From contig NZ_RJJE01000017.1 in the NCBI RefSeq assembly GCF_003721565.1, positions 186,001-250,000 on the forward strand: DNA of 64,000 bases, given 5' to 3'. This document shows, in pieces, positions 1 to 64,000 of the stretch (positions are counted from its first letter, which is position 1; each line of letters begins with the position of its first letter). The position numbers and the translations under genes were made by a program. The notes below the pieces were generated by a model, which had not been told where the DNA came from, ran no database searches, and was given only the letters and a program-made list of their open reading frames with translations. This DNA is from Rufibacter immobilis. Lineage in GTDB: Bacteria > Bacteroidota > Bacteroidia > Cytophagales > Hymenobacteraceae.

Positions 1-492
1 GCTGGAGATGATATCAGAAAAGGAGCAGAAGTGGAGTTGACTGGCCGGGTGCTTGAGAATCTGGAAGTGATTGTAGGATATTCTTACATTGACGCAAAGT
101 TCAAGAATACTTTGGTTAATGTAGAAGGTTCAGCGCCAAATAACACTCCTAAACATACTTACAATGCTTGGGCAAACTACAGAATCAATATGGGAGCTAT
201 GAGAGGTGTGAACTTGGGGGTAGGAGTGTACTATATAGGCAAACGTCCTTACAACGACTGGACACAAGCAGGTTACCTTACCCATGGTGTAGACACTAGC
301 AAAAAGCCCTGGTATAACAAAGCCTACACTACGGTTAATGCTCAGTTAGGCTATGAGTTTGGCCAGAATTGGGGAGTGCGTGTTCTTTTCAACAACATTC
401 TGGATGAAGTAGGTTATGACGCATACCGCACCTCTTTCATTGACAGAATCCAACCCAGAAACTTCTCCGGAACCGTTACCTACCGCTTTTAA
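1..492 (+). CDS. TonB-dependent receptor, C-terminal part (cut by window edge)
   Basis: The reading frame is open from base 1 to the TAA at 490-492 and has no start inside the window, so only the last 163 residues are present. The sequence alternates aromatic and polar residues as in outer-membrane beta strands and ends in Thr-Tyr-Arg-Phe, a typical terminal aromatic signature of an outer-membrane barrel. Phrases such as WANYRINMG and NWGVRVLFNNILDEVGYDAY resemble the last strands of siderophore-type TonB-dependent receptors. In this family the barrel imports ferric siderophores or similar ligands using TonB energy. The PepSY membrane protein that follows 85 bp later fits an iron-siderophore role. 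The exact ligand cannot be told from this fragment. Confidence 0.85.
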   Translation, partial: AGDDIRKGAEVELTGRVLENLEVIVGYSYIDAKFKNTLVNVEGSAPNNTPKHTYNAWANYRINMGAMRGVNLGVGVYYIGKRPYNDWTQAGYLTHGVDTSKKPWYNKAYTTVNAQLGYEFGQNWGVRVLFNNILDEVGYDAYRTSFIDRIQPRNFSGTVTYRF

Positions 493-518
493 TATTTAAG
501 TTCCTATTAACGTCCAAT

Positions 519-546
519 AGCTGCCGGTGCCTGGGTGCCGGCAGCT
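519..546 (+). terminator. Hairpin after the receptor gene
   Basis: An inverted repeat (AGCTGCCGG ... CCGGCAGCT) lies 27 bp after the receptor stop. It is GC-rich with a short loop and is followed by a weak T stretch. It probably ends or attenuates transcription before the PepSY gene. Confidence 0.45.
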
Positions 547-577
547 TTGCTGCTAAAAAACATAACCTTAAACTTAT

Positions 578-1900
578 ATGAAAAAGGAGTTCACCTGGCG
601 AAAATTGTTCAATGACATCCACCTGTGGCTGGGGCTGGCCAGCGGGTTGGTGCTGTTTGTGGTCTGCCTTACCGGCACCATCTTCACGTTCCACACAGAA
701 ATTGAGGAAATGCTGGAGCCCGAGAAATACGAGGTGCAGGTACCGGCCAACGCAGTAGCACTCTCGCCAGATGAACTGATCAGTAAAGTTGAGAAAGCCC
801 AGAAAGGGAAAGTGACCGCCCTGCAAATCGTGCAGGACCCTGCCAAGCCATACCGGCTCACCCTGAAGAAAGAAGAAGGCAAGCGTGGCGGGGCCGAAGG
901 CGGGAAAGCCAAAGGAGAGGGAGCGTCTAAAGCCATAGCGGGCGCACCAGGGGCCGGAGGCAAAGGCGGCGAAGGCCGTAAAGGCGGCAAAGGTGTTCCG
1001 GGCGGCGGCGGTCCCGGGGGCGGACGCGGTACCGTTTATCTGGTAAACCAATACACCGGCGAAATCAAAGGCACCACCGAAGGCCCGGCCAGCAAGTTCT
1101 TCCACACCGTAGAAGACCTGCACCGTACGCTCATGGTAAAAGGAGAGCAGGGCCAACTGAACTGGGGCAAGATTGTGGTAGGTGCATCTACCATCATCTT
1201 CGTGTTCCTCATCTTGACTGGTTTGGTGATCTGGTTCCCCAAGAAAATCAAAAACTGGAAGCAGGGGCTCAAAATCAAAACCAGCGGCAACTGGAAACGC
1301 ACCAACCATGACCTGCACAATACCCTCGGCTTCTATTCTTCCATGCTGCTCCTGATCATGGCTTTAACCGGCCTCTGCTGGTCGTTTGAGTGGTACCGTG
1401 ATGGTGCCAGCGCCGTGTTGGGAGACAAGATCTTCAAACAACGCGGCGAAAAACCGCTTGATTCTAACCCACGTCCAGCCAATGCCCAGAAACTGGCGGT
1501 GGCAGATTACATCAGAATCACCAATGGGATTCTGCCCTATGAAGGGAATTACCGCATCACCTTGCCCACCGATTCTACCAGCGCCGTGGTGCTGAGCAAG
1601 AGCGAGAGCGGATTCTTCGCCCCATCGGCGGCCGACAAGGTGCAGTTAGACCAGCACACCGGGGAGTCCCTGAAGGTGGAGAAGTTTGAGGAGAAGCCGT
1701 TCAATGAGCAGGTAGCTGCCTCGGTGAGAGCCCTCCATTTAGGCGAAGTTTTCGGGACGTTCTCCAAAATCATTTACTTCATCGCCTGTCTTATTGCCAC
1801 CAGCTTGCCTATCACGGGTACCTTTATCTGGCTGAACAAGCTGAAGAAGAAGCCCAAGAAAAAGATGCCTTACGTGAAACCATCGGTTTCCAGAGTTTAG
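578..1900 (+). CDS. PepSY-associated transmembrane protein, probable siderophore reductase
   Basis: This 440-residue protein has the PepSY_TM layout: a first membrane segment at about residues 16-38 preceded by NDIHLWLG, a periplasmic stretch, membrane segments at about 199-220 and 250-271, a second periplasmic region, and a last segment near 400-425. Conserved histidines sit at the membrane ends (IHLWLG, HDLHNTLGFY, ALHLGEVFG), as in family members proposed to carry heme and reduce ferric siderophores (FoxB/PiuB group). Its position after a TonB-dependent receptor supports this. Odd feature: residues about 101-151 are an insertion made almost only of Gly, Lys, Ala and Glu, in the first periplasmic region. 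The ATG at 578 is the natural start. Family call is firm; the reductase role is inferred from context. Confidence 0.85.
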   Translation: MKKEFTWRKLFNDIHLWLGLASGLVLFVVCLTGTIFTFHTEIEEMLEPEKYEVQVPANAVALSPDELISKVEKAQKGKVTALQIVQDPAKPYRLTLKKEEGKRGGAEGGKAKGEGASKAIAGAPGAGGKGGEGRKGGKGVPGGGGPGGGRGTVYLVNQYTGEIKGTTEGPASKFFHTVEDLHRTLMVKGEQGQLNWGKIVVGASTIIFVFLILTGLVIWFPKKIKNWKQGLKIKTSGNWKRTNHDLHNTLGFYSSMLLLIMALTGLCWSFEWYRDGASAVLGDKIFKQRGEKPLDSNPRPANAQKLAVADYIRITNGILPYEGNYRITLPTDSTSAVVLSKSESGFFAPSAADKVQLDQHTGESLKVEKFEEKPFNEQVAASVRALHLGEVFGTFSKIIYFIACLIATSLPITGTFIWLNKLKKKPKKKMPYVKPSVSRV

Positions 1901-1906
1901 TGCACG

Positions 1907-1952
1907 TTTCCGTTTAGGGGCTGTTTTTCCAAAAAGAGCCCCTAAACAGAAA
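1907..1952 (+). repeat. Class A palindromic element A1
   Basis: The 36-nt core is 1912-1947 (left arm GTTTAGGGGCTGTTTTT, centre CC, right arm AAAAAGAGCCCCTAAAC). It begins about 6 nt after the PepSY stop. The flanking bases TTTCCG/CAGAAA pair with one wobble. Confidence 0.9.
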
Positions 1953-1968
1953 AGGTAAGTTTAGCGGT

Positions 1969-2011
1969 ACAACAAAAGGGCCTGCATATTGTATGCAGGC
2001 CCTTTTGTTGT
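1969..2011 (+). terminator. Strong hairpin between convergent genes
   Basis: Arms ACAACAAAAGGGCCTGCATA and its complement surround a three-base loop. The A-rich and T-rich outer arms give U tracts in both directions, so this is a good bidirectional terminator for the PepSY and amidase genes. Confidence 0.75.
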
Positions 2012-2213
2012 AGACGCTGAAAAGGAGACCTAATAACTTGTCACCTTCCTGTGTATTCTCCCAGGCCAGGGGAAAACTCCATACCTCTGGATTGTTGGTA
2101 ATAACACCAACAACGGCGGCTGCTCCTACTATTTTTCTGCTTTACGAAGTAGGCTCCATCTTAGAGCGCAGATAGGACGTACTGGAGGCGAACTTCGGCC
2201 TGTGGGTTCATTT
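2012..2213. other. Gene-free stretch
   Basis: The gap between the convergent PepSY and amidase genes totals about 360 bp. Apart from elements A1 and A2 and the hairpin at 1969-2011, I see nothing coding or structured here. Confidence 0.5.
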
Positions 2214-2254
2214 GTGTTTAGGGGCTGTTTTCGGAAAAACGGCTCCTAAACGCA
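2214..2254 (-). repeat. Class A palindromic element A2
   Basis: Core 2216-2251 with centre CGG and one imperfect position in the right arm (GGCTCC instead of GGCCCC). It lies about 5 nt beyond the stop of the minus-strand amidase. Strand is assigned from the GG centre. Confidence 0.85.
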
Positions 2255-2258
2255 AGGA

Positions 2259-3899
2259 TCAGGAGGGGTTGGTGGTTTTCAGGAACGTAGGCGCTTTTCG
2301 GTTCTTAGAGACTTGCTCATAGGCATAGGCAATGCGCAGCAACTCCGGCTCCGTATACGCCCGCCCAAAGAAGGAAAGCCCGATGGGTAGACTTTGTACC
2401 TGGCCCAGCGGCACCGTGATGTGCGGGTACCCCGAGATGGCCGCTGGGGTAGAAAGGCCGTAGCCCGTAAAGGAATCGCCGTTCACCAAGTCAATGCACC
2501 AGGAGGGACCGTAGGTAGGGCCGGTGATGGCGTCCAGCTTATGCTCCTGCATGATCTTGTCAATAGCGGCCCGGGAACCGCTCACCTGCTTGGCGACGGC
2601 CTCTTTATACTCCTTCGTGTTCAGGTCGCCTAGTTTCTCAGACATCTCCAGAATTTCCTGCTTAAAGTAGGGCATAGACTGGGCTTCGTGCTGCTTGTTG
2701 TAGGCAATCACGTCTTTGAGGGACTTCACAGGGGCGTTGGCGGTGGCCAGGTAGTTGTTTACGCCGTCTTTGAACTCGTACTGCAGAATCTTGAAGCTGG
2801 CACCAGACACCTCCCGGATGCTCTTCATCACTTCCACCTCCACAATGGTAGCTCCCTGGCTTTTGAGTTGTTCCAGCGCTTTTTGCAGCAGTGCGTCAAT
2901 GGCGATGTGACCTTGCAGAAAGGATTTTTCTACGCCAATATGTTTCCCCTTCAGGCCGTTGGCGTCCAGAAACTTAGTATAGTCGGGGTGGGCTTTGCCG
3001 GTGCTTTCTTTGGTGACAGCGTCTGCGGGGTCAACAGCGGCCAATACGCTCAGGAGCAGTGCGGCATCGGTGACGGTTCTGGCAATGGGTCCGGCGGTGT
3101 CCTGCGTGTGCGAAATGGGGATAATACCGGAGCGGCTCACCAAGCCCACAGTGGGTTTAAAGCCAACCACTCCGCTCACGGCAGAGGGGCACACAATGGA
3201 ACCGTTCGTTTCTGTGCCCACAGCCACCACGCATAGATTGGCCGACACCGCTACCCCGGAACCCGAGCTGGAGCCGCAGGGCGTTCGGTCCAACACATAG
3301 GCATTCCTGGTTTGTCCGCCGCGCCCGCTCCAGCCGCTGGAAGATTCCGTAGACCTAAAGTTTGCCCACTCGCTCAGGTTAGTCTTGCCAATGAGCACCG
3401 CGCCCGCTTCCCGTAGTTTACCCACAATAAAGGCGTCTTTGGCGGCTTTGTTCTGGGCTAGGGCCAGGGCTCCCGCCGAGGTAGACATTTTATCATGGGT
3501 ATCTACGTTGTCTTTGACCATGACCGGAATGCCGTGCAGCGGCCCCCGCACTTTACCGGCCTTGCGTTCCTGGTCCATCGCCTCGGCAATTTGCAGGGCA
3601 TCGGGGTTTACCTCAATCACGGAATTCAACTTAGGACCGGATTTGTCCACGGCCTGGATGCGGTCCAGGTAGCGTTGCGTAATGGCTTTGGAGGTCAGTT
3701 CGCCGGAGGCCATTCGGCGCTGAAGATCCTGGATGGTGGCTTCGTTCAGGTCAAAGCTTTCGGGATTGGCTTGTGCCGAGGAAGTTTCAGTGGTGGGCGG
3801 TTGGGTATTGGCAGTTGTGGTGGCACAGGCCCCCAAGCCCAGCGCGGAGAAAGAGAGTCCGGCCAGAGAGCCTGCTTTAAGAAAGTTTCGTCTGTTCAT
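2259..3899 (-). CDS. Amidase signature family protein, Tat-type lipoprotein
   Basis: This 546-residue protein has a glycine/serine-rich amidase signature with the Lys-cisSer-Ser triad visible: Lys in VMVKDNVDTHDK, the serines in GSSSGSG, and the ETNGSIVCPSAVSGVVGFKP block. Family members hydrolyse amide bonds and include the GatA-like and secreted peptide amidases. The N-terminus reads MNRRNFLKAG followed by a hydrophobic stretch and LGAC at about residues 22-25, combining a twin-arginine motif with a lipobox, so it is probably folded in the cytoplasm, exported by Tat and lipid-anchored. That rules against a role as GatA. Substrate is unknown. It is divergent from the peptidase gene at 4054, with a 154-bp shared upstream region. 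Confidence 0.88.
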   Translation of the reverse strand: MNRRNFLKAGSLAGLSFSALGLGACATTTANTQPPTTETSSAQANPESFDLNEATIQDLQRRMASGELTSKAITQRYLDRIQAVDKSGPKLNSVIEVNPDALQIAEAMDQERKAGKVRGPLHGIPVMVKDNVDTHDKMSTSAGALALAQNKAAKDAFIVGKLREAGAVLIGKTNLSEWANFRSTESSSGWSGRGGQTRNAYVLDRTPCGSSSGSGVAVSANLCVVAVGTETNGSIVCPSAVSGVVGFKPTVGLVSRSGIIPISHTQDTAGPIARTVTDAALLLSVLAAVDPADAVTKESTGKAHPDYTKFLDANGLKGKHIGVEKSFLQGHIAIDALLQKALEQLKSQGATIVEVEVMKSIREVSGASFKILQYEFKDGVNNYLATANAPVKSLKDVIAYNKQHEAQSMPYFKQEILEMSEKLGDLNTKEYKEAVAKQVSGSRAAIDKIMQEHKLDAITGPTYGPSWCIDLVNGDSFTGYGLSTPAAISGYPHITVPLGQVQSLPIGLSFFGRAYTEPELLRIAYAYEQVSKNRKAPTFLKTTNPS

Positions 3900-4053
3900 T
3901 CGTTTGGATTTTGTAGTAAGTTACTGCATCCGGAGCAAAAAAGAAACGGGCTTTTACAGAGGAAGAAAGGGGGAGGGGGAACAGTTTTTTGAGGTGATAC
4001 AGCAAGAATTCGGACAGAACCAATAGATTTACCCAGTCATTCACCAGAGCCCT

Positions 4054-5190
4054 ATGAAACATCGCCTGCTTTTTGTGCTGCTTATCCTTATGGTCACCGT
4101 AGCGGAGGCGCAGGAGCGCAAACGGGTGCGGGAATACGGCATCAAGATAGGGGTGCTCCCCACCGGGCAGTGGAACGCCATCACAGATGTGCCCGGGGTG
4201 CAGGTGGGGCAGGTAACGGTGGTAAAAGGTCAAGACGTGCGTACTGGGGTCACAGCCATCCTTCCGCACGGCGGCAATCTGTTTCAGGAGAAAGTGCCGG
4301 CGGCGGTGTTTGTGGGCAACGGCTTCGGGAAGCTGGCGGGCAGTACGCAGGTGCGGGAACTGGGTAACCTGGAAACCCCCATCGTCCTGACCAATACCCT
4401 GAGCGTAGCCACCGCCATGAACGCTGTGATCACGCACACCCTGCGGCAGCCGGGCAACGAAAAGGTGCAGTCTGTGAACGCACTGGTAGGCGAAACCAAC
4501 GACGGCGGCCTGAACGACATCAGAGGACGGCATATCACCGAAGACCACGTGCTCACCGCCATCAGGAAAGCCCAGAGCGGAGCCGTGGAGGAAGGAAACA
4601 CGGGAGCGGGCACAGGTACCATCTGCTTCGGGTTTAAGGGCGGCATTGGCACCGCTTCCAGAAAGCTGCCCCAGAGTTTGGGCGGTTATACGGTGGGCGT
4701 GCTGGTGCAGACCAACTTTGGCGGCGTGCTGCAAATAGCCGGAGCGCCGGTGGGCGAGGAGCTGGAAAAGTTCTCTTTCCGGCAGCAGATTCTGGAGAAG
4801 GCCGATGGTTCTTGTATGATCATTGTGGCCACCGATGCCCCCGTTGATGCCCGCAACCTGGAGCGCATGGCCAGTCGGGCTATGCTGGGATTGGGGAAAA
4901 CCGGCGGAATTGCCTCCAATGGCAGCGGCGACTACGTCATTGCTTTCTCCGCGAACCCGGGGCTGCGGGTGCCATACGAGACCATCCAAAAAACGCAGAC
5001 CGTTACCTTGTTGCGCAACGATGAAATGTCGCCGTTGTTCATGGCTACCATTGAGGCCACCGAAGAAGCCATCCTGAACTCCCTGTTCAAAGCCCAAACC
5101 ACCCAAGGCAAAGACAAAACCAGCGTAGAGGCCCTGCCGCTGGAGAAAACCATACAGATTTTAAAGCAACACCATGTTATCAGACCATAA
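4054..5190 (+). CDS. P1 family peptidase (DmpA-type aminopeptidase)
   Basis: 378 residues with a signal peptide (about residues 1-19, ending VAEA-Q). It has the hallmarks of the DmpA/BapA N-terminal-nucleophile family: an ITDVPGVQVG start motif, NALVGETNDGGLNDIRG in the middle, and SNGSGDYVIAF near residues 288-297. In DmpA the chain is cut before the Ser of the NGSGD motif, which then becomes the nucleophile; here that Ser is about residue 291. Known members remove N-terminal D-amino acids or beta-amino acids from short peptides. The last 17 bp overlap the start of the next gene, so the two are probably translationally coupled. Export to the periplasm is likely. Exact specificity is not visible. 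Confidence 0.88.
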   Translation: MKHRLLFVLLILMVTVAEAQERKRVREYGIKIGVLPTGQWNAITDVPGVQVGQVTVVKGQDVRTGVTAILPHGGNLFQEKVPAAVFVGNGFGKLAGSTQVRELGNLETPIVLTNTLSVATAMNAVITHTLRQPGNEKVQSVNALVGETNDGGLNDIRGRHITEDHVLTAIRKAQSGAVEEGNTGAGTGTICFGFKGGIGTASRKLPQSLGGYTVGVLVQTNFGGVLQIAGAPVGEELEKFSFRQQILEKADGSCMIIVATDAPVDARNLERMASRAMLGLGKTGGIASNGSGDYVIAFSANPGLRVPYETIQKTQTVTLLRNDEMSPLFMATIEATEEAILNSLFKAQTTQGKDKTSVEALPLEKTIQILKQHHVIRP

Positions 5191-6022
5191 AAACTACGCC
5201 TACCTACACGGTGAATTCGTGCCGCTGGAGAACGCTTACCTGCACGTGAGCGACCTGTCCATTCAGCGCGGGTACGGCATCTTTGACTTTTTCAAAGTGC
5301 AGGAGGAAGCGCCCCTGTTTCTGGAGCACTACATCAGCCGATTCTTCCAGTCGGCGCAGCTGATGGGGTTGCCGGTGCCCTTATCTGAGGAGCAGCTGAA
5401 AGCCACGCTGGCGGAACTGCTCCAGAAAAACAAGCTGCCCAACTCCGGGGTGAAGATGATCCTGACGGGCGGATATTCGGCCAATGGCTATGACCCTGCG
5501 GCGCCAAACCTGCTCATCACGCAGCAGGCCCTCACCCTGCCCACGCAGGAGCAGGTGGCGCGGGGCATCAAGATCATCACCCATGAATACGTGCGGGAGC
5601 TGCCGCTGGCCAAGACCATCAACTATTCCATGGGTATCAGGCTGTTGCAAGAGGTAAAAGCTCGGCAAGCCGATGACGTGTTATACCACCACGGCGGCGT
5701 GGTCACTGAATTTCCTCGCAGCAATTTCTTCCTGCTCACCCAGGACAATGTGCTGGTTACCCCGGCGCAGGAGGTACTGCTGGGGGTAACGCGCCGAAAT
5801 GTGCTGGAACTGGCGCGCCAACAATATCAGGTGCAGGAGAGAACGGTCACGTTAGAGGACATTGCCCAGGCCCGGGAAGCGTTCATGACCAGCACCACCA
5901 AACGGGTGCTGCCCATTGTGGAAGTGGACGGTAAGCCCGTGAACGACGGAAAACCAGGGCCAGTGACCCTGCAACTACTGGAGCAACTGCTGGAACTGGA
6001 ACAAAAGCAGTTTATAGACTAA
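5174..6022 (+). CDS. Aminotransferase class IV (D-amino-acid / branched-chain type)
   Basis: This 282-residue fold-type IV PLP enzyme has the expected GYGIFDFFKV start region, the Lys in LPLAKTINYSMG that would bind PLP, and the VTEFPRSNFF motif. The family covers branched-chain aminotransferase, D-amino-acid aminotransferase and aminodeoxychorismate lyase; sequence reading alone cannot choose among them. No signal peptide is present, so it is cytoplasmic. Its start lies inside the end of the P1 peptidase gene, in another frame. If that peptidase releases D-amino acids, this enzyme could deaminate them. Element B1 starts about 5 nt after the stop. Confidence 0.85.
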   Translation: MLSDHKNYAYLHGEFVPLENAYLHVSDLSIQRGYGIFDFFKVQEEAPLFLEHYISRFFQSAQLMGLPVPLSEEQLKATLAELLQKNKLPNSGVKMILTGGYSANGYDPAAPNLLITQQALTLPTQEQVARGIKIITHEYVRELPLAKTINYSMGIRLLQEVKARQADDVLYHHGGVVTEFPRSNFFLLTQDNVLVTPAQEVLLGVTRRNVLELARQQYQVQERTVTLEDIAQAREAFMTSTTKRVLPIVEVDGKPVNDGKPGPVTLQLLEQLLELEQKQFID

Positions 6023-6026
6023 GTGC

Positions 6027-6061
6027 GTTTAGCGACCCTTTTTCTGAAAATTGGCCTAAAC
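6027..6061 (+). repeat. Class B element B1
   Basis: A 35-nt element starting GTTTAGCGACCCTTTTT and ending GGCCTAAAC, 5 nt after the aminotransferase stop. It has partial inverted symmetry only. Confidence 0.75.
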
Positions 6062-6119
6062 CAGAAGCGGCTCAAAACACTAGCTGTATTGATACAATAG
6101 AGCTTCATTTCCCTTAAAT

Positions 6120-6179
6120 GAAAATCCCTGCGTTTAGGGGCTGTTTTTGGAAAAACGGCCCCTAAACGCAGGGATTTTC
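6120..6179 (-). repeat. Class A palindromic element A3 with 12-bp private arms
   Basis: The core at 6132-6167 has a GG centre. The pairing continues outward for 12 bp (GAAAATCCCTGC and its exact complement), giving a 60-nt hairpin. It lies 19 nt beyond the xylanase stop. Confidence 0.92.
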
Positions 6180-6198
6180 TGTACCACCTAGGTGATGC

Positions 6199-7326
6199 TT
6201 ATTTTTTCTGCACGGCCTGCACAATGGCCTGGAAAGCTGGTTTAGGTTGGTAGTTGCGGTCAAAGATCATAGGGTAGCTGGTGCGGCCTTTGATGGGCCA
6301 ATCGTTCAGCCAGGAATCTGCATCGGTGACGCCCCAGAAGGTGACGCGGCTGATTTTGTCGCGGTGCTTGTGGAAGAGGGCGAAAAGATCGGCGTAGCGC
6401 TTGGCCAGTTTCTGCTGCACGTCCTCCGGCAGGCCGTTGGTGTACAGGTTGTATTTCTGGTCAAATTCAAAGGTGGCATCAATGTCGGCGCCCTGGCGGT
6501 TGGAGGGGTTGGGCAGCACGTCAATGTCCAGTTCGGTGATCATCACTTTACCCAGCACCGAGAACTTGATGATGCTTTCCTCAATCTGCGCCAGAGACGG
6601 AGACTCCAAGCCGTAGTGGCCCTGCATGCCAATGCCGGTGACCTTCAGTCCCTTGTCTTGCAGACTTTTTACCAGTTTAATGGCGCCGTCACGTTTGGCA
6701 GGTTTCCAGAGGTTGTAGTCATTATAGTACAATTCAGCTTTGGGGTCTGCTTTGCGGGCAGCCTCGTAGGCTTTGGCCAGGTACTCTTCGCCGGTGATCT
6801 GGTGCCATTTGCTTTTCCGGAGGGTGCCATCGTCGTTGAGGGCTTCGTTCACCACATCCCAGCCGTTGATCTGGCCTTTGTACCTGCCGGCCACGGCGGC
6901 AATGTGCTCTTCCATGCGCTGGAGCAGTTGGGCTTTGCTGGCGGGTTTGCCGGCCTGGTCCTCAAACACCCAGTTGGGGGTCTGCTGGTGCCACACCAGC
7001 GCGTGACCCACAATGAACTGCTTGTGCTTCTTGCCCAAGGCCACGTAGGCATCGGCGGGCTTGAAATTATAGGTATTGGGCTGTGGATGCACACTTTGCC
7101 ATTTGAGCAGATTCTCGGGCGAAACTGTGCTGAAATGCTGGGCAATGATGGCTTCGGCTTTGGGGTCCTGGCCCATGGCCTGCTTGTAGTTCAGCGCCGC
7201 GCCAATCACGAAGTCATCTTTGAAGACGTTTTTGAGCGATGGCTCCGCCGCGTTGTTTTGACTGGCCACACAGCCCAAGGCCGCAATAGCCACGGTGGCC
7301 GCCAACAAGATTCGGTTTTTTCTCAT
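6199..7326 (-). CDS. Endo-1,4-beta-xylanase, GH10, lipoprotein
   Basis: A 375-residue GH10 enzyme that cuts internal beta-1,4 bonds in xylan. The acid/base Glu is in WDVVNEAL (about residue 161) and the nucleophile Glu in ITELDIDV (about residue 265); HALVWHQQTPNW is the usual substrate-binding block. The start is taken at the ATG at 7326 (MRKNRILL), because the longer frame begins with TTG. The signal ends at ALGC (about residue 19), a lipobox, so the enzyme is likely cell-surface or outer-membrane anchored and makes oligosaccharides for SusC/D import. It is the last gene of the minus-strand xylan group; A3 follows it and A4 lies upstream. Confidence 0.95.
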   Translation of the reverse strand: MRKNRILLAATVAIAALGCVASQNNAAEPSLKNVFKDDFVIGAALNYKQAMGQDPKAEAIIAQHFSTVSPENLLKWQSVHPQPNTYNFKPADAYVALGKKHKQFIVGHALVWHQQTPNWVFEDQAGKPASKAQLLQRMEEHIAAVAGRYKGQINGWDVVNEALNDDGTLRKSKWHQITGEEYLAKAYEAARKADPKAELYYNDYNLWKPAKRDGAIKLVKSLQDKGLKVTGIGMQGHYGLESPSLAQIEESIIKFSVLGKVMITELDIDVLPNPSNRQGADIDATFEFDQKYNLYTNGLPEDVQQKLAKRYADLFALFHKHRDKISRVTFWGVTDADSWLNDWPIKGRTSYPMIFDRNYQPKPAFQAIVQAVQKK

Positions 7327-7464
7327 GGGCAATAGGTTTTATCTGCTGTTAGATGGGTGGGGAAGGAGGAAATCAAACTTGTGGGCAGCGTTGGGTCATC
7401 GTTCTGAAACCCGGACAAGAGGGGAGGTGCGGCGCCAAGGGCATCAAATTCCGGTGGCCAGTTG

Positions 7465-7514
7465 ATGTTGCGTTTAGGGGCCCTTTTTTGGAAAAGAGCC
7501 CCTAAACGCAACAT
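7465..7514 (-). repeat. Class A palindromic element A4
   Basis: Core 7472-7507, GG centre, extended by 7 private base pairs (ATGTTGC / GCAACAT). It lies 14 nt beyond the stop of the SDR gene, between SDR and xylanase. Confidence 0.9.
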
Positions 7515-7528
7515 GAATCATGGTTGCG

Positions 7529-8287
7529 CTAGAACCCGATGGCGTTACCGCCGTCAACGGGCAGTACGGTGCCGGTCACGTATTTAGCGCCTTCGGTGGT
7601 GTAGAAGTAAACGGCCTCGGCAACGTCTGCCGGGCTCCCGAATTTCCCCATGGGCGTACGGCCCAAAGCCTTGTTTTTACGCTCGGGATCGTTGTCCATG
7701 GCCTTGGCCGACATGGCGGTGGCAATGAAACCGGGAGCCACGCAGTTGGTTCTGATACCCATGGGCGACAGCTCCGTAGCCATAGCCTTGGTCATGCCCT
7801 CAATCGCGGATTTAGACGCGGTATAGGCAATCACTTTGGGAATACCGTACTGCGAGGCCATGGAACTGATGTTGACAATGGAGCCTTCGCCGTAGGGGAG
7901 CATGTTCTTTACCACTTCGCGGCTCAACGCGAAAACGGCGGTCACGTTGGTGAGCAGAATGCGCTGAAAATCCTCGTCGGTTACCTCCACAAAAGGCTTC
8001 TTCATGTTGATGCCCGCGTTGTTCACCAAAATGTCTATTCTGCCGTGTTCCTGGGTGATTTTCTCCACCAGCGCCGGGATTCCGCTCAGGTCGCTCAGGT
8101 CATGCGCAACGGTGATGCACAGATCTCCGAAGGCTTCTTTGGCGCTTTTCAGCTTCTCCTCGTCGCGGCCAATAACAATGGTCTTGATCTTCTCCTGGAT
8201 GAATTTCTCTACAATGGCCAAGCCGATGCCAGAGGCGCCACCGGTAACAATGGCGGTCTTGGTGGCGGGTGCGGTAGTTTGTGTCAT
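7529..8287 (-). CDS. SDR family oxidoreductase, candidate fructuronate reductase
   Basis: This 252-residue classical short-chain dehydrogenase has the NAD(P)-binding VTGGASGIG near the N-terminus, NNAG in the middle, a catalytic Ser, and YTASK as the active-site Tyr/Lys pair. It is cytoplasmic. By sequence alone it could be annotated as a 3-oxoacyl-ACP-reductase-like or sugar dehydrogenase. Context suggests more: the region holds uxaC and uxuA, but no long-chain uxuB. Some bacteria (Bacillus YjmF, for example) use an SDR for fructuronate to mannonate reduction, and this gene is a natural candidate. The start is 23 nt after the GH67 stop, so the two are co-transcribed. Confidence 0.8.
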   Translation of the reverse strand: MTQTTAPATKTAIVTGGASGIGLAIVEKFIQEKIKTIVIGRDEEKLKSAKEAFGDLCITVAHDLSDLSGIPALVEKITQEHGRIDILVNNAGINMKKPFVEVTDEDFQRILLTNVTAVFALSREVVKNMLPYGEGSIVNISSMASQYGIPKVIAYTASKSAIEGMTKAMATELSPMGIRTNCVAPGFIATAMSAKAMDNDPERKNKALGRTPMGKFGSPADVAEAVYFYTTEGAKYVTGTVLPVDGGNAIGF

Positions 8288-8310
8288 ATTTCTTGGGTGT
8301 TACTTCAAAT

Positions 8311-10476
8311 TTAGATGCCTGGGGCAAATTTGGGGTCTATCTTCATATACTCCTCCAGGGTGCCCGCAGGTTTCTCAAGCGCTTGGGGAATAGGTCTTTT
8401 GGAGAACGTCTGGAAATAGAGCAGACAAGCGTCTCGCCACCATCTGGCGTCTTTTTCCTGTATGGCCAGGTATTGCTTCACTTGCTGGTATCTTTCCTTG
8501 TCTACCTGCCCTTGCAGGGAGTCCCAGTCTTTCTGCATGGCCCGTACCGAGTCTACCCCTTCAGAGTACTTATAGCATAACTCGTCCCATAACGTTCTAC
8601 CCGACTTCATTTTCCAGTCCCAGGGCAGGTGGTGGAACCAGAGCAGCACGTCTTCTGGGCAGGTGGCGGGGTTTTGCAACAGCGCCTGTACTTCTGGGGC
8701 ATATTGGGAGAGGGCATTGCTGCCGGTGCGGGTGCGGTCAAATCCAATGCCTTTCTCATCGGCGCGGTGGTAGTAGACAGAGGTCCAGTCGGCGCGGGGT
8801 TTGTCTTTGATCCAGGGTCCTGGGCCATAGTGGTGGCTCCAGCCCATGAGGTGGTGTAATCCCAGAGGCGTCATATAATTCACCACGGCCTCCCGGGAGC
8901 CCATCATCATCTGCTTCACGGTAGAAACAAGGGTAGGGGAACCGGAGAAGGTCATTTTAATCCATTCATCGGCAATCGCTTCTGACGTAAGATTGTAGTC
9001 CCAGGCCAGACGGCCGAAGGTGTACCAGTTGGCTTGCCCGAAGGGATGGCTGGTCCAGTTGCGGTCATTGCCAATGTTGGCTACCCCGGCCATTCCTGAA
9101 TGGTAGTGGTTGTCTAAACTGCCGTCTACCACTTTGGCCACCGTTGAGCCTTTGCCTTTGGCGTAGGTGTCTGCCATGAGCGTCTCTTTGAACATGGGCG
9201 CCAGATAGGCCAGGTGCGTGCCCTGCCCCAGGTATTCCTGCGTGATCTGGAACTCCATCATGAGCGGAGTTTTGGGCATGGCCCCAAACAGCGGGTGGAA
9301 CGGCTCGCGCGGCTGGAAGTCAATGGCTCCGTTTTTCACTTGCACCATCACGTTGGGCAGGAATTTTCCGTCTAGTGGCTTGAATTCAGTATAAGCTTGT
9401 TTATGACGGTCATCGGGTACTTTATCATCATACACGAAGGCGCGCCACATCACCAGACCGCCTTTAGGGGCTAACGCCTCTGCCAGCATGTTGGCGCCAT
9501 CGGCGTGGGAACGGTTGTAGTTCTGCGGGCCCGGCTGACCCTCTGAATTTGCCTTCACCAGAAACCCGCCAAAATCCGGGATGTGACGGTAAATCTCCTC
9601 CACCTTGTTTTTCCACCAGGCTTTCACTTCCGGGTTCAGCGGATCGGCGGTTTTCAGTTTGCCTAATTCAATGGGCGAGCTGAAACGCGCGGTGAGGTAC
9701 ACCTTGATTCCGTAGGGCCTAAAAGTGTCAGCGAGGGCTTTTACTTTCTTAAGGTATTCTTCAGACAGTACCAGCGAGTTGGCGTTTACGTTGGTGAGTA
9801 CCGTGCCGTTAATCCCGATGGAGGCGTTGGCGCGGGCATAGTCCAGGTAGCGCTGGTCTATATAGTCTGGGAGCTTGTGCCAGTCCCAGATGGAAAAACC
9901 CGCGTATCCGCGCTCTACGGTGCGGTCCAGGTTGTCCCAGTGGTTTAAGATGCGGTGCTGGGTTTTGGGGCTGCTGCTGATGTCTAAATTGTTGATTCTC
10001 TGTTGGGTTTGCAGGAGGCGCAGCAAGTGAAAACTGCCATAGAGCGCGCCCACTTCTGTGTTGGCGGCCACAACGGTATAGTTCTTTCCGCCAGCCTTGC
10101 GGCTTAGGAGCAAATAACCGTCCTTGCCCACTGCTTTCAGTTTATCTTCCAGTCCCAAGCCTTTGAGTACCGGAGAGGTAGCGGGAGTGCCCACCAACAG
10201 CACATTCTTCTTTTCTGGGTTCTCTGCCGCGGAGAAGGGTTGCCCTAAAAGTCCGCTCAGGCCTGTAGACAGTTCATCTTCAATAATGGAAAGGGTAGGC
10301 GAGGAACCTTGCACCACGAGTTGCCCCAATGCTTTCTGGTATTCCTTTACCAAAGGCTTGTTCTGGAGGAGGTCATACCGTTGCCACAGCCGGTAACCAT
10401 CTTCGGCACGTGCCGCACCGGTAAACCATAAAAACAGGCATAGAAAAGAGAGAGGGGAAATGATCTTCTTGCGCAT
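8311..10476 (-). CDS. Alpha-glucuronidase, GH67
   Basis: This enzyme of about 721 residues removes (4-O-methyl)glucuronic acid from the non-reducing-end xylose of aldouronic acids. The GH67 landmarks are readable: YAGFSIWDWHKLPDYID, the Glu in VKANSEGQPGPQ, the Asp in NGAIDFQPREP and the Glu in MMEFQITQEYLG, matching the catalytic residues described for this family. The start is set at the ATG at 10476 (MRKKIISPL) because it opens a clean signal peptide ending GAARA; a longer frame adds 12 residues with no known role. It is probably periplasmic. It pairs in function with the GH115 enzymes, which act on internal glucuronate, and with uxaC/uxuA. SDR follows after 23 nt. Confidence 0.93.
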   Translation of the reverse strand: MRKKIISPLSFLCLFLWFTGAARAEDGYRLWQRYDLLQNKPLVKEYQKALGQLVVQGSSPTLSIIEDELSTGLSGLLGQPFSAAENPEKKNVLLVGTPATSPVLKGLGLEDKLKAVGKDGYLLLSRKAGGKNYTVVAANTEVGALYGSFHLLRLLQTQQRINNLDISSSPKTQHRILNHWDNLDRTVERGYAGFSIWDWHKLPDYIDQRYLDYARANASIGINGTVLTNVNANSLVLSEEYLKKVKALADTFRPYGIKVYLTARFSSPIELGKLKTADPLNPEVKAWWKNKVEEIYRHIPDFGGFLVKANSEGQPGPQNYNRSHADGANMLAEALAPKGGLVMWRAFVYDDKVPDDRHKQAYTEFKPLDGKFLPNVMVQVKNGAIDFQPREPFHPLFGAMPKTPLMMEFQITQEYLGQGTHLAYLAPMFKETLMADTYAKGKGSTVAKVVDGSLDNHYHSGMAGVANIGNDRNWTSHPFGQANWYTFGRLAWDYNLTSEAIADEWIKMTFSGSPTLVSTVKQMMMGSREAVVNYMTPLGLHHLMGWSHHYGPGPWIKDKPRADWTSVYYHRADEKGIGFDRTRTGSNALSQYAPEVQALLQNPATCPEDVLLWFHHLPWDWKMKSGRTLWDELCYKYSEGVDSVRAMQKDWDSLQGQVDKERYQQVKQYLAIQEKDARWWRDACLLYFQTFSKRPIPQALEKPAGTLEEYMKIDPKFAPGI

Positions 10477-10534
10477 GACAGGGGAACAACTCAGGTTCAA
10501 TAGATGAGACAAAACAATAGGTGCTGTATAGTTG

Positions 10535-10592
10535 CTTCGCTTTGCGTTTAGGGGCTGTTTTTCAAAAAACAGCCCCTAAACGCAAAGCGAAG
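10535..10592 (-). repeat. Class A palindromic element A5 with 11-bp private arms
   Basis: The core at 10546-10581 has a CA centre, with 11 more base pairs of perfect pairing (CTTCGCTTTGC and complement). It sits between the LacI stop (79 nt away) and the GH67 start. Confidence 0.92.
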
Positions 10593-10671
10593 AAGTATTC
10601 TCACAAGCAGAATGCCTACTGGCTTCACGCTATACCTTTGTAAGCATGATTTAATCTATATTGAAAAGGGC

Positions 10672-11724
10672 TTATAAATGAACCGCTTTCTTTTTCGCGT
10701 TGCTTTTACTCTTAAGGGAAGATTCCCGGATTATCAATTCTGAACGAAGGTTAATGGTGTTGCTAGGTACGTTGTCTCTGGAGCCATTCAACTGTAACAG
10801 CAATACCCGCAGGGCCACTTCCCCCATTTCCTGGCCCGGATAGTTGATGGTGGTCAGGTTAGGTTCAACCACCCGGGAGATGGCGTCATTGTTAAACCCT
10901 ATCACCGCTATGTCTCTAGGAATGGAAATGTTGGCTTTTTTCAACGCTTTGAGACAGCTAACGGCACAGGTGTCATTAGACACAAAAATACCGTCTGGTA
11001 ACGGGTCCATTTCCAGAATCTGTTGCGCAGCCAAGGTGCCCGCTTCCTCCGTCATTTTACTGATGATGACATTCTCCTCAGAGAATGGAAGATTATGGTC
11101 TATGAGCGCGTACTTAAAGCCCTTTAGGCGGTCTGCGTAAACATTCCTTTTAAGGTTACCGGTAATGTGTACAATGTTGGTGCAGCCCTGCTCAATTAAG
11201 TGCGAAGTGGCTTTATAGGCTGCCTGCAAATTGTCAATGACAATGCTGGTGCATTCTTTATGTTCGGCCACGCGGTCATAGAAGATCACCGGAATGCCTT
11301 TGCTCACGAAGTTCTCAAAATGTTCCAGCGTTTCCGTCTCAAAGGACAAGGATACCAATAATCCATCTACCCGGCTGTTGAACATGGTGTTGGCATTGGC
11401 GATCTCTTTCTGCAGCGTCTCCAGGGATTGGCTGATGATGAGGTTATAGCCCGCCTCATTGGCCACTTTCTCCATGCCGGCAATCACAGACGAATGGAAA
11501 GGACTATCCAGTCTGGGTACGATCAAGCCAATGGTGTTGGTGCGCTGGCGCCGGAGGTTACTGGCGAAAAGATTGGACCGATATCCCATTTGGGCAGCTG
11601 CCTCAGAGATTCGCTGTTTCGTCTTTTTATTCACCGCCGGATGGTCGTTCAACGCTCTGCTGATGGTGGTAGGAGACAGATCAAGTTCTCTCGCTATGTC
11701 ATAAATGGTAATGTCTTTCTCCAT
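10672..11724 (-). CDS. LacI family transcriptional regulator
   Basis: A 350-residue repressor with an N-terminal LacI helix-turn-helix (YDIARELDLSPTTISRALNDH) and a periplasmic-binding-protein-like sensor domain (TNTIGLIVPRLDSPFHSSV onward). Start is taken at the ATG at 11724 (MEKDITIYDI), the usual spacing to the helix-turn-helix, rather than the longer frame. Family members bind palindromes with a central CG and respond to sugars or sugar acids. It lies upstream of GH67-SDR-xylanase and divergent from SusC. A GAAATCGGTTTC near-palindrome 30 bp before its start is a probable operator. The inducer may be a glucuronate or xylan product; this is inference. Confidence 0.92.
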   Translation of the reverse strand: MEKDITIYDIARELDLSPTTISRALNDHPAVNKKTKQRISEAAAQMGYRSNLFASNLRRQRTNTIGLIVPRLDSPFHSSVIAGMEKVANEAGYNLIISQSLETLQKEIANANTMFNSRVDGLLVSLSFETETLEHFENFVSKGIPVIFYDRVAEHKECTSIVIDNLQAAYKATSHLIEQGCTNIVHITGNLKRNVYADRLKGFKYALIDHNLPFSEENVIISKMTEEAGTLAAQQILEMDPLPDGIFVSNDTCAVSCLKALKKANISIPRDIAVIGFNNDAISRVVEPNLTTINYPGQEMGEVALRVLLLQLNGSRDNVPSNTINLRSELIIRESSLKSKSNAKKKAVHL

Positions 11725-11754
11725 GCCGCAATGTTCGTTCTGTAACAAATATAT

Positions 11755-11766
11755 GAAATCGGTTTC
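11755..11766 (+). promoter_or_regulatory. Candidate LacI-type operator
   Basis: GAAATCGGTTTC is a near-perfect palindrome around a central CG, the usual form of LacI-family operators. It lies about 30 bp upstream of the LacI start and about 700 bp from susC. Related sites GAAATCGGTTGT (12021-12032) and GAAATCGGTGTC (32103-32114) lie in the other upstream regions of the xylan cluster. Confidence 0.5.
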
Positions 11767-11948
11767 AATAATTGCAATACTTGATAGGTTCTCTATTGTG
11801 ATATTGTTAAAGAATTTAATATCTGCACAAATAAGAAACAGGGTTGTTTTGCACTAATCTGTTCAAAAATTAGGGGTAATTAACTAAATGCTTCCTTTGA
11901 CTACTCCTTATAGATGTAAACTGCTTTTGATGTAGCCTAGTTGCAAAG

Positions 11949-11992
11949 TAAAAATAGGGGCATTTTGCATAATTCAAAAATAGGGGCTTTTG
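11949..11992 (+). promoter_or_regulatory. Direct repeats upstream of susC
   Basis: AAAAATAGGGGCATTTTG and AAAAATAGGGGCTTTTG are spaced 26 bp start to start; a related CAAAAATTAGGGG lies at 11864. Direct repeats at this spacing could bind an activator. The protein is unknown. Confidence 0.4.
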
Positions 11993-12020
11993 AGCTGCTG
12001 ATTTTTTTGAGAATATTTAT

Positions 12021-12032
12021 GAAATCGGTTGT
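12021..12032 (+). promoter_or_regulatory. Second GAAATCGGT operator-like site
   Basis: GAAATCGGTTGT shares the left half and centre of the site at 11755, and both are preceded by TAT. It is about 450 bp upstream of susC. Confidence 0.4.
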
Positions 12033-12472
12033 AATATTTGAAAATTATATTCAAGTTTGTAGAGCAAGAGCAGAGGGGAGAGCTGCTACAGCTCTTTCGT
12101 GGAGGGAAACAAAGGCAGAGAAAGCGGTCAAAGTCTCTGAAATGCCTGTCTTTTGGTCTCTTGCTGTCTCCTTTTATGGCTGGAGATAGGTGGTTAGATG
12201 AAGTTGTTTTGAAATACTGTGAAGAACTGGGTCCAGGAGATGGTTGCCGGGCTTTGTTGCGAATTTGTCAAAAATTGCTGTTTCCTACTGTTGTGAAGAT
12301 GGCTTGATAATGTAGTGCAAAGAGATGGAAAGCTGTAGTGCCAGCCTTTGTTGTATGGTGTAGGCTTCCCGTCTTTCATCAGGAATACATAAGAGTGAAT
12401 TACCAAAGCTTTAATTGATATAATTCTACATCCTAATCCTTACTAGCACCTTTAACTTAAAAACATTCATGT

Positions 12473-15400
12473 ATGAAAGGTAATCTTACCCAAAATCCCA
12501 GATCTACGATTTCGCTCCTCAGGAAATCGGAAATCATGAAAGTTGCTCTCTTGCTCTTTGCTGCCCTCCTGGTGAGTGTGCAGGTGTTTGCGCAGGGAGG
12601 GGTGACCGTAACCGGCCGAGTAACGGATAACACCGGGGCAGGCGTGCCCGGAGTGACCGTGATGTTGAAAGGTACCACCACTGCCGCACCAACTGATGTG
12701 GAAGGAAACTACTCCATTTCAGTTCCGGCTCCCACTGGTACTTTGGTCTATTCTTTTATTGGCTATGTAACCCAGGAAGTACCCATCAACAACAGAACTT
12801 CCATTAATGTGACGCTGGCCACTGACCAACAGACCATTGATGAAGTAGTGGTAGTAGGGTACGGTGTTCAGAGGGCAGAAGCGGTGACAGGTTCAGTTGC
12901 TTCCATTAGTGGAGAAGCATTAAATGAGGTTCCGTCTGCGAATATCTCTCAAGCCTTGCAAGGCCGTTTGCCAGGTGTAGAACTGACACAAACCTCTTCA
13001 CAACCTGGTGCTGCTATGCAAATTAGGATTCGGGGAACGCGTTCGCTGACTGCTAGTAATGACCCACTGGTAGTTTTGGATGGAATTCCTTATCCAGGAT
13101 CTATTGGTGATATAAATCCTAATGATATTCAGAGTGTTGATATCTTAAAGGATGCCTCGGCAACCGCTATTTATGGTTCTCGCGGTGCGAATGGTGTTAT
13201 TCTGGTTACAACTAAAGGGGGTAAGGCAGGGCAAAAACCTCAGGTTAGCTACAACAGTTATGTTGGTGCAAGAACTGTTTTTTCCAAATTTCCCATGATG
13301 AATGGGCAAGAATTTGCTGCTTTACGTGAATATGCGAATCGATATGATAACGGTGTGGATGAGTCTTATGAAGTAAATACAGATTGGCAAGACTTGTTTT
13401 ACAAAACCGGAATCACAACTAGCCATGACCTAGGGGTTTCTGGTGGCACTGAGCAGGGGCGCTACAACTTTAGTGTAGGTTATTATGAAGATGAGGGTGT
13501 GATTCCTACGCAGCAATATACGCGGTACTCCATGCGCGGTAGCATTGACCAAGGAGTAGGTAAATTGTTTCGCTTCGGCTTCTCTACCTACAATAACTAC
13601 AACGTGACGGAGGGTTCAAACATAGGTTTGTATGGAATTCTAAGTGCGTCTCCCATTGTCAATCCATATAATTCTGATGGCACATTGAAAAGAGTTGTCA
13701 ATACCGGAGGTGATGGCGATGTATGGGTGAATACTAGAGATGTAGTTGAGGGGCTAAAAGATAGATGGCTTAGCCAGACTAGAGCGTTCGGGACATACAA
13801 CACGCTATTCGGTGAAATGAAGATTCCAGGAGTGGAGGGCTTAAAACTACGCACTAATCTAGGTGTCAATTACCGCCAAAGTCAGGGTGGGGCATTCACG
13901 GGAGAGGGAGTGAACAGTACCACTGATGATACCCCTTCGTCTGCTTCTTTAAGTAACCAGGTTACAACTGACTGGACCATTGAGAACCTGCTCACATATG
14001 ACCGTACCTTTGCTGAGAAGCATAATGTGAATGTAGTAGCGTTATATTCCGCCTCAGATAACCAATTTAACCGTTCTCGCATAGCAGGAAGAGGAATTCC
14101 CAATGAAGACTTTCAATTCTACAATATTGGAACCGCTACCGAAGAACTTACCGTTGCCCCTAATGATCAGCTATATTCAAAGAGTGGCTTGATGTCTTGG
14201 ATGGGACGCGTGATGTACTCCTATGATGATCGTTACTTACTGAGTGTTACCTTGCGCTCAGATGGCTCCTCAAGGCTGGCTCCTGGTTACAAATGGCATA
14301 CTTATCCGGCTGTTTCTGTGGGATGGAATATTGCCAAAGAATCCTTTATGGAGAATGTGAAGCCTATTAATATGTTAAAACTGCGTGCGGGCTATGGTAA
14401 GACCTCTAATCAGGCTGTTGAGCCCTACGCTACCCTAGGTTTATTATCCACCAGACCTTACAATTTTGGTCCCACAGACTATCAGACTGGTTTCTATGTA
14501 TCTGAACTACCTAATGCTAGCTTAGGATGGGAATTCTCTGAAACTTGGAATTTTGGGTTGGACTTTGCTCTCCTTAACCATCGTCTATCAGGTTCGGTTG
14601 AATACTATGTAACTGATACAAAGGATATTCTATTAAGAGTTGGTTTGCCTGCTACATCGGGTGTGGGAAGCGTTGTACAAAATATTGGTCAAACCCAAAA
14701 CAAAGGTGTAGAACTCTCCCTTAACGGTGTGATTCTGGACAACCTTAACGGTTGGACATGGGAAGCCGGTGTTAATATGTATGCCAACCGCAATAAACTG
14801 GTGGCGCTTGCTTCAGGAGCGCAAAGGGATGAAGGCAACTGGTGGTTTGTAGGCCATCCTATTAATGTGATCTACGACTTTGAGAAAATAGGACTATGGC
14901 AAGAGGATGATCCATATAGAAACATTTTGGAACCGATTACGGGTAACAATGATCCTAATCAAACAATAGGTTCAATAAAAGTAAGATATACCGGAGGTTA
15001 CAACCCCGACGGCACACCTGTAAGAGCAATTGGACCAGATGATCGGCAAATTATAGATGTAAACCCTAACTTTCAGGGAGGCTTTAACACCCGTGTAGCT
15101 TATAAAGGTTTTGACCTTAGCGCTGTAGGTGTTTTTCAAAATGGTGGAATCCTTAATAGTACGCTCTATGGTTCTTCGGGCTATTTGAACATGTTATCTG
15201 GCCGCCGGGGGAATGTTAAAGTGGACTATTGGACGCCAGAGAACACCGACGCCAAGTATCCAAGACCCGGTCAATATATAAGTGGCGATAACCCAAAATA
15301 TGGAAGTACCCTTGGTTACTTTGATGCCTCTTATCTGAAGATACGTACCATCTCACTTGGCTACAACTTTGATAACAACAACTGGTTGAAAAACGCTGGT

Positions 15401-15613
15401 GTTAACAGATTGCGGCTTTACGTAACAGCACAGAATCCGTTTGTGCTATTCTCACCCTATCACAAAGAAACAGGGATGGACCCTGAAACCAACTCTTATG
15501 GCAACGAAAATGCGGCAGTACCACTGTCTGAAAACCTGCGCCGGATACTGACGATAGGAACTAATGCACCTGCCACGCGAACTTACTTGGTTGGTTTGAA
15601 TGTCACTTTTTAA
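12473..15613 (+). CDS. susC: SusC/RagA family TonB-linked outer membrane protein
   Basis: A 1046-residue transporter for oligosaccharides. After the signal sequence comes a carboxypeptidase-D-like regulatory domain (VTVTGRVTDNTGAGVPGVTV, about residues 43-120), then the TonB box and plug start (EVVVVGYGVQRAEAVTGSV), the plug with GANGVILVTTK, and a long barrel ending LVGLNVTF. The start may be the ATG at 12473, which gives a long charged leader as in many SusC proteins, or the ATG at 12536 (MKVALLLFAALL), which gives an ordinary signal peptide. SusD follows immediately. Its base composition looks AT-richer than the enzyme genes around it. It is likely specific for xylo- or glucuronoxylo-oligosaccharides by context. 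Confidence 0.95.
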   Translation: MKGNLTQNPRSTISLLRKSEIMKVALLLFAALLVSVQVFAQGGVTVTGRVTDNTGAGVPGVTVMLKGTTTAAPTDVEGNYSISVPAPTGTLVYSFIGYVTQEVPINNRTSINVTLATDQQTIDEVVVVGYGVQRAEAVTGSVASISGEALNEVPSANISQALQGRLPGVELTQTSSQPGAAMQIRIRGTRSLTASNDPLVVLDGIPYPGSIGDINPNDIQSVDILKDASATAIYGSRGANGVILVTTKGGKAGQKPQVSYNSYVGARTVFSKFPMMNGQEFAALREYANRYDNGVDESYEVNTDWQDLFYKTGITTSHDLGVSGGTEQGRYNFSVGYYEDEGVIPTQQYTRYSMRGSIDQGVGKLFRFGFSTYNNYNVTEGSNIGLYGILSASPIVNPYNSDGTLKRVVNTGGDGDVWVNTRDVVEGLKDRWLSQTRAFGTYNTLFGEMKIPGVEGLKLRTNLGVNYRQSQGGAFTGEGVNSTTDDTPSSASLSNQVTTDWTIENLLTYDRTFAEKHNVNVVALYSASDNQFNRSRIAGRGIPNEDFQFYNIGTATEELTVAPNDQLYSKSGLMSWMGRVMYSYDDRYLLSVTLRSDGSSRLAPGYKWHTYPAVSVGWNIAKESFMENVKPINMLKLRAGYGKTSNQAVEPYATLGLLSTRPYNFGPTDYQTGFYVSELPNASLGWEFSETWNFGLDFALLNHRLSGSVEYYVTDTKDILLRVGLPATSGVGSVVQNIGQTQNKGVELSLNGVILDNLNGWTWEAGVNMYANRNKLVALASGAQRDEGNWWFVGHPINVIYDFEKIGLWQEDDPYRNILEPITGNNDPNQTIGSIKVRYTGGYNPDGTPVRAIGPDDRQIIDVNPNFQGGFNTRVAYKGFDLSAVGVFQNGGILNSTLYGSSGYLNMLSGRRGNVKVDYWTPENTDAKYPRPGQYISGDNPKYGSTLGYFDASYLKIRTISLGYNFDNNNWLKNAGVNRLRLYVTAQNPFVLFSPYHKETGMDPETNSYGNENAAVPLSENLRRILTIGTNAPATRTYLVGLNVTF

Positions 15614-15623
15614 AAAGAAACAA

Positions 15624-17576
15624 ATGAAACGTAGTAATATAAAATCAATCATTGGAACAGCCATGTTGGCTGTATTCCTGGGAGGGTGCTCTGATATTTT
15701 AGAAGAACAGCCACGTGGCAGGTACGAACCCAGCTTTTTTCAAACAGAGCGTGGTGTCTATGGCGGATTAACGTCTATGTATGCCCATCTTCGTTATATA
15801 TATGGACAGGCCTACTATTATAATACCACTGAGACCGGCACTGATGAGGTAACACATGGGCAACAAGCAGACGAAAACTTTAGGGTTATGGATCTTTCAG
15901 GTCTTGGACCGATTACTCCATCTAATAGCCGTGCTGATGCCTTGTGGGGAGCTGCATTTCTTAACATAAACACTGCTAGCGGTATCATTGAGAATGCAGC
16001 CCTAGTAGGAACCATCTCACCAGCATTAGTTGCCGAAGCCAGATTCTTCCGCGCCTTTGATTACTTTCAACTGGTGCAAACCTTTGGTGGAGTGCCTTTG
16101 GATTTGGGTGCAGGAGAACTTAAGTTCAACACAAACCCAGTGAGAACCTCTGTGCGCAACACAGTACCTGAGGTCTACACCAAAGCCATTTTTCCAGATT
16201 TGCTGACCGCAGTAAATGATTTGCCCTCAAGCCCACGTGTTACTGGTGGTGCAACCAAAACGCTTGCACGTCTCTATTTGGCAAAAGCTTATTTGACCTA
16301 TGCATGGTGGTTGGAAAACCCCAATAACATCCCTACTTACCCAGAAACTCCTCGTACAGATCCAGATGGACATAATGCTCAGTGGTATTTTCAGCAGGCG
16401 TATGATGTAGCCACAGCAGGTATTGAGAATCCAGGTCCATTCCGTCTACAGGAAACTTTCTATGACGTAAATCTTGGTTCCAATGACCGCAATAGTGAGA
16501 TTCTGTTGTATGCTGACCATACTGAGACAAGTGAATTTTATAATGCATCTAGTCTTAGTTATGCCAATGGCGGTGCCCCTGATAACTTTGCTGGTTGGAT
16601 GATGCAGTGGAATTATACTGAGATTAGAAGTAGTTCTTCCAATACAACATGGACAGCAGTAAGTTCTGTTCAAAGAGAAGCTGTACAGTCGCTTGGACGC
16701 CCTTGGACTCGTATGGCACCTACTATTGGAGCCATTAAAAACACCTTTTCTGATAAAACAAATGACTCGCGCTATGATGGTACCTTTGTAACTGTTTACC
16801 GCGGCAACTGGCCTAAAGGTGGTGTTACTAATACAACCTTGTACAATGCCAACTTTTTGCCCGTTCAACCAGGTGATGCTATACTTACTTTCTTGAATGA
16901 TGAACCAGCAACTTCCATTACTTATCCATTAGGTGCAGGAAATAGCGGTGTAGGAGCAGGAGTTTTGCCTGGAAGAGCCGATTTTGTGGTCTCGCCGAAT
17001 GGCATTAGTAGGATTATGTATCCAGGCCTTTGGAAACTTGGTGTCTACCGTACAGATAACGGGACTGGTTTGGGGCAGCCTAATGCTGCCAGTACACGCC
17101 CTTTTAACATAGCCAAATTTTCAGAACTTTACTTTATAGCTGCCGAAGCCGCTGTGAAGGGTGCAACAACGGTGGCTAATAAAAGTGCTGTAGACTTGAT
17201 CAATGTAATCAGGGCTCGTGCTGGGAAATGGCGCTGGGACAACAACGGAAATGTGGCAAAAGTGGTAGATAATAGTGCCGCTATGATTGCAGCCACGCCA
17301 GCGACTATTGATATTAACTATATCTTGGCAGAACGTTCGCGTGAGTATTATGGTGAGGGCTACCGATGGTACGATTTGATTCGTACACAAAAATGGAATG
17401 AACTAGCTTCTACTTACCAAATTAGTGGTGCAAATAAAGGCGACCATACACCCCAGACAGTAACGCGTACCATTCTACCATATCATTATTTGCGTCCTAT
17501 CCCACAAGGTCAGATTGATGCTTTGGATATTTCTGCAGCAGAAAAAACAGCGTATCAGAATCCAGGGTATTTATAG
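15624..17576 (+). CDS. susD: SusD/RagB family surface glycan-binding lipoprotein
   Basis: About 650 residues. The start is set at the ATG at 15624 (MKRSNIKSIIG), 10 nt after the susC stop; an earlier frame overlaps susC. The lipobox is FLGGC, so the mature protein starts at Cys and is exposed on the cell surface. The TPR-like SusD fold is indicated by VAEARFFRAFDYFQLVQTFGGVPL, LARLYLAKAYLTYAWW, FSELYFIAAEAAVKG, and the C-terminal block INYILAERSREYYGEGYRWYDLIRT shortly before the PQGQIDALD end. It caps the SusC barrel and delivers glycan. A strong terminator follows, so the downstream enzymes may depend on read-through or a separate promoter. Confidence 0.95.
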   Translation: MKRSNIKSIIGTAMLAVFLGGCSDILEEQPRGRYEPSFFQTERGVYGGLTSMYAHLRYIYGQAYYYNTTETGTDEVTHGQQADENFRVMDLSGLGPITPSNSRADALWGAAFLNINTASGIIENAALVGTISPALVAEARFFRAFDYFQLVQTFGGVPLDLGAGELKFNTNPVRTSVRNTVPEVYTKAIFPDLLTAVNDLPSSPRVTGGATKTLARLYLAKAYLTYAWWLENPNNIPTYPETPRTDPDGHNAQWYFQQAYDVATAGIENPGPFRLQETFYDVNLGSNDRNSEILLYADHTETSEFYNASSLSYANGGAPDNFAGWMMQWNYTEIRSSSSNTTWTAVSSVQREAVQSLGRPWTRMAPTIGAIKNTFSDKTNDSRYDGTFVTVYRGNWPKGGVTNTTLYNANFLPVQPGDAILTFLNDEPATSITYPLGAGNSGVGAGVLPGRADFVVSPNGISRIMYPGLWKLGVYRTDNGTGLGQPNAASTRPFNIAKFSELYFIAAEAAVKGATTVANKSAVDLINVIRARAGKWRWDNNGNVAKVVDNSAAMIAATPATIDINYILAERSREYYGEGYRWYDLIRTQKWNELASTYQISGANKGDHTPQTVTRTILPYHYLRPIPQGQIDALDISAAEKTAYQNPGYL

Positions 17577-17588
17577 TTCTTATTAATG

Positions 17589-17641
17589 ATCGTTTAAAAG
17601 AAATGGCTGCCTAATCTAAGCAGCCATTTCTTTTAAACGAT
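17589..17641 (+). terminator. Strong terminator after susD
   Basis: A perfect 22-bp stem (ATCGTTTAAAAGAAATGGCT plus GC, and its complement) with a loop of about 9 nt. The outer arms supply A/T tracts. It lies 12 nt after the susD stop and 41 bp before the GH115 start. Confidence 0.8.
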
Positions 17642-17682
17642 AAAACCGACCATCAATAAGAATTAAGAATAACTATTTAAAT

Positions 17683-20559
17683 ATGAGATTTTTTTTGATT
17701 CTACTAGTGTTTTTGCCCTTAATGTCATTCTCGCAAATAAGGGTAAGTAACAAAAGTGAAAACCGGAGCAAGTACTTCGCGATAGCCGACAAAGACGCCA
17801 CGCCAACGATTCTGTATGACGCCTCTGAAAACGTATTGGTGAAAAAGTCAGCCGGATTCCTGGCCGACGATATTAAAAAGGTCTCAGGCAGGAAGGCACC
17901 CGTCTCATCTACAGGCGACGCCCCGGAGGGTGACATCATTATAGTCGCCACGGTCGGGAAGAGCCCCCTTGTCGAAAGGCTAGTTGCTGCAAAGAAGCTA
18001 GATGTTGCCCCTATAAAAGGGCAGTGGGAACGGTTTATTATCCAAACTGTCAAGGACCCTTTCCCAGGGGTGAAGCAGGCGCTAGTGATTGTGGGGAGCG
18101 ATAGGCGCGGGGCTGCCTATGGGGTATTTACCCTTTCAGAAAAGATGGGTGTCTCACCATGGTATTGGTGGGCTGATGTCCCGGTCAAAAAGAATGACAA
18201 AATATACCTTCAAAATGGCCGGCATGTTTCGGAGGGCCCGTCCGTAAAATTCCGTGGGATTTTCCTCAACGATGAGGCCCCGGCCCTTACCAATTGGGCA
18301 AAGGAAAAATTCGGGGGTTTCAACCACGTGTTTTACGAGAAAGTGTACGAGCTCCTGCTGAGGAACAAAGCCAACTACCTCTGGCCGGCTATGTGGCTCC
18401 CCAACGCCTTCTCCGCCGATGACCCAGAGAACCCACGCGTGGCCGATGAATACGGCATCGTCATCTCCACAAGCCACCATGAACCCATGATGCGGTCCCA
18501 CCACGAGTGGAGCCGGTTCAACGGCGGGGCTTGGAACTACGAGACGAACAAGGAAAAACTGCGGGAGTTCTGGCGCGGCGGCGTCAAGCGCATGGGAAAC
18601 TATGAGAGCGTGGTGACGGTGGGCATGCGGGGCGATGGTGACGAGGGCATGTCGGAACATACAGCTGTAGACCTGATGAAGACCATCATCGCTGACCAGC
18701 GGCAGATTATAGCAGAGGAGACCGGAAAACCGGCGAAAGAAACACCGCAAGTGTGGGCCATCTACAAGGAGGTGCAGGATTACTATGACAAAGGGATGCG
18801 GGTGGACGAGGACATCATCACCCTTTTCTCCGATGATAACTGGGGTAACATCCGTTACCTGCCCAAGAAGGAAGACCAGACAGCCAAAAGGAAGTACGGC
18901 ATGTACTATCACTTTGACTATGTCGGCGCTCCGGTATCCTACAGGTGGCACAATGTCACCCAGATAGAGCGCGTCTGGGAACAGATGAACCTTACCTACG
19001 AATGGGGAGTGAGAGACCTGTGGCTGGTGAACGTGGGCGATTTAAAACCGATGGAGTTCCCCATCAGTTTCTTCCTTGACTACGCGTGGGATACCAAAAT
19101 GAAAGCCTCTGATTTGCCTAACTATTACGTAAACTGGGCGGAGCAGCAGTTTGGAGCGGATCATGCCCGGGAAATCGCCCAAATCATGTCCCTCTATAAC
19201 AAATACAATGCGAGGCGGACCCCGGAGATGCTGGCTCCGGACACCTACAGCCACCAGAACTACCGGGAAGCGGACAGGGTAATAGAGGAGTTCAACCAGT
19301 TGTTGAGCAAAAGCAAGGCCATCTATGAAAAACTACCTAAAAGTCATAAATCTGCGTTTTACCAGTTGGTTCATTCTCCCATAGAGATGAGCGCTAATCT
19401 AAACGAGATGTACGTGGCCGCCGGGAAAAACAAGCTATACGCTGAGCAGGGAAGGGCCTCAGCAAACTCCTATGCCGAAAAGGTGAAAGGCTTGTTCTTG
19501 AAAGATGCCGAGCTTACCCGCCAGTTCCATGAGGAATTGGAAGGTGGCAAATGGAACCACATGATGTCTCAGACCCATATCGGATACACCAGCTGGAACC
19601 ACCCACCTGCAAACAAAATGCCTGCAGTATCATACATTCAAATGGATAGTTCGGCACTGCTTGGTTTTATGGTGGAACATGGGGTGAACCCCGCCTGGGG
19701 AGGATTCAGCGTAGAAGGGCATGGGCTTTTCAGCCCCGCGTTCAGCAGGTTCGATCCGATTAACAGGCAGAGCTACTACTTGGAGATGTACAACAGAGGT
19801 GGTGGTATTTTAAACTACTCAATAGAGCCTAAAAACGATTGGATTAAACTGTCTAAAAAAGAGGGCAGCATCAGGTACGACGAGAAGGTGTATGTCAGCA
19901 TTGATTGGGACAGAGCCCCGAAAGGGAAAGCCACCGGAGCGATCCTAGTCAAAGGGGCCGGTAAGGAATACACTGTGGCAGTCCCTATCCGGAATAACCT
20001 GCCCAAAGCCTCCGGTTTCGTCGAGAACAATGGCGTAGTATCGATTGAGGCTGCCCGTTTTATAAGGAAATCCGACTCCAAGGACATCAGCTGGACTGTG
20101 GTCCCCAATCTGGGCCGAACCAGCTCCTCCATCACAATTGAGCCCGCGAATGCCGAGAGGCAAAAACCAGGCGAGAACGCGCCGCGGGTGGAGTACGAAT
20201 TCACCATTTTCGATGGGGGTGACCTGAAGGTGGAGGCTTACCTTTCCCCAATCCAGAACTATAAAAAGAATGAGGGGCTAAAATACGCCATCGCCATTGA
20301 CAACGAGGAGCCGCATATCGTCAATATCAACGAGGGGGAGGTTAAGCCGGACTACGAGTATGCCGAGTGGTGGTCAAAGTCCGTGGCGGATCACATCAAG
20401 AAGAAGACCTCCGTCCACAGGGCCGTCAAACCAGGCAAGCACACCTTAAAAATCTGGATGGTGGACCCGGGCGTTGTTTTCCAGAAGTTCGTGATTGACG
20501 CGGGTGGGCTGAAATCAAGTTACCTGGGGCCTCCGGAAAGTATCAATTTGAAACCATAA
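17683..20559 (+). CDS. Alpha-glucuronidase, GH115 (copy A)
   Basis: 958 residues with a signal peptide (about 1-18, ending SFSQ). GH115 landmarks include GSDRRGAAYGVFTLSEKMG, PWYWWADVPV, KFRGIFLNDEAPALTNW, NYLWPAMW, TSHHEPMMRSHHEW, VGMRGDGDE, KEVQDYYDKGMRV and the C-terminal MVDPGVVFQKFVIDAGG. GH115 enzymes remove (methyl)glucuronic acid from internal as well as terminal xylose residues, complementing GH67. It is closely similar along its length to copy B at 23821, so the two look like an ancient duplication. A decayed GH43 fragment follows directly, whereas copy B is followed by an intact GH43. Confidence 0.93.
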   Translation: MRFFLILLVFLPLMSFSQIRVSNKSENRSKYFAIADKDATPTILYDASENVLVKKSAGFLADDIKKVSGRKAPVSSTGDAPEGDIIIVATVGKSPLVERLVAAKKLDVAPIKGQWERFIIQTVKDPFPGVKQALVIVGSDRRGAAYGVFTLSEKMGVSPWYWWADVPVKKNDKIYLQNGRHVSEGPSVKFRGIFLNDEAPALTNWAKEKFGGFNHVFYEKVYELLLRNKANYLWPAMWLPNAFSADDPENPRVADEYGIVISTSHHEPMMRSHHEWSRFNGGAWNYETNKEKLREFWRGGVKRMGNYESVVTVGMRGDGDEGMSEHTAVDLMKTIIADQRQIIAEETGKPAKETPQVWAIYKEVQDYYDKGMRVDEDIITLFSDDNWGNIRYLPKKEDQTAKRKYGMYYHFDYVGAPVSYRWHNVTQIERVWEQMNLTYEWGVRDLWLVNVGDLKPMEFPISFFLDYAWDTKMKASDLPNYYVNWAEQQFGADHAREIAQIMSLYNKYNARRTPEMLAPDTYSHQNYREADRVIEEFNQLLSKSKAIYEKLPKSHKSAFYQLVHSPIEMSANLNEMYVAAGKNKLYAEQGRASANSYAEKVKGLFLKDAELTRQFHEELEGGKWNHMMSQTHIGYTSWNHPPANKMPAVSYIQMDSSALLGFMVEHGVNPAWGGFSVEGHGLFSPAFSRFDPINRQSYYLEMYNRGGGILNYSIEPKNDWIKLSKKEGSIRYDEKVYVSIDWDRAPKGKATGAILVKGAGKEYTVAVPIRNNLPKASGFVENNGVVSIEAARFIRKSDSKDISWTVVPNLGRTSSSITIEPANAERQKPGENAPRVEYEFTIFDGGDLKVEAYLSPIQNYKKNEGLKYAIAIDNEEPHIVNINEGEVKPDYEYAEWWSKSVADHIKKKTSVHRAVKPGKHTLKIWMVDPGVVFQKFVIDAGGLKSSYLGPPESINLKP

Positions 20560-20580
20560 TATAAAACTATCCATACCTGT

Positions 20581-21020
20581 CGCTTCTAACGAGTTTGCAG
20601 GTATGGTTGCCCTTCAGAGTGAGAAGCACTACTATGCCTTGGGCAAGACTAACTCCAATGGTCAGGAAGTGGTACAACTGAGCAATTCTCTGGACAGGCG
20701 ACCCAGAAACCACCGTGCTGGCTGAGGCTCCTTTAAAAAGCAAAGACTCAAAAAAGCCGCTTTACCTTAAAGTAGAATTTAAAGCAGGACAACACGCCTT
20801 ATATCATGGTACAAAAGAAGGCGCCTAGATGCTGCTAAAACACGAGGTAGTTAAAATGTTTTTGAGCACACGCACAGCAGGTGGCTTTGTGGGAGTAACC
20901 TTGGATAAGTATGCGAACTCATAAGAGAAGCCCTCCACCAATAAAGCTACTTTTGATTGGTTCAATTACGAGGGCAAAGACCCAATCTACGAGGCAATAA
21001 CCACCGCAAAAGCTAAATAA
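20581..21020 (+). pseudogene. Remnant of a GH43 glycosidase (C-terminal domain)
   Basis: The stretch encodes, with one frame change and two in-frame stops, a match to the last third of the intact GH43 at 26951. Frame one (20581-20685) reads NEFAGMVALQSEKHYYALG, matching NEFAGLVAFQNDEHYYTIG. After a shift near 20698 the other frame reads KSKDSKKPLYLKVEFKAGQH, a stop, then LSTRTAGGFVGVTL, a second stop, then PSTNKATFDWFNYEGKDPIYE, matching the intact copy block by block. The catalytic five-blade propeller is missing. It lies just after GH115 copy A, so an ancestral GH115-GH43 unit probably existed here too. Confidence 0.9.
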
Positions 21021-21165
21021 GAGTACTTGTGCCTTCCGGTTAGCGGGGACGGATTCAGAAATGGAAGCTTCGCAACGTATAATAAAGAGTACTTTAAGAC
21101 TCAAGATTCCAAAAAATCAATAATTACCATCAACTTAACCGTTGAGCTTTTAACCTACTAAAACT

Positions 21166-22338
21166 ATGCCATTACTACAAAGCTGGAGATGGTACGGGCC
21201 AAATGACCCTGTAACCCTCCAAGATGTGAAACAGGCCGGGGCTACCGGTATTGTCAGTGCCTTACACCATATTCCTCATGGTGAAATCTGGCCATTGGAG
21301 GAGATACAAGAACGGAAACGCATCATAGAAGAAGCGGGCCTTACCTGGGCGGTGGTGGAAAGTGTGCCCGTACACGAGGCCATCAAAACTCGTACGGGTA
21401 ACTATGAACATTACCTGGAAAATTACCGGCAATCGCTCCGTAACCTGGCTTCTGCTGGCCTCAAAACCATCTGCTACAACTTCATGCCCGTACTGGACTG
21501 GACCAGAACAAATTTAGGACTGGAACTCTGGAACGGGGCCAAAGCCCTTTACTTTGACTGGGCAGATCTTGCCGTTTTTGATCTTTATATTTTAAAGAGA
21601 GAAGGCGCGGAGCAAGATTATACGGAGGCTGTAGTACAGCAAGCCAAAGATCGTTTTAAATCTTACTCGCAGGAGAAACTGGAGGAACTAAGTGAAATTA
21701 TCCGGATGGGCGTGCCCATGGAAGGATATATTTCATTGGAACACCTCACAGAAAGTATCGGGATATATAAAGAAATTGGTCATGCCGGACTGCGGGAGAA
21801 CCTGGCCTATTTCCTGGAATCCATTATGGATGTGTGCGAGGAGAACGGCCTCAAAATGACCATTCACCCAGATGACCCACCTTACCCAATCCTGGGCCTG
21901 CCCAGAATTGCCTCCAATAAAGAAGACCTGGAGTATATCATCAACCGTGTAGACCGAGTGCCAAACGGTATCTGTTTCTGTACGGGTTCTTTGGGAGCCG
22001 GCGGACACAATAATCCGGTAGAGATTCTTAAATCAGTGGGGCACCGCGTGTACTTCGCGCACTTGCGCAACGTGAAGAAAGATGAAAATGGCAACTTCTA
22101 TGAGTCTGACCATTTGGCCGGCGATGTGGACATGTACGGGGTCATGAAAAAGTTAGTGGCAATCAATCGGGACCGCCAGGAGCCTATCCCGTTCCGCCCA
22201 GACCATGGACATCAAATGCTGGATGATTTGCATAAAGTAACCAATCCTGGTTATTCCGCTATTGGGCGTTTACGCGGTTTGGCTGAATTGCGCGGATTGG
22301 AAATGGGAATTGAAAAGTCCATCTACAGTACTAACTAA
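21166..22338 (+). CDS. uxuA: Mannonate dehydratase
   Basis: A 390-residue cytoplasmic enzyme that dehydrates D-mannonate to 2-keto-3-deoxy-D-gluconate. Recognised from MPLLQSWRWYGPNDPV, GIVSALHHIPHGEIWP, KTICYNFMPVLDWTRT, MTIHPDDPPYPILGLPR, NGICFCTGSLGAGGHNNP, and the metal-binding and active-site block PFRPDHGHQMLDD. Length and N-terminus agree with the UxuA family. uxaC begins 5 nt after its stop, so the two are co-translated. Together with UxaC and the SDR at 7529 it would complete glucuronate to KDG. KDG kinase and aldolase are not in this window. Confidence 0.95.
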   Translation: MPLLQSWRWYGPNDPVTLQDVKQAGATGIVSALHHIPHGEIWPLEEIQERKRIIEEAGLTWAVVESVPVHEAIKTRTGNYEHYLENYRQSLRNLASAGLKTICYNFMPVLDWTRTNLGLELWNGAKALYFDWADLAVFDLYILKREGAEQDYTEAVVQQAKDRFKSYSQEKLEELSEIIRMGVPMEGYISLEHLTESIGIYKEIGHAGLRENLAYFLESIMDVCEENGLKMTIHPDDPPYPILGLPRIASNKEDLEYIINRVDRVPNGICFCTGSLGAGGHNNPVEILKSVGHRVYFAHLRNVKKDENGNFYESDHLAGDVDMYGVMKKLVAINRDRQEPIPFRPDHGHQMLDDLHKVTNPGYSAIGRLRGLAELRGLEMGIEKSIYSTN

Positions 22339-22343
22339 ATGCT

Positions 22344-23813
22344 ATGCAAGAGAGCTTCATTTCAAGCCCCCCGGATGCTTCTCGCGCAGTACAGCCCGCT
22401 ACCGCGAGCTTCCTCAACGAGCATTTCCTGCTTTATACTGAAACCAGCAGGAGATTGTATCATGAGTATGCTAAAAGCTTACCCATTATAGATTACCATT
22501 GCCACCTCTCGCCGGAGGCCATCGCCAAAAACCAGAACTATGAGAACCTGACCAGCATTTGGCTGGCAAGTGATCATTACAAGTGGCGCGCTATGCGCGC
22601 CCTAGGTGTTGAAGAGAAATTTATCACAGGCAATGCCACAGACGAGGAAAAGTTTCTGAAATGGGCGGCGGTAGTGCCTTATACTTTGCGCAATCCCCTG
22701 TACCACTGGACGCATATGGAGCTCCAGAATCCGTTTGGTGTGCACGAACTCCTGACTGAGCGGAACGCGCAACAAGTATATACCCATTGCAACGGATTGC
22801 TGCAACAGCCCAGTTTCACACCACAGGGTTTGCTTACCCATTTTGGAGTGGAAATGGTAGGCACCACAGATGACCCCACCGATGACCTGGCGTACCACCA
22901 ACAGATAGCAGCTTCTGGCTTTAAAACGAAGGTGTTGCCCTCGTTCAGGCCAGACAAAGTTTTCAACTTAGCCGGGGGCGATGCCTTCCGAGAATACATC
23001 CGGCTGCTGGCAAACGTAAGTGGCGTGGACATCTTCAATCTGGATACGCTGCTGGAGGCTCTGGAAAAGAGAGTCACCTATTTCCATGATCATGGCTGCA
23101 GAATCTCAGACCACGGTCTTACTAACTTACCCAGCCTCGGTTTACCTACTCATCAGCTAGAAAGAGTTCTGACGGACGTACTAGCTGGAAATGATGCCGA
23201 GGCCGCTGCCCACCAGGAATCCTTCACGGCTTTTCTGTTGCTGGAGTTGTGCCGCATGTACAGCCATAAAGGCTGGGTACAGCAGTTCCATGTGGGGGCG
23301 TTGCGCAATAGCAATACCCGCATGCTTAAAGTAAATGGACCAGACACGGGCTATGATTCCATTGGCGATTACCCGCACATCCAGAACATGGCCAACTTTT
23401 TTAATGAGCTGGAGAAGCAGAACAGCCTTACCAAAACTATTATCTACAACCTGAATCCTGCAGACAATGCCGCTTTCGCGACCATGATCGGGAATTTTCA
23501 GGGGGGTGGAATCAAAGGCAAGATGCAGTTTGGTTCTGCCTGGTGGTTCCTGGACAACCTGGATGGTATGAAACAACAGTTGGATGCTCTTTCCACCATG
23601 GGGCTTATCAGCTGCTTTGTGGGTATGCTCACAGACTCCCGCAGTTTTCTGTCTTACTCCAGACACGAGTATTTCCGGCGTTTGCTTTGCAACATTCTGG
23701 GCGAGGAGATGGAGAAAGGACTGCTGCCCATGGACCTACCCTGGATTGGTAAAATGGTACAGGATATCTGCTACTTCAACGCAAAAGATTATTTCCCTTC
23801 TTCCACTCAATAA
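22344..23813 (+). CDS. uxaC: Glucuronate isomerase
   Basis: A 489-residue uronate isomerase of the amidohydrolase superfamily. It converts D-glucuronate to D-fructuronate. The metal-binding IIDYHCHLSPE motif lies near residue 50; other family blocks are WKWRAMRALGV-like (HYKWRAMRALG), TTDDPTDDL, LPSFRPDKV, HVGALRNSN, and the end region FVGMLTDSRSFLSYSRHEYFRR. It has no signal peptide. It is tightly coupled to uxuA upstream, and GH115 copy B begins 7 nt after its stop, so release of glucuronate and its breakdown are in one transcript. Confidence 0.95.
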   Translation: MQESFISSPPDASRAVQPATASFLNEHFLLYTETSRRLYHEYAKSLPIIDYHCHLSPEAIAKNQNYENLTSIWLASDHYKWRAMRALGVEEKFITGNATDEEKFLKWAAVVPYTLRNPLYHWTHMELQNPFGVHELLTERNAQQVYTHCNGLLQQPSFTPQGLLTHFGVEMVGTTDDPTDDLAYHQQIAASGFKTKVLPSFRPDKVFNLAGGDAFREYIRLLANVSGVDIFNLDTLLEALEKRVTYFHDHGCRISDHGLTNLPSLGLPTHQLERVLTDVLAGNDAEAAAHQESFTAFLLLELCRMYSHKGWVQQFHVGALRNSNTRMLKVNGPDTGYDSIGDYPHIQNMANFFNELEKQNSLTKTIIYNLNPADNAAFATMIGNFQGGGIKGKMQFGSAWWFLDNLDGMKQQLDALSTMGLISCFVGMLTDSRSFLSYSRHEYFRRLLCNILGEEMEKGLLPMDLPWIGKMVQDICYFNAKDYFPSSTQ

Positions 23814-23820
23814 CGCATTC

Positions 23821-26751
23821 ATGAATACACCTAACCCAACTTACCCCGCAAAAGAGAGCCACCGCCATACGTTATGGAAAAGCCTGTTGGTGTTCCTGTT
23901 AACAGTAGTGGCAGCTCCTTCGGCGTTTGCTTTAGATGATGTTTCTTATATCTCCAGCGTAAAGAAAAACAGTTCCTTTCCCTTGGCGGAAGCCGGTAAG
24001 CCAGCCCAGTTCTTTATCAATGACAGTGACTTTCCGGGGGTGATCAGAGCGTTCCGGGATCTGCAGGCCGATGTGAAACGGGTCACCCAAACAGAACCTG
24101 TCTTTACCGTAGGCAAGAAAGCACCTAAATCCAGAACCTTAGTACTGGCCGGCACATTAGGCAAAAGTCCTCTCATTGACCAGTTGGTGAAAAGCAAAAA
24201 GCTGGATGTGCAGGACCTGAAGGGGAAGTGGGAGAATTTTGTGGTGCAGGTAGTGAAGAAGCCCATGAAGGGAATAGACGAAGCCTTGGTGATTGTGGGG
24301 AGTGATAAACGCGGCACCATCTACGGCATCTATGACGTATCGGCGCAGATAGGAGTAACCCCGTGGTATTGGTGGGCAGATGTGCCCGTAAAGCAGCAGC
24401 AGAATCTGTATGTAGCGGAAGGCCGCCACACCAAAGGAACTCCGGCCGTGAAGTACCGCGGCATTTTCATCAATGACGAGGCTCCGGCGCTTTCCAATTG
24501 GTCTAAAGAGCAGTTTGGCGGCTTCAACCACAAATTCTATGAGAAGGTGTTTGAGTTGATCCTGCGCATGAAAGGCAATTACCTGTGGCCCGCCATGTGG
24601 GGCAGCGCCTTCAACGACGACGACAAAATCAATCCGCAGGTAGCCGATATGTACGGGGTGGTGATGGGTACCTCGCACCATGAGCCGCTCATGCGGGCCC
24701 ATGATGAGTGGCGCCGGTACGGCTCCGGTCCCTGGAACTACAACACCAACCCCGAGAAACTGAGAGAATTCTGGAAAGGCGGAATAGAGCGCATGAACGG
24801 GTATGAGAGCATCGTCTCAGTGGGCATGCGCGGCGATGGCGACGAACCCATGAGCGAGGAAAGCAACATAGGGCTATTAGAGAAAATTGTGGCCGACCAG
24901 CGTAAAATCATTTCTGAGGTAACGGGCAAAGACGCTTCGCAGCAACCGCAGCTTTGGGCGCTCTACAAAGAAGTGCAGGATTACTACGACAAAGGCATGC
25001 GGGTACCCGATGACGTAACTCTACTGCTGGCCGATGACAACTGGGGCAACATCCGGAAGTTACCCAAAGTAGGGGAAAAGCAGCACGCGGGCGGGTACGG
25101 CATCTACTACCACTTTGACTATGTGGGTGGACCACGTAACTACAAATGGTTGAACACCAATCCTATTGCCAGAATATGGGAGCAGATGCACCTTGCCTAC
25201 CAACACAAAGCCGACCGCATCTGGATTGTGAACGTGGGAGACATCAAACCCATGGAATTCCCCACGGAGTTCTTCCTGGATTATGCCTGGAACCCTGAGA
25301 AATGGCCAGCCAGTAGGTTAGAGGAGTATACCCGACTCTGGGCCGAGCGTCAGTTTGGTGCAGAGCATGCCCCGGCCATTGCAGATCTTCTAGCCAAGTA
25401 CACCAAGTACAATGGTCGCCGTAAGCCCGAATTGATATCTCCGAACACTTACAGCCTTACCAACTATCAGGAAGCCGAAACCATAGTAGCTGACTACAAC
25501 CGTTTGGCGGAAGAAGCGGTGCGCGTTGGCAAAGCGCTGCCCGCCCAGTATCAAGACGCGTATTACCAGTTGGTGCTGTTCCCGGTTCAGGCCAGCGCCA
25601 ACCTGAATGAGCTGCATGTGACGGTAGGCCGTAACCGCCTGTACGCCCAGCAGGGGAGAGCCACCACCAACGACATGGCCGCTAAAGTGAAAACCCTGTT
25701 TGACCGTGACGCAGAGTTGACCAGAATCTACCACCAAGACATTGCCGGTGGCAAGTGGAACCACATGATGTCACAGACCCACATCAGCTACACCTACTGG
25801 CAGCAACCGGAGAAAGATGTGTTGCCAGAGGTGAAGCAGTTAAAGCTGCCCGCCACGGCAGAGATGGGCGTAGCCATTGAAGGGGCAACCCAGTGGTGGC
25901 CACAGGAGAAAGCCGAGGCGGTGTTGCCTACGTTCACTTCCTTTGAGCCCAAAGTACATTACCTGGAGATCTTCAACCGAGGGCAGGAGCCGTTCAACTA
26001 CAGCGTGAAAACGGGAGCACCCTGGCTGAAAGTATCGCAGGAAACCGGAACCGTGACTCAGGAGCAGCGCTTGTGGCTGAGCGTGGATTGGTCTAAAGCA
26101 CCCGCCGGAACCCAACGCATACCGGTAACCATCACAGGTCCCAAAGGCAAAAAAGTGGTAGTGCAGGCCGTGGTGCAGAATCCGGCGGCTCCCAAACCGA
26201 ATCAATTTACAGGTTTTGTGGAAAGCAACGGCTACGTTTCCATAGAGGCCCAACATTATACCCAGGCGGTAAACAACGGTTCCATCCAGTGGCTGCTGGT
26301 TCCAGATTTAGGACGTACCGCCTCGGCCATGACCACTACTCCGGTTACCGCGCCCAGCCAGACACCTGGCGGAAACAGTCCGCACCTGCAGTACAAAGTG
26401 CATCTGCAGAACAGCGGTGAAGTGAAAGTTCAGGTGTATCTGTCACCCACCCTCAACTTCCATAACACCCAAGGCCTGCGCTATGCCATCTCCTTTGACG
26501 ATGAAGCGCCGCAAATCATCAACATGCACGCCAACCACACTGAGGGCGAATGGAACAGGAACGCGGGCAACAACATTGACATTGCGGTCTCTACCCATCA
26601 ACTGACCAAACCCGGCGAGCACGTGCTCAAATTCTGGATGGTAGACTCCGGAGTGGTCTTGCAGAAGATTGTCATAGACACCGGCGGACTGAAACCTAGT
26701 TATTTAGGGCCACCAGAAAGTGCCTATCAGCCGGAGCAAGCGGGTAAATAA
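23821..26751 (+). CDS. Alpha-glucuronidase, GH115 (copy B)
   Basis: The open frame extends into uxaC, but the natural start is the ATG at 23821, just after the uxaC stop; it gives a signal peptide with the hydrophobic core LLVFLLTVVAAPSAFA. The mature protein carries the same GH115 landmarks as copy A: GSDKRGTIYGIYDVSAQIG, PWYWWADVPV, KYRGIFINDEAPALSNW, NYLWPAMW, VGMRGDGDE, YYDKGMRVPDDVTLLLADDN and the C-terminal MVDSGVVLQKIVIDTGG. Two copies with different C-terminal and linker sequence may act on different glucuronate decorations. Element A6 begins at its stop codon. It is followed by the GH43 gene. Confidence 0.93.
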   Translation: MNTPNPTYPAKESHRHTLWKSLLVFLLTVVAAPSAFALDDVSYISSVKKNSSFPLAEAGKPAQFFINDSDFPGVIRAFRDLQADVKRVTQTEPVFTVGKKAPKSRTLVLAGTLGKSPLIDQLVKSKKLDVQDLKGKWENFVVQVVKKPMKGIDEALVIVGSDKRGTIYGIYDVSAQIGVTPWYWWADVPVKQQQNLYVAEGRHTKGTPAVKYRGIFINDEAPALSNWSKEQFGGFNHKFYEKVFELILRMKGNYLWPAMWGSAFNDDDKINPQVADMYGVVMGTSHHEPLMRAHDEWRRYGSGPWNYNTNPEKLREFWKGGIERMNGYESIVSVGMRGDGDEPMSEESNIGLLEKIVADQRKIISEVTGKDASQQPQLWALYKEVQDYYDKGMRVPDDVTLLLADDNWGNIRKLPKVGEKQHAGGYGIYYHFDYVGGPRNYKWLNTNPIARIWEQMHLAYQHKADRIWIVNVGDIKPMEFPTEFFLDYAWNPEKWPASRLEEYTRLWAERQFGAEHAPAIADLLAKYTKYNGRRKPELISPNTYSLTNYQEAETIVADYNRLAEEAVRVGKALPAQYQDAYYQLVLFPVQASANLNELHVTVGRNRLYAQQGRATTNDMAAKVKTLFDRDAELTRIYHQDIAGGKWNHMMSQTHISYTYWQQPEKDVLPEVKQLKLPATAEMGVAIEGATQWWPQEKAEAVLPTFTSFEPKVHYLEIFNRGQEPFNYSVKTGAPWLKVSQETGTVTQEQRLWLSVDWSKAPAGTQRIPVTITGPKGKKVVVQAVVQNPAAPKPNQFTGFVESNGYVSIEAQHYTQAVNNGSIQWLLVPDLGRTASAMTTTPVTAPSQTPGGNSPHLQYKVHLQNSGEVKVQVYLSPTLNFHNTQGLRYAISFDDEAPQIINMHANHTEGEWNRNAGNNIDIAVSTHQLTKPGEHVLKFWMVDSGVVLQKIVIDTGGLKPSYLGPPESAYQPEQAGK

Positions 26752-26796
26752 TTGCGTTTAGGGGCTGTTTTTCCAAAAACGGCCCCTAAACGCAGT
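26751..26796 (+). repeat. Class A palindromic element A6
   Basis: Core 26756-26791, CC centre, extended by 5 base pairs including one wobble. It begins at the last base of the GH115 copy B stop codon, the tightest gene contact in the family. Confidence 0.9.
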
Positions 26797-26852
26797 TGGC
26801 ATTAAGAAAGTCAACTACTCCCGTTGTTAAGCCTAAACATTGAATTAGAAAC

Positions 26853-26931
26853 AAGCACGAGGAGCAGGTTCATCGTTTAGAGCCTCTTTTTCTGAAATTC
26901 GCTCAAAACTGAGAACCGGCTCCTCGCGCTT
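26853..26931 (+). repeat. Class B element B2 with long private arms
   Basis: The class B core is 26875-26909 (GTTTAGAGCCTCTTTTT ... GCTCAAAAC). Unlike other class B copies, it is flanked by imperfect inverted arms of about 19 nt (AAGCACGAGGAGC-GGTTC and GAACC-GCTCCTCGCGCTT). The right arm ends 20 nt before the GH43 start. Confidence 0.75.
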
Positions 26932-26950
26932 GCCTAACTACCAAACGAAG

Positions 26951-28717
26951 ATGAAAAAATCGTTCAACATGATCTGTTCAAATTTACGCGCGCGGCGACT
27001 CCAGAATTGGAAGCTACTCTTCAGTACCCTGCTTTTGGGGTTTCTTTTTGGGTTTACAGCGCAGGCCCAGCAGCAACGGCAAACGTTTCAGAACCCCATC
27101 TTCCCGGGCTTTTACCCAGACCCCAGCATCTGCCGGGTAGGGGAGGACTACTACTTGATTCACTCCTCGTTCGCGTATTTCCCCGGCGTGCCCATCTTCC
27201 ACAGCAAAGACCTGGTGAACTGGAATCAGATTGGCAACATTCTGGACCGACCAGAGCAGCTGAACCTGGACGGACATGGCGTGTCACGGGGAATTTTCGC
27301 GCCCACCATTTCCTACAAAGACGGCACGTTCTACATGGTTACCACGCTCATAGACAAAGGGGGGAATTTTGTGGTGACGGCCACCAATCCGGCTGGGCCG
27401 TGGTCTAACCCGCACTGGATTCCCAACGTGAACGGTATTGACCCTTCGCTTTTCCATGACGATGACGGAAAATCTTACATCATCTACAACTCTGATGCCC
27501 CAGACAATAAACCCCAGTACGACGGGCACCGCACCCTCCGGATGTTTGAGTTCGACCTCAAAACCATGAAAACCGTGGGGCCTCAGCATCTGTTGGTCAA
27601 CGGCGGCGTGGATTTCTCCAAGAAACCTGTCTGGATTGAAGGACCGCACGTGTACAAAGTGAACGGCTATTATTATCTCATGGCCGCGGAAGGCGGAACC
27701 AGCGTGCACCACTCAGAGGTGATTCTGCGCAGCAAGTCGGTTACCGGGCCGTATGTACCTTATGAGCAGAACCCTATCCTTACGCAGCGGGATTTACCGG
27801 CCAACCGTCCCAATCCGGTATCGGCCACTGGTCACGCCGACTTGGTGCAGACTCAGAAAGGTGAATGGTGGGCGGTTTTCCTGGCCACCCGACCCTATGA
27901 CGGTGCCGGAGATCATTACAATACCGGGCGCGAAACTTTTCTGGCCCCTGTTGCCTGGAAAGATGGCTGGCCCATCATCAACCCCGGGAACGAGTTAGTG
28001 CAGTACCGTTATTCCGTTCCTAATTTGCCGGCGCAGAAAAAAGCAGCCTTCCCCCTGACCGGTAATTTCACTTACCGCGAGGAGTTCAAGAGCAAGACCT
28101 TGCCCATGTATTGGCTGCAACTCAGAACGCCGCGTACGCCGTGGTACAGCCTGAGCCAACCCGCCGGTAAACTGACTCTGGACGTAAGACCGGAGAGCTT
28201 CAATGAGAAAGTGAACGTCTCCTTCATCGCCCGGCGGCAGCAACACGTGAAAGGGAGCGCCAGTACGGTGGTGGAATTCACCCCGCAGAAAGAAAATGAG
28301 TTCGCCGGTCTAGTCGCTTTCCAGAACGACGAGCACTACTACACCATAGGCAAAACCATGAAAGGAAGCGAACCGGTGGTGAGGCTGTTCAAAGCTGACA
28401 ACACCGTATTAGCTGAGAAAACCCTTACCTCCAAAGAAAACAAGCAACCGCTGTACCTCAAAGTGACGTTCAACGGCGGGAGTTATGCTTTCTATTATGC
28501 CACCCAAAAAGGGAAATGGCTCCTGCTGAAAGACAACGTAGATGGTAAATACCTGAGCACCCGCGTGGCCGGTGGTTTTGTGGGCGTGACGCTAGGCATG
28601 TACGCCACCTCTAACGGACAACCCTCCACCAACAAAGCCTCCTTTGACTGGTTTGACTACGAAGGAAACGATGCCATTTTTGAACCTGCTTCTGCCCCAG
28701 CTCAACCGGGGAAGTAA
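26951..28717 (+). CDS. GH43 glycosidase (beta-xylosidase / arabinofuranosidase type)
   Basis: 588 residues from the ATG at 26951 (MKKSFNM); the open frame begins earlier only with a TTG. A signal peptide ends TAQAQ. The five-blade propeller has the three GH43 acids: Asp in FYPDPSICR, Asp in NGIDPSLFHDDDG and Glu in WIEGPHVYKVNGYYYLM. The C-terminal third (from about residue 370) is the beta-sandwich typical of xylosidase members. It would release xylose or arabinose from oligosaccharides in the periplasm. It is the last gene of the susC-GH43 run; a terminator lies about 160 nt downstream. The pseudogene at 20581 derives from a close relative. Confidence 0.92.
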   Translation: MKKSFNMICSNLRARRLQNWKLLFSTLLLGFLFGFTAQAQQQRQTFQNPIFPGFYPDPSICRVGEDYYLIHSSFAYFPGVPIFHSKDLVNWNQIGNILDRPEQLNLDGHGVSRGIFAPTISYKDGTFYMVTTLIDKGGNFVVTATNPAGPWSNPHWIPNVNGIDPSLFHDDDGKSYIIYNSDAPDNKPQYDGHRTLRMFEFDLKTMKTVGPQHLLVNGGVDFSKKPVWIEGPHVYKVNGYYYLMAAEGGTSVHHSEVILRSKSVTGPYVPYEQNPILTQRDLPANRPNPVSATGHADLVQTQKGEWWAVFLATRPYDGAGDHYNTGRETFLAPVAWKDGWPIINPGNELVQYRYSVPNLPAQKKAAFPLTGNFTYREEFKSKTLPMYWLQLRTPRTPWYSLSQPAGKLTLDVRPESFNEKVNVSFIARRQQHVKGSASTVVEFTPQKENEFAGLVAFQNDEHYYTIGKTMKGSEPVVRLFKADNTVLAEKTLTSKENKQPLYLKVTFNGGSYAFYYATQKGKWLLLKDNVDGKYLSTRVAGGFVGVTLGMYATSNGQPSTNKASFDWFDYEGNDAIFEPASAPAQPGK

Positions 28718-28877
28718 GTACGTTCACTACCTCTGTTTTTTTACCAAATCATTTAATTGTTAAGCATACAATTAAATAGGGTTCTACACGTATAATAAAT
28801 GTAACTAAGCTCTCGCAAAGCCTTGAGAATTTACCTAGTTACGTCAGGATAAGTAAATTTTACACATAGGATTAGGG
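28718..28877. other. AT-rich gene-free stretch after GH43
   Basis: No gene. The only structure I see is a short inverted repeat TTAATTGTTAAGCATACAATTAA near 28752-28775, too AT-rich to be a convincing terminator. Confidence 0.4.
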
Positions 28878-28910
28878 AAAAAGCGGGCTCTACTAGAGTC
28901 CGTTTTTTTT
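28878..28910 (+). terminator. Rho-independent terminator
   Basis: Stem CGGGCTCTA / TAGAGTCCG (one G-U pair) followed by eight T residues and preceded by five A residues. It ends the GH43 transcript. Confidence 0.7.
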
Positions 28911-28922
28911 GCGCAATCTTGC

Positions 28923-28957
28923 GTTTAGAGGCTCTTTTTTAGGAATAATGCCCAAAC
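28923..28957 (+). repeat. Class B element B3
   Basis: A 35-nt copy (GTTTAGAGGCTCTTTTTT ... GCCCAAAC) between the two terminators that separate GH43 from xylA. Confidence 0.75.
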
Positions 28958-28980
28958 CAGTCACTGATGGATTTCTTAAA

Positions 28981-29017
28981 AAAGAAGGCTGCCCTCGTGA
29001 GAGAGGCAGCCTTCTTT
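28981..29017 (-). terminator. Hairpin terminator facing xylA
   Basis: Perfect 13-bp stem AAAGAAGGCTGCC / GGCAGCCTTCTTT with an 11-nt loop. On the minus strand it ends in TTT after the stem and would stop xylBA transcripts; it may work both ways. Confidence 0.65.
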
Positions 29018-29107
29018 CTACTCTATCCACTGAAACTTCCTGTCTGGGCTAACCACACTAAAGACGCGGCTACCTTAAACAGTATATTCAGTTGGTCTAT
29101 CTGAATG

Positions 29108-30439
29108 TTAGATAAACCGGTTGATCAGGTTCTCCAGGTACTCTTGGCGTCCGCTCTTCGCGGCTGGCTCACCCTGCTCAACGGCGTAATTGCGCAGGTC
29201 TTCCAGCGTCAGTTTGCCTTGCTCAAACTCCTGACCTTTGCCGCTGTCAAAAGAAGCGTAGCGCTCCTCGCGGATTTTCAGGTAATCTGAGTTTTGCAGG
29301 ATGTTGTCAGCGGTGATGAGGGCACGGGCGAAGGTATCGGCACCACCAATATGGGCGTAGAAAAGGTCTGCCGGGTCAGTGGAGTTTCTTCTGATTTTGG
29401 CGTCAAAGTTCACACCGCCACCTTGCAGACCACCGGCCTGTAAGAAGATGAGCATAGACTCCGTAAGCTCATTCAGGTTGTTGGGGAATTGGTCAGTATC
29501 CCAGCCGTTCTGGTAGTCACCGCGGTTGGCGTCAATGGAACCTAACACACCGGCATCGGCGGCCACTTGCAGTTCGTGCTGGAAGGTGTGGCCTGCCAGG
29601 GTGGCGTGGTTTACCTCAATGTTGATTTTGAAGTCACCTATCAGATCATGCTGACGCAGGAACCCGATCACGGTTGCGCAGTCATAGTCATACTGGTGTT
29701 TGGTAGGTTCCATGGGCTTAGGCTCAATGAAGAACGTGCCTTTAAAGCCTTGTGAACGGGCGTAGTCTTTGGCAGTGTGCAGGAAGCGGGCGAAGTGCTC
29801 CTGTTCACGCTTCATGTCGGTGTTCAGGAGGGTCATGTAGCCTTCGCGGCCACCCCAGAACACGTAGTTCTCGCCGTCAAGGGCAATGGTGGCATCCATG
29901 GCAGCTTTCACCTGAGCGCCGGCGTGCGTCAATACGTGGAAGTCTGGGTTAGTGGAGGCACCGTTCATGTAGCGGCTGTGCGAGAATACGTTGGCAGTTC
30001 CCCAAAGTAGTTTCACGCCGCTTTCGGCTTGTTTCTGCTTGGCGTATTCCACCATGGTTTGCAGGCGACGCTCATTTTCGGCAATGTCATTGCCGTAGTC
30101 CACCACATCCACATCATGGAAGCAGTAGTAAGGCATGCCAATTTTGGTGATGAACTCAAACGCGGCGTCCATTTTCGCCTTGGCGCGGGTGATCACATCT
30201 GAGCTCTCGTCCCAGGCGAAGTGAAGGGTAGGACCCCCAAACGGATCAGACCCATTGGCGTTGAAAGAGTGCCAGTAGGCTACCGCAAACTTCAAATGCT
30301 CTTTCAGGGTTTTGCCGGCTACCACCCGGTTCTCATCGTACCAGCGGTACGCCAACGGGTTGTCAGACTCAAGGCCTTCAAATTTTATCTGCCCTATTCC
30401 TTTAAAAAATTCTTTTTCTCCTATCAAGGGATTTGCCAT
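29108..30439 (-). CDS. xylA: Xylose isomerase
   Basis: 443 residues, the usual length. It interconverts D-xylose and D-xylulose in the cytoplasm. Visible family motifs are [29 protein letters not shown] with the catalytic His, [26 protein letters not shown] with metal ligands, and [20 protein letters not shown]. It begins 26 nt after the xylB stop and is the second gene of a xylB-xylA operon. The operon takes xylose released by GH10/GH43 enzymes to xylulose-5-phosphate. Confidence 0.97.
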
Positions 30440-30465
30440 AGCTATGTTATGTAAGGTGTTTAAAT

Positions 30466-31947
30466 TTAGTTGCTCAATTGTTTCAGTAGGAGGGTTTTCC
30501 AGTCTTGGTAAGCAGCCTCGTAGGCTTCGGTCTGGCTGGGCTCAATCACTTTGAGGCGCTCAAAACGGCTGAAGGCTTCCTGCGCCGACGCGAATACCTT
30601 AGACCCTATTCCCGCTCCAAGGGCCGCGCCCACGCTTCCGTCGTTCTGGTAGAGTTCTACCGGCACGTTGGTGGTGTTCACGAAGGCCTCGGCAAACAGG
30701 TCGCTGAGGAAGAGGTTGGCTTTCCCAGCCCTGATCACCTGCGGGTTCATGCCGTTCTCGCGCATAATGTCAAGTCCGTAGCGGAACGTGAAGGCAATGC
30801 CTTCCTGCACCGCCCTGAACACGTGGGCTTTGGAATGTAAGTTGAAATCAAGGCGGTGGAACTGGGCCCCGATGATGCGGTTGTTGAACACGCGCTCAGC
30901 CCCGTTCCCGAAGGGGAAGATGCGCAGCCCATTGCTGCCAACCGGCACTTTCTGCGCCTCTTCGTTCATCTGCGGATAGCTCAGCCCGTGGCCCATGTTT
31001 TCTTTGATCCAGCTGTTCATGATGCCCGTGCCGTTAATGTTCATGAGCACGCCCACGCGTTTAGATTCTGGGCTGTAGTTGACGTGCGCAAACGTATTCA
31101 CTCTGGACTGCGGGTCATACACCAGTTGGTCGCTCACGCCGTAGATCACCCCGGAAGTGCCCGCCGTGGCGGCTACTTCGCCCGGGTTTAATACGTTCAA
31201 AGACAAGGCGTTGTTAGGCTGGTCCCCCGATTTATAGGCCACCGGAATACCGGCTTTAAGGGAGAGCGTACTGGCAATTTCTGGCTTCACCTCGCCGTGC
31301 GTGGAGAACAGCGGCCTCACCGCTGGGATAATCTCCTGGCTGAACCCGAAGAAGTTCATGACATCGGCGGAGACTTCGTCTTTCTGGAAATCCCAGAAGA
31401 TACCCTCAGACAAGGCCGAGGCGCTTGTGGTAATCTCACCGGTCAATTTCATGGCGATGTAGTCGCCGGGCAGCATGATTTTGTGGATCTTACTGAACGT
31501 CTCCGGCTCGTTTTCCTTTACCCAGGCCAGTTTGGCCGCTGTGAAGTTGCCCGGAGAGTTGAGCAGGCGCGAAAGGCTCTGTTCCTGGCCAATGTGTTCA
31601 AAGGCTTTGGTTCCGTAGGGAACGGCACGGCTGTCGCACCAGATAATAGAATCGCGCAGCACCTGCTGGTCTTTGTCTACCACCACCAGGCCGTGCATCT
31701 GGTACGCAATGCCAATGGCGTTGATGTCCTGCGGGTTATAGGCGCCCGTGGCGTTGGCTTTCCTGATGGCCTGCTGCGTGTGCTCCCACCACATCTCCGG
31801 CGACTGCTCGGCCCAGCCGGGCTGCAGCGAGGTGATTTTGGATTCGGTTTCCGGGAACTGCGCAGAAGCCAGGCATTTTTGGGTGGTGGCATCTACCACC
31901 GATACTTTAATAGAGGAAGTGCCTACGTCTATTCCTAATAAGAGCAT
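30466..31947 (-). CDS. xylB: Xylulokinase
   Basis: 493 residues from the ATG at 31947 ([17 protein letters not shown]); the longer frame adds 17 residues with no family match. It belongs to the FGGY carbohydrate kinases: an N-terminal phosphate-binding GIDVGTSS, the substrate block [26 protein letters not shown], and the C-terminal ATP-binding region with [10 protein letters not shown]. It phosphorylates D-xylulose. It heads the xylB-xylA operon and is divergent from a LacI regulator gene. A perfect 16-nt palindrome 80 bp upstream is a likely operator. Confidence 0.95.
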
Positions 31948-32026
31948 ATAGAGTTGGTTATAAGTAGAACCAATGAGCCGCGGGTGGGGCAGTTGCACAA
32001 CGGGAATAACCTTCTTGCCTGCCTTA

Positions 32027-32042
32027 ATGCCAACGTTGGCAT
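32027..32042. promoter_or_regulatory. Candidate LacI-family operator for xylB
   Basis: ATGCCAACGTTGGCAT is a perfect 16-nt palindrome with a central CG, about 80 bp upstream of xylB in the gap shared with the second LacI gene. This is the classic shape and location of a LacI-family operator. Confidence 0.65.
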
Positions 32043-32317
32043 AAGTTTAAGATTAAAAATTGAAATTAGAAAATTTACCTCGCTATTTCTCTTTCTTTTT
32101 ATGAAATCGGTGTCTTTTTTGAGGGATTCTTGTCAAACTTCATGAAGGGAGAGTTTATTTGACTTCTAGATGGTACAGGCTCTTTATCAAGAAGTTAAAG
32201 ATGTAAGGAAAGAAGTGAAGCCGTTTAGCGGCTCTTTTTCCCAAAACAGGCTCAAAACGCAGGCGATCTTGGTGCTTTGGATAAAGAAATGTTTTAGTAG
32301 TTTAGTAGCCTTACCCC
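32043..32317. other. Divergent xylB / lacI-type control region
   Basis: The xylB-LacI gap totals about 375 bp. Besides the palindrome at 32027, it holds GAAATCGGTGTC (32103-32114, after TAT as at 11755) and class B element B4. No gene is seen. Confidence 0.5.
32223..32258 (+). repeat. Class B element B4
   Basis: A 36-nt copy (GTTTAGCGGCTCTTTTTCC ... GGCTCAAAAC) in the divergent xylB/LacI gap, about 65 bp before the LacI start. Confidence 0.75.
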
Positions 32318-32323
32318 TTGAGC

Positions 32324-33346
32324 GTGAAGAAGACCACCATACATGACATTGCCCGGGAACTGAACGTGACGTTCTCCACCGTTGCGCGGGCCCTGAACGA
32401 TCATCCGGCCATTAGTGTGGCTACCAAGGCGGCCGTGCTGGAGACAGCCAAACGCCTGAACTACCAACAGAACAAACTCGCCTCCTCGCTGCGGTCTGGG
32501 AGAACCAATGTGATTGGGATTATTGTGCCCAGTCTGGATACCAGCTTCTTCAGCTCCGTGGTGCATGGCATTGAGAAAGTCATGAATGAGAACGGCTACA
32601 GCGTGCTGCTGTACCAGACCGGGGAGTCGCTCACGCGGGAGCAGAAGGGGATAGAGACCTTTTTGCAGTCCAGGGTAGACGGGGTGCTTTCCTCGGTTTC
32701 GTCAGAAACGGACGGCCATGAGATGTACGCCCAGCTCCGGAAGCGCCAGGTGCCGCTGCTGTTCTTTGACCGTGCCATCCAGGAACTACCCGTACCGTCT
32801 GTGACCATCAACGACTACCAGGGCGGTTTTTCGGCCACGGAACACCTGATTGGGCAAGGCTTCCGGCGCATCGCCCACATCACCTCAGACCAGAACCTGA
32901 CCATTTTCAATGAACGCTTAAGAGGCTACCGTGAGGCGCTGCTCAAGCACGGTCTGCCGTTTCAGGAAGATTTAGTGTTCAGGGGAAGGGTTTCGCTGGA
33001 GTTGGGAAAAACCTCTGTGCAGCAGCTGCTAGCTCAAGGCCACTCTTTTGATGCCGTGTTTGCGGCCGAGGATTACACGGCAATGGGTGCCCTGCAGCAA
33101 TTACTGGAGAACGGGATACGTGTGCCGAAAGAGGTGGGCGTAGTAGGTTTCGCGAATGAGGCCTTCGGGGCGTTCGTGACGCCGTCGCTCTCCACCGTAG
33201 ACCAGCAGACCGTGAAGATGGGGGAGGAGACGGCCCGCCTGTTCCTCAAACTCTTCGGGAGCAAAGACTACTACGGCACCAACCCTGAGCACATCGTCTT
33301 GGATCCCATCCTGATTCCGCGCAATTCCTCACAGCCGGTATCTTAA
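32324..33346 (+). CDS. LacI family transcriptional regulator, probable xylose regulator
   Basis: About 340 residues with the LacI helix-turn-helix TIHDIARELNVTFSTVARALNDH and sensor domain (TNVIGIIVPSLDTSFFSSV; VGVVGFANEAFG). No ATG is available: the stop at 32306 leaves only TTG at 32318 or GTG at 32324. I prefer GTG (MKKTTIHDI), which places the helix at the usual distance. It is divergent from xylB-xylA and probably controls it through the palindrome at 32027. It is paralogous to the regulator at 10672, with a different recognition helix, so the two should read different operators. Element A7 follows 7 nt after the stop. Confidence 0.9.
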   Translation: MKKTTIHDIARELNVTFSTVARALNDHPAISVATKAAVLETAKRLNYQQNKLASSLRSGRTNVIGIIVPSLDTSFFSSVVHGIEKVMNENGYSVLLYQTGESLTREQKGIETFLQSRVDGVLSSVSSETDGHEMYAQLRKRQVPLLFFDRAIQELPVPSVTINDYQGGFSATEHLIGQGFRRIAHITSDQNLTIFNERLRGYREALLKHGLPFQEDLVFRGRVSLELGKTSVQQLLAQGHSFDAVFAAEDYTAMGALQQLLENGIRVPKEVGVVGFANEAFGAFVTPSLSTVDQQTVKMGEETARLFLKLFGSKDYYGTNPEHIVLDPILIPRNSSQPVS

Positions 33347-33353
33347 TAATAGC

Positions 33354-33407
33354 GCACTTTCCGTTTAGGGGCTCTTTTTCCAAAAACAGCCCCTAAACGG
33401 AAAGTGC
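33354..33407 (+). repeat. Class A palindromic element A7 with 9-bp private arms
   Basis: Core 33363-33398 with CC centre. Nine more pairs (GCACTTTCC and complement) give a 54-nt hairpin 7 nt after the LacI stop. Confidence 0.92.
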
Positions 33408-33529
33408 CCAACGTAGCTGCTGATGTGTCTTTGGGTGGTATTTTATGTTAAGTCTGTAGGTGGCAAAATTTTCTTTCCTTGAAAGGGTAGAGAGGAATTA
33501 CCGGAAACTTAGGTTAATTTTGCAGCGCT

Positions 33530-34375
33530 ATGGGATTGAAGATAACGGCGTTGGCATCTGGGAGTAACGGGAACTGCTACTACATTGGCAATGACCAAGA
33601 GGCGGTATTGGTAGATGCGGGCATTTCCTGCCGCGAAACCGAGACTCGGATGCGCCGCCTGGGCCTCTCCATGGAGAAAGTGCGGGCCATCTTTATTACA
33701 CATGAGCACTCAGACCACATCAAAGGCTTGCCGGTGCTGGCCAAAAAACACCAATTGCCCGTCTACATTACGCCCGGTACGTTGCAGAATCTGCGCTTCG
33801 GGCTGGAGCGGCATTTGGTGAGGAGTTTCCAGGCGTATGCGCCCGTCCAGATTGGAGATTTGGCCGTGACCGCTTTCCCTAAATACCATGATGCCGCCGA
33901 CCCTCACAGTTTCATCATTACCGGCGACGGAATTAACGTAGGCGTCTTCACCGATATTGGCACGCCCTGCGACCACGTGATCAGCCAGTTCAGGCAATGC
34001 CACGCCGCCATTCTGGAAACCAACTATGATGATGCCATGCTGGACCGGGGGCATTACCCGTACTACCTCAAGGCCCGCATCAGGGGCAACCACGGTCACC
34101 TTTCCAACAAGCAGGCACTTACTTTGTTTACGGGCTACAAGCCGGCGTTTATGAGCCATGTGCTGCTGGGCCACCTTTCCAGAGACAACAACAGGCCAGA
34201 GCTGGTGCAGGAGTTGTTTGCCGCCCACGCCGACGGAACGCAGGTGGTGGTGGCTTCCAGATACGAGGAGACACCTGTCTTCCACATCAGCGGTGAATTG
34301 GTGCCCACGCCTGCGGTGACCATGTCAGCTCCCCAAAAATTCGGAGCCGCCCAATTATCGCTGGAGCTGTTCTGA
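33530..34375 (+). CDS. MBL-fold metallo-hydrolase, YycJ/WalJ-like
   Basis: 281 residues with a metallo-beta-lactamase fold: ITALASGSNGNCYYIG at the start, the metal motif THEHSDHIKG, KYHDAADPHSF, a further Asp/His region TDIGTPCDHV, and SHVLLGHLSRDNN near the end. This N-terminus and layout match the YycJ/WalJ family of single-domain nucleases or hydrolases whose substrate is not well defined. It is cytoplasmic. It stands alone, with B5 starting 13 nt after its stop. Confidence 0.88.
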   Translation: MGLKITALASGSNGNCYYIGNDQEAVLVDAGISCRETETRMRRLGLSMEKVRAIFITHEHSDHIKGLPVLAKKHQLPVYITPGTLQNLRFGLERHLVRSFQAYAPVQIGDLAVTAFPKYHDAADPHSFIITGDGINVGVFTDIGTPCDHVISQFRQCHAAILETNYDDAMLDRGHYPYYLKARIRGNHGHLSNKQALTLFTGYKPAFMSHVLLGHLSRDNNRPELVQELFAAHADGTQVVVASRYEETPVFHISGELVPTPAVTMSAPQKFGAAQLSLELF

Positions 34376-34388
34376 TTCTGTGGAGGGC

Positions 34389-34423
34389 GTTTAGCGGCCG
34401 TTTTTCCTAAAACTGCTTTAAAC
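34389..34423 (+). repeat. Class B element B5
   Basis: A 35-nt copy (GTTTAGCGGCCGTTTTTCC ... GCTTTAAAC) 13 nt after the MBL-fold gene. Confidence 0.75.
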
Positions 34424-34647
34424 CAGCTGGTCGGCAAGCTTCTCCATCTTTGCTTATACTTTCTTAGAGCGTGCTTTATAAATGGTAGTCCTCTGCGGTG
34501 GAACTAAGGGGCTGTTATATGCCCACTTATAGGAAAGAAGGGGTTTTACCTGGGAAGGAGGCACTTCTTGTTATTTTTTGCCAACCCTATAAATGCTTCC
34601 TACGTTTTCATAGGCATGTACCATCTATCATAACAAAAAATAACGCT

Positions 34648-34947
34648 ATGGAAGCAAGAGATTTAAAAGACGCAGCTGATAACTTCAATCCAGAACATAG
34701 AGAAGGTCCAGTTGCCCGGACAATTGAAGAGTATACCGCAAAATTGCCTTCAGACCTTTTCCTGTGGGCCGCACTTGGCTCAATGGCTGTTTCGGCTACG
34801 CTTAAAATCATGAAAAAAGATGACGAGGCGCTGTTTGTAGGCCAGTGGCCAGCACCGTTCCTGTTGCTGGGCCTTTACAACAAAGTAGTGAAGGTGAAAG
34901 GCCACGAAGGCGAGAAAACCGGTGGCACAAGAGGTGGCTCCAGATAA
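34648..34947 (+). CDS. Small membrane protein of unknown function
   Basis: 99 residues from the ATG at 34648 (MEARDLKDAADNF), preceded by an A-rich stretch; the longer frame to 34498 lacks coding character. Two hydrophobic segments are visible: about residues 31-49 (LFLWAALGSMAVSATLKIM) and about 64-78 (WPAPFLLLGLYNKVV). The charged N-terminus and Gly/Arg-rich tail look cytoplasmic. I do not recognise a named family. A good terminator follows, so it is a separate transcript. Confidence 0.7.
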   Translation: MEARDLKDAADNFNPEHREGPVARTIEEYTAKLPSDLFLWAALGSMAVSATLKIMKKDDEALFVGQWPAPFLLLGLYNKVVKVKGHEGEKTGGTRGGSR

Positions 34948-34967
34948 GTTGTCTTCACCAACCCATG

Positions 34968-34999
34968 AAAGAAGAGGAGGCTTAGGCCTCCTCTTCTTT
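34968..34999 (+). terminator. Terminator after the small membrane protein gene
   Basis: Stem AAGAAGAGGAGGC / GCCTCCTCTTCTT with TTAG loop, followed by T residues. Confidence 0.8.
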
Positions 35000-35018
35000 T
35001 TTATAGCCACACCGGTGC

Positions 35019-35054
35019 GTTTAGCGGCCGTTTTTCCAGAAGTAGCTCTAAAAC
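35019..35054 (+). repeat. Class B element B6
   Basis: A 36-nt copy (GTTTAGCGGCCGTTTTTCC ... GCTCTAAAAC) shortly after the terminator at 34968. Confidence 0.75.
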
Positions 35055-35439
35055 AGGTCTAGGAAATAAATGCTCCCTTCTGCTGCTCAACCCAAAGATA
35101 GGGTGCTGCCTCCTGTTCAGGAGGTGGAAAACAGTGGCGGAATATTCCTATTCCTGAGGCATTAATCCTGAACTTCTTTTTTTAAGCGGAAGCAGATTTT
35201 CGCCTCTTTTCAATCTTTCCTCAGGCTAATACAACACACTTCTTCTCGCTTTCCTTCATTTGCTGATCGCTCCCCAGCCATTTTCCAAAGCGGGAGTAGA
35301 GCCTCCCCAATGGGACCAACGCATTGTATGGACCAAAAGCAGGGATATGACCTAAAATTATTTTAACTTGATCTAGGTTTTTAGCAAACTATATTGTAAA
35401 TATGTTATCTGATCTAAGAATAAGACACAAATAAGAGCC
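35055..35439. other. Gene-free region upstream of the curli genes
   Basis: About 385 bp with no plausible gene. The last 100 bp are AT-rich and probably hold the csgE promoter, but I could not pick out a clear Bacteroidota -7/-33 pair. Confidence 0.45.
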
Positions 35440-35940
35440 ATGACTCCAGCCCCAACCAAGAATTGGATTTTTATATTTCTGGCGGTGGTGGTATGGCTTT
35501 TGGGCAGTTCAGACGGGCACGCCCAGATTTACTTGCAGGTAGACACCACCCAAAGCCTGAACAACGAGCAGCAGAACCGGCTGAACGAGCAGCGCCTTAA
35601 AACGTCCGCCGATCTGGAGATTGACGGTTTGGTGATGGATGAGACGGTGACTAAAATTGGCCGCACCTTCTATGATGTGTTCCATATGCAGTGGGAGGCG
35701 CCGCAGGGCGTGCGAAACTTTACCATTGTGGTGAAGGAGAAGCCTGCCCGCGGCAACGGGGCCATTGTTTCGGTAGCCGTGAATGATGAAAACATATTTG
35801 AGTACCAGCTCCAGCCCCGGCAGGAAGTGATTGAGGAAGTGGCTTCCTACGTGGTGGCCCTTGTCACTGAGCACCTCATGAAAGACCAGTTGGCCAAACA
35901 ATTGGAGGCCGAAGGCCGGAAAGCACGGGAAGTATATTAA
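35440..35940 (+). CDS. csgE: Curli assembly protein CsgE
   Basis: 166 residues with a signal peptide (about residues 1-28, hydrophobic core IFIFLAVVVWLLG). The CsgE core is clear: LEIDGLVMDETVTKIGRTFYDVFHMQW, then the two-strand region and the helix EVIEEVASYVVALVTEHL. In known curli systems CsgE is a periplasmic cap that gates the CsgG channel and delivers curlin. It is first in the csgEFG run; csgF begins 77 bp later. Some 30 extra residues between the signal peptide and the core are Gln/Asn-rich. Confidence 0.92.
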   Translation: MTPAPTKNWIFIFLAVVVWLLGSSDGHAQIYLQVDTTQSLNNEQQNRLNEQRLKTSADLEIDGLVMDETVTKIGRTFYDVFHMQWEAPQGVRNFTIVVKEKPARGNGAIVSVAVNDENIFEYQLQPRQEVIEEVASYVVALVTEHLMKDQLAKQLEAEGRKAREVY

Positions 35941-36017
35941 CCAGAATTCTATTACGCTTAAACTTATATACCTAAACCTTAAAAGACACTATCCCCTTAC
36001 TACATCTACCGCTGCAT

Positions 36018-36452
36018 ATGAGAAAACAACTTTACGCGCTGGCTGCTTTCCTGTTAATTCTTTTGGTGGCTCCTACCGCAGACCTGCAGGCGCAGGACTT
36101 TGTGTATGAACCCCGTAACCCCGCCTTTGGAGGCTATTATTTCAATTACCAGTGGCTGCAGTCATCGGCGCAGTCTCAGGACAAACTCAAAGACCCAAAC
36201 GCCACCACCGGCAACACCGGGGCCAACCAAGACCCGCTCAAGCAGTTTGAAGACAACCTGAACCGGCAAATCCTGAATCAGCTTTCCAGGCAACTGGTTT
36301 CTTCCCAGTTTGGCGACGAGGGCCTGGAGCCGGGCAGCTATAACATTGGCAATTACCAGATCAATGTCTCTGAAGGGGCTGGAGGGGTTTCCATTGTAAT
36401 CGTGGATCAGAATTCCGGGAGCCAGACCACGGTGACCATTCCGTATTTCTAG
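36018..36452 (+). CDS. csgF: Curli assembly protein CsgF
   Basis: 144 residues with a signal peptide ending DLQAQ. The mature N-terminus DFVYEPRNPAFGGYYFNYQWLQSSA is the CsgF segment that in known systems inserts into the CsgG pore and forms its second constriction. The remainder links nucleation of curli fibres to the cell surface. Position between csgE and csgG, and length, agree with the family. Confidence 0.92.
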   Translation: MRKQLYALAAFLLILLVAPTADLQAQDFVYEPRNPAFGGYYFNYQWLQSSAQSQDKLKDPNATTGNTGANQDPLKQFEDNLNRQILNQLSRQLVSSQFGDEGLEPGSYNIGNYQINVSEGAGGVSIVIVDQNSGSQTTVTIPYF

Positions 36453-36521
36453 GGAAGGGCCCTATTGCTACCCCTTCCGCCGCCCATAATCCCTTTTACA
36501 AGCTACACCCTTTCTTTTCCC

Positions 36522-37934
36522 ATGCTTCACCGCAACTTTAAAACAATTACCCATTTATTGTTAGTGGCTCTGCTTGCCTCAGCAGTTTCCTGCATGCCTC
36601 TCTTCAACAAGTCTATGGAGACCTCCCGGGCATCTCTGGGGGTTGCCGCCCCAGGCAATGAGAATCTGGTGAATATGCCGCCGCCGCAGCAGAAAATTGT
36701 GGCAGCCGTGTATAAATTCAGAGACCAGACCGGGCAGTATAAACCCTCGGCTACCGGGGCCAACTGGTCTACGGCCGTAACGCAGGGTTCTACCACCATC
36801 CTGCTGAAATCTTTGGAAGAATCTGGTTGGTTTACCCCCATTGAGCGGGAGAACCTGGCAAACCTCCTCAATGAACGGAAGATAGTGCGCTCCACCCGCG
36901 CCGAGGCCGAAGCGGCCACTGGTAGGAAAGAACCGGCGCTGCCCTCGTTGTTGTTTGCGGGCATCCTTTTGGAAGGCGGTATTATTTCCTATGATGCCAA
37001 CGTGATCACCGGTGGGGCGGGTTTGCGCTACTTCAGTGCCGGTGGGTCTGGGCAGTACCGCGAGGACAAAGTGACCGTGTACCTCAGGGCCATCTCCACC
37101 AGCACCGGCGAGATTCTCAAGACAGTATACACTACCAAGACCATTCTCTCCCAGTCGGTGGATTTTGGTTTGTTCCGGTATGTCAAGTTCAAGCGGCTGC
37201 TGGAGGCCGAAACAGGGTTCACCTATAATGAGCCCTCTGAAATGGCCGTGAAGGAAGCCATTGACAAAGCAGTGCAAAGCCTCATCATTGAAGGAATCCA
37301 TGCCGGGTATTGGGGCCTCAAGAACAAGGATGACATGCAGTCTCCTATTATTAAGGAGTACCAGCGGGAAAGAGAGGATGTGAAGAACACCAACGTGCAC
37401 GGCGAAGTCATGGCTAACAGAAGAGGTGTGGTGGGCGTGTCCATCGCCGGGGGCGGAATGTATTATAACGGGGACTATTCACGTGCCCAGGTGGAGCCCA
37501 TGGCCGAGATAGGAGTCAGAGTCAGTACCCATAACAACCTGGGTTTTGATTTTAGGCTGGGGCGGGGAGACCTTTCCACTTCCCGTGAATTCTTTCACCG
37601 TACCCTCAGCTATGCAGAACTGAACCTGAATTACAACTTTGCTCCTAAACTGCGGCACACGCCGTATGTGCAGATTGGCGGTGGTGCCGCGGTGGTGCAA
37701 CGCGACGGTGGTACCCTTCTGGATGGGTTTGGCTCTGCTGGTTTTGACTCCTATATTAAAGGAGGACTTGGGTACGAATACCTGATTACTCCGCGCATAG
37801 GCATAGATATAAACGCCTCTAGTTCCTATTTCCTGAATGACGAGGTAGATGGAGTAAAGCAAGGCCGGTTCAATGACTATTTCTGGACTGCCAAAGTGGG
37901 CGTCAATTTCTATCTGGGGCTCTTTAAGAAATAA
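36522..37934 (+). CDS. csgG: CsgG curli secretion channel with C-terminal barrel-like domain
   Basis: 470 residues from the ATG at 36522 (MLHRNFKTITH); the earlier frame begins only with TTG. The lipobox region is SAVSC. The CsgG domain (about residues 40-275) is recognisable from KIVAAVYKFRDQTGQYK, STAVTQGSTTILLKSLEESGWF, ERENLANLLNERKIVRS and ALPSLLFAGILLEGGIISYD. E. coli CsgG ends near residue 277. Here about 170 more residues (303-470) alternate hydrophobic and polar like a small outer-membrane barrel (GVSIAGGGMYYNG, NNLGFDFRLG, YVQIGGGAAVV, GLGYEYLITPRIGIDI) and end VGVNFYLGLFKK. The CsgG call is firm; the fold of the extension is inferred. Confidence 0.92.
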   Translation: MLHRNFKTITHLLLVALLASAVSCMPLFNKSMETSRASLGVAAPGNENLVNMPPPQQKIVAAVYKFRDQTGQYKPSATGANWSTAVTQGSTTILLKSLEESGWFTPIERENLANLLNERKIVRSTRAEAEAATGRKEPALPSLLFAGILLEGGIISYDANVITGGAGLRYFSAGGSGQYREDKVTVYLRAISTSTGEILKTVYTTKTILSQSVDFGLFRYVKFKRLLEAETGFTYNEPSEMAVKEAIDKAVQSLIIEGIHAGYWGLKNKDDMQSPIIKEYQREREDVKNTNVHGEVMANRRGVVGVSIAGGGMYYNGDYSRAQVEPMAEIGVRVSTHNNLGFDFRLGRGDLSTSREFFHRTLSYAELNLNYNFAPKLRHTPYVQIGGGAAVVQRDGGTLLDGFGSAGFDSYIKGGLGYEYLITPRIGIDINASSSYFLNDEVDGVKQGRFNDYFWTAKVGVNFYLGLFKK

Positions 37935-37950
37935 GTAGTATCCCTCAATT

Positions 37951-38002
37951 CACCAAAACCAGAAGGGCCGCGCTTGCATGTGCGGCCCTTCTGGTTTTGG
38001 TG
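37951..38002 (+). terminator. Terminator after csgG
   Basis: A 21-bp stem (CACCAAAACCAGAAGGGCCG plus C, and its complement) with a 10-nt loop, 16 nt after the csgG stop. Confidence 0.8.
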
Positions 38003-38034
38003 TGCTACATAATTTGTTTGCTGTTCCTGTAAGT

Positions 38035-38088
38035 GGCATTTCTGTTTAGGGGCTCTTTTCGCGAAAAGAGCCCCTAAACAGAAATGCC
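38035..38088 (+). repeat. Class A element A8, perfect 54-nt palindrome
   Basis: The core at 38044-38079 has left half GTTTAGGGGCTCTTTTCG, and its right half is the exact complement. Nine private flanking pairs (GGCATTTCT) also match exactly. There is no unpaired loop. Confidence 0.95.
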
Positions 38089-38399
38089 TGGCTGGTGGAG
38101 GTGCGTGGTGCAAGCTCCCCAGGCAGTTATTTCCCCTAAACAAGCATAGCTTTTAATCAAGACAGTAAAGAAGCAATAACCATTCATAACCCAAAAACTA
38201 GACAAAGAGAATTAGAAAGCTAATTTAGAATCTTTATAAATTATTGAGAATTATTTGTGTTTTGTAAAACATAATAGGATTATTTTAAAAATAGAATGCA
38301 TAAATATAGATTTAAGCTCTTTTTTGGTATAATTATATCATAAAGTGAAATAGTATAAAAAATTAATGTATCATTTGTATGTTTTTTATTTTTTATTGA
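38089..38399. other. Very AT-rich leader region of the curlin genes
   Basis: About 310 bp without a gene, with long A/T runs. It separates the csgEFG assembly genes from the curlin genes and likely holds their control sites. Confidence 0.5.
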
Positions 38400-38407
38400 T
38401 ACATTTG
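38374..38407 (+). promoter_or_regulatory. Candidate promoter for the first curlin gene
   Basis: TACATTTG at 38400-38407 fits the Bacteroidota -7 consensus TAnnTTTG; TTTG at 38374-38377 could be the -33 box, with a 22-nt spacer that is slightly long. The start ATG is 48 nt downstream. Confidence 0.4.
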
Positions 38408-38454
38408 ACCTACAAATCAATCACATCTATCTTAAACCACTAAAACACAAACCA

Positions 38455-39258
38455 ATGAAAAAATCTATCCTTCTATCCGCCGCCGTAATGTTTGCAGCTG
38501 GTACAGCTATGGCACAAAGCAACGTGAGCACCGTGAGCCAGTCTGGTGATTCTCATTTAGCCGATGTGCTCCAGTTGGGAAGCACCAACTCTTCAACCGT
38601 AACGCAGTCAGATTTCGCTAACTGGGCATTTGTAACCCAGGTAGGATCTACTAACTACTCTGCTATTACCCAGGTGAACAACTCTCAGATCAACACCGCT
38701 GAAGTATATCAGGAAGGCGATGGCAACTATTCAACCCAAGACCAGAGCAATGGTAGCCTTGCTAACAATGCCCTAACTGTGCAGTTGGGTAATGATAACA
38801 CAGGTGTTCAGGTGCAGAGCAATACATCTGTGTTTAACAACGCTTATATCTACCAGTCAGGCGATGGTAACGTGGCCCAGCAGCTGCAAGACCAGGTGTC
38901 TGGTTACAACATTGCTGAAATTGAGCAATTTGGTTCTGATAACACTGCGCAGCAGTGGCAAGGGTTGAGCAGTGCTGATAACACTGCCTATGCCATGCAA
39001 AGCGGTACTGGTAACACCTCTGTTCAAATTCAGGATGAGGCCCTGGGTCTGTTTGGTTACAACTATGCAGAAGTAATGCAGTACGGTTCTTACAATGATG
39101 GTACTCAGTTACAGAGCGGTGCGGCTGACGTATCAGCTATCTTGTATCAAAGCGGAACTATGAACATGTCACTTCAAGAGCAAACTGGAACCTTTCACCA
39201 GTCTTCTGTAAGACAAATTGGTTCTTTCAACGAAGCTACTGTAGTACAAGGCAACTAG
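38455..39258 (+). CDS. Curlin repeat protein (major curlin candidate 1)
   Basis: 267 residues with a signal peptide (MKKSILLSAAVMFAAGTAMAQ). The rest is about 10-11 tandem repeats of some 22-24 residues following the curlin pattern Q-x-G-x-x-N-x-A-x-x-x-Q, e.g. YQSGDGNVAQQLQ, EQFGSDNTAQQWQ, MQSGTGNTSVQIQ, YQSGTMNMSLQEQ. Gln and Asn ladders of this kind stack into the beta-solenoid of curli amyloid. It is about twice the length of E. coli CsgA (five repeats). It would leave through CsgG. It has its own candidate promoter and is followed by a hairpin before the second curlin gene. Confidence 0.9.
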   Translation: MKKSILLSAAVMFAAGTAMAQSNVSTVSQSGDSHLADVLQLGSTNSSTVTQSDFANWAFVTQVGSTNYSAITQVNNSQINTAEVYQEGDGNYSTQDQSNGSLANNALTVQLGNDNTGVQVQSNTSVFNNAYIYQSGDGNVAQQLQDQVSGYNIAEIEQFGSDNTAQQWQGLSSADNTAYAMQSGTGNTSVQIQDEALGLFGYNYAEVMQYGSYNDGTQLQSGAADVSAILYQSGTMNMSLQEQTGTFHQSSVRQIGSFNEATVVQGN

Positions 39259-39340
39259 TAACCTAGAGGCGGGGGTGTTGAATTTCCGCCTCAGTTGCTG
39301 TAGAAGTACTTTAAATACCTTTTCTTTTACTTATGAAGAT

Positions 39341-39368
39341 GATAATGGGAGAAACCTCTCCCATTATC
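39341..39368 (+). terminator. Terminator/attenuator between the two curlin genes
   Basis: Stem GATAATGGGAGA / TCTCCCATTATC with a short loop, then ATTTTTT. The T tract ends about 13 nt before the next ATG, so it could set the ratio of the two curlins. A second, weaker GC stem (GAGGCGG / CCGCCTC) lies just after the first curlin stop near 39266. Confidence 0.7.
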
Positions 39369-39388
39369 ATTTTTTAACAAACAGACCA

Positions 39389-40330
39389 ATGAAAAAAGTA
39401 ACTGTATTTGCGGCTGCATTAGTTTTTGCCGCCGGGGCCGCTATGGCGCAGGGCAATACCAGCACTGTAAACCAAACCGGAGAGGAACATCGCGCCGAAG
39501 TTCAACAGACTGGCGCTGCCAATAGCTCGGCTGTCACTCAGACCGACCTTTCCAACTGGGGCTTCGTGACGCAAACCGGGAACACCAACGTTTCCAGGGT
39601 TGAACAAGTGGCTGGTGCTGCTTATAATACCGCCTATCTGTTCCAGACCGGAGATGCCAACACCTCGTCCATCTCGCAGTCTGATGTTTCTGAGGGTAAC
39701 TTGGCCTATGTAAGGCAAACCGGTACGGGTAACGCCTCTACGGTAGTGCAAGACATGGCCGCTTACGCTAACATAGCGGAAGCGTGGCAAATAGGTAATG
39801 CAAACAGCGCCAGCCAGGAACAAAGCGGCGAAAGCGAATCAAATGAGATGTACGTTGAGCAAAGCGGTAACCGCAACATGGCGCAGCAATACCAGGGGGG
39901 CGTTTCGTTGGCTAACACTGCCTACATCTACCAGTGGGGAGATAATAACATGGCCGTACAGAGCCAGGACGAGGTTTCAGGCTATAACAGCGCCATCGCC
40001 AGCCAAGACGGTAACAATAACTTAGCAGAACAGTACCAGGGCTTTTCCAGCGTGGCCAACACCGCCGACATCATGCAGAACGGTGACGGCAACATGGCGT
40101 TCCAAAGCCAGGATGACTTGAGTTATTATGAGAACTTTGCCGGCATCCAGCAATTCGGCTCAGATAACGAAGGTGCTCAGTACCAAAACACAGGCGGAGA
40201 TCTGTATTCTACCTTGTACCAAGATGGTAGCCTTAACTCCTCACTGCAGAGACAGACTGGCCAGAGCCACAGTTCTGTGGTGAATCAGATTGGTTCCTTG
40301 AACACCTCTACCGTTATTCAGGGCAACTAA
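39389..40330 (+). CDS. Curlin repeat protein (major curlin candidate 2)
   Basis: 313 residues from the ATG at 39389 (MKKVTVFAAALVFAAGAAMAQ); the longer frame runs through the hairpin and is not real. The mature part has about 12 curlin repeats, e.g. VNQTGEEHRAEVQQ, FQTGDANTSSISQ, RQTGTGNASTVVQ, WQIGNANSASQEQ, YQWGDNNMAVQSQ, QQFGSDNEGAQYQ. It is a paralog of the gene before it, with the same N- and C-terminal patterns (both end with VxQGN). It has about two more repeats. The two may copolymerise or be used in different conditions. Confidence 0.9.
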   Translation: MKKVTVFAAALVFAAGAAMAQGNTSTVNQTGEEHRAEVQQTGAANSSAVTQTDLSNWGFVTQTGNTNVSRVEQVAGAAYNTAYLFQTGDANTSSISQSDVSEGNLAYVRQTGTGNASTVVQDMAAYANIAEAWQIGNANSASQEQSGESESNEMYVEQSGNRNMAQQYQGGVSLANTAYIYQWGDNNMAVQSQDEVSGYNSAIASQDGNNNLAEQYQGFSSVANTADIMQNGDGNMAFQSQDDLSYYENFAGIQQFGSDNEGAQYQNTGGDLYSTLYQDGSLNSSLQRQTGQSHSSVVNQIGSLNTSTVIQGN

Positions 40331-40381
40331 GCGTAACAATAGCAAAGGTGCTTAAGCAATTTGCACTGGCAGAAGTCTAAC

Positions 40382-40415
40382 AGTTGGAAAGGAAGCAGTA
40401 GCCTCCTTTCCAACT
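40382..40415 (+). terminator. Terminator after the second curlin gene
   Basis: Stem AGTTGGAAAGGA / TCCTTTCCAACT with a 10-nt loop, then TCTTCTGTTTT. Confidence 0.75.
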
Positions 40416-40449
40416 TCTTCTGTTTTAATTTAGCAGGCGTAGTTTGTGC

Positions 40450-40484
40450 GTTTAGCGGCTCTTTTTCCAAAATGGACGTAAAAC
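40450..40484 (+). repeat. Class B element B7
   Basis: A 35-nt copy (GTTTAGCGGCTCTTTTTCC ... GACGTAAAAC) in the 352-bp gap before the CsgB-like gene. Apart from this and the terminator I see nothing in that gap. Confidence 0.75.
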
Positions 40485-40682
40485 TGGAACAGAGCCTACT
40501 TAAAGTGCGATTGATTTTTCCGGGGTAAAGGGCTATCTTAACGTTTGTCAGTTGTTACATGATGAAACTATAACCTGAGGCAACTCTGCTAGCCAGAAAA
40601 AGTGTTGCTTGTGCCTGAATGTTACAAAGTGAAGGAGGTTAAGCGTGGATCTATCCCCGCTTGTCACAATCTGCCAAAGAAG

Positions 40683-41216
40683 ATGAAAATGAAAAAGCTA
40701 GTTTTATTTCTGTTGTTCGCCCTGGGCGGATCATCTGCCTTCGCCCAGACAACCATTGCCGAAGAACTGCTCCTGAAGCAGGTAAACGAAGAGAAGAACT
40801 ATATTCGGCAGAACCTCAACCAAACCTCGGCCGCCAACGGAGGGCTCACGTTCCAGCAATTGGCTTCCAATGTGGCCCGTGTCCAGCAGGAGGGGGAGCA
40901 GAACGTGGCAATGCTTCAGCAGTACGGAGTGGGCAATGTGGTGAACTTACAGCAGCAAGGCAGCGGAAACAGCTATGAGGGCTATGTGTCTGGCAACTAC
41001 AACGTGAGCGATCTCTACCAGATTGGCAACGCCAACAGAATTGAGCAGGACCTGCAAACCAACAACCAGAATTATGTGATCAGGCAGCAGGGTTCGGGCA
41101 ATGTACTCACCCAAATAGAAATGGGCAGCAACGCTAAATCCTATAGCGTTGAACAATTAGGAAATGACATGAAAATCACCATTGTCAACGGTGGTGCCAC
41201 GGTACCTTTCCAGTAA
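40683..41216 (+). CDS. CsgB-like minor curlin
   Basis: 177 residues from the ATG at 40683 (MKMKKLVLFLLFALGG), giving a signal peptide ending SAFAQ; the longer frame has no signal. After a helical start (EELLLKQVNEEKNYIRQNLNQ) come about five imperfect repeats: VQQEGEQNVAMLQ, QQYGVGNVVNLQ, YQIGNANRIEQD, RQQGSGNVLTQIE, VEQLGNDMKITIV. The short length, degenerate repeats and charged last repeat resemble CsgB, the nucleator that anchors the fibre through CsgF. The nucleator role is inferred; a minor structural curlin is the alternative. Confidence 0.78.
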   Translation: MKMKKLVLFLLFALGGSSAFAQTTIAEELLLKQVNEEKNYIRQNLNQTSAANGGLTFQQLASNVARVQQEGEQNVAMLQQYGVGNVVNLQQQGSGNSYEGYVSGNYNVSDLYQIGNANRIEQDLQTNNQNYVIRQQGSGNVLTQIEMGSNAKSYSVEQLGNDMKITIVNGGATVPFQ

Positions 41217-41404
41217 AGAGTTGTAAAAAAGCCATCTGTACCTTAAGGGGGTAAAAAATCTGTATTTCTTGTTGTGTTGCCCGCAATTAATTATAAATTG
41301 CTGTAATATTATATTCTATCCCTTTATTATAACAGATTCTACGCAAAGCTAAGGCAGTCTTTCTATGCTCAAGCTTTGGGCTTTTAACTCTTATTCTTTA
41401 CCAC

Positions 41405-42907
41405 ATGCTAAAAACAGCTTCTACCCTTTGGCTTGTTTGCTTCTTTTTCCTGTTTGTTTCCTGTAATGAAGACCCCATTGAGCCCACCGGCGAAGGGTCT
41501 ATTGCCGGAATCGTTTTAGATGCCGTTACCGGAAGGCCTTTACCGGCGGTAACCATCAACACCAATCCCGCCACCTCCGCCATCATTACAGACTCAGAAG
41601 GGAAATTTGTGTTCAACAACATCCCCGGTGGCGATTATTCTATCTCGGCGAAGAAGACCGGTTATAAAGCAGAGACGGTGACCGTAGCGGTGCGTGATTC
41701 TGAGCAAACCCCCGTTACCATTCAGTTGGAAGTGGGCACTACCACAAGCAACAATGCGGCTCCCAACCCGGCAGCCAACCCCAGCCCCGGCACCGACAGC
41801 CAGAACCAACCCATTTCAGTTCTTTTGAAATGGTCAGGCTCAGACCCTAACCGCGCTGATTCTGTGCTGACCTATGATGTGTACCTGTTTGAAGCGGGTT
41901 CTACCCAAAAAAAAAAATTAGCTGAAGGCACTAAGGATACGTCTGTGGTGGCCCATGGCCTCCAGTACAACACTACGTATTTCTGGCAGGTTATTTCCAA
42001 AGACATCAAAGGAGACAGCTCTATTGGCCCTACCTGGAGCTTTAAAACCATTGGTTTCCCAGACCATAGATATTACTTTGCCCGTTCTGTAGACGGAAAC
42101 TTTGACATTTATAGCTCAGATGGCACAGAAGCCGCTTCGGCGCGGTTAACCACGGCTTTCACCCGCGAGTGGTGGCCCATCATGAGCCCAAGAAGAGACC
42201 TCATCGCTTATTCTTCTAACGCTTCCATTGAACCGCAGATCTTCACCATGAACCGTGATGGCTCTGGCAAACGGCAGATTACCACCTTACCCGTAATTGG
42301 GTACCACAACCAGGGCATCGGGTTTGCCTGGTCGCCAGACGGCGGAAGAATTGTCTATGCCAACTATGACAAGCTCTACACCATTGACTACGACGGCTTC
42401 AATCTAACTTTGATAGCCACCGCACCCGCTAACCGCCACTTCCGGATGGTGGACTGGACGGCCCAGGGAAACAAAATAGTAGTGCAGACCATTGGCTCCA
42501 ACATCAACGACTCTGAAATCTACCTCATGAACGCAGATGGTACCAACATGACCAAGCTGGTAGATAACCTGCCGGGCAGAGTGGAGAGTCCGTCCTTCTC
42601 CATTGATGGAAACTACGTGCTCTTCACCCGTGACGTAGACGGATTTGAGAACGCCACCGGCCGCCAGCTTAATTCCCATATCTATATGGTGAAACTGGAT
42701 GGCACTGGCCTGGTAGATTTGTCAACCTCCAAGCCAGCCGGCACCAATGATGTTTTCCCACGCTTCTCACCAGACGGCGCCAAAGTAATTTTTGAGAACG
42801 TGTCTAATGACGGATTGGGCGAAAGCAGCATCTGGACTTTAGAGATAGCAGAGAAAACTAAGCGGGTGAAGCTCTTGTCAAATGCCACCATGCCTGAGTG
42901 GAAGTAG
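41405..42907 (+). CDS. Lipoprotein with carboxypeptidase-like, Fn3 and TolB-like propeller domains
   Basis: 500 residues. The signal ends FLFVSC, a lipobox. Residues about 30-105 form a carboxypeptidase regulatory-like domain (GSIAGIVLDAVTGRPLPAVTI). A Pro/Asn-rich linker is followed by a fibronectin-III-like domain (about 135-215, TYFWQVISKD). The C-terminal half has PD40-type propeller repeats (FTMNRDGSGKRQITTL, FAWSPDGGRIVYA, YLMNADGTNMTKLV, PRFSPDGAKVIFE). It sits at the end of the curli locus and may be a surface accessory factor, but this is context only. Odd: an 11-A run at 41907-41917 encodes part of QKKK and could cause slippage. Confidence 0.82.
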   Translation: MLKTASTLWLVCFFFLFVSCNEDPIEPTGEGSIAGIVLDAVTGRPLPAVTINTNPATSAIITDSEGKFVFNNIPGGDYSISAKKTGYKAETVTVAVRDSEQTPVTIQLEVGTTTSNNAAPNPAANPSPGTDSQNQPISVLLKWSGSDPNRADSVLTYDVYLFEAGSTQKKKLAEGTKDTSVVAHGLQYNTTYFWQVISKDIKGDSSIGPTWSFKTIGFPDHRYYFARSVDGNFDIYSSDGTEAASARLTTAFTREWWPIMSPRRDLIAYSSNASIEPQIFTMNRDGSGKRQITTLPVIGYHNQGIGFAWSPDGGRIVYANYDKLYTIDYDGFNLTLIATAPANRHFRMVDWTAQGNKIVVQTIGSNINDSEIYLMNADGTNMTKLVDNLPGRVESPSFSIDGNYVLFTRDVDGFENATGRQLNSHIYMVKLDGTGLVDLSTSKPAGTNDVFPRFSPDGAKVIFENVSNDGLGESSIWTLEIAEKTKRVKLLSNATMPEWK

Positions 42908-42930
42908 AAGCTACCCATAACTATCTATAA

Positions 42931-42970
42931 CACCAAGGGCACCGAAACCATAGTTTCGGTGCCCTTGGTG
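42931..42970. terminator. Bidirectional terminator
   Basis: Stem CACCAAGGGCACCGAAAC and complement, 4-nt loop, between the convergent lipoprotein and hrpB genes. Confidence 0.8.
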
Positions 42971-42995
42971 TTCTTAAATCGCCTTATCCAAAATC

Positions 42996-45542
42996 TTATC
43001 CGGGTCGCTTCTTGGTGCCACGGGTGGGCGGGGCCGTGAGCGGATCATCGGGCCAATGGTGCTTGGGATAACGGCCTCTCAGGTCTTTCCTTACCTCAAA
43101 ATAGCCGTTGCTCCAGAAACTCTTCAGGTCGCGGGTCACCTGCACGGGGCGGGAAGCAGGTGAGAGCAGGTGCATAAGCACAGGCACTTTACCGCCGCCA
43201 ATGCGGGGAGTGTCCAGCATCCCGAATACTTCCTGTAGCCGAACAGCCAGTACGGGCGAATGCACGTCTGTATAATCCAACGCAATGCGGGAGCCGGTGG
43301 GTACTTCTAAGTGAGAAGGGGCCAAGCGATCCATTTCCTGCCGTTGTTCCCAAGAGAAATCGCTGAGCAGAATCTCCTTGAAATCCAGACGGCTGACCTG
43401 CTCCAAAGTTTTTAAGCCTACCAAATGGGGCAGAAGCCATTCCTCCAGGTTTGCTTCCAGGGTACTAAAAGAGACATCAGGCCACTGGTCTGGATTGAGT
43501 TGGTGCAGAAAGGTCAGCCTTTGCAGGGTGCGCAGGGCTTCATCGGGCCAGGGGAGGCGTTGGATGCCCTTTTCCTGGAGCCCCTGTAAAAGTGCCTGAG
43601 CCACTAAGGTGGCGTCTGGCTGGGTGATGGCGGTCTCGTCCAGCGTTAAGGCGCCCATGCGCGTGAACTGCCGGGCTACTACTTTCTCTGCGTTGGCATC
43701 CCAGCGTACTTCCGTTACCCGTTCCAGTTGGTCAGTGAAATGGGTGAGCAGGTCTCCCTTGGATACGGGTGCCGCCGAGAGCACCCTGGGTTTGGTACCC
43801 AACTCCAGATGCGCCACGGCGTAAAATTCCGCTTCCCCAAACAGCTCGGTCTGGAGCGAAGCACGCTGTCCGGAAATGAGTCTGATCCGTCCGGAGGTTT
43901 CGCGTTGGGCAATTCGGTCTGGGTAGGCCAGGGCGGTGAGCAGGCCGGTTGCCTCCAGCGCCAGCAGTCCCCGCTTCTCCCTGATTCTCTGCCGAAGGTT
44001 CTGGGCCTGTTCCTTTATTTTCCGGAGGGTGTTGGCGTCTACGGTATACCCGGGAGTGGGCGGAGTTTGTCCGTTCAGCAGTTCCAGACGCAGGGTAAGG
44101 TCAGGTAGGGGATCTGCCCAGGAAATCTGCATGGGTTTCAGGATGTCGCGGTCTGAGAGGAGAGCGGCCAGATCACAGGCGGTTGTTCCCAAGCCCAGGG
44201 CGTGCCCGCGCATGACCAAATGCCCAAGCCTGGGCGATAAACCTAATGCCGCCAGCGCTTTGCCGTGGGCCGTGGCTTTCCCATTTTTATCTATGGCTTC
44301 CAGCCGAACTAATAAATCGCGCGCCAGCGCCAAGGCCGCAGCGGGCGGTACATCCAGCCATTTCAGGTCTGTGGCTTCCTGGGTGCCCCAGATGGAGAGT
44401 TCCAGTGCCAGACCCGTTAAGTCTGCCTCACAGATCTCCGGGGTTTGACGGTCAGCGAGTTGGAGTTGGTCGGCGGAGGACCACATGCGGTAGCACACGC
44501 CCGGCCCCAGACGGCCCGCCCTACCGCATCTTTGATCGGCGGCGGCTCTGGAAACCGGAATGGTGGCCAGCGTGGTGAGGCCAATGCGTGGCACAAACTT
44601 GGGTACTCTGGCAAAACCTCCGTCTATCACAACTTTCACACCCTCAATGGTTAAGCTGGTTTCCGCAATGCTGGTAGCCAACACAACTTTCCTTCGACCC
44701 GCCGGGGCCGGACGGATGGCGGCCAGTTGCTGGGTCAGGTTCAGGTCTCCGTGCAGCAGGTGCAGGTCTACGGTAGAAGCCAATTTCCCCTCCAGGGATT
44801 GGGCAACGCGGCGCATTTCGCCCATGCCGGGCAGGAAAACCAGCACATCACCTTCAGGCTCCTGCGTAAGCGCCTGCCGGATAGCTTTGGGTACAAGGTT
44901 GTTCAGGCGCTCAGCGGGTTTCTGACCAGCCTGAGCCATTTCTGCCGCAGAGAGGTAATGGGTCTGCACCGGAAACTGGCGGCCTTCACTTTTGATGACC
45001 GGCGCCTGTAGCCACTGGGCCACCGAGGCCGCATCTAACGTGGCACTCATCACCAGCAGCCTGAGGTCGGGGCGTAGTACAGCTTGGGCATCCAGGGCCA
45101 GGGCTAATCCTACATCAGCCTGCAGGCTGCGTTCATGGAACTCGTCAAAGATGATGGCGGCAATTCCTTCCAGCCCCGGATCGCTCTGGAGCAGGCGGGT
45201 AAGAATGCCTTCGGTCACTACCTCAATCTTGGTTTTGTCTGAGACAATGTGCTCCATGCGTACCCAATACCCCACAGTCTGTCCTACTTCCTCGCCCAGA
45301 AGGTCAGACATGCGTTGCGCGGCGGCCCGGGCGGCTAGCCGGCGGGGCTCCAGCATCAGGATTTTACCCCCGCTACGCCAGTGGGCGTGCAGCAGGGCCA
45401 GAGGTACCAACGTGGTTTTACCTGCCCCGGGCGGCGCCTCCAGTACGGCGCGCGAATTGTTTTCCAGTGCAGTCAGGAGCCGCGGCAATGCCTCCGTGAC
45501 GGGTAAATCTGGTAAATAGGAAGGAAGGGTTGTAACAGACAT
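42996..45542 (-). CDS. hrpB: ATP-dependent helicase HrpB
   Basis: 848 residues, the normal HrpB length. DEAH-type superfamily 2 helicase motifs are in order: Walker A APPGAGKTTLVP (about 40-50), FDEFHERSLQADVGLAL (motif II, DEFH), VMSATLDA (motif III), FLPGMGEMRRV, TSIAETSLTIEGVKVVIDGG, and DQRCGRAGRLGPGVCYRMW (motif VI). HrpB helicase-associated and C-terminal domains follow, ending in a basic GTKKRPG tail. Role in RNA or DNA metabolism is poorly defined in the family. Cytoplasmic, monocistronic. Confidence 0.95.
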   Translation of the reverse strand: MSVTTLPSYLPDLPVTEALPRLLTALENNSRAVLEAPPGAGKTTLVPLALLHAHWRSGGKILMLEPRRLAARAAAQRMSDLLGEEVGQTVGYWVRMEHIVSDKTKIEVVTEGILTRLLQSDPGLEGIAAIIFDEFHERSLQADVGLALALDAQAVLRPDLRLLVMSATLDAASVAQWLQAPVIKSEGRQFPVQTHYLSAAEMAQAGQKPAERLNNLVPKAIRQALTQEPEGDVLVFLPGMGEMRRVAQSLEGKLASTVDLHLLHGDLNLTQQLAAIRPAPAGRRKVVLATSIAETSLTIEGVKVVIDGGFARVPKFVPRIGLTTLATIPVSRAAADQRCGRAGRLGPGVCYRMWSSADQLQLADRQTPEICEADLTGLALELSIWGTQEATDLKWLDVPPAAALALARDLLVRLEAIDKNGKATAHGKALAALGLSPRLGHLVMRGHALGLGTTACDLAALLSDRDILKPMQISWADPLPDLTLRLELLNGQTPPTPGYTVDANTLRKIKEQAQNLRQRIREKRGLLALEATGLLTALAYPDRIAQRETSGRIRLISGQRASLQTELFGEAEFYAVAHLELGTKPRVLSAAPVSKGDLLTHFTDQLERVTEVRWDANAEKVVARQFTRMGALTLDETAITQPDATLVAQALLQGLQEKGIQRLPWPDEALRTLQRLTFLHQLNPDQWPDVSFSTLEANLEEWLLPHLVGLKTLEQVSRLDFKEILLSDFSWEQRQEMDRLAPSHLEVPTGSRIALDYTDVHSPVLAVRLQEVFGMLDTPRIGGGKVPVLMHLLSPASRPVQVTRDLKSFWSNGYFEVRKDLRGRYPKHHWPDDPLTAPPTRGTKKRPG

Positions 45543-45643
45543 GCTGCCTCAAATTTCTGGATTCTCTCCTTAAACTCCCTAAGCCTGGCTATTATTTTTG
45601 CTGATTGCAGGAAAGACCGGGGCCTCAAGACGGAATATTTGCT

Positions 45644-45679
45644 GTTTAGGGGCTGTTTTTGGAAAAAGAGCCCCTAAAC
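45644..45679 (-). repeat. Class A palindromic element A9
   Basis: The core only, GG centre, no private arm pairing beyond one wobble. It is 100 nt beyond the stop of the DUF892 gene, before hrpB. Confidence 0.88.
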
Positions 45680-45726
45680 GCCTTTCGCTGCGAAGGGTGG
45701 TTTCAGGCACGTTCACTATAAAACAG

Positions 45727-45756
45727 AAGAGCCTGCTACCGGGGCAGCAGGCTCTT
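45727..45756 (-). terminator. Terminator of the DUF892 gene
   Basis: Stem AAGAGCCTGCT / AGCAGGCTCTT with an 8-nt loop, 24 nt beyond the minus-strand stop. Confidence 0.65.
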
Positions 45757-45779
45757 GCAGGAAAAGAAAGGAGTGAAGT

Positions 45780-46271
45780 CTATTCGGCTTTCTCGTTGAT
45801 GTAGCTCTTGGCCAGTTGGTTCAGGAGCGTATCAGTTTTCTGTTCTTCTTCCAGGGTTTGTCTCAGCAGTTTGGCCGCTTCTGCGTGCCCTAGGCGCTCC
45901 GCGAAGTGGGCGGCAGTACCGTAACCGGCAATCTCATAATGCTCAATGCGTTGCGCGGAGGCAATAAGTCCGGCGTCTTTCACTTCTGGGGTGGCGTCTT
46001 CCTCAATGGTTTCCTCGCCTTCCTCTACCAGACCTTCCATGGCTTTGCACTTCATGCGGCCCGGGCTGATGCCTACCAGTTCGCACACTTTCTCCAGGCG
46101 GACTTTCTGCTCTTTGGTTTCCTCTAGGTGGGTTTCAAAGGCGGCTCTCAGTTTAGGGTCTTCCGTTACTTTCGCCATTTTGGGCAGGGCCGCGATGAGT
46201 TGTTTCTCGGCGCTGTATAAGTCTTTAAGCTGATGCTCAAACAGGTCTTCCAGTGTTTTTAACTTAGCCAT
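45780..46271 (-). CDS. DUF892 / YciE-like ferritin-fold protein
   Basis: 163 residues, all helical in pattern. The start KTLEDLFEHQLKDLYSAEKQLIAALPKM is the typical opening of the DUF892 (YciE/YciF) family, a four-helix ferritin-like bundle often linked to stress. Conserved acidic and His residues that could bind metal are present (DLYSAEKQ, ETHLEETKEQKVRLE, QRIEHYEIAGYGTA). Cytoplasmic. The gene stands alone with its own terminator; B8 lies upstream. Confidence 0.9.
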   Translation of the reverse strand: MAKLKTLEDLFEHQLKDLYSAEKQLIAALPKMAKVTEDPKLRAAFETHLEETKEQKVRLEKVCELVGISPGRMKCKAMEGLVEEGEETIEEDATPEVKDAGLIASAQRIEHYEIAGYGTAAHFAERLGHAEAAKLLRQTLEEEQKTDTLLNQLAKSYINEKAE

Positions 46272-46410
46272 AGGGTATAAATTCTGTTGTTAGTTTTCCT
46301 AGCTATACGCTGGGGTAGGCACAGGGTTAAGGCAGGTGGAGAAGCAAAGCTGATTTTTTTTGACGGTTTCAGACATGGCCAAAGACTTAGCGGGTGGGAG
46401 AGAAGCAGGC

Positions 46411-46446
46411 GTTTAGCGGCTCTTTTTCCTGAATTAGGCTTAAAAC
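46411..46446 (+). repeat. Class B element B8
   Basis: A 36-nt copy (GTTTAGCGGCTCTTTTTCC ... GGCTTAAAAC), in a divergent gap rather than after a gene. Confidence 0.75.
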
Positions 46447-46627
46447 GGCGGTCTTCAAATCTAGCCTGTAAACCACCCAGAGGCACCGCTGGCCGTAAAG
46501 CCTAAGAAATTTTTGGCACGTATCCTGCACTCAGAGCGGCAGGTTGTGCGTAAAAAGAGAAAGAAGTGGCCCCAGCATAGACGAAAAAGGCACCTTTAGG
46601 GGTTAAGGAAGTAAGGGCACAGACCAG

Positions 46628-46639
46628 AAAGGAGGAAGT
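46628..46639 (+). promoter_or_regulatory. Strong Shine-Dalgarno site
   Basis: AAAGGAGGAAGT lies directly before the transglycosylase ATG. Most genes here lack such a site, so it supports this start. Confidence 0.6.
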
Positions 46640-47554
46640 ATGACACAAAACATCTGGAAATATTTTGGCGGGTTGGGCTTTATTGCCCTCACCCTCAACC
46701 TCTGCAGTCAGCAGCCTTTCTACCAGAGCACCGCTACGGGGGAGGCGGGGGCGGGTTTCGCGGCGCGTGAAGCGATCAAGAGTCCGGCGCTGCCAACGGC
46801 CATCTCCTTTGCCGGTGAGCCGGTTCCGCTGGAGGTGCCCGATGTGGCAGAACGCCTGGACCGAGAGCTGCTGGTCAACTCGTACCTGCACGCCACCACG
46901 CTCCTGGGCCTCAAACGCATGCAGCGGTACCTGCCCGAGATTGAGCGCCTGCTAAAGGAAAACGACATTCCCGCCGATTTTGTGTATCTGTCTCTGGCCG
47001 AGAGTCTGTTCAGTCAGGTGACTTCGCCGGCCGGGGCTTCGGGTTTTTGGCAGCTCATGCCAGACACGGCCCGCGGCTACGGCCTCCTGGTGAACGCCGA
47101 GGTAGACGAACGGTACCACGTGGAGAAAGCCACCAAGGCCGCTTGCCGGTACCTCAAATCTGCGAAGAAAAAATTCGGGTCCTGGACCAATGCCGCCGCC
47201 TCGTACAACCGGGGCATGAACGGGCTGGACCGGGCGCTGGAGCAGCAGAAAGTAAGCTCGTTCTATGACCTGTACCTGAACGACGAGACTTCCCGGTACA
47301 TTTTCCGGATCCTGGCCCTGAAAGAAGTGCTGGGCAATCCGCAGAAATACGGTTTTGATTTGCCTAAGGAGCAGGGGTATGATGTTTTGCCTACCCGTAC
47401 GTTCAAAGTGACATCCTCCATTCCAGACCTGCCCGCGTTTGCCCTTCAGCAGGAAACCAATTACAAAACGCTTCGGCTGTACAACCCCTGGATCAAAGGC
47501 TATAAACTCACGGTGCCCCCGGGCAAGGAATTTGAATTGCTCCTGCCCAAATAG
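46640..47554 (+). CDS. Lytic transglycosylase, SLT domain
   Basis: 304 residues with an N-terminal hydrophobic export signal (about residues 6-22). The lysozyme-like SLT domain (about 95-240) has the catalytic Glu in LSLAESLFSQ, then SPAGASGFWQLMPDTARGYGL, ATKAACRYLKSAKKKFGSW and AAASYNRGMNGL. The C-terminal part (TYRTFKVTSSIPDLPAFALQQ-like region) ends in a short binding module. Such enzymes cut peptidoglycan between MurNAc and GlcNAc to form anhydro-MurNAc. Unusually for this window the start has a strong Shine-Dalgarno sequence, AAGGAGGAAGT, directly before the ATG. Confidence 0.88.
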   Translation: MTQNIWKYFGGLGFIALTLNLCSQQPFYQSTATGEAGAGFAAREAIKSPALPTAISFAGEPVPLEVPDVAERLDRELLVNSYLHATTLLGLKRMQRYLPEIERLLKENDIPADFVYLSLAESLFSQVTSPAGASGFWQLMPDTARGYGLLVNAEVDERYHVEKATKAACRYLKSAKKKFGSWTNAAASYNRGMNGLDRALEQQKVSSFYDLYLNDETSRYIFRILALKEVLGNPQKYGFDLPKEQGYDVLPTRTFKVTSSIPDLPAFALQQETNYKTLRLYNPWIKGYKLTVPPGKEFELLLPK

Positions 47555-47578
47555 AAACCAAGAAGTACATAAAAACTA

Positions 47579-47626
47579 AAATGCGTTTAGGGGCCGTTTT
47601 TCCAAAAACGGCCCCTAAACGCATTT
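47579..47626 (+). repeat. Class A palindromic element A10
   Basis: Core 47585-47620, CC centre, six private pairs (AAATGC). It lies between convergent genes, 24 nt after the transglycosylase stop and 19 nt from the SpoIIAA-like stop. Confidence 0.9.
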
Positions 47627-47644
47627 ACCGGTGGCACCTCTCGC

Positions 47645-48001
47645 TTATTGAGTGACCCACAGCATGGCTTGCGCGCTTTCTTCAGCGGGAAAGAACCTGA
47701 CCTGCGCCGAGGTGAAAGGCTTCAAGGCTTGGGTCATCCAATCTTCCCACTTCTGGTCACCCACAATGGCTACTTTCTGAAAGCTGTTGGCGTGGGTTAC
47801 GTCAAATTTGATGTCTTGCCAGAAGCCCGCGGGCTCCCAACCGTCAAAGTTGGTCATCTCCCAGTACAGGTTGATTTTGCCGTGCTGTTTAATCTTGGCC
47901 TCCAGGGCCGGAAGCAACTGGTCATAGTCTGCTTTATCTAACGTTCCGGTTGCCTTCACGGCAAACAGGTCTGAATTTTCAGTTTCAACGGTCTGTATCA
48001 T
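47645..48001 (-). CDS. SpoIIAA-like (STAS/SEC14-type) small protein
   Basis: 118 residues from the ATG at 48001 (MIQTVETENSD); the longer frame runs into the gene before. The pattern FAVKATGTLDKADYDQLLPALEAKI, INLYWEMTNFDGW, WQDIKFDVTHANSFQKVAIVGD and WEDWMTQALKPF is that of the SpoIIAA-like STAS-fold family, in which no enzymatic role is established. It is cytoplasmic. It lies 107 nt downstream of the amidotransferase gene on the same strand and may be the third gene of that operon. Confidence 0.8.
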   Translation of the reverse strand: MIQTVETENSDLFAVKATGTLDKADYDQLLPALEAKIKQHGKINLYWEMTNFDGWEPAGFWQDIKFDVTHANSFQKVAIVGDQKWEDWMTQALKPFTSAQVRFFPAEESAQAMLWVTQ

Positions 48002-48108
48002 AGTGTTTGAGTTCTTGCCTTCTTTACGGCAGGTGGTTCTGGCGAGTTGGATGACGTCAACTACAGGCAAGGTGGCTACTCTATAAGCTATTTCATCTTC
48101 TTCCAGCA

Positions 48109-49065
48109 CTACCCCTGTTGCCGGATGGCTGCTTCTTCTTGCTGTTCAATGGCTTCCAGTTGGCTGTCTCTGGGGCTGTTGAGCGCTTCCTGCATGTCGG
48201 GTCCTTCTATCTGTTCCTGTACTTCCCTCGCTTTCCAGACCAAGGCCTTAAAGATGCGGCGCTGCTCGCGGTGCTGGGGGAGGTACTCAGGGTGCCACTG
48301 CACACCAATCATGAAGTCCTGCTGCGTATGTTCAATGGCCTGCACCACCTGGTTTGCTTCCTGGGCTACAATGGCAATGCCATTGCCGGGTGTATGTACT
48401 GCCTGGTGGTGCAGCGCATTTACCCTAAGCTGTGGTACGCCTACCACCTGCGCCAGTTGGGAGCCGGGTTTCAGCGTTACCGTTTTCACCGGGAAGATGC
48501 TGGAGGGGTTGGGTTCCTCGCGGTAAAAGGTGCCAATGTCTTGGTAAAGGGTGCCTCTGAAGTAGACATTCATGAGCTGCGAGCCCCGGCAGATGCCCAG
48601 TACCGGGAGGTTTTTCTTTACCGCCTGATGAATGAGCTGAAACTCCAGATGGTCCCGGTCCCGGTCTATGTGCCACTGGGGCTTTCGGCTGAAAACTTTG
48701 CGTACGAAGAACAACGCCGGATAGTAGAACCACCGGGTAAAACGGCTGATGCGCTGAAAAAGGTTTTTCCGGGGATGCTTTAAAGTGCGTTGCAGGTACT
48801 CGTTTAACACATGTTCCTGCTGGTATACTGCTGGGTCAATATCGGCCCCGCCGCCCACAATAAGCCCCTGCAGGCCGTCGGCGGTGCGGGGGCTCGAAGG
48901 GGTGATGCGCACGGGTTTGCCTCCCGCCAGCAGCACGCCCAGCGCCGTGAAGAGCCATGCAGCGCCACCACCCCGGTCTGGACCGGTAACGCCAATGGTG
49001 GGCCGGCCTCTGTTAATGCGGTATTTTTTCGTTAAGAGTGCCACTGTTCTATCTGTTGAATCCAT
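48109..49065 (-). CDS. Class I glutamine amidotransferase-like peptidase (C26 / PuuD-like)
   Basis: 318 residues. The class I glutamine-amidotransferase triad is readable: Cys in LPVLGICRGSQLMNV, and His/Glu in IGVQWHPEYL. GLIVGGGADIDP is the oxyanion-side motif. Free-standing members hydrolyse gamma-glutamyl amides (for example gamma-glutamyl-GABA). An insertion of about 50 residues after the ADIDP motif (YNEYLQRTLKHPRKNLFQRISRF-like, basic and aromatic) is longer than in PuuD. Its start overlaps the end of the amidoligase gene by 34 bp, so the two proteins are made together. It may remove or trim what the ligase adds; that is inference. Confidence 0.87.
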   Translation of the reverse strand: MDSTDRTVALLTKKYRINRGRPTIGVTGPDRGGGAAWLFTALGVLLAGGKPVRITPSSPRTADGLQGLIVGGGADIDPAVYQQEHVLNEYLQRTLKHPRKNLFQRISRFTRWFYYPALFFVRKVFSRKPQWHIDRDRDHLEFQLIHQAVKKNLPVLGICRGSQLMNVYFRGTLYQDIGTFYREEPNPSSIFPVKTVTLKPGSQLAQVVGVPQLRVNALHHQAVHTPGNGIAIVAQEANQVVQAIEHTQQDFMIGVQWHPEYLPQHREQRRIFKALVWKAREVQEQIEGPDMQEALNSPRDSQLEAIEQQEEAAIRQQG

Positions 49066-50039
49066 TTCTCGTCAAAGCCCAGCAGGGTCTCTTTTTTAAG
49101 CGTGAGGTGCGCTTGGCTCAAGAGGTTGATCTGATCTGGGGCATTGGCTAGTTCCTCTATGCTTACCCAATTGTTCCATTCATGGGACAGCCTCCAGTCT
49201 GGGTCTGAGATACGGCTGTTGGGCAAGCGGTAATGGAATGTATTTCTGGCTTTCACGCTGCCCAGGTTGGTATAGCCATTTACTTTCTCCGCGTTCAGAA
49301 AGGCCAGCACAGGGTATAAATCCAAAGGCCTATTACGGTCAGGGTTGTACCGGTGGTAGTCGTCAATGAACGTGTCCAGGTCTGGGGCATAGGCGGGGGC
49401 TAGAACCAGCGCTGTATACTCTGCCGGATATGGATTGATAAAAGAGGTCATGCGCAAGCGGGCGAAATCCGTTTTCCCCACCTTGAGAAGCCAGGGGTAG
49501 AGCAGGAGAAAGGCGCGTAAATACCGTAGAATGGTGGAACAGTGCGTATCTGGCAGCTCAGGGTTGATATGGGTGCCAAACGCATTGGTCATGGAAGCCT
49601 CAGTGCCTTGGGCATGGTGCTCATACAAGGCCTGCCGCAGGTCTTCCAGTGGCTCTAGGTGGGTGCACGGCAAGGGAGGAGTGCCAATTTCATAGGGTAT
49701 CACCTGCCGGATCATAGCCTCCAGCGCGTTTTCCACCTTCTCCTCCAAGGTGGTTTGCCCTACCTTAATGCTCTCCAGGTCAATGTTGAGCCTGTCAAAA
49801 ATGTACTTGTATTTCTTTTCAGTTAGGAGCTTTAGGTCTATTTCAATAGAAAAATCGCCCAGCCTGGTATTGACCACTTTCTGTGAGAACCGGTGTTCCC
49901 TCTGGACGGTGCCGCCATACAGTTCCTGCACAATCTGGACGCACTCCTCTATTCCTACCTGGGAGAATTCCAGCTCAAAGCCCACCTTTCTAATCTCGCC
50001 CTGTGCATTATGTGTAATCGGGAGTTGTTTGAACTGCAT
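49032..50039 (-). CDS. Amidoligase family protein (predicted COOH-NH2 ligase)
   Basis: 335 residues from the ATG at 50039 (MQFKQLPITHN). The N-terminal motif KVGFELEFSQVG, with Glu-x-Glu, and the central MTNAFGTHINPELPD match the Amidoligase_2 group, distant relatives of gamma-glutamylcysteine synthetase and glutamine synthetase. Such proteins are predicted to join a carboxyl to an amine using ATP, with metal bound by the acidic residues. Substrates are not known for most. As I recall, comparative work has noted these next to glutamine-amidotransferase-like genes, as here. It is the first gene of a minus-strand operon. Confidence 0.82.
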   Translation of the reverse strand: MQFKQLPITHNAQGEIRKVGFELEFSQVGIEECVQIVQELYGGTVQREHRFSQKVVNTRLGDFSIEIDLKLLTEKKYKYIFDRLNIDLESIKVGQTTLEEKVENALEAMIRQVIPYEIGTPPLPCTHLEPLEDLRQALYEHHAQGTEASMTNAFGTHINPELPDTHCSTILRYLRAFLLLYPWLLKVGKTDFARLRMTSFINPYPAEYTALVLAPAYAPDLDTFIDDYHRYNPDRNRPLDLYPVLAFLNAEKVNGYTNLGSVKARNTFHYRLPNSRISDPDWRLSHEWNNWVSIEELANAPDQINLLSQAHLTLKKETLLGFDEKWIQQIEQWHS

Positions 50040-50273
50040 ATTTAAAACTTTAAAGCTCAGATATTTGCAAACGGAGTTTGGGAGAGCGTGTTGCAGCCCA
50101 ATACAGAAACAAGGGCAAATCTGGATGAAACGCTGGCTCATTGGCCCAAACTAATGCGCTACCAGAAGAGAATAGTGCCACCACAGGCAAGTAGAATGCA
50201 CGATGCACTTATTAATGGGGTAGAAACTTAAAAGCAGATTCCGTACCTTGATTCTTTCTTTTACTGGAGTAGT

Positions 50274-51638
50274 ATGGCTAAAAAAGTCTTTGTTTCACTT
50301 GCCCTGGCTTTTGCCGGTGGAGTGGTTGTGTCAAAAATCATGGCTGCCAGGCGCCAGGCAAAAGAAGCCGCAACAACAGGCGATAGGCTAACCAACTGGG
50401 CGGGTAACCTTACTTACAGCACGCCCCAAATCTTTTTTCCAGCCACGGTGGAAGAAGTGCGGTCTATTGTCAGAAGATGCGCTAAACTACGGGCGCTGGG
50501 CTCCAGGCACTCCTTCAACACCATCGCTGACAGTGAAGAAAACCTGATTTCTCTCCAGAACCTGAACAAAGTAGTGGCGCTGGATAAAACAGCCCAGACG
50601 GTAACGGTTGAGGCCGGAATGCGTTACGGCGAGCTGGCCGAGTTTCTGCACGGGGAGGGTTATGCGTTGCCCAACATGGCTTCGCTGCCGCACATCACGG
50701 TGGTAGGGGCTTGCACCACGGCCACCCATGGGTCAGGCATACAGAATGGCAATTTGGCTACTTCCGTCTCAGCGTTGGAGTTTGTGAATGCTGCGGGCGA
50801 GTTGGTGACCATGTCGCGTAAGGAAGATGGAGATGTTTTCAAAGGAGCGGTGGTGGCGCTGGGGGGATTGGGTGTAGTGACCAAAATCACGCTCGATCTG
50901 GTGCCAGCATTTAACATGACCCAGATAGTGTACCGCAACTTGCCCATGCGCGCCCTCAAAGATCATTTTGAGGAAATCATGTCTGCAGGCTACAGCGTGA
51001 GTTTGTTCACCCATTGGCAAGACCAGAATATTAATCAGGTCTGGATCAAAAGCAAAGCAGAAGGCAAGGTGTCCGGTACGTTGACTCCCGATTTTTTCGG
51101 GGCGACACCTGCCAGCCTCAAGTTACATCCCATAGAAGACCAATCGCCGGTGAATGCCACAGACCAGTTGGGCAAAGTAGGCCGATGGTATGAGCGATTG
51201 CCGCATTTCAAGATGGGCTTCAAACCCAGTGCCGGCGCTGAGCTGCAGAGTGAATACTTTGTACCCTTTAGGTATGCCTATGAAGCCATGACGGCCATTG
51301 AGTCTTTGCACCAACAGATAGCGCCCCACTTGTTTGTCTCTGAGATAAGAGCCATACAGGCCGATGATCTGTGGCTGAGTCCGCAGTACAAGCAAACTAC
51401 CGTGGCGTTTCATTTCACCTGGAAGCAGGACGTGGCCGCGGTCATGCAACTTTTGCCATTACTGGAGGAAAAGCTGGAGCCTTTTGAGGTTCGTCCGCAT
51501 TGGGGCAAGCTTTTCACTATGGCCCCAAAAGCGTTGCAGGCACGGTATGAGCGCCTGGAGGATTTCAAGCAGCTGCTGCAACAGCACGATCCGGAAGGCA
51601 AGTTCAGAAATAAATTCCTGGCCCATTATCTGTATTAG
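50274..51638 (+). CDS. FAD-dependent sugar-lactone / alditol oxidase family protein
   Basis: 454 residues. The N-terminal hydrophobic stretch (FVSLALAFAGGVVVSKIMAA, about 5-24) looks like a signal anchor. The FAD-binding (VAO/PCMH) domain follows, with the putative FAD-linking His in ALGSRHSFN, then VEAGMRYGELAEFLHGEGYALPN, ATHGSGIQNGNLATSV and ALGGLGVVTKITLDLVP. The C-terminal part matches the arabinono-lactone oxidase domain (SEIRAIQADDLWLSP; VRPHWGKLF). Relatives oxidise L-gulono- or arabinono-lactones or alditols such as xylitol. Substrate is not decidable; xylitol or arabinitol would suit the pentose-rich setting, but the gene is not next to the xylan cluster. Confidence 0.85.
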   Translation: MAKKVFVSLALAFAGGVVVSKIMAARRQAKEAATTGDRLTNWAGNLTYSTPQIFFPATVEEVRSIVRRCAKLRALGSRHSFNTIADSEENLISLQNLNKVVALDKTAQTVTVEAGMRYGELAEFLHGEGYALPNMASLPHITVVGACTTATHGSGIQNGNLATSVSALEFVNAAGELVTMSRKEDGDVFKGAVVALGGLGVVTKITLDLVPAFNMTQIVYRNLPMRALKDHFEEIMSAGYSVSLFTHWQDQNINQVWIKSKAEGKVSGTLTPDFFGATPASLKLHPIEDQSPVNATDQLGKVGRWYERLPHFKMGFKPSAGAELQSEYFVPFRYAYEAMTAIESLHQQIAPHLFVSEIRAIQADDLWLSPQYKQTTVAFHFTWKQDVAAVMQLLPLLEEKLEPFEVRPHWGKLFTMAPKALQARYERLEDFKQLLQQHDPEGKFRNKFLAHYLY

Positions 51639-51656
51639 GCACACGCTTGGAGTAGC

Positions 51657-52454
51657 TTAGGCCGCTTTGGGTACAGACGCTGAAGCGGGAGCTTTGTCCA
51701 GTTCTTTGATTTGGGCCATATAAGCGTTGGGCAGCAGCAGTGTTTTCAAAACCCAGTCCAGCTTGAGCTTCTGGCTGAATTTGTACACCGGCAGCAATGG
51801 CGCCACCAAGGAGACGCGCCCTAACTTGAGCATGGAATTCACGGTTTGGGGCACCACCAGAATTTGGGCCTGCAAAAGCACGTGGTACCGCACCAGCCCC
51901 AAATGTTTTTTGTACTGCCGAAACAGGTCCCGGGTGAAATGGCTCTGGACAAGGTTCTGCTCCAGGTGCTCCTGCCGCATAGTGAGCCAAGCCTGATAAT
52001 CAGTAGGGAGGCCGGTGAGGCCCATGCGGGTGCCCACGCGGGAGAACACTTCAAAAACTTCTTCTTTTTCTAGGAGCGTCAGTTTCCTTTCCAGGAGCTC
52101 ATAAGACCTTATAGAATAATCAATGAGCATGAAGAGCACATCGCGGTACGCCCAGTCTGGGATAGCCATACCGCGCTTGGCTTCCACCCCGGCGTGGATT
52201 TTGGCCATGGTGTCAATGGCCCGGTGGGCCGCGTCCTGCTCTGAGAAAACAATCTGGCGGGCGTAGCCTACGGTGGAGAACAATCGCCCCAGCGGGTCTT
52301 TGGGCAAACGGCCGGTGAAGTAAAGCCAGTCTACCGCTTTGTTCAGTGCGAACTCGGCGGCGGCGCCGGCAAAAATAAAGAGGATGGTATCGCCTTTTCC
52401 CCAGATTTCCCTTACCACAGAGTCTTTCGGTACAAAATAAATCATGGTCTTCAT
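51657..52454 (-). CDS. MpaB-like oxygenase family protein (DUF2236)
   Basis: 265 residues from the ATG at 52454 (MKTMIYFVPKDSVVREIW). The open frame runs 57 residues further upstream, but that part is Ser/Pro-rich and crosses repeat B9, so it is not coding. The start SVVREIWGKGDTILFIFAGAAAEFAL, the block GRLFSTVGYARQIVFSEQDAAHRAI with its motif His, and PTDYQAWLTMRQEHLEQNL are typical of the DUF2236 family, which includes the heme-type oxygenases MpaB and latex-clearing proteins. Role here unknown. It converges with the flavoprotein gene; only 18 bp separate the two stops. Confidence 0.8.
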   Translation of the reverse strand: MKTMIYFVPKDSVVREIWGKGDTILFIFAGAAAEFALNKAVDWLYFTGRLPKDPLGRLFSTVGYARQIVFSEQDAAHRAIDTMAKIHAGVEAKRGMAIPDWAYRDVLFMLIDYSIRSYELLERKLTLLEKEEVFEVFSRVGTRMGLTGLPTDYQAWLTMRQEHLEQNLVQSHFTRDLFRQYKKHLGLVRYHVLLQAQILVVPQTVNSMLKLGRVSLVAPLLPVYKFSQKLKLDWVLKTLLLPNAYMAQIKELDKAPASASVPKAA

Positions 52455-52592
52455 GGAAGCAACAAGTGAGGCGGCACGTGAAGATACGCTGCCGCTACAG
52501 AAACAAGAGCCTGAACTACCGTTTAGTTCCTGTGAGGGCGGCGGTCTTTCCTCTTTGAACGTGGTTGCCGGGCTTACCGGGATAGAACTTGC

Positions 52593-52627
52593 GTTTAGCG
52601 GCTCTTTTTCCTGAATTGGCCTCAAAC
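52593..52627 (+). repeat. Class B element B9
   Basis: A 35-nt copy (GTTTAGCGGCTCTTTTTCC ... GCCTCAAAC) in the divergent gap, 94 bp before the Nudix gene. Its presence helps place the MpaB-like start at 52454. Confidence 0.78.
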
Positions 52628-52720
52628 CAGCGTTTCCCTGAGCAGCTTAATTTTTGTGCACGGATGGGGTAGAGGTACCGAAGAAAAAATTACCTTGCGT
52701 ACCACCATAGCCGCAAACAC

Positions 52721-53119
52721 ATGAAGACCATAGACAAACTTGCCTGGATTGAGATCAAAGACGGCCAGATTCTAAGCACCCGCAGCAAAGGCCGCACCAA
52801 GTACTACTTTCCGGGCGGAAAACGGGAAGCGGAAGAAAGTGACTTTGCGGCTCTGTCCCGGGAAATTGCCGAAGAGCTAACGGTGCAGCTGGTGCCCGAA
52901 ACGGTCAACTACTTCGGGACTTTCCGGGCCCAGGCCGACCAGCACCCCGAGGGCGTGGAAGTGAAAATGACCTGCTACACCGGCCACTATACCGGCACCA
53001 TACAGGCCGCCAGCGAGATTGAGGAAGTGGTGTGGTTAACCTACGCCGACCGGGAGAAGGTGTCGGCGGTGGACCAGATTATCTTTGACTGGCTGAACGC
53101 CGAAGGTTTGCTGAACTGA
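52721..53119 (+). CDS. Nudix hydrolase
   Basis: 132 residues. The Nudix box is complete: GGKREAEESDF then AALSREIAEELTV, matching G-x5-E-x7-REUxEExGU except the final glycine position. The lead-in RSKGRTKYYFPGG is usual. The family cleaves nucleoside diphosphates linked to another moiety; this substrate cannot be told. Cytoplasmic, single gene, followed by A11 and a very long hairpin. Confidence 0.92.
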   Translation: MKTIDKLAWIEIKDGQILSTRSKGRTKYYFPGGKREAEESDFAALSREIAEELTVQLVPETVNYFGTFRAQADQHPEGVEVKMTCYTGHYTGTIQAASEIEEVVWLTYADREKVSAVDQIIFDWLNAEGLLN

Positions 53120-53137
53120 TCTAACTTGGGCCGTTGC

Positions 53138-53173
53138 GTTTAGGGGCTCTTTTTCAAAAAACAGGCTCTAAAC
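53138..53173 (+). repeat. Class A/B intermediate element A11
   Basis: The left arm is class A (GTTTAGGGGCTCTTTTT). The right arm is GGCTCTAAAC, resembling class B. Its last bases are shared with the hairpin at 53172-53226. Confidence 0.8.
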
Positions 53174-53226
53174 GCTACAAAATACGGAGGCACCCCATTC
53201 CCGGGTGCCTCCGTATTTTGTAGCGT
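53172..53226 (+). terminator. Very long terminator after the Nudix gene
   Basis: The arms CGCTACAAAATACGGAGGCA and CCC, with complement, make a stem of about 23-26 bp with a 5-nt loop, followed by GTTTTTTG. The first arm starts inside the end of element A11. Confidence 0.8.
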
Positions 53227-53309
53227 TTTTTGATTTAAGCGCGGTACAAGGAGACTGGGCCACATGAGGAGCCTGTCTGTAAATGCTGCCTACCGGTTAC
53301 CCACTCAGT

Positions 53310-54140
53310 TCACTTCCGTTGCCTTTTCTGCATGGGCTGTGGACTGAAGAAATGGTTGAGGGGGCCGTGGCCTTCACCGGTTTTCACATCTTTGCCTTGA
53401 TCAATGGCCTGGTACACGTAGTGGCGGGCGTGCAGTATTGCCTCAACCGTAGGGAATCCCTGGGCTAAATAGGCCGCAATGGCCGAGGAGAGGGTACAGC
53501 CGGTACCGTGGGTGTTCTGGCTTTGAATGGCGGCAGACTCGTACACGTGCCCTTCACCTTGCCGCGGAAGGTACACATCAAAAAGCCTGGCCCCCTTCAA
53601 ATGACCTCCTTTGAGTAGCACTGAGCGGCACCCGGTGTGTAGAAGCTCTTGGGCGGCCGCCTGCATTTCTTCCACGTTTTGGATGGACATTCCCGTCAGA
53701 AGCTGGGCTTCATCCAGATTGGGGGTAATCACCAGGGCCAGCGGGAAAAGTTCCTGCTGCAGTAGTGCGATGGTCTCCTCTTTGATGAGCGGATCACCGC
53801 TGCTGGCTACCATAACCGGGTCTATCACCACGGGAACCTGGTATTGTTTCAGTTGTGCGGCAATGGCCAGGACTAGCTCCGGGCTGTGCACCATCCCAAT
53901 CTTGATGGCGGCGGGCTTTATGTCGTCCATGACGGCCTTGATCTGGCCTTGCACAACAGACGCAGGAATGCTGTGGATTCCTGTGACACCGCGGGTGTTC
54001 TGTACGGTGACCGCCGTAATGGCCGAGGTCCCGAAGCAACCCAGCGCGGAAAAGGTTTTCAAATCGGCCTGAATGCCGGCTCCGCCGCCGCTGTCTGAGC
54101 CGGCAATGGTGAGCACGGCAGGGTATTGATAGGTTGTCAT
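53310..54140 (-). CDS. thiD: Hydroxymethylpyrimidine (phosphate) kinase
   Basis: 276 residues from the ATG at 54140 (MTTYQYPAVLTIAGSD); the longer frame reads through the riboswitch leader. Ribokinase-fold motifs: AGSDSGGGAGIQADLKTF at the N-terminus, PVVIDPVMVASSGDPL, ITPNLDEAQLLTG, and the anion-hole GTGCTLSSAIAAYLA near the C-terminus. ThiD phosphorylates HMP to HMP-PP for thiamine phosphate synthesis. A TPP riboswitch lies 180 bp upstream, so the gene is turned down when thiamine diphosphate is plentiful. It is separate from the main thi operon. Confidence 0.95.
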   Translation of the reverse strand: MTTYQYPAVLTIAGSDSGGGAGIQADLKTFSALGCFGTSAITAVTVQNTRGVTGIHSIPASVVQGQIKAVMDDIKPAAIKIGMVHSPELVLAIAAQLKQYQVPVVIDPVMVASSGDPLIKEETIALLQQELFPLALVITPNLDEAQLLTGMSIQNVEEMQAAAQELLHTGCRSVLLKGGHLKGARLFDVYLPRQGEGHVYESAAIQSQNTHGTGCTLSSAIAAYLAQGFPTVEAILHARHYVYQAIDQGKDVKTGEGHGPLNHFFSPQPMQKRQRK

Positions 54141-54320
54141 AAGCTTTCTCACGTCAGATCCTGAGTTTCCCGGCCGCTCAGGCAGAATCACGTCGCGTAT
54201 GTGCGCAGACTGATCCAGATGAGTACCCGTTTGGGTGGGCGGCAAGGATGTGGCTCAGGAGCCTTCGGAGAGGAGGTAGAATTGAAAAGAGAGAAGGCTT
54301 GCAAAAGTGCTTCCGTGCTT

Positions 54321-54393
54321 TTCCCTACGCCAGTATGACCTGGATCAGGTTCAAAGGGTACTGTCTCAGCTCCTGTGTAGGAACGCCCCTAAA
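54321..54393 (-). ncRNA. TPP riboswitch (thiD leader)
   Basis: Read on the minus strand it has the THI-box signature: GGGGCG, GCTGAGACAGTACCC, TTTGAACCTGATCC, then the paired turn and GGCGTAGGGAA. It lies 180 bp upstream of thiD. Confidence 0.93.
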
Positions 54394-54643
54394 GCCGCTT
54401 CTAAGGTAGTGAATATTTTCTTCAAATGAGACACCTATGGTAGGGAATCCTCTGAGACTCCTGTTCGTCCTTGCTTTTCCGTTTAGGGGCTGCTTTTCTA
54501 AAATAAGCCCCTAAACGGAAAGGCGAGGAATATTATACATGAGCTTTCATCCTTCTGTATTTCAGTGGATTGGGGTAATGTGTCTTATGGCTATTCTTAC
54601 TTCTGGCCTCAATGAAGTATCTTGATCGCCTATAGCCACAGCC
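54394..54643. other. Divergent region between thiD riboswitch and TenI-like gene
   Basis: 250 bp holding A12 and presumably both promoters. No gene. Confidence 0.45.
54474..54523. repeat. Class A palindromic element A12
   Basis: Core 54481-54516 with CT centre and one internal mismatch, plus seven private pairs including a wobble. It is the only class A copy not downstream of a gene: both neighbours point away. Confidence 0.85.
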
Positions 54644-55270
54644 ATGTCTTTCCATCCGTTTCAGATTGTTGTTGTTACGCCAGATATTCCTTTGCAGAAG
54701 CAGGCAGGTTTTTGGCGGCCTCTGTTAGAAGCCGGGGCAGATTACCTGTATCTGCGGAGCCCCATAGTGTTGCCTGAAGAGAAAGTGCTCCTGAGAAATC
54801 TTTTAGATCATGGGTATGCTGACCGTTTGATTCTACCGATGGCTTCCGCCGGAGAGTTAGGGCCTGGTGGAGCAGGTTACCGGCATGTAAAGGAATGGGA
54901 GCGGATAAACCATGAGCAGGAATATAAGCCAGGAGTGGTCTATTCTACCTCAGTGCATGCCCTGGCAGACCTGCCCCATTTACAAGCTGTGTTTAAGATG
55001 GTTTTTTACAGTCCGCTGTTTCCCAGCATCAGCAAGGAAGGATACAGACCAAGCGCAGAGCTGTCCGTGATTCAAGAAGAATGGCAAGCACTGAAGGCTC
55101 AAACAACTTCTTTACCGAAAGTGATAGGTCTAGGCGGAATCACCGCGGCTAATATTCTTCAGGTAAAGCAAGCCGGTTTTGATGGGGCCGCTTTGCTGGG
55201 AGCTGTTTGGCAGGCCCCTGATCCGGTGCACGCGCTGCGCTCCATCAAAGCGGCGCTAACGGAGGTTTAA
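54644..55270 (+). CDS. Thiamine phosphate synthase family protein (TenI/ThiE-like)
   Basis: 208 residues with the ThiE/TenI barrel pattern, e.g. IVVVTPDIPLQKQAGFW, EAGADYLYLRSP, VVYSTSVHALADL, FYSPLFPSISKEGY, VIGLGGITAANILQVKQAGFDGAALLGAVW. It lacks the ThiE phosphate and pyrimidine motifs seen in the other copy at 58440, so it is more likely TenI-like (thiazole tautomerase) than a true synthase. It is on the opposite strand to the thi operon, and its last 15 bp overlap the end of thiF. Confidence 0.8.
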   Translation: MSFHPFQIVVVTPDIPLQKQAGFWRPLLEAGADYLYLRSPIVLPEEKVLLRNLLDHGYADRLILPMASAGELGPGGAGYRHVKEWERINHEQEYKPGVVYSTSVHALADLPHLQAVFKMVFYSPLFPSISKEGYRPSAELSVIQEEWQALKAQTTSLPKVIGLGGITAANILQVKQAGFDGAALLGAVWQAPDPVHALRSIKAALTEV

Positions 55271-56359
55271 ACCGCTTACCTTCTCAAACTGCTCCGGCGT
55301 TAAGGCGTTCAGGCCACCGGTTAGGTTATACAGGTTCGTAAATCCGTTTTTCTGCAAGATCTGGCAGGCCTTCCTGCTTCGCAGGCCGCTCTGGCAATGC
55401 ACCAGCAAGGGTAAGCCAGTGCCAATCAAATGCCACTTCTCCTCTAATGACGATAACGGGAATAACTGCCCGCCAATGTTTTGCCGCTGGTACTCGTCTT
55501 CCTCCCTAACATCTAAAACAGTAAAAGTTTCGCCCCTATTTAACCTGCTCAGGAACTCAGTAAAAGCAATTTCCTGAATAGGTACATCACATAGCAGGGT
55601 ATGCTGGGGTAGTTCTTGGATGTTCAGGTTATCCGGATTTAAACCGAAAACATAGGTGTTAAACTGAAGGGTAAGCGCATGAAGAAGTAGAAGCTTTCCT
55701 GTGGCCACCTCACCGATGCCTGTAATTACTTTGATGGCTTCATTGGCCATAAGGCAACCCACTAAACCAGGCAAAACCCCCAGCACCCCCACTTCTGAGC
55801 AGGAGGCCAGGTCGCTGGCCTCGGGGTACAGGCAGCGGTAAGTTGGGCCGCCCCGGTAATTGAAGACGCTTACCTGCCCCTCAAACTTGAAAATAGAACC
55901 AAAGACCAGCGGCTTGTGCAGCATCACGCAGGCATCATTGACCAGATATCTGGTAGTGAAGTTATCTGAACCGTCTATTACCAGATCATACTCGCGCATG
56001 ATTTTTAGTGCATTCTGGGATTGAAGCTGAACCGGGTGGCTAATGATAGAGATATAGGGATTCTGCGCCAGCAGCCTTTCTTTGGCGGCATCGGCCTTTA
56101 AGCTGCCTACATCTGAGGTGGAGAAGAGAATCTGCCGTTGCAGATTGCTTTCCTCTACCCGGTCAAAATCAATAATGCCTAGGGTACCCACTCCGGCTGC
56201 CGCCAGATACTGTAACACCGGGCAGCCCAGGCCGCCCGCCCCAATGACCAGCACTTTGGCGGCTTTCAGTTTCTGCTGGCCCGCCAAACCAATCTCCGGC
56301 AAGATCAGGTGACGGGAGTAGCGGTTGGTTTCTTCAGGGGTGAGTGTTGCGGCAGACAT
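55256..56359 (-). CDS. thiF: ThiF/MoeB-type adenylyltransferase with rhodanese domain
   Basis: 367 residues. The E1-like domain (about 10-245) has the ATP-binding VLVIGAGGLGCPVLQYLAAAGVG, the Arg-finger region ESNLQRQILF, DLVIDGSDNFTTRYLVND and the Cys in SCSEVGVLGVLPG (about 187) that may accept sulfur. The C-terminal rhodanese domain (about 262-360) has active-site Cys in HCQSGLRSRKAC (about 322). It would adenylate ThiS and pass sulfur to it; a MoeB role in molybdopterin is the alternative. Odd: MoeB-type zinc ligands are missing. The usual CxxC is TYRC, and no second CxxC is present. Last gene of the thi operon. Confidence 0.88.
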   Translation of the reverse strand: MSAATLTPEETNRYSRHLILPEIGLAGQQKLKAAKVLVIGAGGLGCPVLQYLAAAGVGTLGIIDFDRVEESNLQRQILFSTSDVGSLKADAAKERLLAQNPYISIISHPVQLQSQNALKIMREYDLVIDGSDNFTTRYLVNDACVMLHKPLVFGSIFKFEGQVSVFNYRGGPTYRCLYPEASDLASCSEVGVLGVLPGLVGCLMANEAIKVITGIGEVATGKLLLLHALTLQFNTYVFGLNPDNLNIQELPQHTLLCDVPIQEIAFTEFLSRLNRGETFTVLDVREEDEYQRQNIGGQLFPLSSLEEKWHLIGTGLPLLVHCQSGLRSRKACQILQKNGFTNLYNLTGGLNALTPEQFEKVSGLNLR

Positions 56360-56368
56360 AAATCTAGA

Positions 56369-57502
56369 TTACTTTACTTGAAAGGAACGGTCCCAGTCTT
56401 TCCAGACAGGCTCATAGCCTTGGCGGCGAATCATTTGGGCAATTTCCTGGGGTGAGCGTTCATCAGAGATCTCAAACTGCTCCAGTGATTGTGGCTCCAC
56501 GGCATAGCCGCCGGGGTTAGTTTTGGAACCTGCGCTAATGCTGGTGATCCCCAGTTTGATGACATGGTCACGGAAGCGTTCACTTTCGCGGGTGGAGAGG
56601 GAGAGTTCCACTTCTTCTTTCAGCAGACGGTAAGCGCAGATCAATTGCACCAGTTCCTTGTCCGTCATGTAGGTGTTGAAACTCTTCAAAGCGCTTTGTT
56701 CTGAGGTGCCTACCTCAATAGGCCTTAGCCGGGGGAAAGAGATGCTGTACTTTGTCTGCCAATAGGTTTTCTCCAGATAGTCCAGGTGCAGGGCGGTGTA
56801 GAAGCAGTCGGTGCGCCAGTCTTCCAGGCCTATGAGTACACCAAGCCCCATTTTGTAGATTCCTGCTTTGCCTAAGCGGTCTGGCGTACTGAGCCGGTAA
56901 GAAAAGTTTGACTTCTTGCCTTTGGGGTGATGCAGCTTGTAGTTCTCCTGGTGGTAGGTTTCCTGGTACACCAGCACCGTATGCAGCCCTGCCTCCATGA
57001 GCACTTCATACGCATCCTGATCCAGTGGCTGCACCTCCATGGAAATATGCGCGAAATGAGGCCTGATCAGTTCAATGGCATTCTTCAGGTAAGGAACGCC
57101 TACGGTGTGGTTGGCTTCGCCCGTCACCAGCAACACATGATCATAGCCCATCTCCTTCAGTACCGCTACCTCTTGCAGAATCTCAGTATCGGTGAGGGTG
57201 CGGCGCGGGATCTTATTGTCCAGGCTGAAGGCGCAGTAAGTGCAGATATTCTGGCATTCATTGGAAAGGTAAAGGGGCGCGTACATCTGTAAAGTTTTCC
57301 CAAACCGTTTTTGGGTTGCCAGGTGGCTCAGCTGGGCCATCTGCTCCAGGTAAGTCAAGGCGGCAGGGGAAACCAGCGCCTTAAAGTCCTCCAAAGAGCG
57401 TTTAGGTTTAAGCAAAGCACGTTCTACATCTGCGGCGGTTTTGCTGTAGATGCTGCGCTTCACCTCATCCCAGGAGTATTGATGAAAAACTGATTCAAAC
57501 AC
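56369..57502 (-). CDS. thiH: 2-iminoacetate synthase (radical SAM)
   Basis: 377 residues. The radical-SAM cluster motif is NECQNICTYCAFS (CxxxCxxC, about residue 82-90). It splits tyrosine to dehydroglycine for thiazole formation. Start is GTG at 57502: an in-frame stop lies just upstream, so no ATG is possible. Other family blocks are HVLLVTGEANHTVGVPYL, METVLVYQETYH-like (LHTVLVYQETYHQENY) and SAGSKTNPGGY. Use of ThiH rather than the oxygen-dependent ThiO implies some low-oxygen or protected operation. thiF follows 9 nt later. Confidence 0.95.
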   Translation of the reverse strand: MFESVFHQYSWDEVKRSIYSKTAADVERALLKPKRSLEDFKALVSPAALTYLEQMAQLSHLATQKRFGKTLQMYAPLYLSNECQNICTYCAFSLDNKIPRRTLTDTEILQEVAVLKEMGYDHVLLVTGEANHTVGVPYLKNAIELIRPHFAHISMEVQPLDQDAYEVLMEAGLHTVLVYQETYHQENYKLHHPKGKKSNFSYRLSTPDRLGKAGIYKMGLGVLIGLEDWRTDCFYTALHLDYLEKTYWQTKYSISFPRLRPIEVGTSEQSALKSFNTYMTDKELVQLICAYRLLKEEVELSLSTRESERFRDHVIKLGITSISAGSKTNPGGYAVEPQSLEQFEISDERSPQEIAQMIRRQGYEPVWKDWDRSFQVK

Positions 57503-57510
57503 AGACTTTT

Positions 57511-57544
57511 AATTAAGAATTAGGAATTAGAAATTAAGAATTAA
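57511..57544. repeat. Short AT-rich tandem repeat
   Basis: AATTAAGAATTAGGAATT then AGAAATTAAGAATTAAG: about four copies of a 7-9 nt ATTAAGA/ATTAGGA unit just upstream of thiH, in the 162-bp gap to thiG. Confidence 0.6.
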
Positions 57545-57664
57545 GGCAGTACCTTTTGAGCTAGATGAGTCAAACTATCTGTGGTATGTCCCCCTTCAAA
57601 GGAGGACGGAATGCGTGCAGATCTAAACCACATCTAAACTCTGCTTCTAATTCAGGGCTTTTGA

Positions 57665-58438
57665 TTAATCAAGAAATGCAGTTAAAGGACTGCTGGCTTC
57701 GGCATGGGAGCGGGGTTGGGCTAGCTTGGCCTCGTAAGCCATTCTTCCGGCCTCCACGGCCAGTTTAAAGGCCTGCGCCATTTTAACAGGGTCTTCAGAT
57801 ACGGCAATGGCTGTGTTCACCAGTACAGCATCTGCGCCTAGTTCCATGGCTTCTGCGGCGTGGGAGGGAGCGCCAATGCCGGCGTCTACCACCACGGGTA
57901 TTTTGCTTTGCTCAATGATGATTTCCAGCAGATCACGGGTGCGCAGGCCTTTGTTGGAGCCGATGGGGGCACCCAAAGGCATTACCGCTGCGGTGCCGGC
58001 TTCCTCCAGATGCTTGCAAAGAACCGGGTCCGCGTGGATGTAGGGCAGCACAATGAAGTCCAGCTTTACCAGTTCTTCGGCGGCTTTGAGGGTTTCAATA
58101 GGGTCTGGTAACAGGTACTTAGGGTCTGGATGGATTTCCAGTTTCAGCCAGTTGGTCTCCAGAGCCTCACGGGCAAGTTGCGCCGCAAAGATGGCTTCTT
58201 TGGCGGTGCGAACGCCGGAGGTGTTGGGCAGCAAGTTAAACTGCGCATGGGACAGATGGCTGAGGATATCATCCTGGTCGTCGGCCAGGTCTACTCTTTT
58301 AAGAGCCACGGTGACCAGCTCAGAACCAGAAGCCAACAGAGCTTCCTGCATGGTGGCCGAGGAATGAAACTTGCCCGTTCCCGTAAACAGGCGGGACTGG
58401 AACGTTTTATCTGCTATGGTAAGGGGAGAAGAGAACAT
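57665..58438 (-). CDS. thiG: Thiazole synthase
   Basis: 257 residues from the ATG at 58438 ([24 protein letters not shown]); the longer frame overlaps thiE in another frame. ThiG features are LFTGTGKF, the Schiff-base Lys in [23 protein letters not shown], and the phosphate-binding [32 protein letters not shown]. It joins dehydroglycine, DXP and ThiS-carried sulfur into the thiazole. Only one base separates its start from the thiE stop. Confidence 0.96.
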
Positions 58439-58439
58439 C

Positions 58440-59096
58440 TTACGCTTGTGTGAATGGGTGAGTAGTAGTTGATTCTTCCAAAGCTTGCCACAACGCCTGC
58501 ACAGCTGCGGCCGCGTTATCGCTTTTGTTGATGACCGAGGATACCGCAATACCGTGCAGACCCGCTGCGAGCAAATCAGGGACATCTGCGGCGGTTACCC
58601 CGCCAATGGCAAGGAGGGGCTGCGTAATTCCGGCTGCGCGGCACCGGGAAATAATCTTCTGATAGCCTTCTAAGCCCAAAATTGGGCTCAGCTTCTCTTT
58701 GGTGCTGGTAAACCGGAAGGGCCCTACCCCAACGTAGTCAACGCCGGCCGCCGCATGCATCTGAATATCTTCGAAGGTGTTGGCTGTACCGCCAATGATC
58801 ATACCTGGGCCAAGTTGCTTCCGGGCTTCCTTAGTAGACATATCCTGTAAGCCAAGGTGTATACCGTCTGCTCCAATTTCCTGCGCCAGGGCAACATTGT
58901 CATTGATGATCAGCTTGGCTCCGTAGTGTTGGCAAACTGCCTGTGTATCCAGGGCTTCCTGTCTCCAATGATCTGGGGAAACATTTTTTAGGCGCAGCTG
59001 AACCCAATGCACGCCTGCGGCACAGGCTCTGGCCGCTAACTGGGCATGCGTGTAGCCCGCAATATCTTGGGTGATGTAGTGAAGTCTGGAAATCAT
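58440..59096 (-). CDS. thiE: Thiamine phosphate synthase
   Basis: 218 residues with full ThiE motifs: [13 protein letters not shown] (pyrimidine site), [40 protein letters not shown] and [29 protein letters not shown] (phosphate). It couples HMP-PP with the thiazole phosphate. This copy, unlike the TenI-like gene at 54644, keeps all catalytic motifs. It lies about 200 bp after thiC, with A13 in that gap. Confidence 0.95.
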
Positions 59097-59225
59097 GGTC
59101 TAGTAAAAAGTGTCCCTTTAACGAAGGCAAAAGGAAATTTAGGTCATCTTCAGGATTGTCAATTTCAGGCGTGAGCGCTTGCTGGTGTTACTAGGTGTCT
59201 GAAAAGAAAGCGCTCTTCTGAGAGG

Positions 59226-59265
59226 CCGTTTAGGGGCTCTTTTTCCAAAAACAGCCCCTAAACGG
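59226..59265 (+). repeat. Class A palindromic element A13, inside the thi operon
   Basis: Core 59228-59263, CC centre, two private pairs. It lies 29 nt beyond the thiC stop and about 130 bp before thiE, so it is probably within the operon transcript. Its centre is opposite in sense to other copies after minus-strand genes. Confidence 0.88.
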
Positions 59266-59294
59266 TGATCTTGAAAACAGGCGTCTGCTACTCT

Positions 59295-61178
<1,884 letters not shown>

Positions 61179-61382
61179 TTAACCACCTTGCGTGGCCTGA
61201 ATAATGGTTACTTTGTCGTTTTCTTGCAAGGGGTAGGTAGACCAGGTGCTCCTGTGAACAATCTGTTGATTGACCGCAACGGCAATGCCTTTCTTCTCCG
61301 CGAACCGGAGCTCAAGCAGTAGGCCAGACAAGGAAGTGCCCGAGGTAAACGGGACTAGTTGATTGTTGACAGAAATTAGCAT
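61179..61382 (-). CDS. thiS: Sulfur carrier protein ThiS
   Basis: 67 residues, ubiquitin-like, ending in the required Gly-Gly (VTIIQATQGG), which ThiF adenylates and converts to a thiocarboxylate. The core FAEKKGIAVAVNQQIVHRSTWSTYPLQENDKVTII is typical. It is the first gene after the TPP riboswitch and heads the order thiS-thiC-thiE-thiG-thiH-thiF. Confidence 0.95.
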   Translation of the reverse strand: MLISVNNQLVPFTSGTSLSGLLLELRFAEKKGIAVAVNQQIVHRSTWSTYPLQENDKVTIIQATQGG

Positions 61383-61472
61383 GGCAGATTTACCTACATG
61401 TAAATGGGTACACCAATGCTTTAAGAGGCAGGAAATGGCAGAATGCCGGATGTGAAATACGGTAGCACACTT

Positions 61473-61540
61473 TTCCCTTCGCAGGCATTATCCTGTTCAG
61501 GTTCCAAGGGTATCATCTCAGCCTTTCGGCACCCCTAAAG
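61473..61540 (-). ncRNA. TPP riboswitch (thi operon leader)
   Basis: Read on the minus strand: CTTTAGGGGTGCC, GGCTGAGATGATACCC, TTGGAACCTGAACAGG, ATAATGCCTGCGAAGGGAA, a close match to the THI box. It lies about 90 bp upstream of thiS. Confidence 0.95.
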
Positions 61541-61647
61541 CGTTTCAAACGTATGGATTTTTTATTCTGAAAACAAAAACTGCTGCCCTTAAATTATTTT
61601 CAGGAGCAGCAGTGGGCGTTGGGTAAATACTGTTTGGCGCTGAAATC
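61541..61647. other. Gap between thi leader and DEAD-box gene end
   Basis: Contains a small hairpin (CTGCTGC / GCAGCAG, 61579-61611). The promoter for the thi operon must lie in or near it. No gene. Confidence 0.4.
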
Positions 61648-61701
61648 CCTGCTTGCGTTTAGGGGCTATTTTTGGAAAAAGAGCCCCTAAACGCAAGCAG
61701 G
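61648..61701 (-). repeat. Class A palindromic element A14 with 9-bp private arms
   Basis: Core 61657-61692, GG centre, nine private pairs (CCTGCTTGC). It is 33 nt beyond the stop of the helicase gene. Confidence 0.92.
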
Positions 61702-61734
61702 CAGCCGGTACCGGGAGTACCGTGAAAGGCCAAA

Positions 61735-63039
61735 TTACATGGCTTTTTCTATTTTTACTTTTTTGCCTTTGAGTTTCTCCTGCCGTAGGAGTTGTACTGC
61801 CTGGTCCAGCTTTTTCTTGGCCACGGCCACGTAGGCAGCATTGTCCTGCAACTCAATCTTGCCCAGTTCGGTTTTGTCCAGGCCGCCTTTCTGGAGCATC
61901 CAGCCTACAATGTCCACCTTGTTCACTTTGTCTTTCTTGCCGGCGCTGATGTAGATTGTCTCCCAGGGCGAGGGCGGGGGCAGCATAGGTTTGGCAGGCA
62001 GCTTTTCAATGGGCGGAATTTTAGTCAGATAAGACGGTTTCTCGCCGGGCTGGAGCAGCAGGTAGCTGGTGCCTTTGGCGTTCATGCGGGCAGTGCGGCC
62101 GTTGCGGTGGGTGTAATTGTCCTCATCGGGCACCTGAAAATGCACCACGTATTCCACCTCCGGAATGTCCAGCCCGCGGGCCGCCAGGTCTGTGCTCACC
62201 AGCGTACGGTACGTGCCGTTCCTAAATTTCATCAGGACACGTTCACGGTCGGGTTGCTCCATGCCGCCGTGGAAAATGCCGTGCGGTAGGCCTTTGCTTT
62301 GCAGGAAGTCGCTCACGGCCTCCACCGTTTCGCGCTGGTTGCAGAACACAATGCTGGGCGCGGTGCCAATGGCGCAGAGAACCCCCAGTAAAGCCTGCTG
62401 CTTGTTGCCTTTCTCCACTTCCACGGTTTTCACCTCCAGTGCCGGGGCATTGGCCGCCGCCTGCAGGTAATTAACCGTGATGGGATTTCGGAGCCCAGTG
62501 AACGCCGGAATTTCTTCCATGGCCGTAGCCGATACCAGAATGCGCCGCTTCAGACCTTTCAGGTGCCATATAATGGCGCCCATGTCATCTTTAAACCCGT
62601 ATTCCAGAGATTTGTCAAACTCGTCCAGCACCAATGTCTTGAGGGCCGAAGTCTCAAAGTTCTGCTCCCGCAGGTGATAGGCAATGCGCCCCGGCGTACC
62701 TATGAGCAGGGCCGGCGGATTGGCGAGGCTGCGTTTCTCGGGGTTGGTGGCGTGTCCGCCGTAAAGGCAATCTACCTTAAAACCGGTGGCCATGCTCCTG
62801 AACACCTGCTCAATCTGTAGCGCCAGCTCGCGGGAAGGCGCCAGCACCAGCGCCTGCACTCCCTTTGCCTCGGGCTGGAGCCGCGGTAGCACAGATAGCA
62901 GATAGGCCAGCGTTTTGCCGGAACCGGTGGGGGAGAGCAGCACCACATCGCTTTTCTGGGCCGCCGCCAGGGTGGCTTCCTGCATGGCGTTGAGGTGCGG
63001 AATCTTGAGCGACTGCAGGATTCGGATCAATTCGTTCAT
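61735..63039 (-). CDS. DEAD-box RNA helicase with DbpA-like C-terminal domain
   Basis: 434 residues from the ATG at 63039 (MNELIRILQSL); an earlier TTG is less likely. Motifs: Q-motif region PHLNAMQEATLAA, Walker A LSPTGSGKTLAYLL, PSRELALQI, GTPGRIAYHL, DEFD in VLDEFDKSLE (instead of DEAD), VSATA, STDLAARGLDIPEV and HRNGRTARM. Residues about 355-430 look like the DbpA-type RNA-binding domain (YISAGKKDKVNKVDIVGWMLQ), which in DbpA recognises 23S rRNA. A role in ribosome assembly is likely. Confidence 0.92.
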   Translation of the reverse strand: MNELIRILQSLKIPHLNAMQEATLAAAQKSDVVLLSPTGSGKTLAYLLSVLPRLQPEAKGVQALVLAPSRELALQIEQVFRSMATGFKVDCLYGGHATNPEKRSLANPPALLIGTPGRIAYHLREQNFETSALKTLVLDEFDKSLEYGFKDDMGAIIWHLKGLKRRILVSATAMEEIPAFTGLRNPITVNYLQAAANAPALEVKTVEVEKGNKQQALLGVLCAIGTAPSIVFCNQRETVEAVSDFLQSKGLPHGIFHGGMEQPDRERVLMKFRNGTYRTLVSTDLAARGLDIPEVEYVVHFQVPDEDNYTHRNGRTARMNAKGTSYLLLQPGEKPSYLTKIPPIEKLPAKPMLPPPSPWETIYISAGKKDKVNKVDIVGWMLQKGGLDKTELGKIELQDNAAYVAVAKKKLDQAVQLLRQEKLKGKKVKIEKAM

Positions 63040-63419
63040 AGGCAACAGTTAAGTACACGAAGGTACGCCGCTATTTCTGAAATACGGTGGCGGGAGAGTA
63101 TTTCAGGGCAAAACCGTACTGTCGCTGCGGGTGAACCAGCGGAAGAACCTGCCGTTTAGCGGCTCTTTTTCCGGATTTAGCCCCAAACCAGCCATTGGGG
63201 TAAAGCCGGGTTATTATTTCATTGCGTTGATGTTATAATCAGTGCCCAACCACGACTAATATGCAGGAATAGGGCTGCCAGGGAGCGAATGTCGCAATTG
63301 GAAGCTACAGACTTGCAGAAGAATTACTATCTTGATTGGGAGAGGAGCGGCAATGCGACACGCATTCGCGTATAGAATGGGGTGATTTCATCGTTCTCAG
63401 ATAAAACAGCTTACAACCT
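63040..63419. other. Divergent upstream region
   Basis: 380 bp containing element B10 and otherwise nothing that I can support. Confidence 0.45.
63154..63188 (+). repeat. Class B element B10
   Basis: A 35-nt copy (GTTTAGCGGCTCTTTTTCC ... GCCCCAAAC) in a divergent gap. Confidence 0.75.
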
Positions 63420-63857
63420 ATGGCATTTTTCTTTGCATTTCTACTGGCCGCATTTTTAGGATATCTCTACGGCTACTACATTAGGCCCAACCAAAAGCTG
63501 CGGAAGGCGGTGGAAAAGGTGAAGGCCCAGTGTGTGGCGGCGCTGGAAGAGGGGAGGAAAGGCGTGTACAAAACCATTGTCACAGACCAGCAGAACGCCT
63601 CTGAGTTGGTGGTGGAGGTAAAGGAACTGGCCCTTACGCAGGGTGGGCAGGTGAAAGTGCAGTACCTGAACGCCTTCTACAAGAACCCAGAGTTCAGGAC
63701 CCGCAAAGGCGAGGCGCTGCTGCAGGAAGTACGCGGCCTGCTGGGCGAGTATCTGCCCGCCAGCGAGGTGGAGTGGTATGAAACCGAAGCGCGCCATGCC
63801 CGCATCAGAGAGCTGGTGCAAACCATTGACCCTAAACACAGTACCCACTTAAGTTGA
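63420..63857 (+). CDS. Membrane-anchored protein of unknown function next to TelA-like gene
   Basis: 145 residues. The N-terminal FFFAFLLAAFLGYLYGYYI (about 3-21) is a single membrane segment. The remainder is soluble, rich in Lys and Glu, with helical heptad-like stretches (KLRKAVEKVKAQCVAALEEGRKG; KGEALLQEVRGLLGEYL). I do not recognise a named family. It is followed 11 bp later by a TelA-like gene, and the pair is probably co-transcribed, so it may work with TelA at the membrane; that is inference. Confidence 0.7.
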   Translation: MAFFFAFLLAAFLGYLYGYYIRPNQKLRKAVEKVKAQCVAALEEGRKGVYKTIVTDQQNASELVVEVKELALTQGGQVKVQYLNAFYKNPEFRTRKGEALLQEVRGLLGEYLPASEVEWYETEARHARIRELVQTIDPKHSTHLS

Positions 63858-63868
63858 TAATAGACACC

Positions 63869-64000
63869 ATGGAAAATAACAACGAGATCACTCTGTCAGA
63901 GAACAAAGAGCTAGTGCAGCAGAAAGCGCTGGAAATCTCCAAAAGCATAGATCCCTCCAAACCCGAGAGCCTCAGCACCTTTGGCGTAGAGACGCAGCGC
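63869..64000 (+). CDS. Toxic anion resistance protein TelA-like, N-terminal fragment
   Basis: An ATG at 63869 opens a frame that stays open to the window end (44 codons). It reads MENNNEITLSENKELVQQ, then a helical stretch, and PSKPESLSTFGVETQR. The LSTFGVExQR motif is typical of the N-terminus of TelA/KlaA proteins, linked to tellurite and other stress resistance. The gene continues beyond the window. Call rests on the short motif only. Confidence 0.7.
   Translation, partial: MENNNEITLSENKELVQQKALEISKSIDPSKPESLSTFGVETQR

Follow-up and report, generated by a model that had tools for sequence, protein, structure and literature searches.

Three genes lie next to one another on the minus strand of the window (the whole stretch of 64,000 nucleotides of Rufibacter immobilis DNA that was analysed), and a stem-loop follows the last of them:

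49032..50039, minus strand: ligase gene, Amidoligase_2 family (PF12224), 335 aa, E 2e-57
49032..49065, minus strand: overlap of the 3' end of the ligase gene with the 5' end of the C26 gene, 34 nt
48109..49065, minus strand: C26 gene, Peptidase_C26 / class I glutamine-amidotransferase-like hydrolase, 318 aa, PF07722 E 5.1e-43
47645..48001, minus strand: third gene, SpoIIAA-like (PF11964), 118 aa, E 7.2e-32
47579..47626: probable terminator, a perfect inverted repeat with a 22-pair stem in the fold and a T-rich tail on the minus strand

All three reading frames are open at these coordinates, and together with the Pfam matches they bear out the layout described in an initial annotation of this DNA, namely a ligase gene overlapping a C26 gene by 34 bp, with a SpoIIAA-like gene next. 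The start of the third gene was placed at the ATG at position 48001 because its relatives in five other genomes of the genus (one of them broken over two frames) align from that codon; it is separated from the stop codon of the C26 gene by a gap of 107 nt, without overlap. As no terminator-like site was found in this gap and the stem-loop 3' of the third gene is strong (z-score of -6.8 for a 101-nt stretch), transcripts of the pair may here read through into the third gene; the terminator is perhaps shared with a convergent transglycosylase gene. Searches of positions 47500-50400 returned no sigma-70-like promoter and zero matches to a Bacteroidota-type promoter pattern.

The ligase matches PF12224 with 195.3 bits (cut-off 22) over positions 2-244 of the 245-position profile, and E22, E24, D68, E117, N159, R235, D240, R265, H269 and R271 are invariant in 57 aligned rows. 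We take PF12224 ligases to have the glutamine-synthetase-like COOH-NH2 ligase fold, and family membership together with the conserved, largely charged residues predicts an ATP-dependent carboxylate-amine ligase. No PDB relative of the ligase was found, also when a profile of the 57 rows was used, and a structure prediction from three aligned sequences had a mean pLDDT of 41.1. The C26 protein matches PF07722 with 147.8 bits (cut-off 20.5), the best stretch covering profile positions 84-219 of 219, and GATase (PF00117) with 56.6 bits (E 3.5e-15). Its residues C159, H258 and E260, which we take to be the Cys-His-Glu triad, are invariant in 56 aligned rows, and the triad is intact. The closest solved relatives are Lin1909 (3fij), a 'probable glutamine amidotransferase' (7d4r, 7d50 and 7d53, presumably SpuA of Pseudomonas) and the gamma-glutamyl-GABA hydrolase PuuD (6vtv). 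The NCBI equivalog model for PuuD, NF008471, is widely missed (60.1 bits, cut-off 266), which rules out PuuD itself; the protein may work like PuuD, and it probably cuts gamma-glutamyl bonds. Its structure prediction (four aligned sequences) had a mean pLDDT of 36.4, and this model was, like that of the ligase, of insufficient quality for use. Proteins encoded by C26 genes paired with such ligases measure 301-325 aa in the window's family (33 measured) and 244-281 aa in the phylum sample (29 measured, one of them cut by a contig end).

We then surveyed how the two genes are arranged elsewhere by searching PF12224 in 395 genomes of the phylum (33 with a match) and 200 of the family (51 with a match). 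Neighbours were checked in 84 stretches, mostly of 13 kb (~6 kb on each side; the shortest was 7.9 kb), which comprised (i) 67 stretches, window included, with form A, a full-length PF12224 match of about 810-840 nt with a C26 partner, to which the window ligase belongs; (ii) 15 stretches with form B, a phage-type match of about 630 nt from the same taxonomic family with the C26 gene absent nearby; and (iii) two weak hits, partial matches of 24.8 and 22.2 bits (G353 and G070), which stand outside the 67. The length of the match served for the first assignment of form A, which tblastn with the window ligase then confirmed. One further family genome with a partial hit (G547) contributed no stretch to the 84 and is counted among the 163 family genomes described below.

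A C26 gene adjoins the form A ligase in 64 of 67 Bacteroidota loci, window included, more often than chance would allow, and is found beside the ligase in none of the 17 other stretches (15 form B and the two weak hits). Of 61 pairs that were measured, again including the window, 59 have overlapping genes, the overlap lengths being approximate as starts were set by the longest open frame; three further pairs were detected by tblastn only. Of the three exceptions to adjacency, two genomes of the family sample (G501 and G523) carry a close C26 relative on a separate contig, with the ligase away from the contig end, and the third (G087) has the most distant ligase (38%) and an ordinary C26 protein only. 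Presence and absence across genomes follow the same pattern: in the family sample, a close C26 relative (E <= 1e-15) occurs in 37 of 200 genomes, exactly the 37 with form A, and the remaining 163 lack both (Fisher p 3.5e-41, relatedness ignored), 14 of these 163 having a form B or partial PF12224 hit. All 12 genomes inspected for more distant C26/GATase proteins contained such proteins. Similarly, in the phylum sample a strong C26 match (E of 3e-66 or better) accompanies form A in 30 of 31 genomes, G087 being the exception, and all other C26 matches from that search have E values of 5e-26 or worse and come, save for G087, from genomes without form A. Within the genus, 14 of 16 genomes hold the pair, and at three Rufibacter/Pontibacter loci the ligase is 70-73% identical to that of the window. 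Distances among the ligases track those among their partners (r 0.93, 49 pairs), which simple co-descent would produce as well; a correlation meant for flavo-type rows only was set aside because three rows of the window's family were among them. The ligase-amidotransferase pairing that the initial annotation had put forward is therefore strongly supported and occurs well beyond this genome, and because the two genes are nearly always together in the sampled bacteria, they probably work as one unit. In Rufibacter roseus (L034 / L146, G445) the ligase gene is broken into two overlapping frames, either by a genuine frameshift or through an error in sequencing, and the C26 gene is uninterrupted.

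The third gene behaves differently. The initial annotation had grouped it with the pair in one operon and a candidate pathway. In a pathway of this kind a carrier-like third protein would handle a nonpolar substrate or product; the common strand, the 107-nt gap and the terminator-like site found only after the third gene are what one would expect of such a unit. The protein itself is a clear family member (110.7 bits against PF11964, cut-off 25) and resembles in sequence two SpoIIAA-like proteins of Shewanella, 2ook (E 1.2e-17) and 2q3l (E 1e-13), which, in the accessible text of the structural report, are proposed either to carry nonpolar compounds or to act as interfacial enzymes, one of the folds having a nonpolar cavity (PMC2954212). 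That text associates the Shewanella proteins with a TonB receptor and with UspA proteins, and not with an amidoligase (PMC2954212). Yet the third gene lies near the ligase in only one of the 67 form A loci, that of the window. It is present in 6 of 16 genus genomes, i.e. in 5 of 15 besides the window's, and each of these five copies is either on a different contig from the ligase or hundreds of kb away from it; the pair is present in four of the five genomes (the ligase of G445 being split), and the fifth, G413, has form B only. The three-gene arrangement, as opposed to the pair, is thus peculiar to this genome among the sampled loci, and the gene's place in a conserved unit is not borne out. 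We reject it as a pathway member and regard a pathway of all three genes as very improbable; its position beside the pair looks like a local accident. No other gene beyond the pair was conserved across the sampled loci either, and a conserved wider neighbourhood was rejected, the clusters around the pair differing from genus to genus.

Outside Bacteroidota, tblastn located the ligase on 11 plasmid records, all alphaproteobacterial. A C26 gene is adjacent in three of the eight plasmid loci examined, all three from Rhodobacterales, and no C26 partner was found near the ligase in the other five by tblastn on all of them (one is unannotated). In a C26 tree of 42 rows, a branch with SH-aLRT 96 places 27 Bacteroidota and three Rhodobacterales partners in one group, split from 12 other C26 proteins. 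This tree came from a quick search and holds 27 of 53 Bacteroidota partners; its 12 ordinary rows, all from Bacteroidota, derive from 20 of ~104 weaker matches, eight of which gave no ORF by the motif filter. Some branches were flagged as long, two of which meet (one leads to the G087 protein), and with midpoint rooting the ordinary row on the longest branch (L256) takes the basal position on the partners' side. Within the limits that these long branches set, the split suggests that the pairing arose once, or that both genes were transferred together. In the ligase tree (32 of the 57 rows; the unannotated L158 is outside every alignment and tree), the three paired alphaproteobacterial ligases are not on one branch, and one of them (L155) groups with four lone ones (support 85), so that a loss, or a gain, of the C26 partner may have taken place inside this group.

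The plasmid location of the Rhodobacterales pairs and the patchy distribution raise the possibility that the pair travels as mobile or phage cargo and constitutes an auxiliary module akin to the amidoligase and amidotransferase genes of LUZ24-like phages. Form B indeed matches phage amidoligase families (phrog_2443 for the one member scanned), the window C26 protein matches a phage glutamine amidotransferase family (phrog_7218, E 2.3e-18), and Phage-ZRK32 is described, in the portion of the report available, as carrying an amidoligase together with a glutamine amidotransferase (PMC10945688). The window ligase, however, has no PHROG match at E <= 0.001 and no match among phage records, it matched zero viral contigs in a two-pattern scan, and a ligase relative accompanies C26 relatives in none of 80 viral loci (80 kept of 169). 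The likeness to LUZ24-like phages is also partial: according to the accessible text on UFV-P2, a PF12224 ligase lies near a glutamine amidotransferase gene, but the latter enzyme is of class II (GATase_6) rather than C26 and is joined by an ATP-grasp enzyme and a second ligase, whereas the window has C26 alone (PMC3890496). Given also the presence of the pair in 14 of 16 genus genomes, we disfavour a phage origin of the window pair and consider phage or mobile cargo very improbable. The form B genes of the window's family (L131-L145) are another matter. Two of the six neighbour types scanned at these loci gave weak head or portal PHROG matches, and with their phage amidoligase match these PF12224 genes look like prophage genes.

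The explanation that best accommodates the data is a two-gene module of a ligase and a matching gamma-glutamyl-type hydrolase, comparable to PuuA and PuuD, to which we assign a probability of roughly one half. In such a module the PF12224 ligase would spend ATP on coupling a carboxylate with an amine, the gamma-carboxyl of glutamate being the simplest choice of carboxylate, and its C26 partner would hydrolyse a gamma-glutamyl-type amide, so that the pair would add and remove (or proofread) a gamma-glutamyl group on some amine, as PuuA and PuuD do; the SpoIIAA-like gene would be a local neighbour, perhaps on the same transcript here. ATP use, glutamate as substrate, the direction of the cycle and physical contact between the two proteins are points that we infer. 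The resemblance to the Puu system lies in the combination of an amide ligase with a C26 hydrolase and in the fact that the C26 protein has PuuD as one of its closest solved relatives. It has limits, in that PuuA is a true glutamine synthetase homologue and not a PF12224 protein, the C26 protein falls below the PuuD cut-off, and genes resembling PuuB or PuuC are not conserved next to the two genes. An aldehyde dehydrogenase gene, expected of a Puu-like route, does lie directly upstream on the same strand at one Rhodobacterales locus, and a sister genus (g173) has, in 16 of its 21 form A genomes, a gamma-glutamyltranspeptidase-like gene that stands divergent beside the ligase (15 by gene calling plus L116, with one cluster member scanned), probably through one ancestral event. 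These neighbours are hints of gamma-glutamyl chemistry and are not decisive. In another genus (g96), a penicillin-amidase-like gene (one member scanned) is located immediately 5' of the ligase on the same strand at L042, L046, L049, L058 and L063, with gaps of 29-78 nt. The host genome encodes a GCS2-type ligase and a transpeptidase elsewhere, so that the pair does not appear tied to glutathione; the idea that the ligase replaces a missing glutamate-cysteine ligase was rejected for this genome, the GCS2 protein being present.

Several observations nonetheless count against such a cycle, namely the miss of NF008471, the lack of any conserved gene beyond the pair, the five of eight plasmid loci without C26 and the genome (G087) with an ordinary C26 protein only. 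Moreover, the gene overlap and the strict co-occurrence fit equally well with the two proteins being halves of one glutamine-dependent amidotransferase, in which C26 would free ammonia and the PF12224 enzyme would place it on a carboxylate with ATP. The near one-to-one co-occurrence, the separate C26 group and the match of the C26 protein to GATase all accord with this arrangement, and it has a parallel in MurT/GatD, where, according to the accessible text, neighbouring genes encode a ligase together with a class I amidotransferase-like protein (PMC5871853, PMC3267633); MurT, however, resembles Mur ligases (PMC5871853, PMC3267633), as opposed to the PF12224 and C26 combination of the window. 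Against ammonia feeding, the C26 score is far above the GATase score (147.8 versus 56.6 bits), a named gamma-glutamyl hydrolase is one of the solved proteins closest to C26, and there are loci with the ligase alone as well as genomes with both genes unlinked. On balance we favour the ligase-hydrolase cycle and regard the ammonia-feeding amidotransferase as possible but less probable. The broader proposal, a dedicated two-enzyme module of Bacteroidota and Rhodobacterales that would reversibly gamma-glutamylate (or amidate) some metabolite or protein, is one we put forward tentatively and think rather unlikely to hold in full.

Deposited annotations already set the two families side by side, with 'amidoligase family protein' or 'amidoligase enzyme' next to 'gamma-glutamyl-gamma-aminobutyrate hydrolase family protein' or 'type 1 glutamine amidotransferase', and a 2009 amidoligase survey by Iyer and colleagues is said to have probably noted or predicted ligase-amidotransferase pairs. 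The idea of the pairing is thus not new, and the co-occurrence numbers come from the present analysis; our literature search found no paper on an amidoligase-C26 pairing among the matches listed. The suggestion of an undescribed pathway in the initial annotation is accordingly fair as regards chemistry and substrate, and less so as regards the gene pair, which annotators had already juxtaposed. Amidoligases of phages and fungi are mentioned in the literature (PMC10945688, PMC3890496, PMC3158057, each in the text accessible), and the available portions of PMC10945688, PMC3890496, PMC2954212, PMC3158057 and PMC4431377 contain no tested activity of a PF12224 enzyme.

If the reversible two-enzyme module of the broader proposal proves true, it would be the first PF12224 pathway with a defined hydrolase partner. 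PF12224 enzymes occur in bacteria and phages, and a fixed partner across two phyla makes a good entry point, as the substrate range of the C26 partner would narrow what the ligase makes. Should the pair instead feed ammonia, it would represent a new fold pairing for glutamine-dependent amidation.

Two further loci of the window were noted in passing. Positions 35440-41216 on the plus strand hold a curli-like cluster of CsgE, CsgG and two curlin-repeat proteins, together with one more protein of similar look and without a Pfam match. Positions 53310-61166 hold a thiamine biosynthesis-like cluster, judged from the translations, of which two members were scanned, the TMP-TENI match being just below the cut-off.
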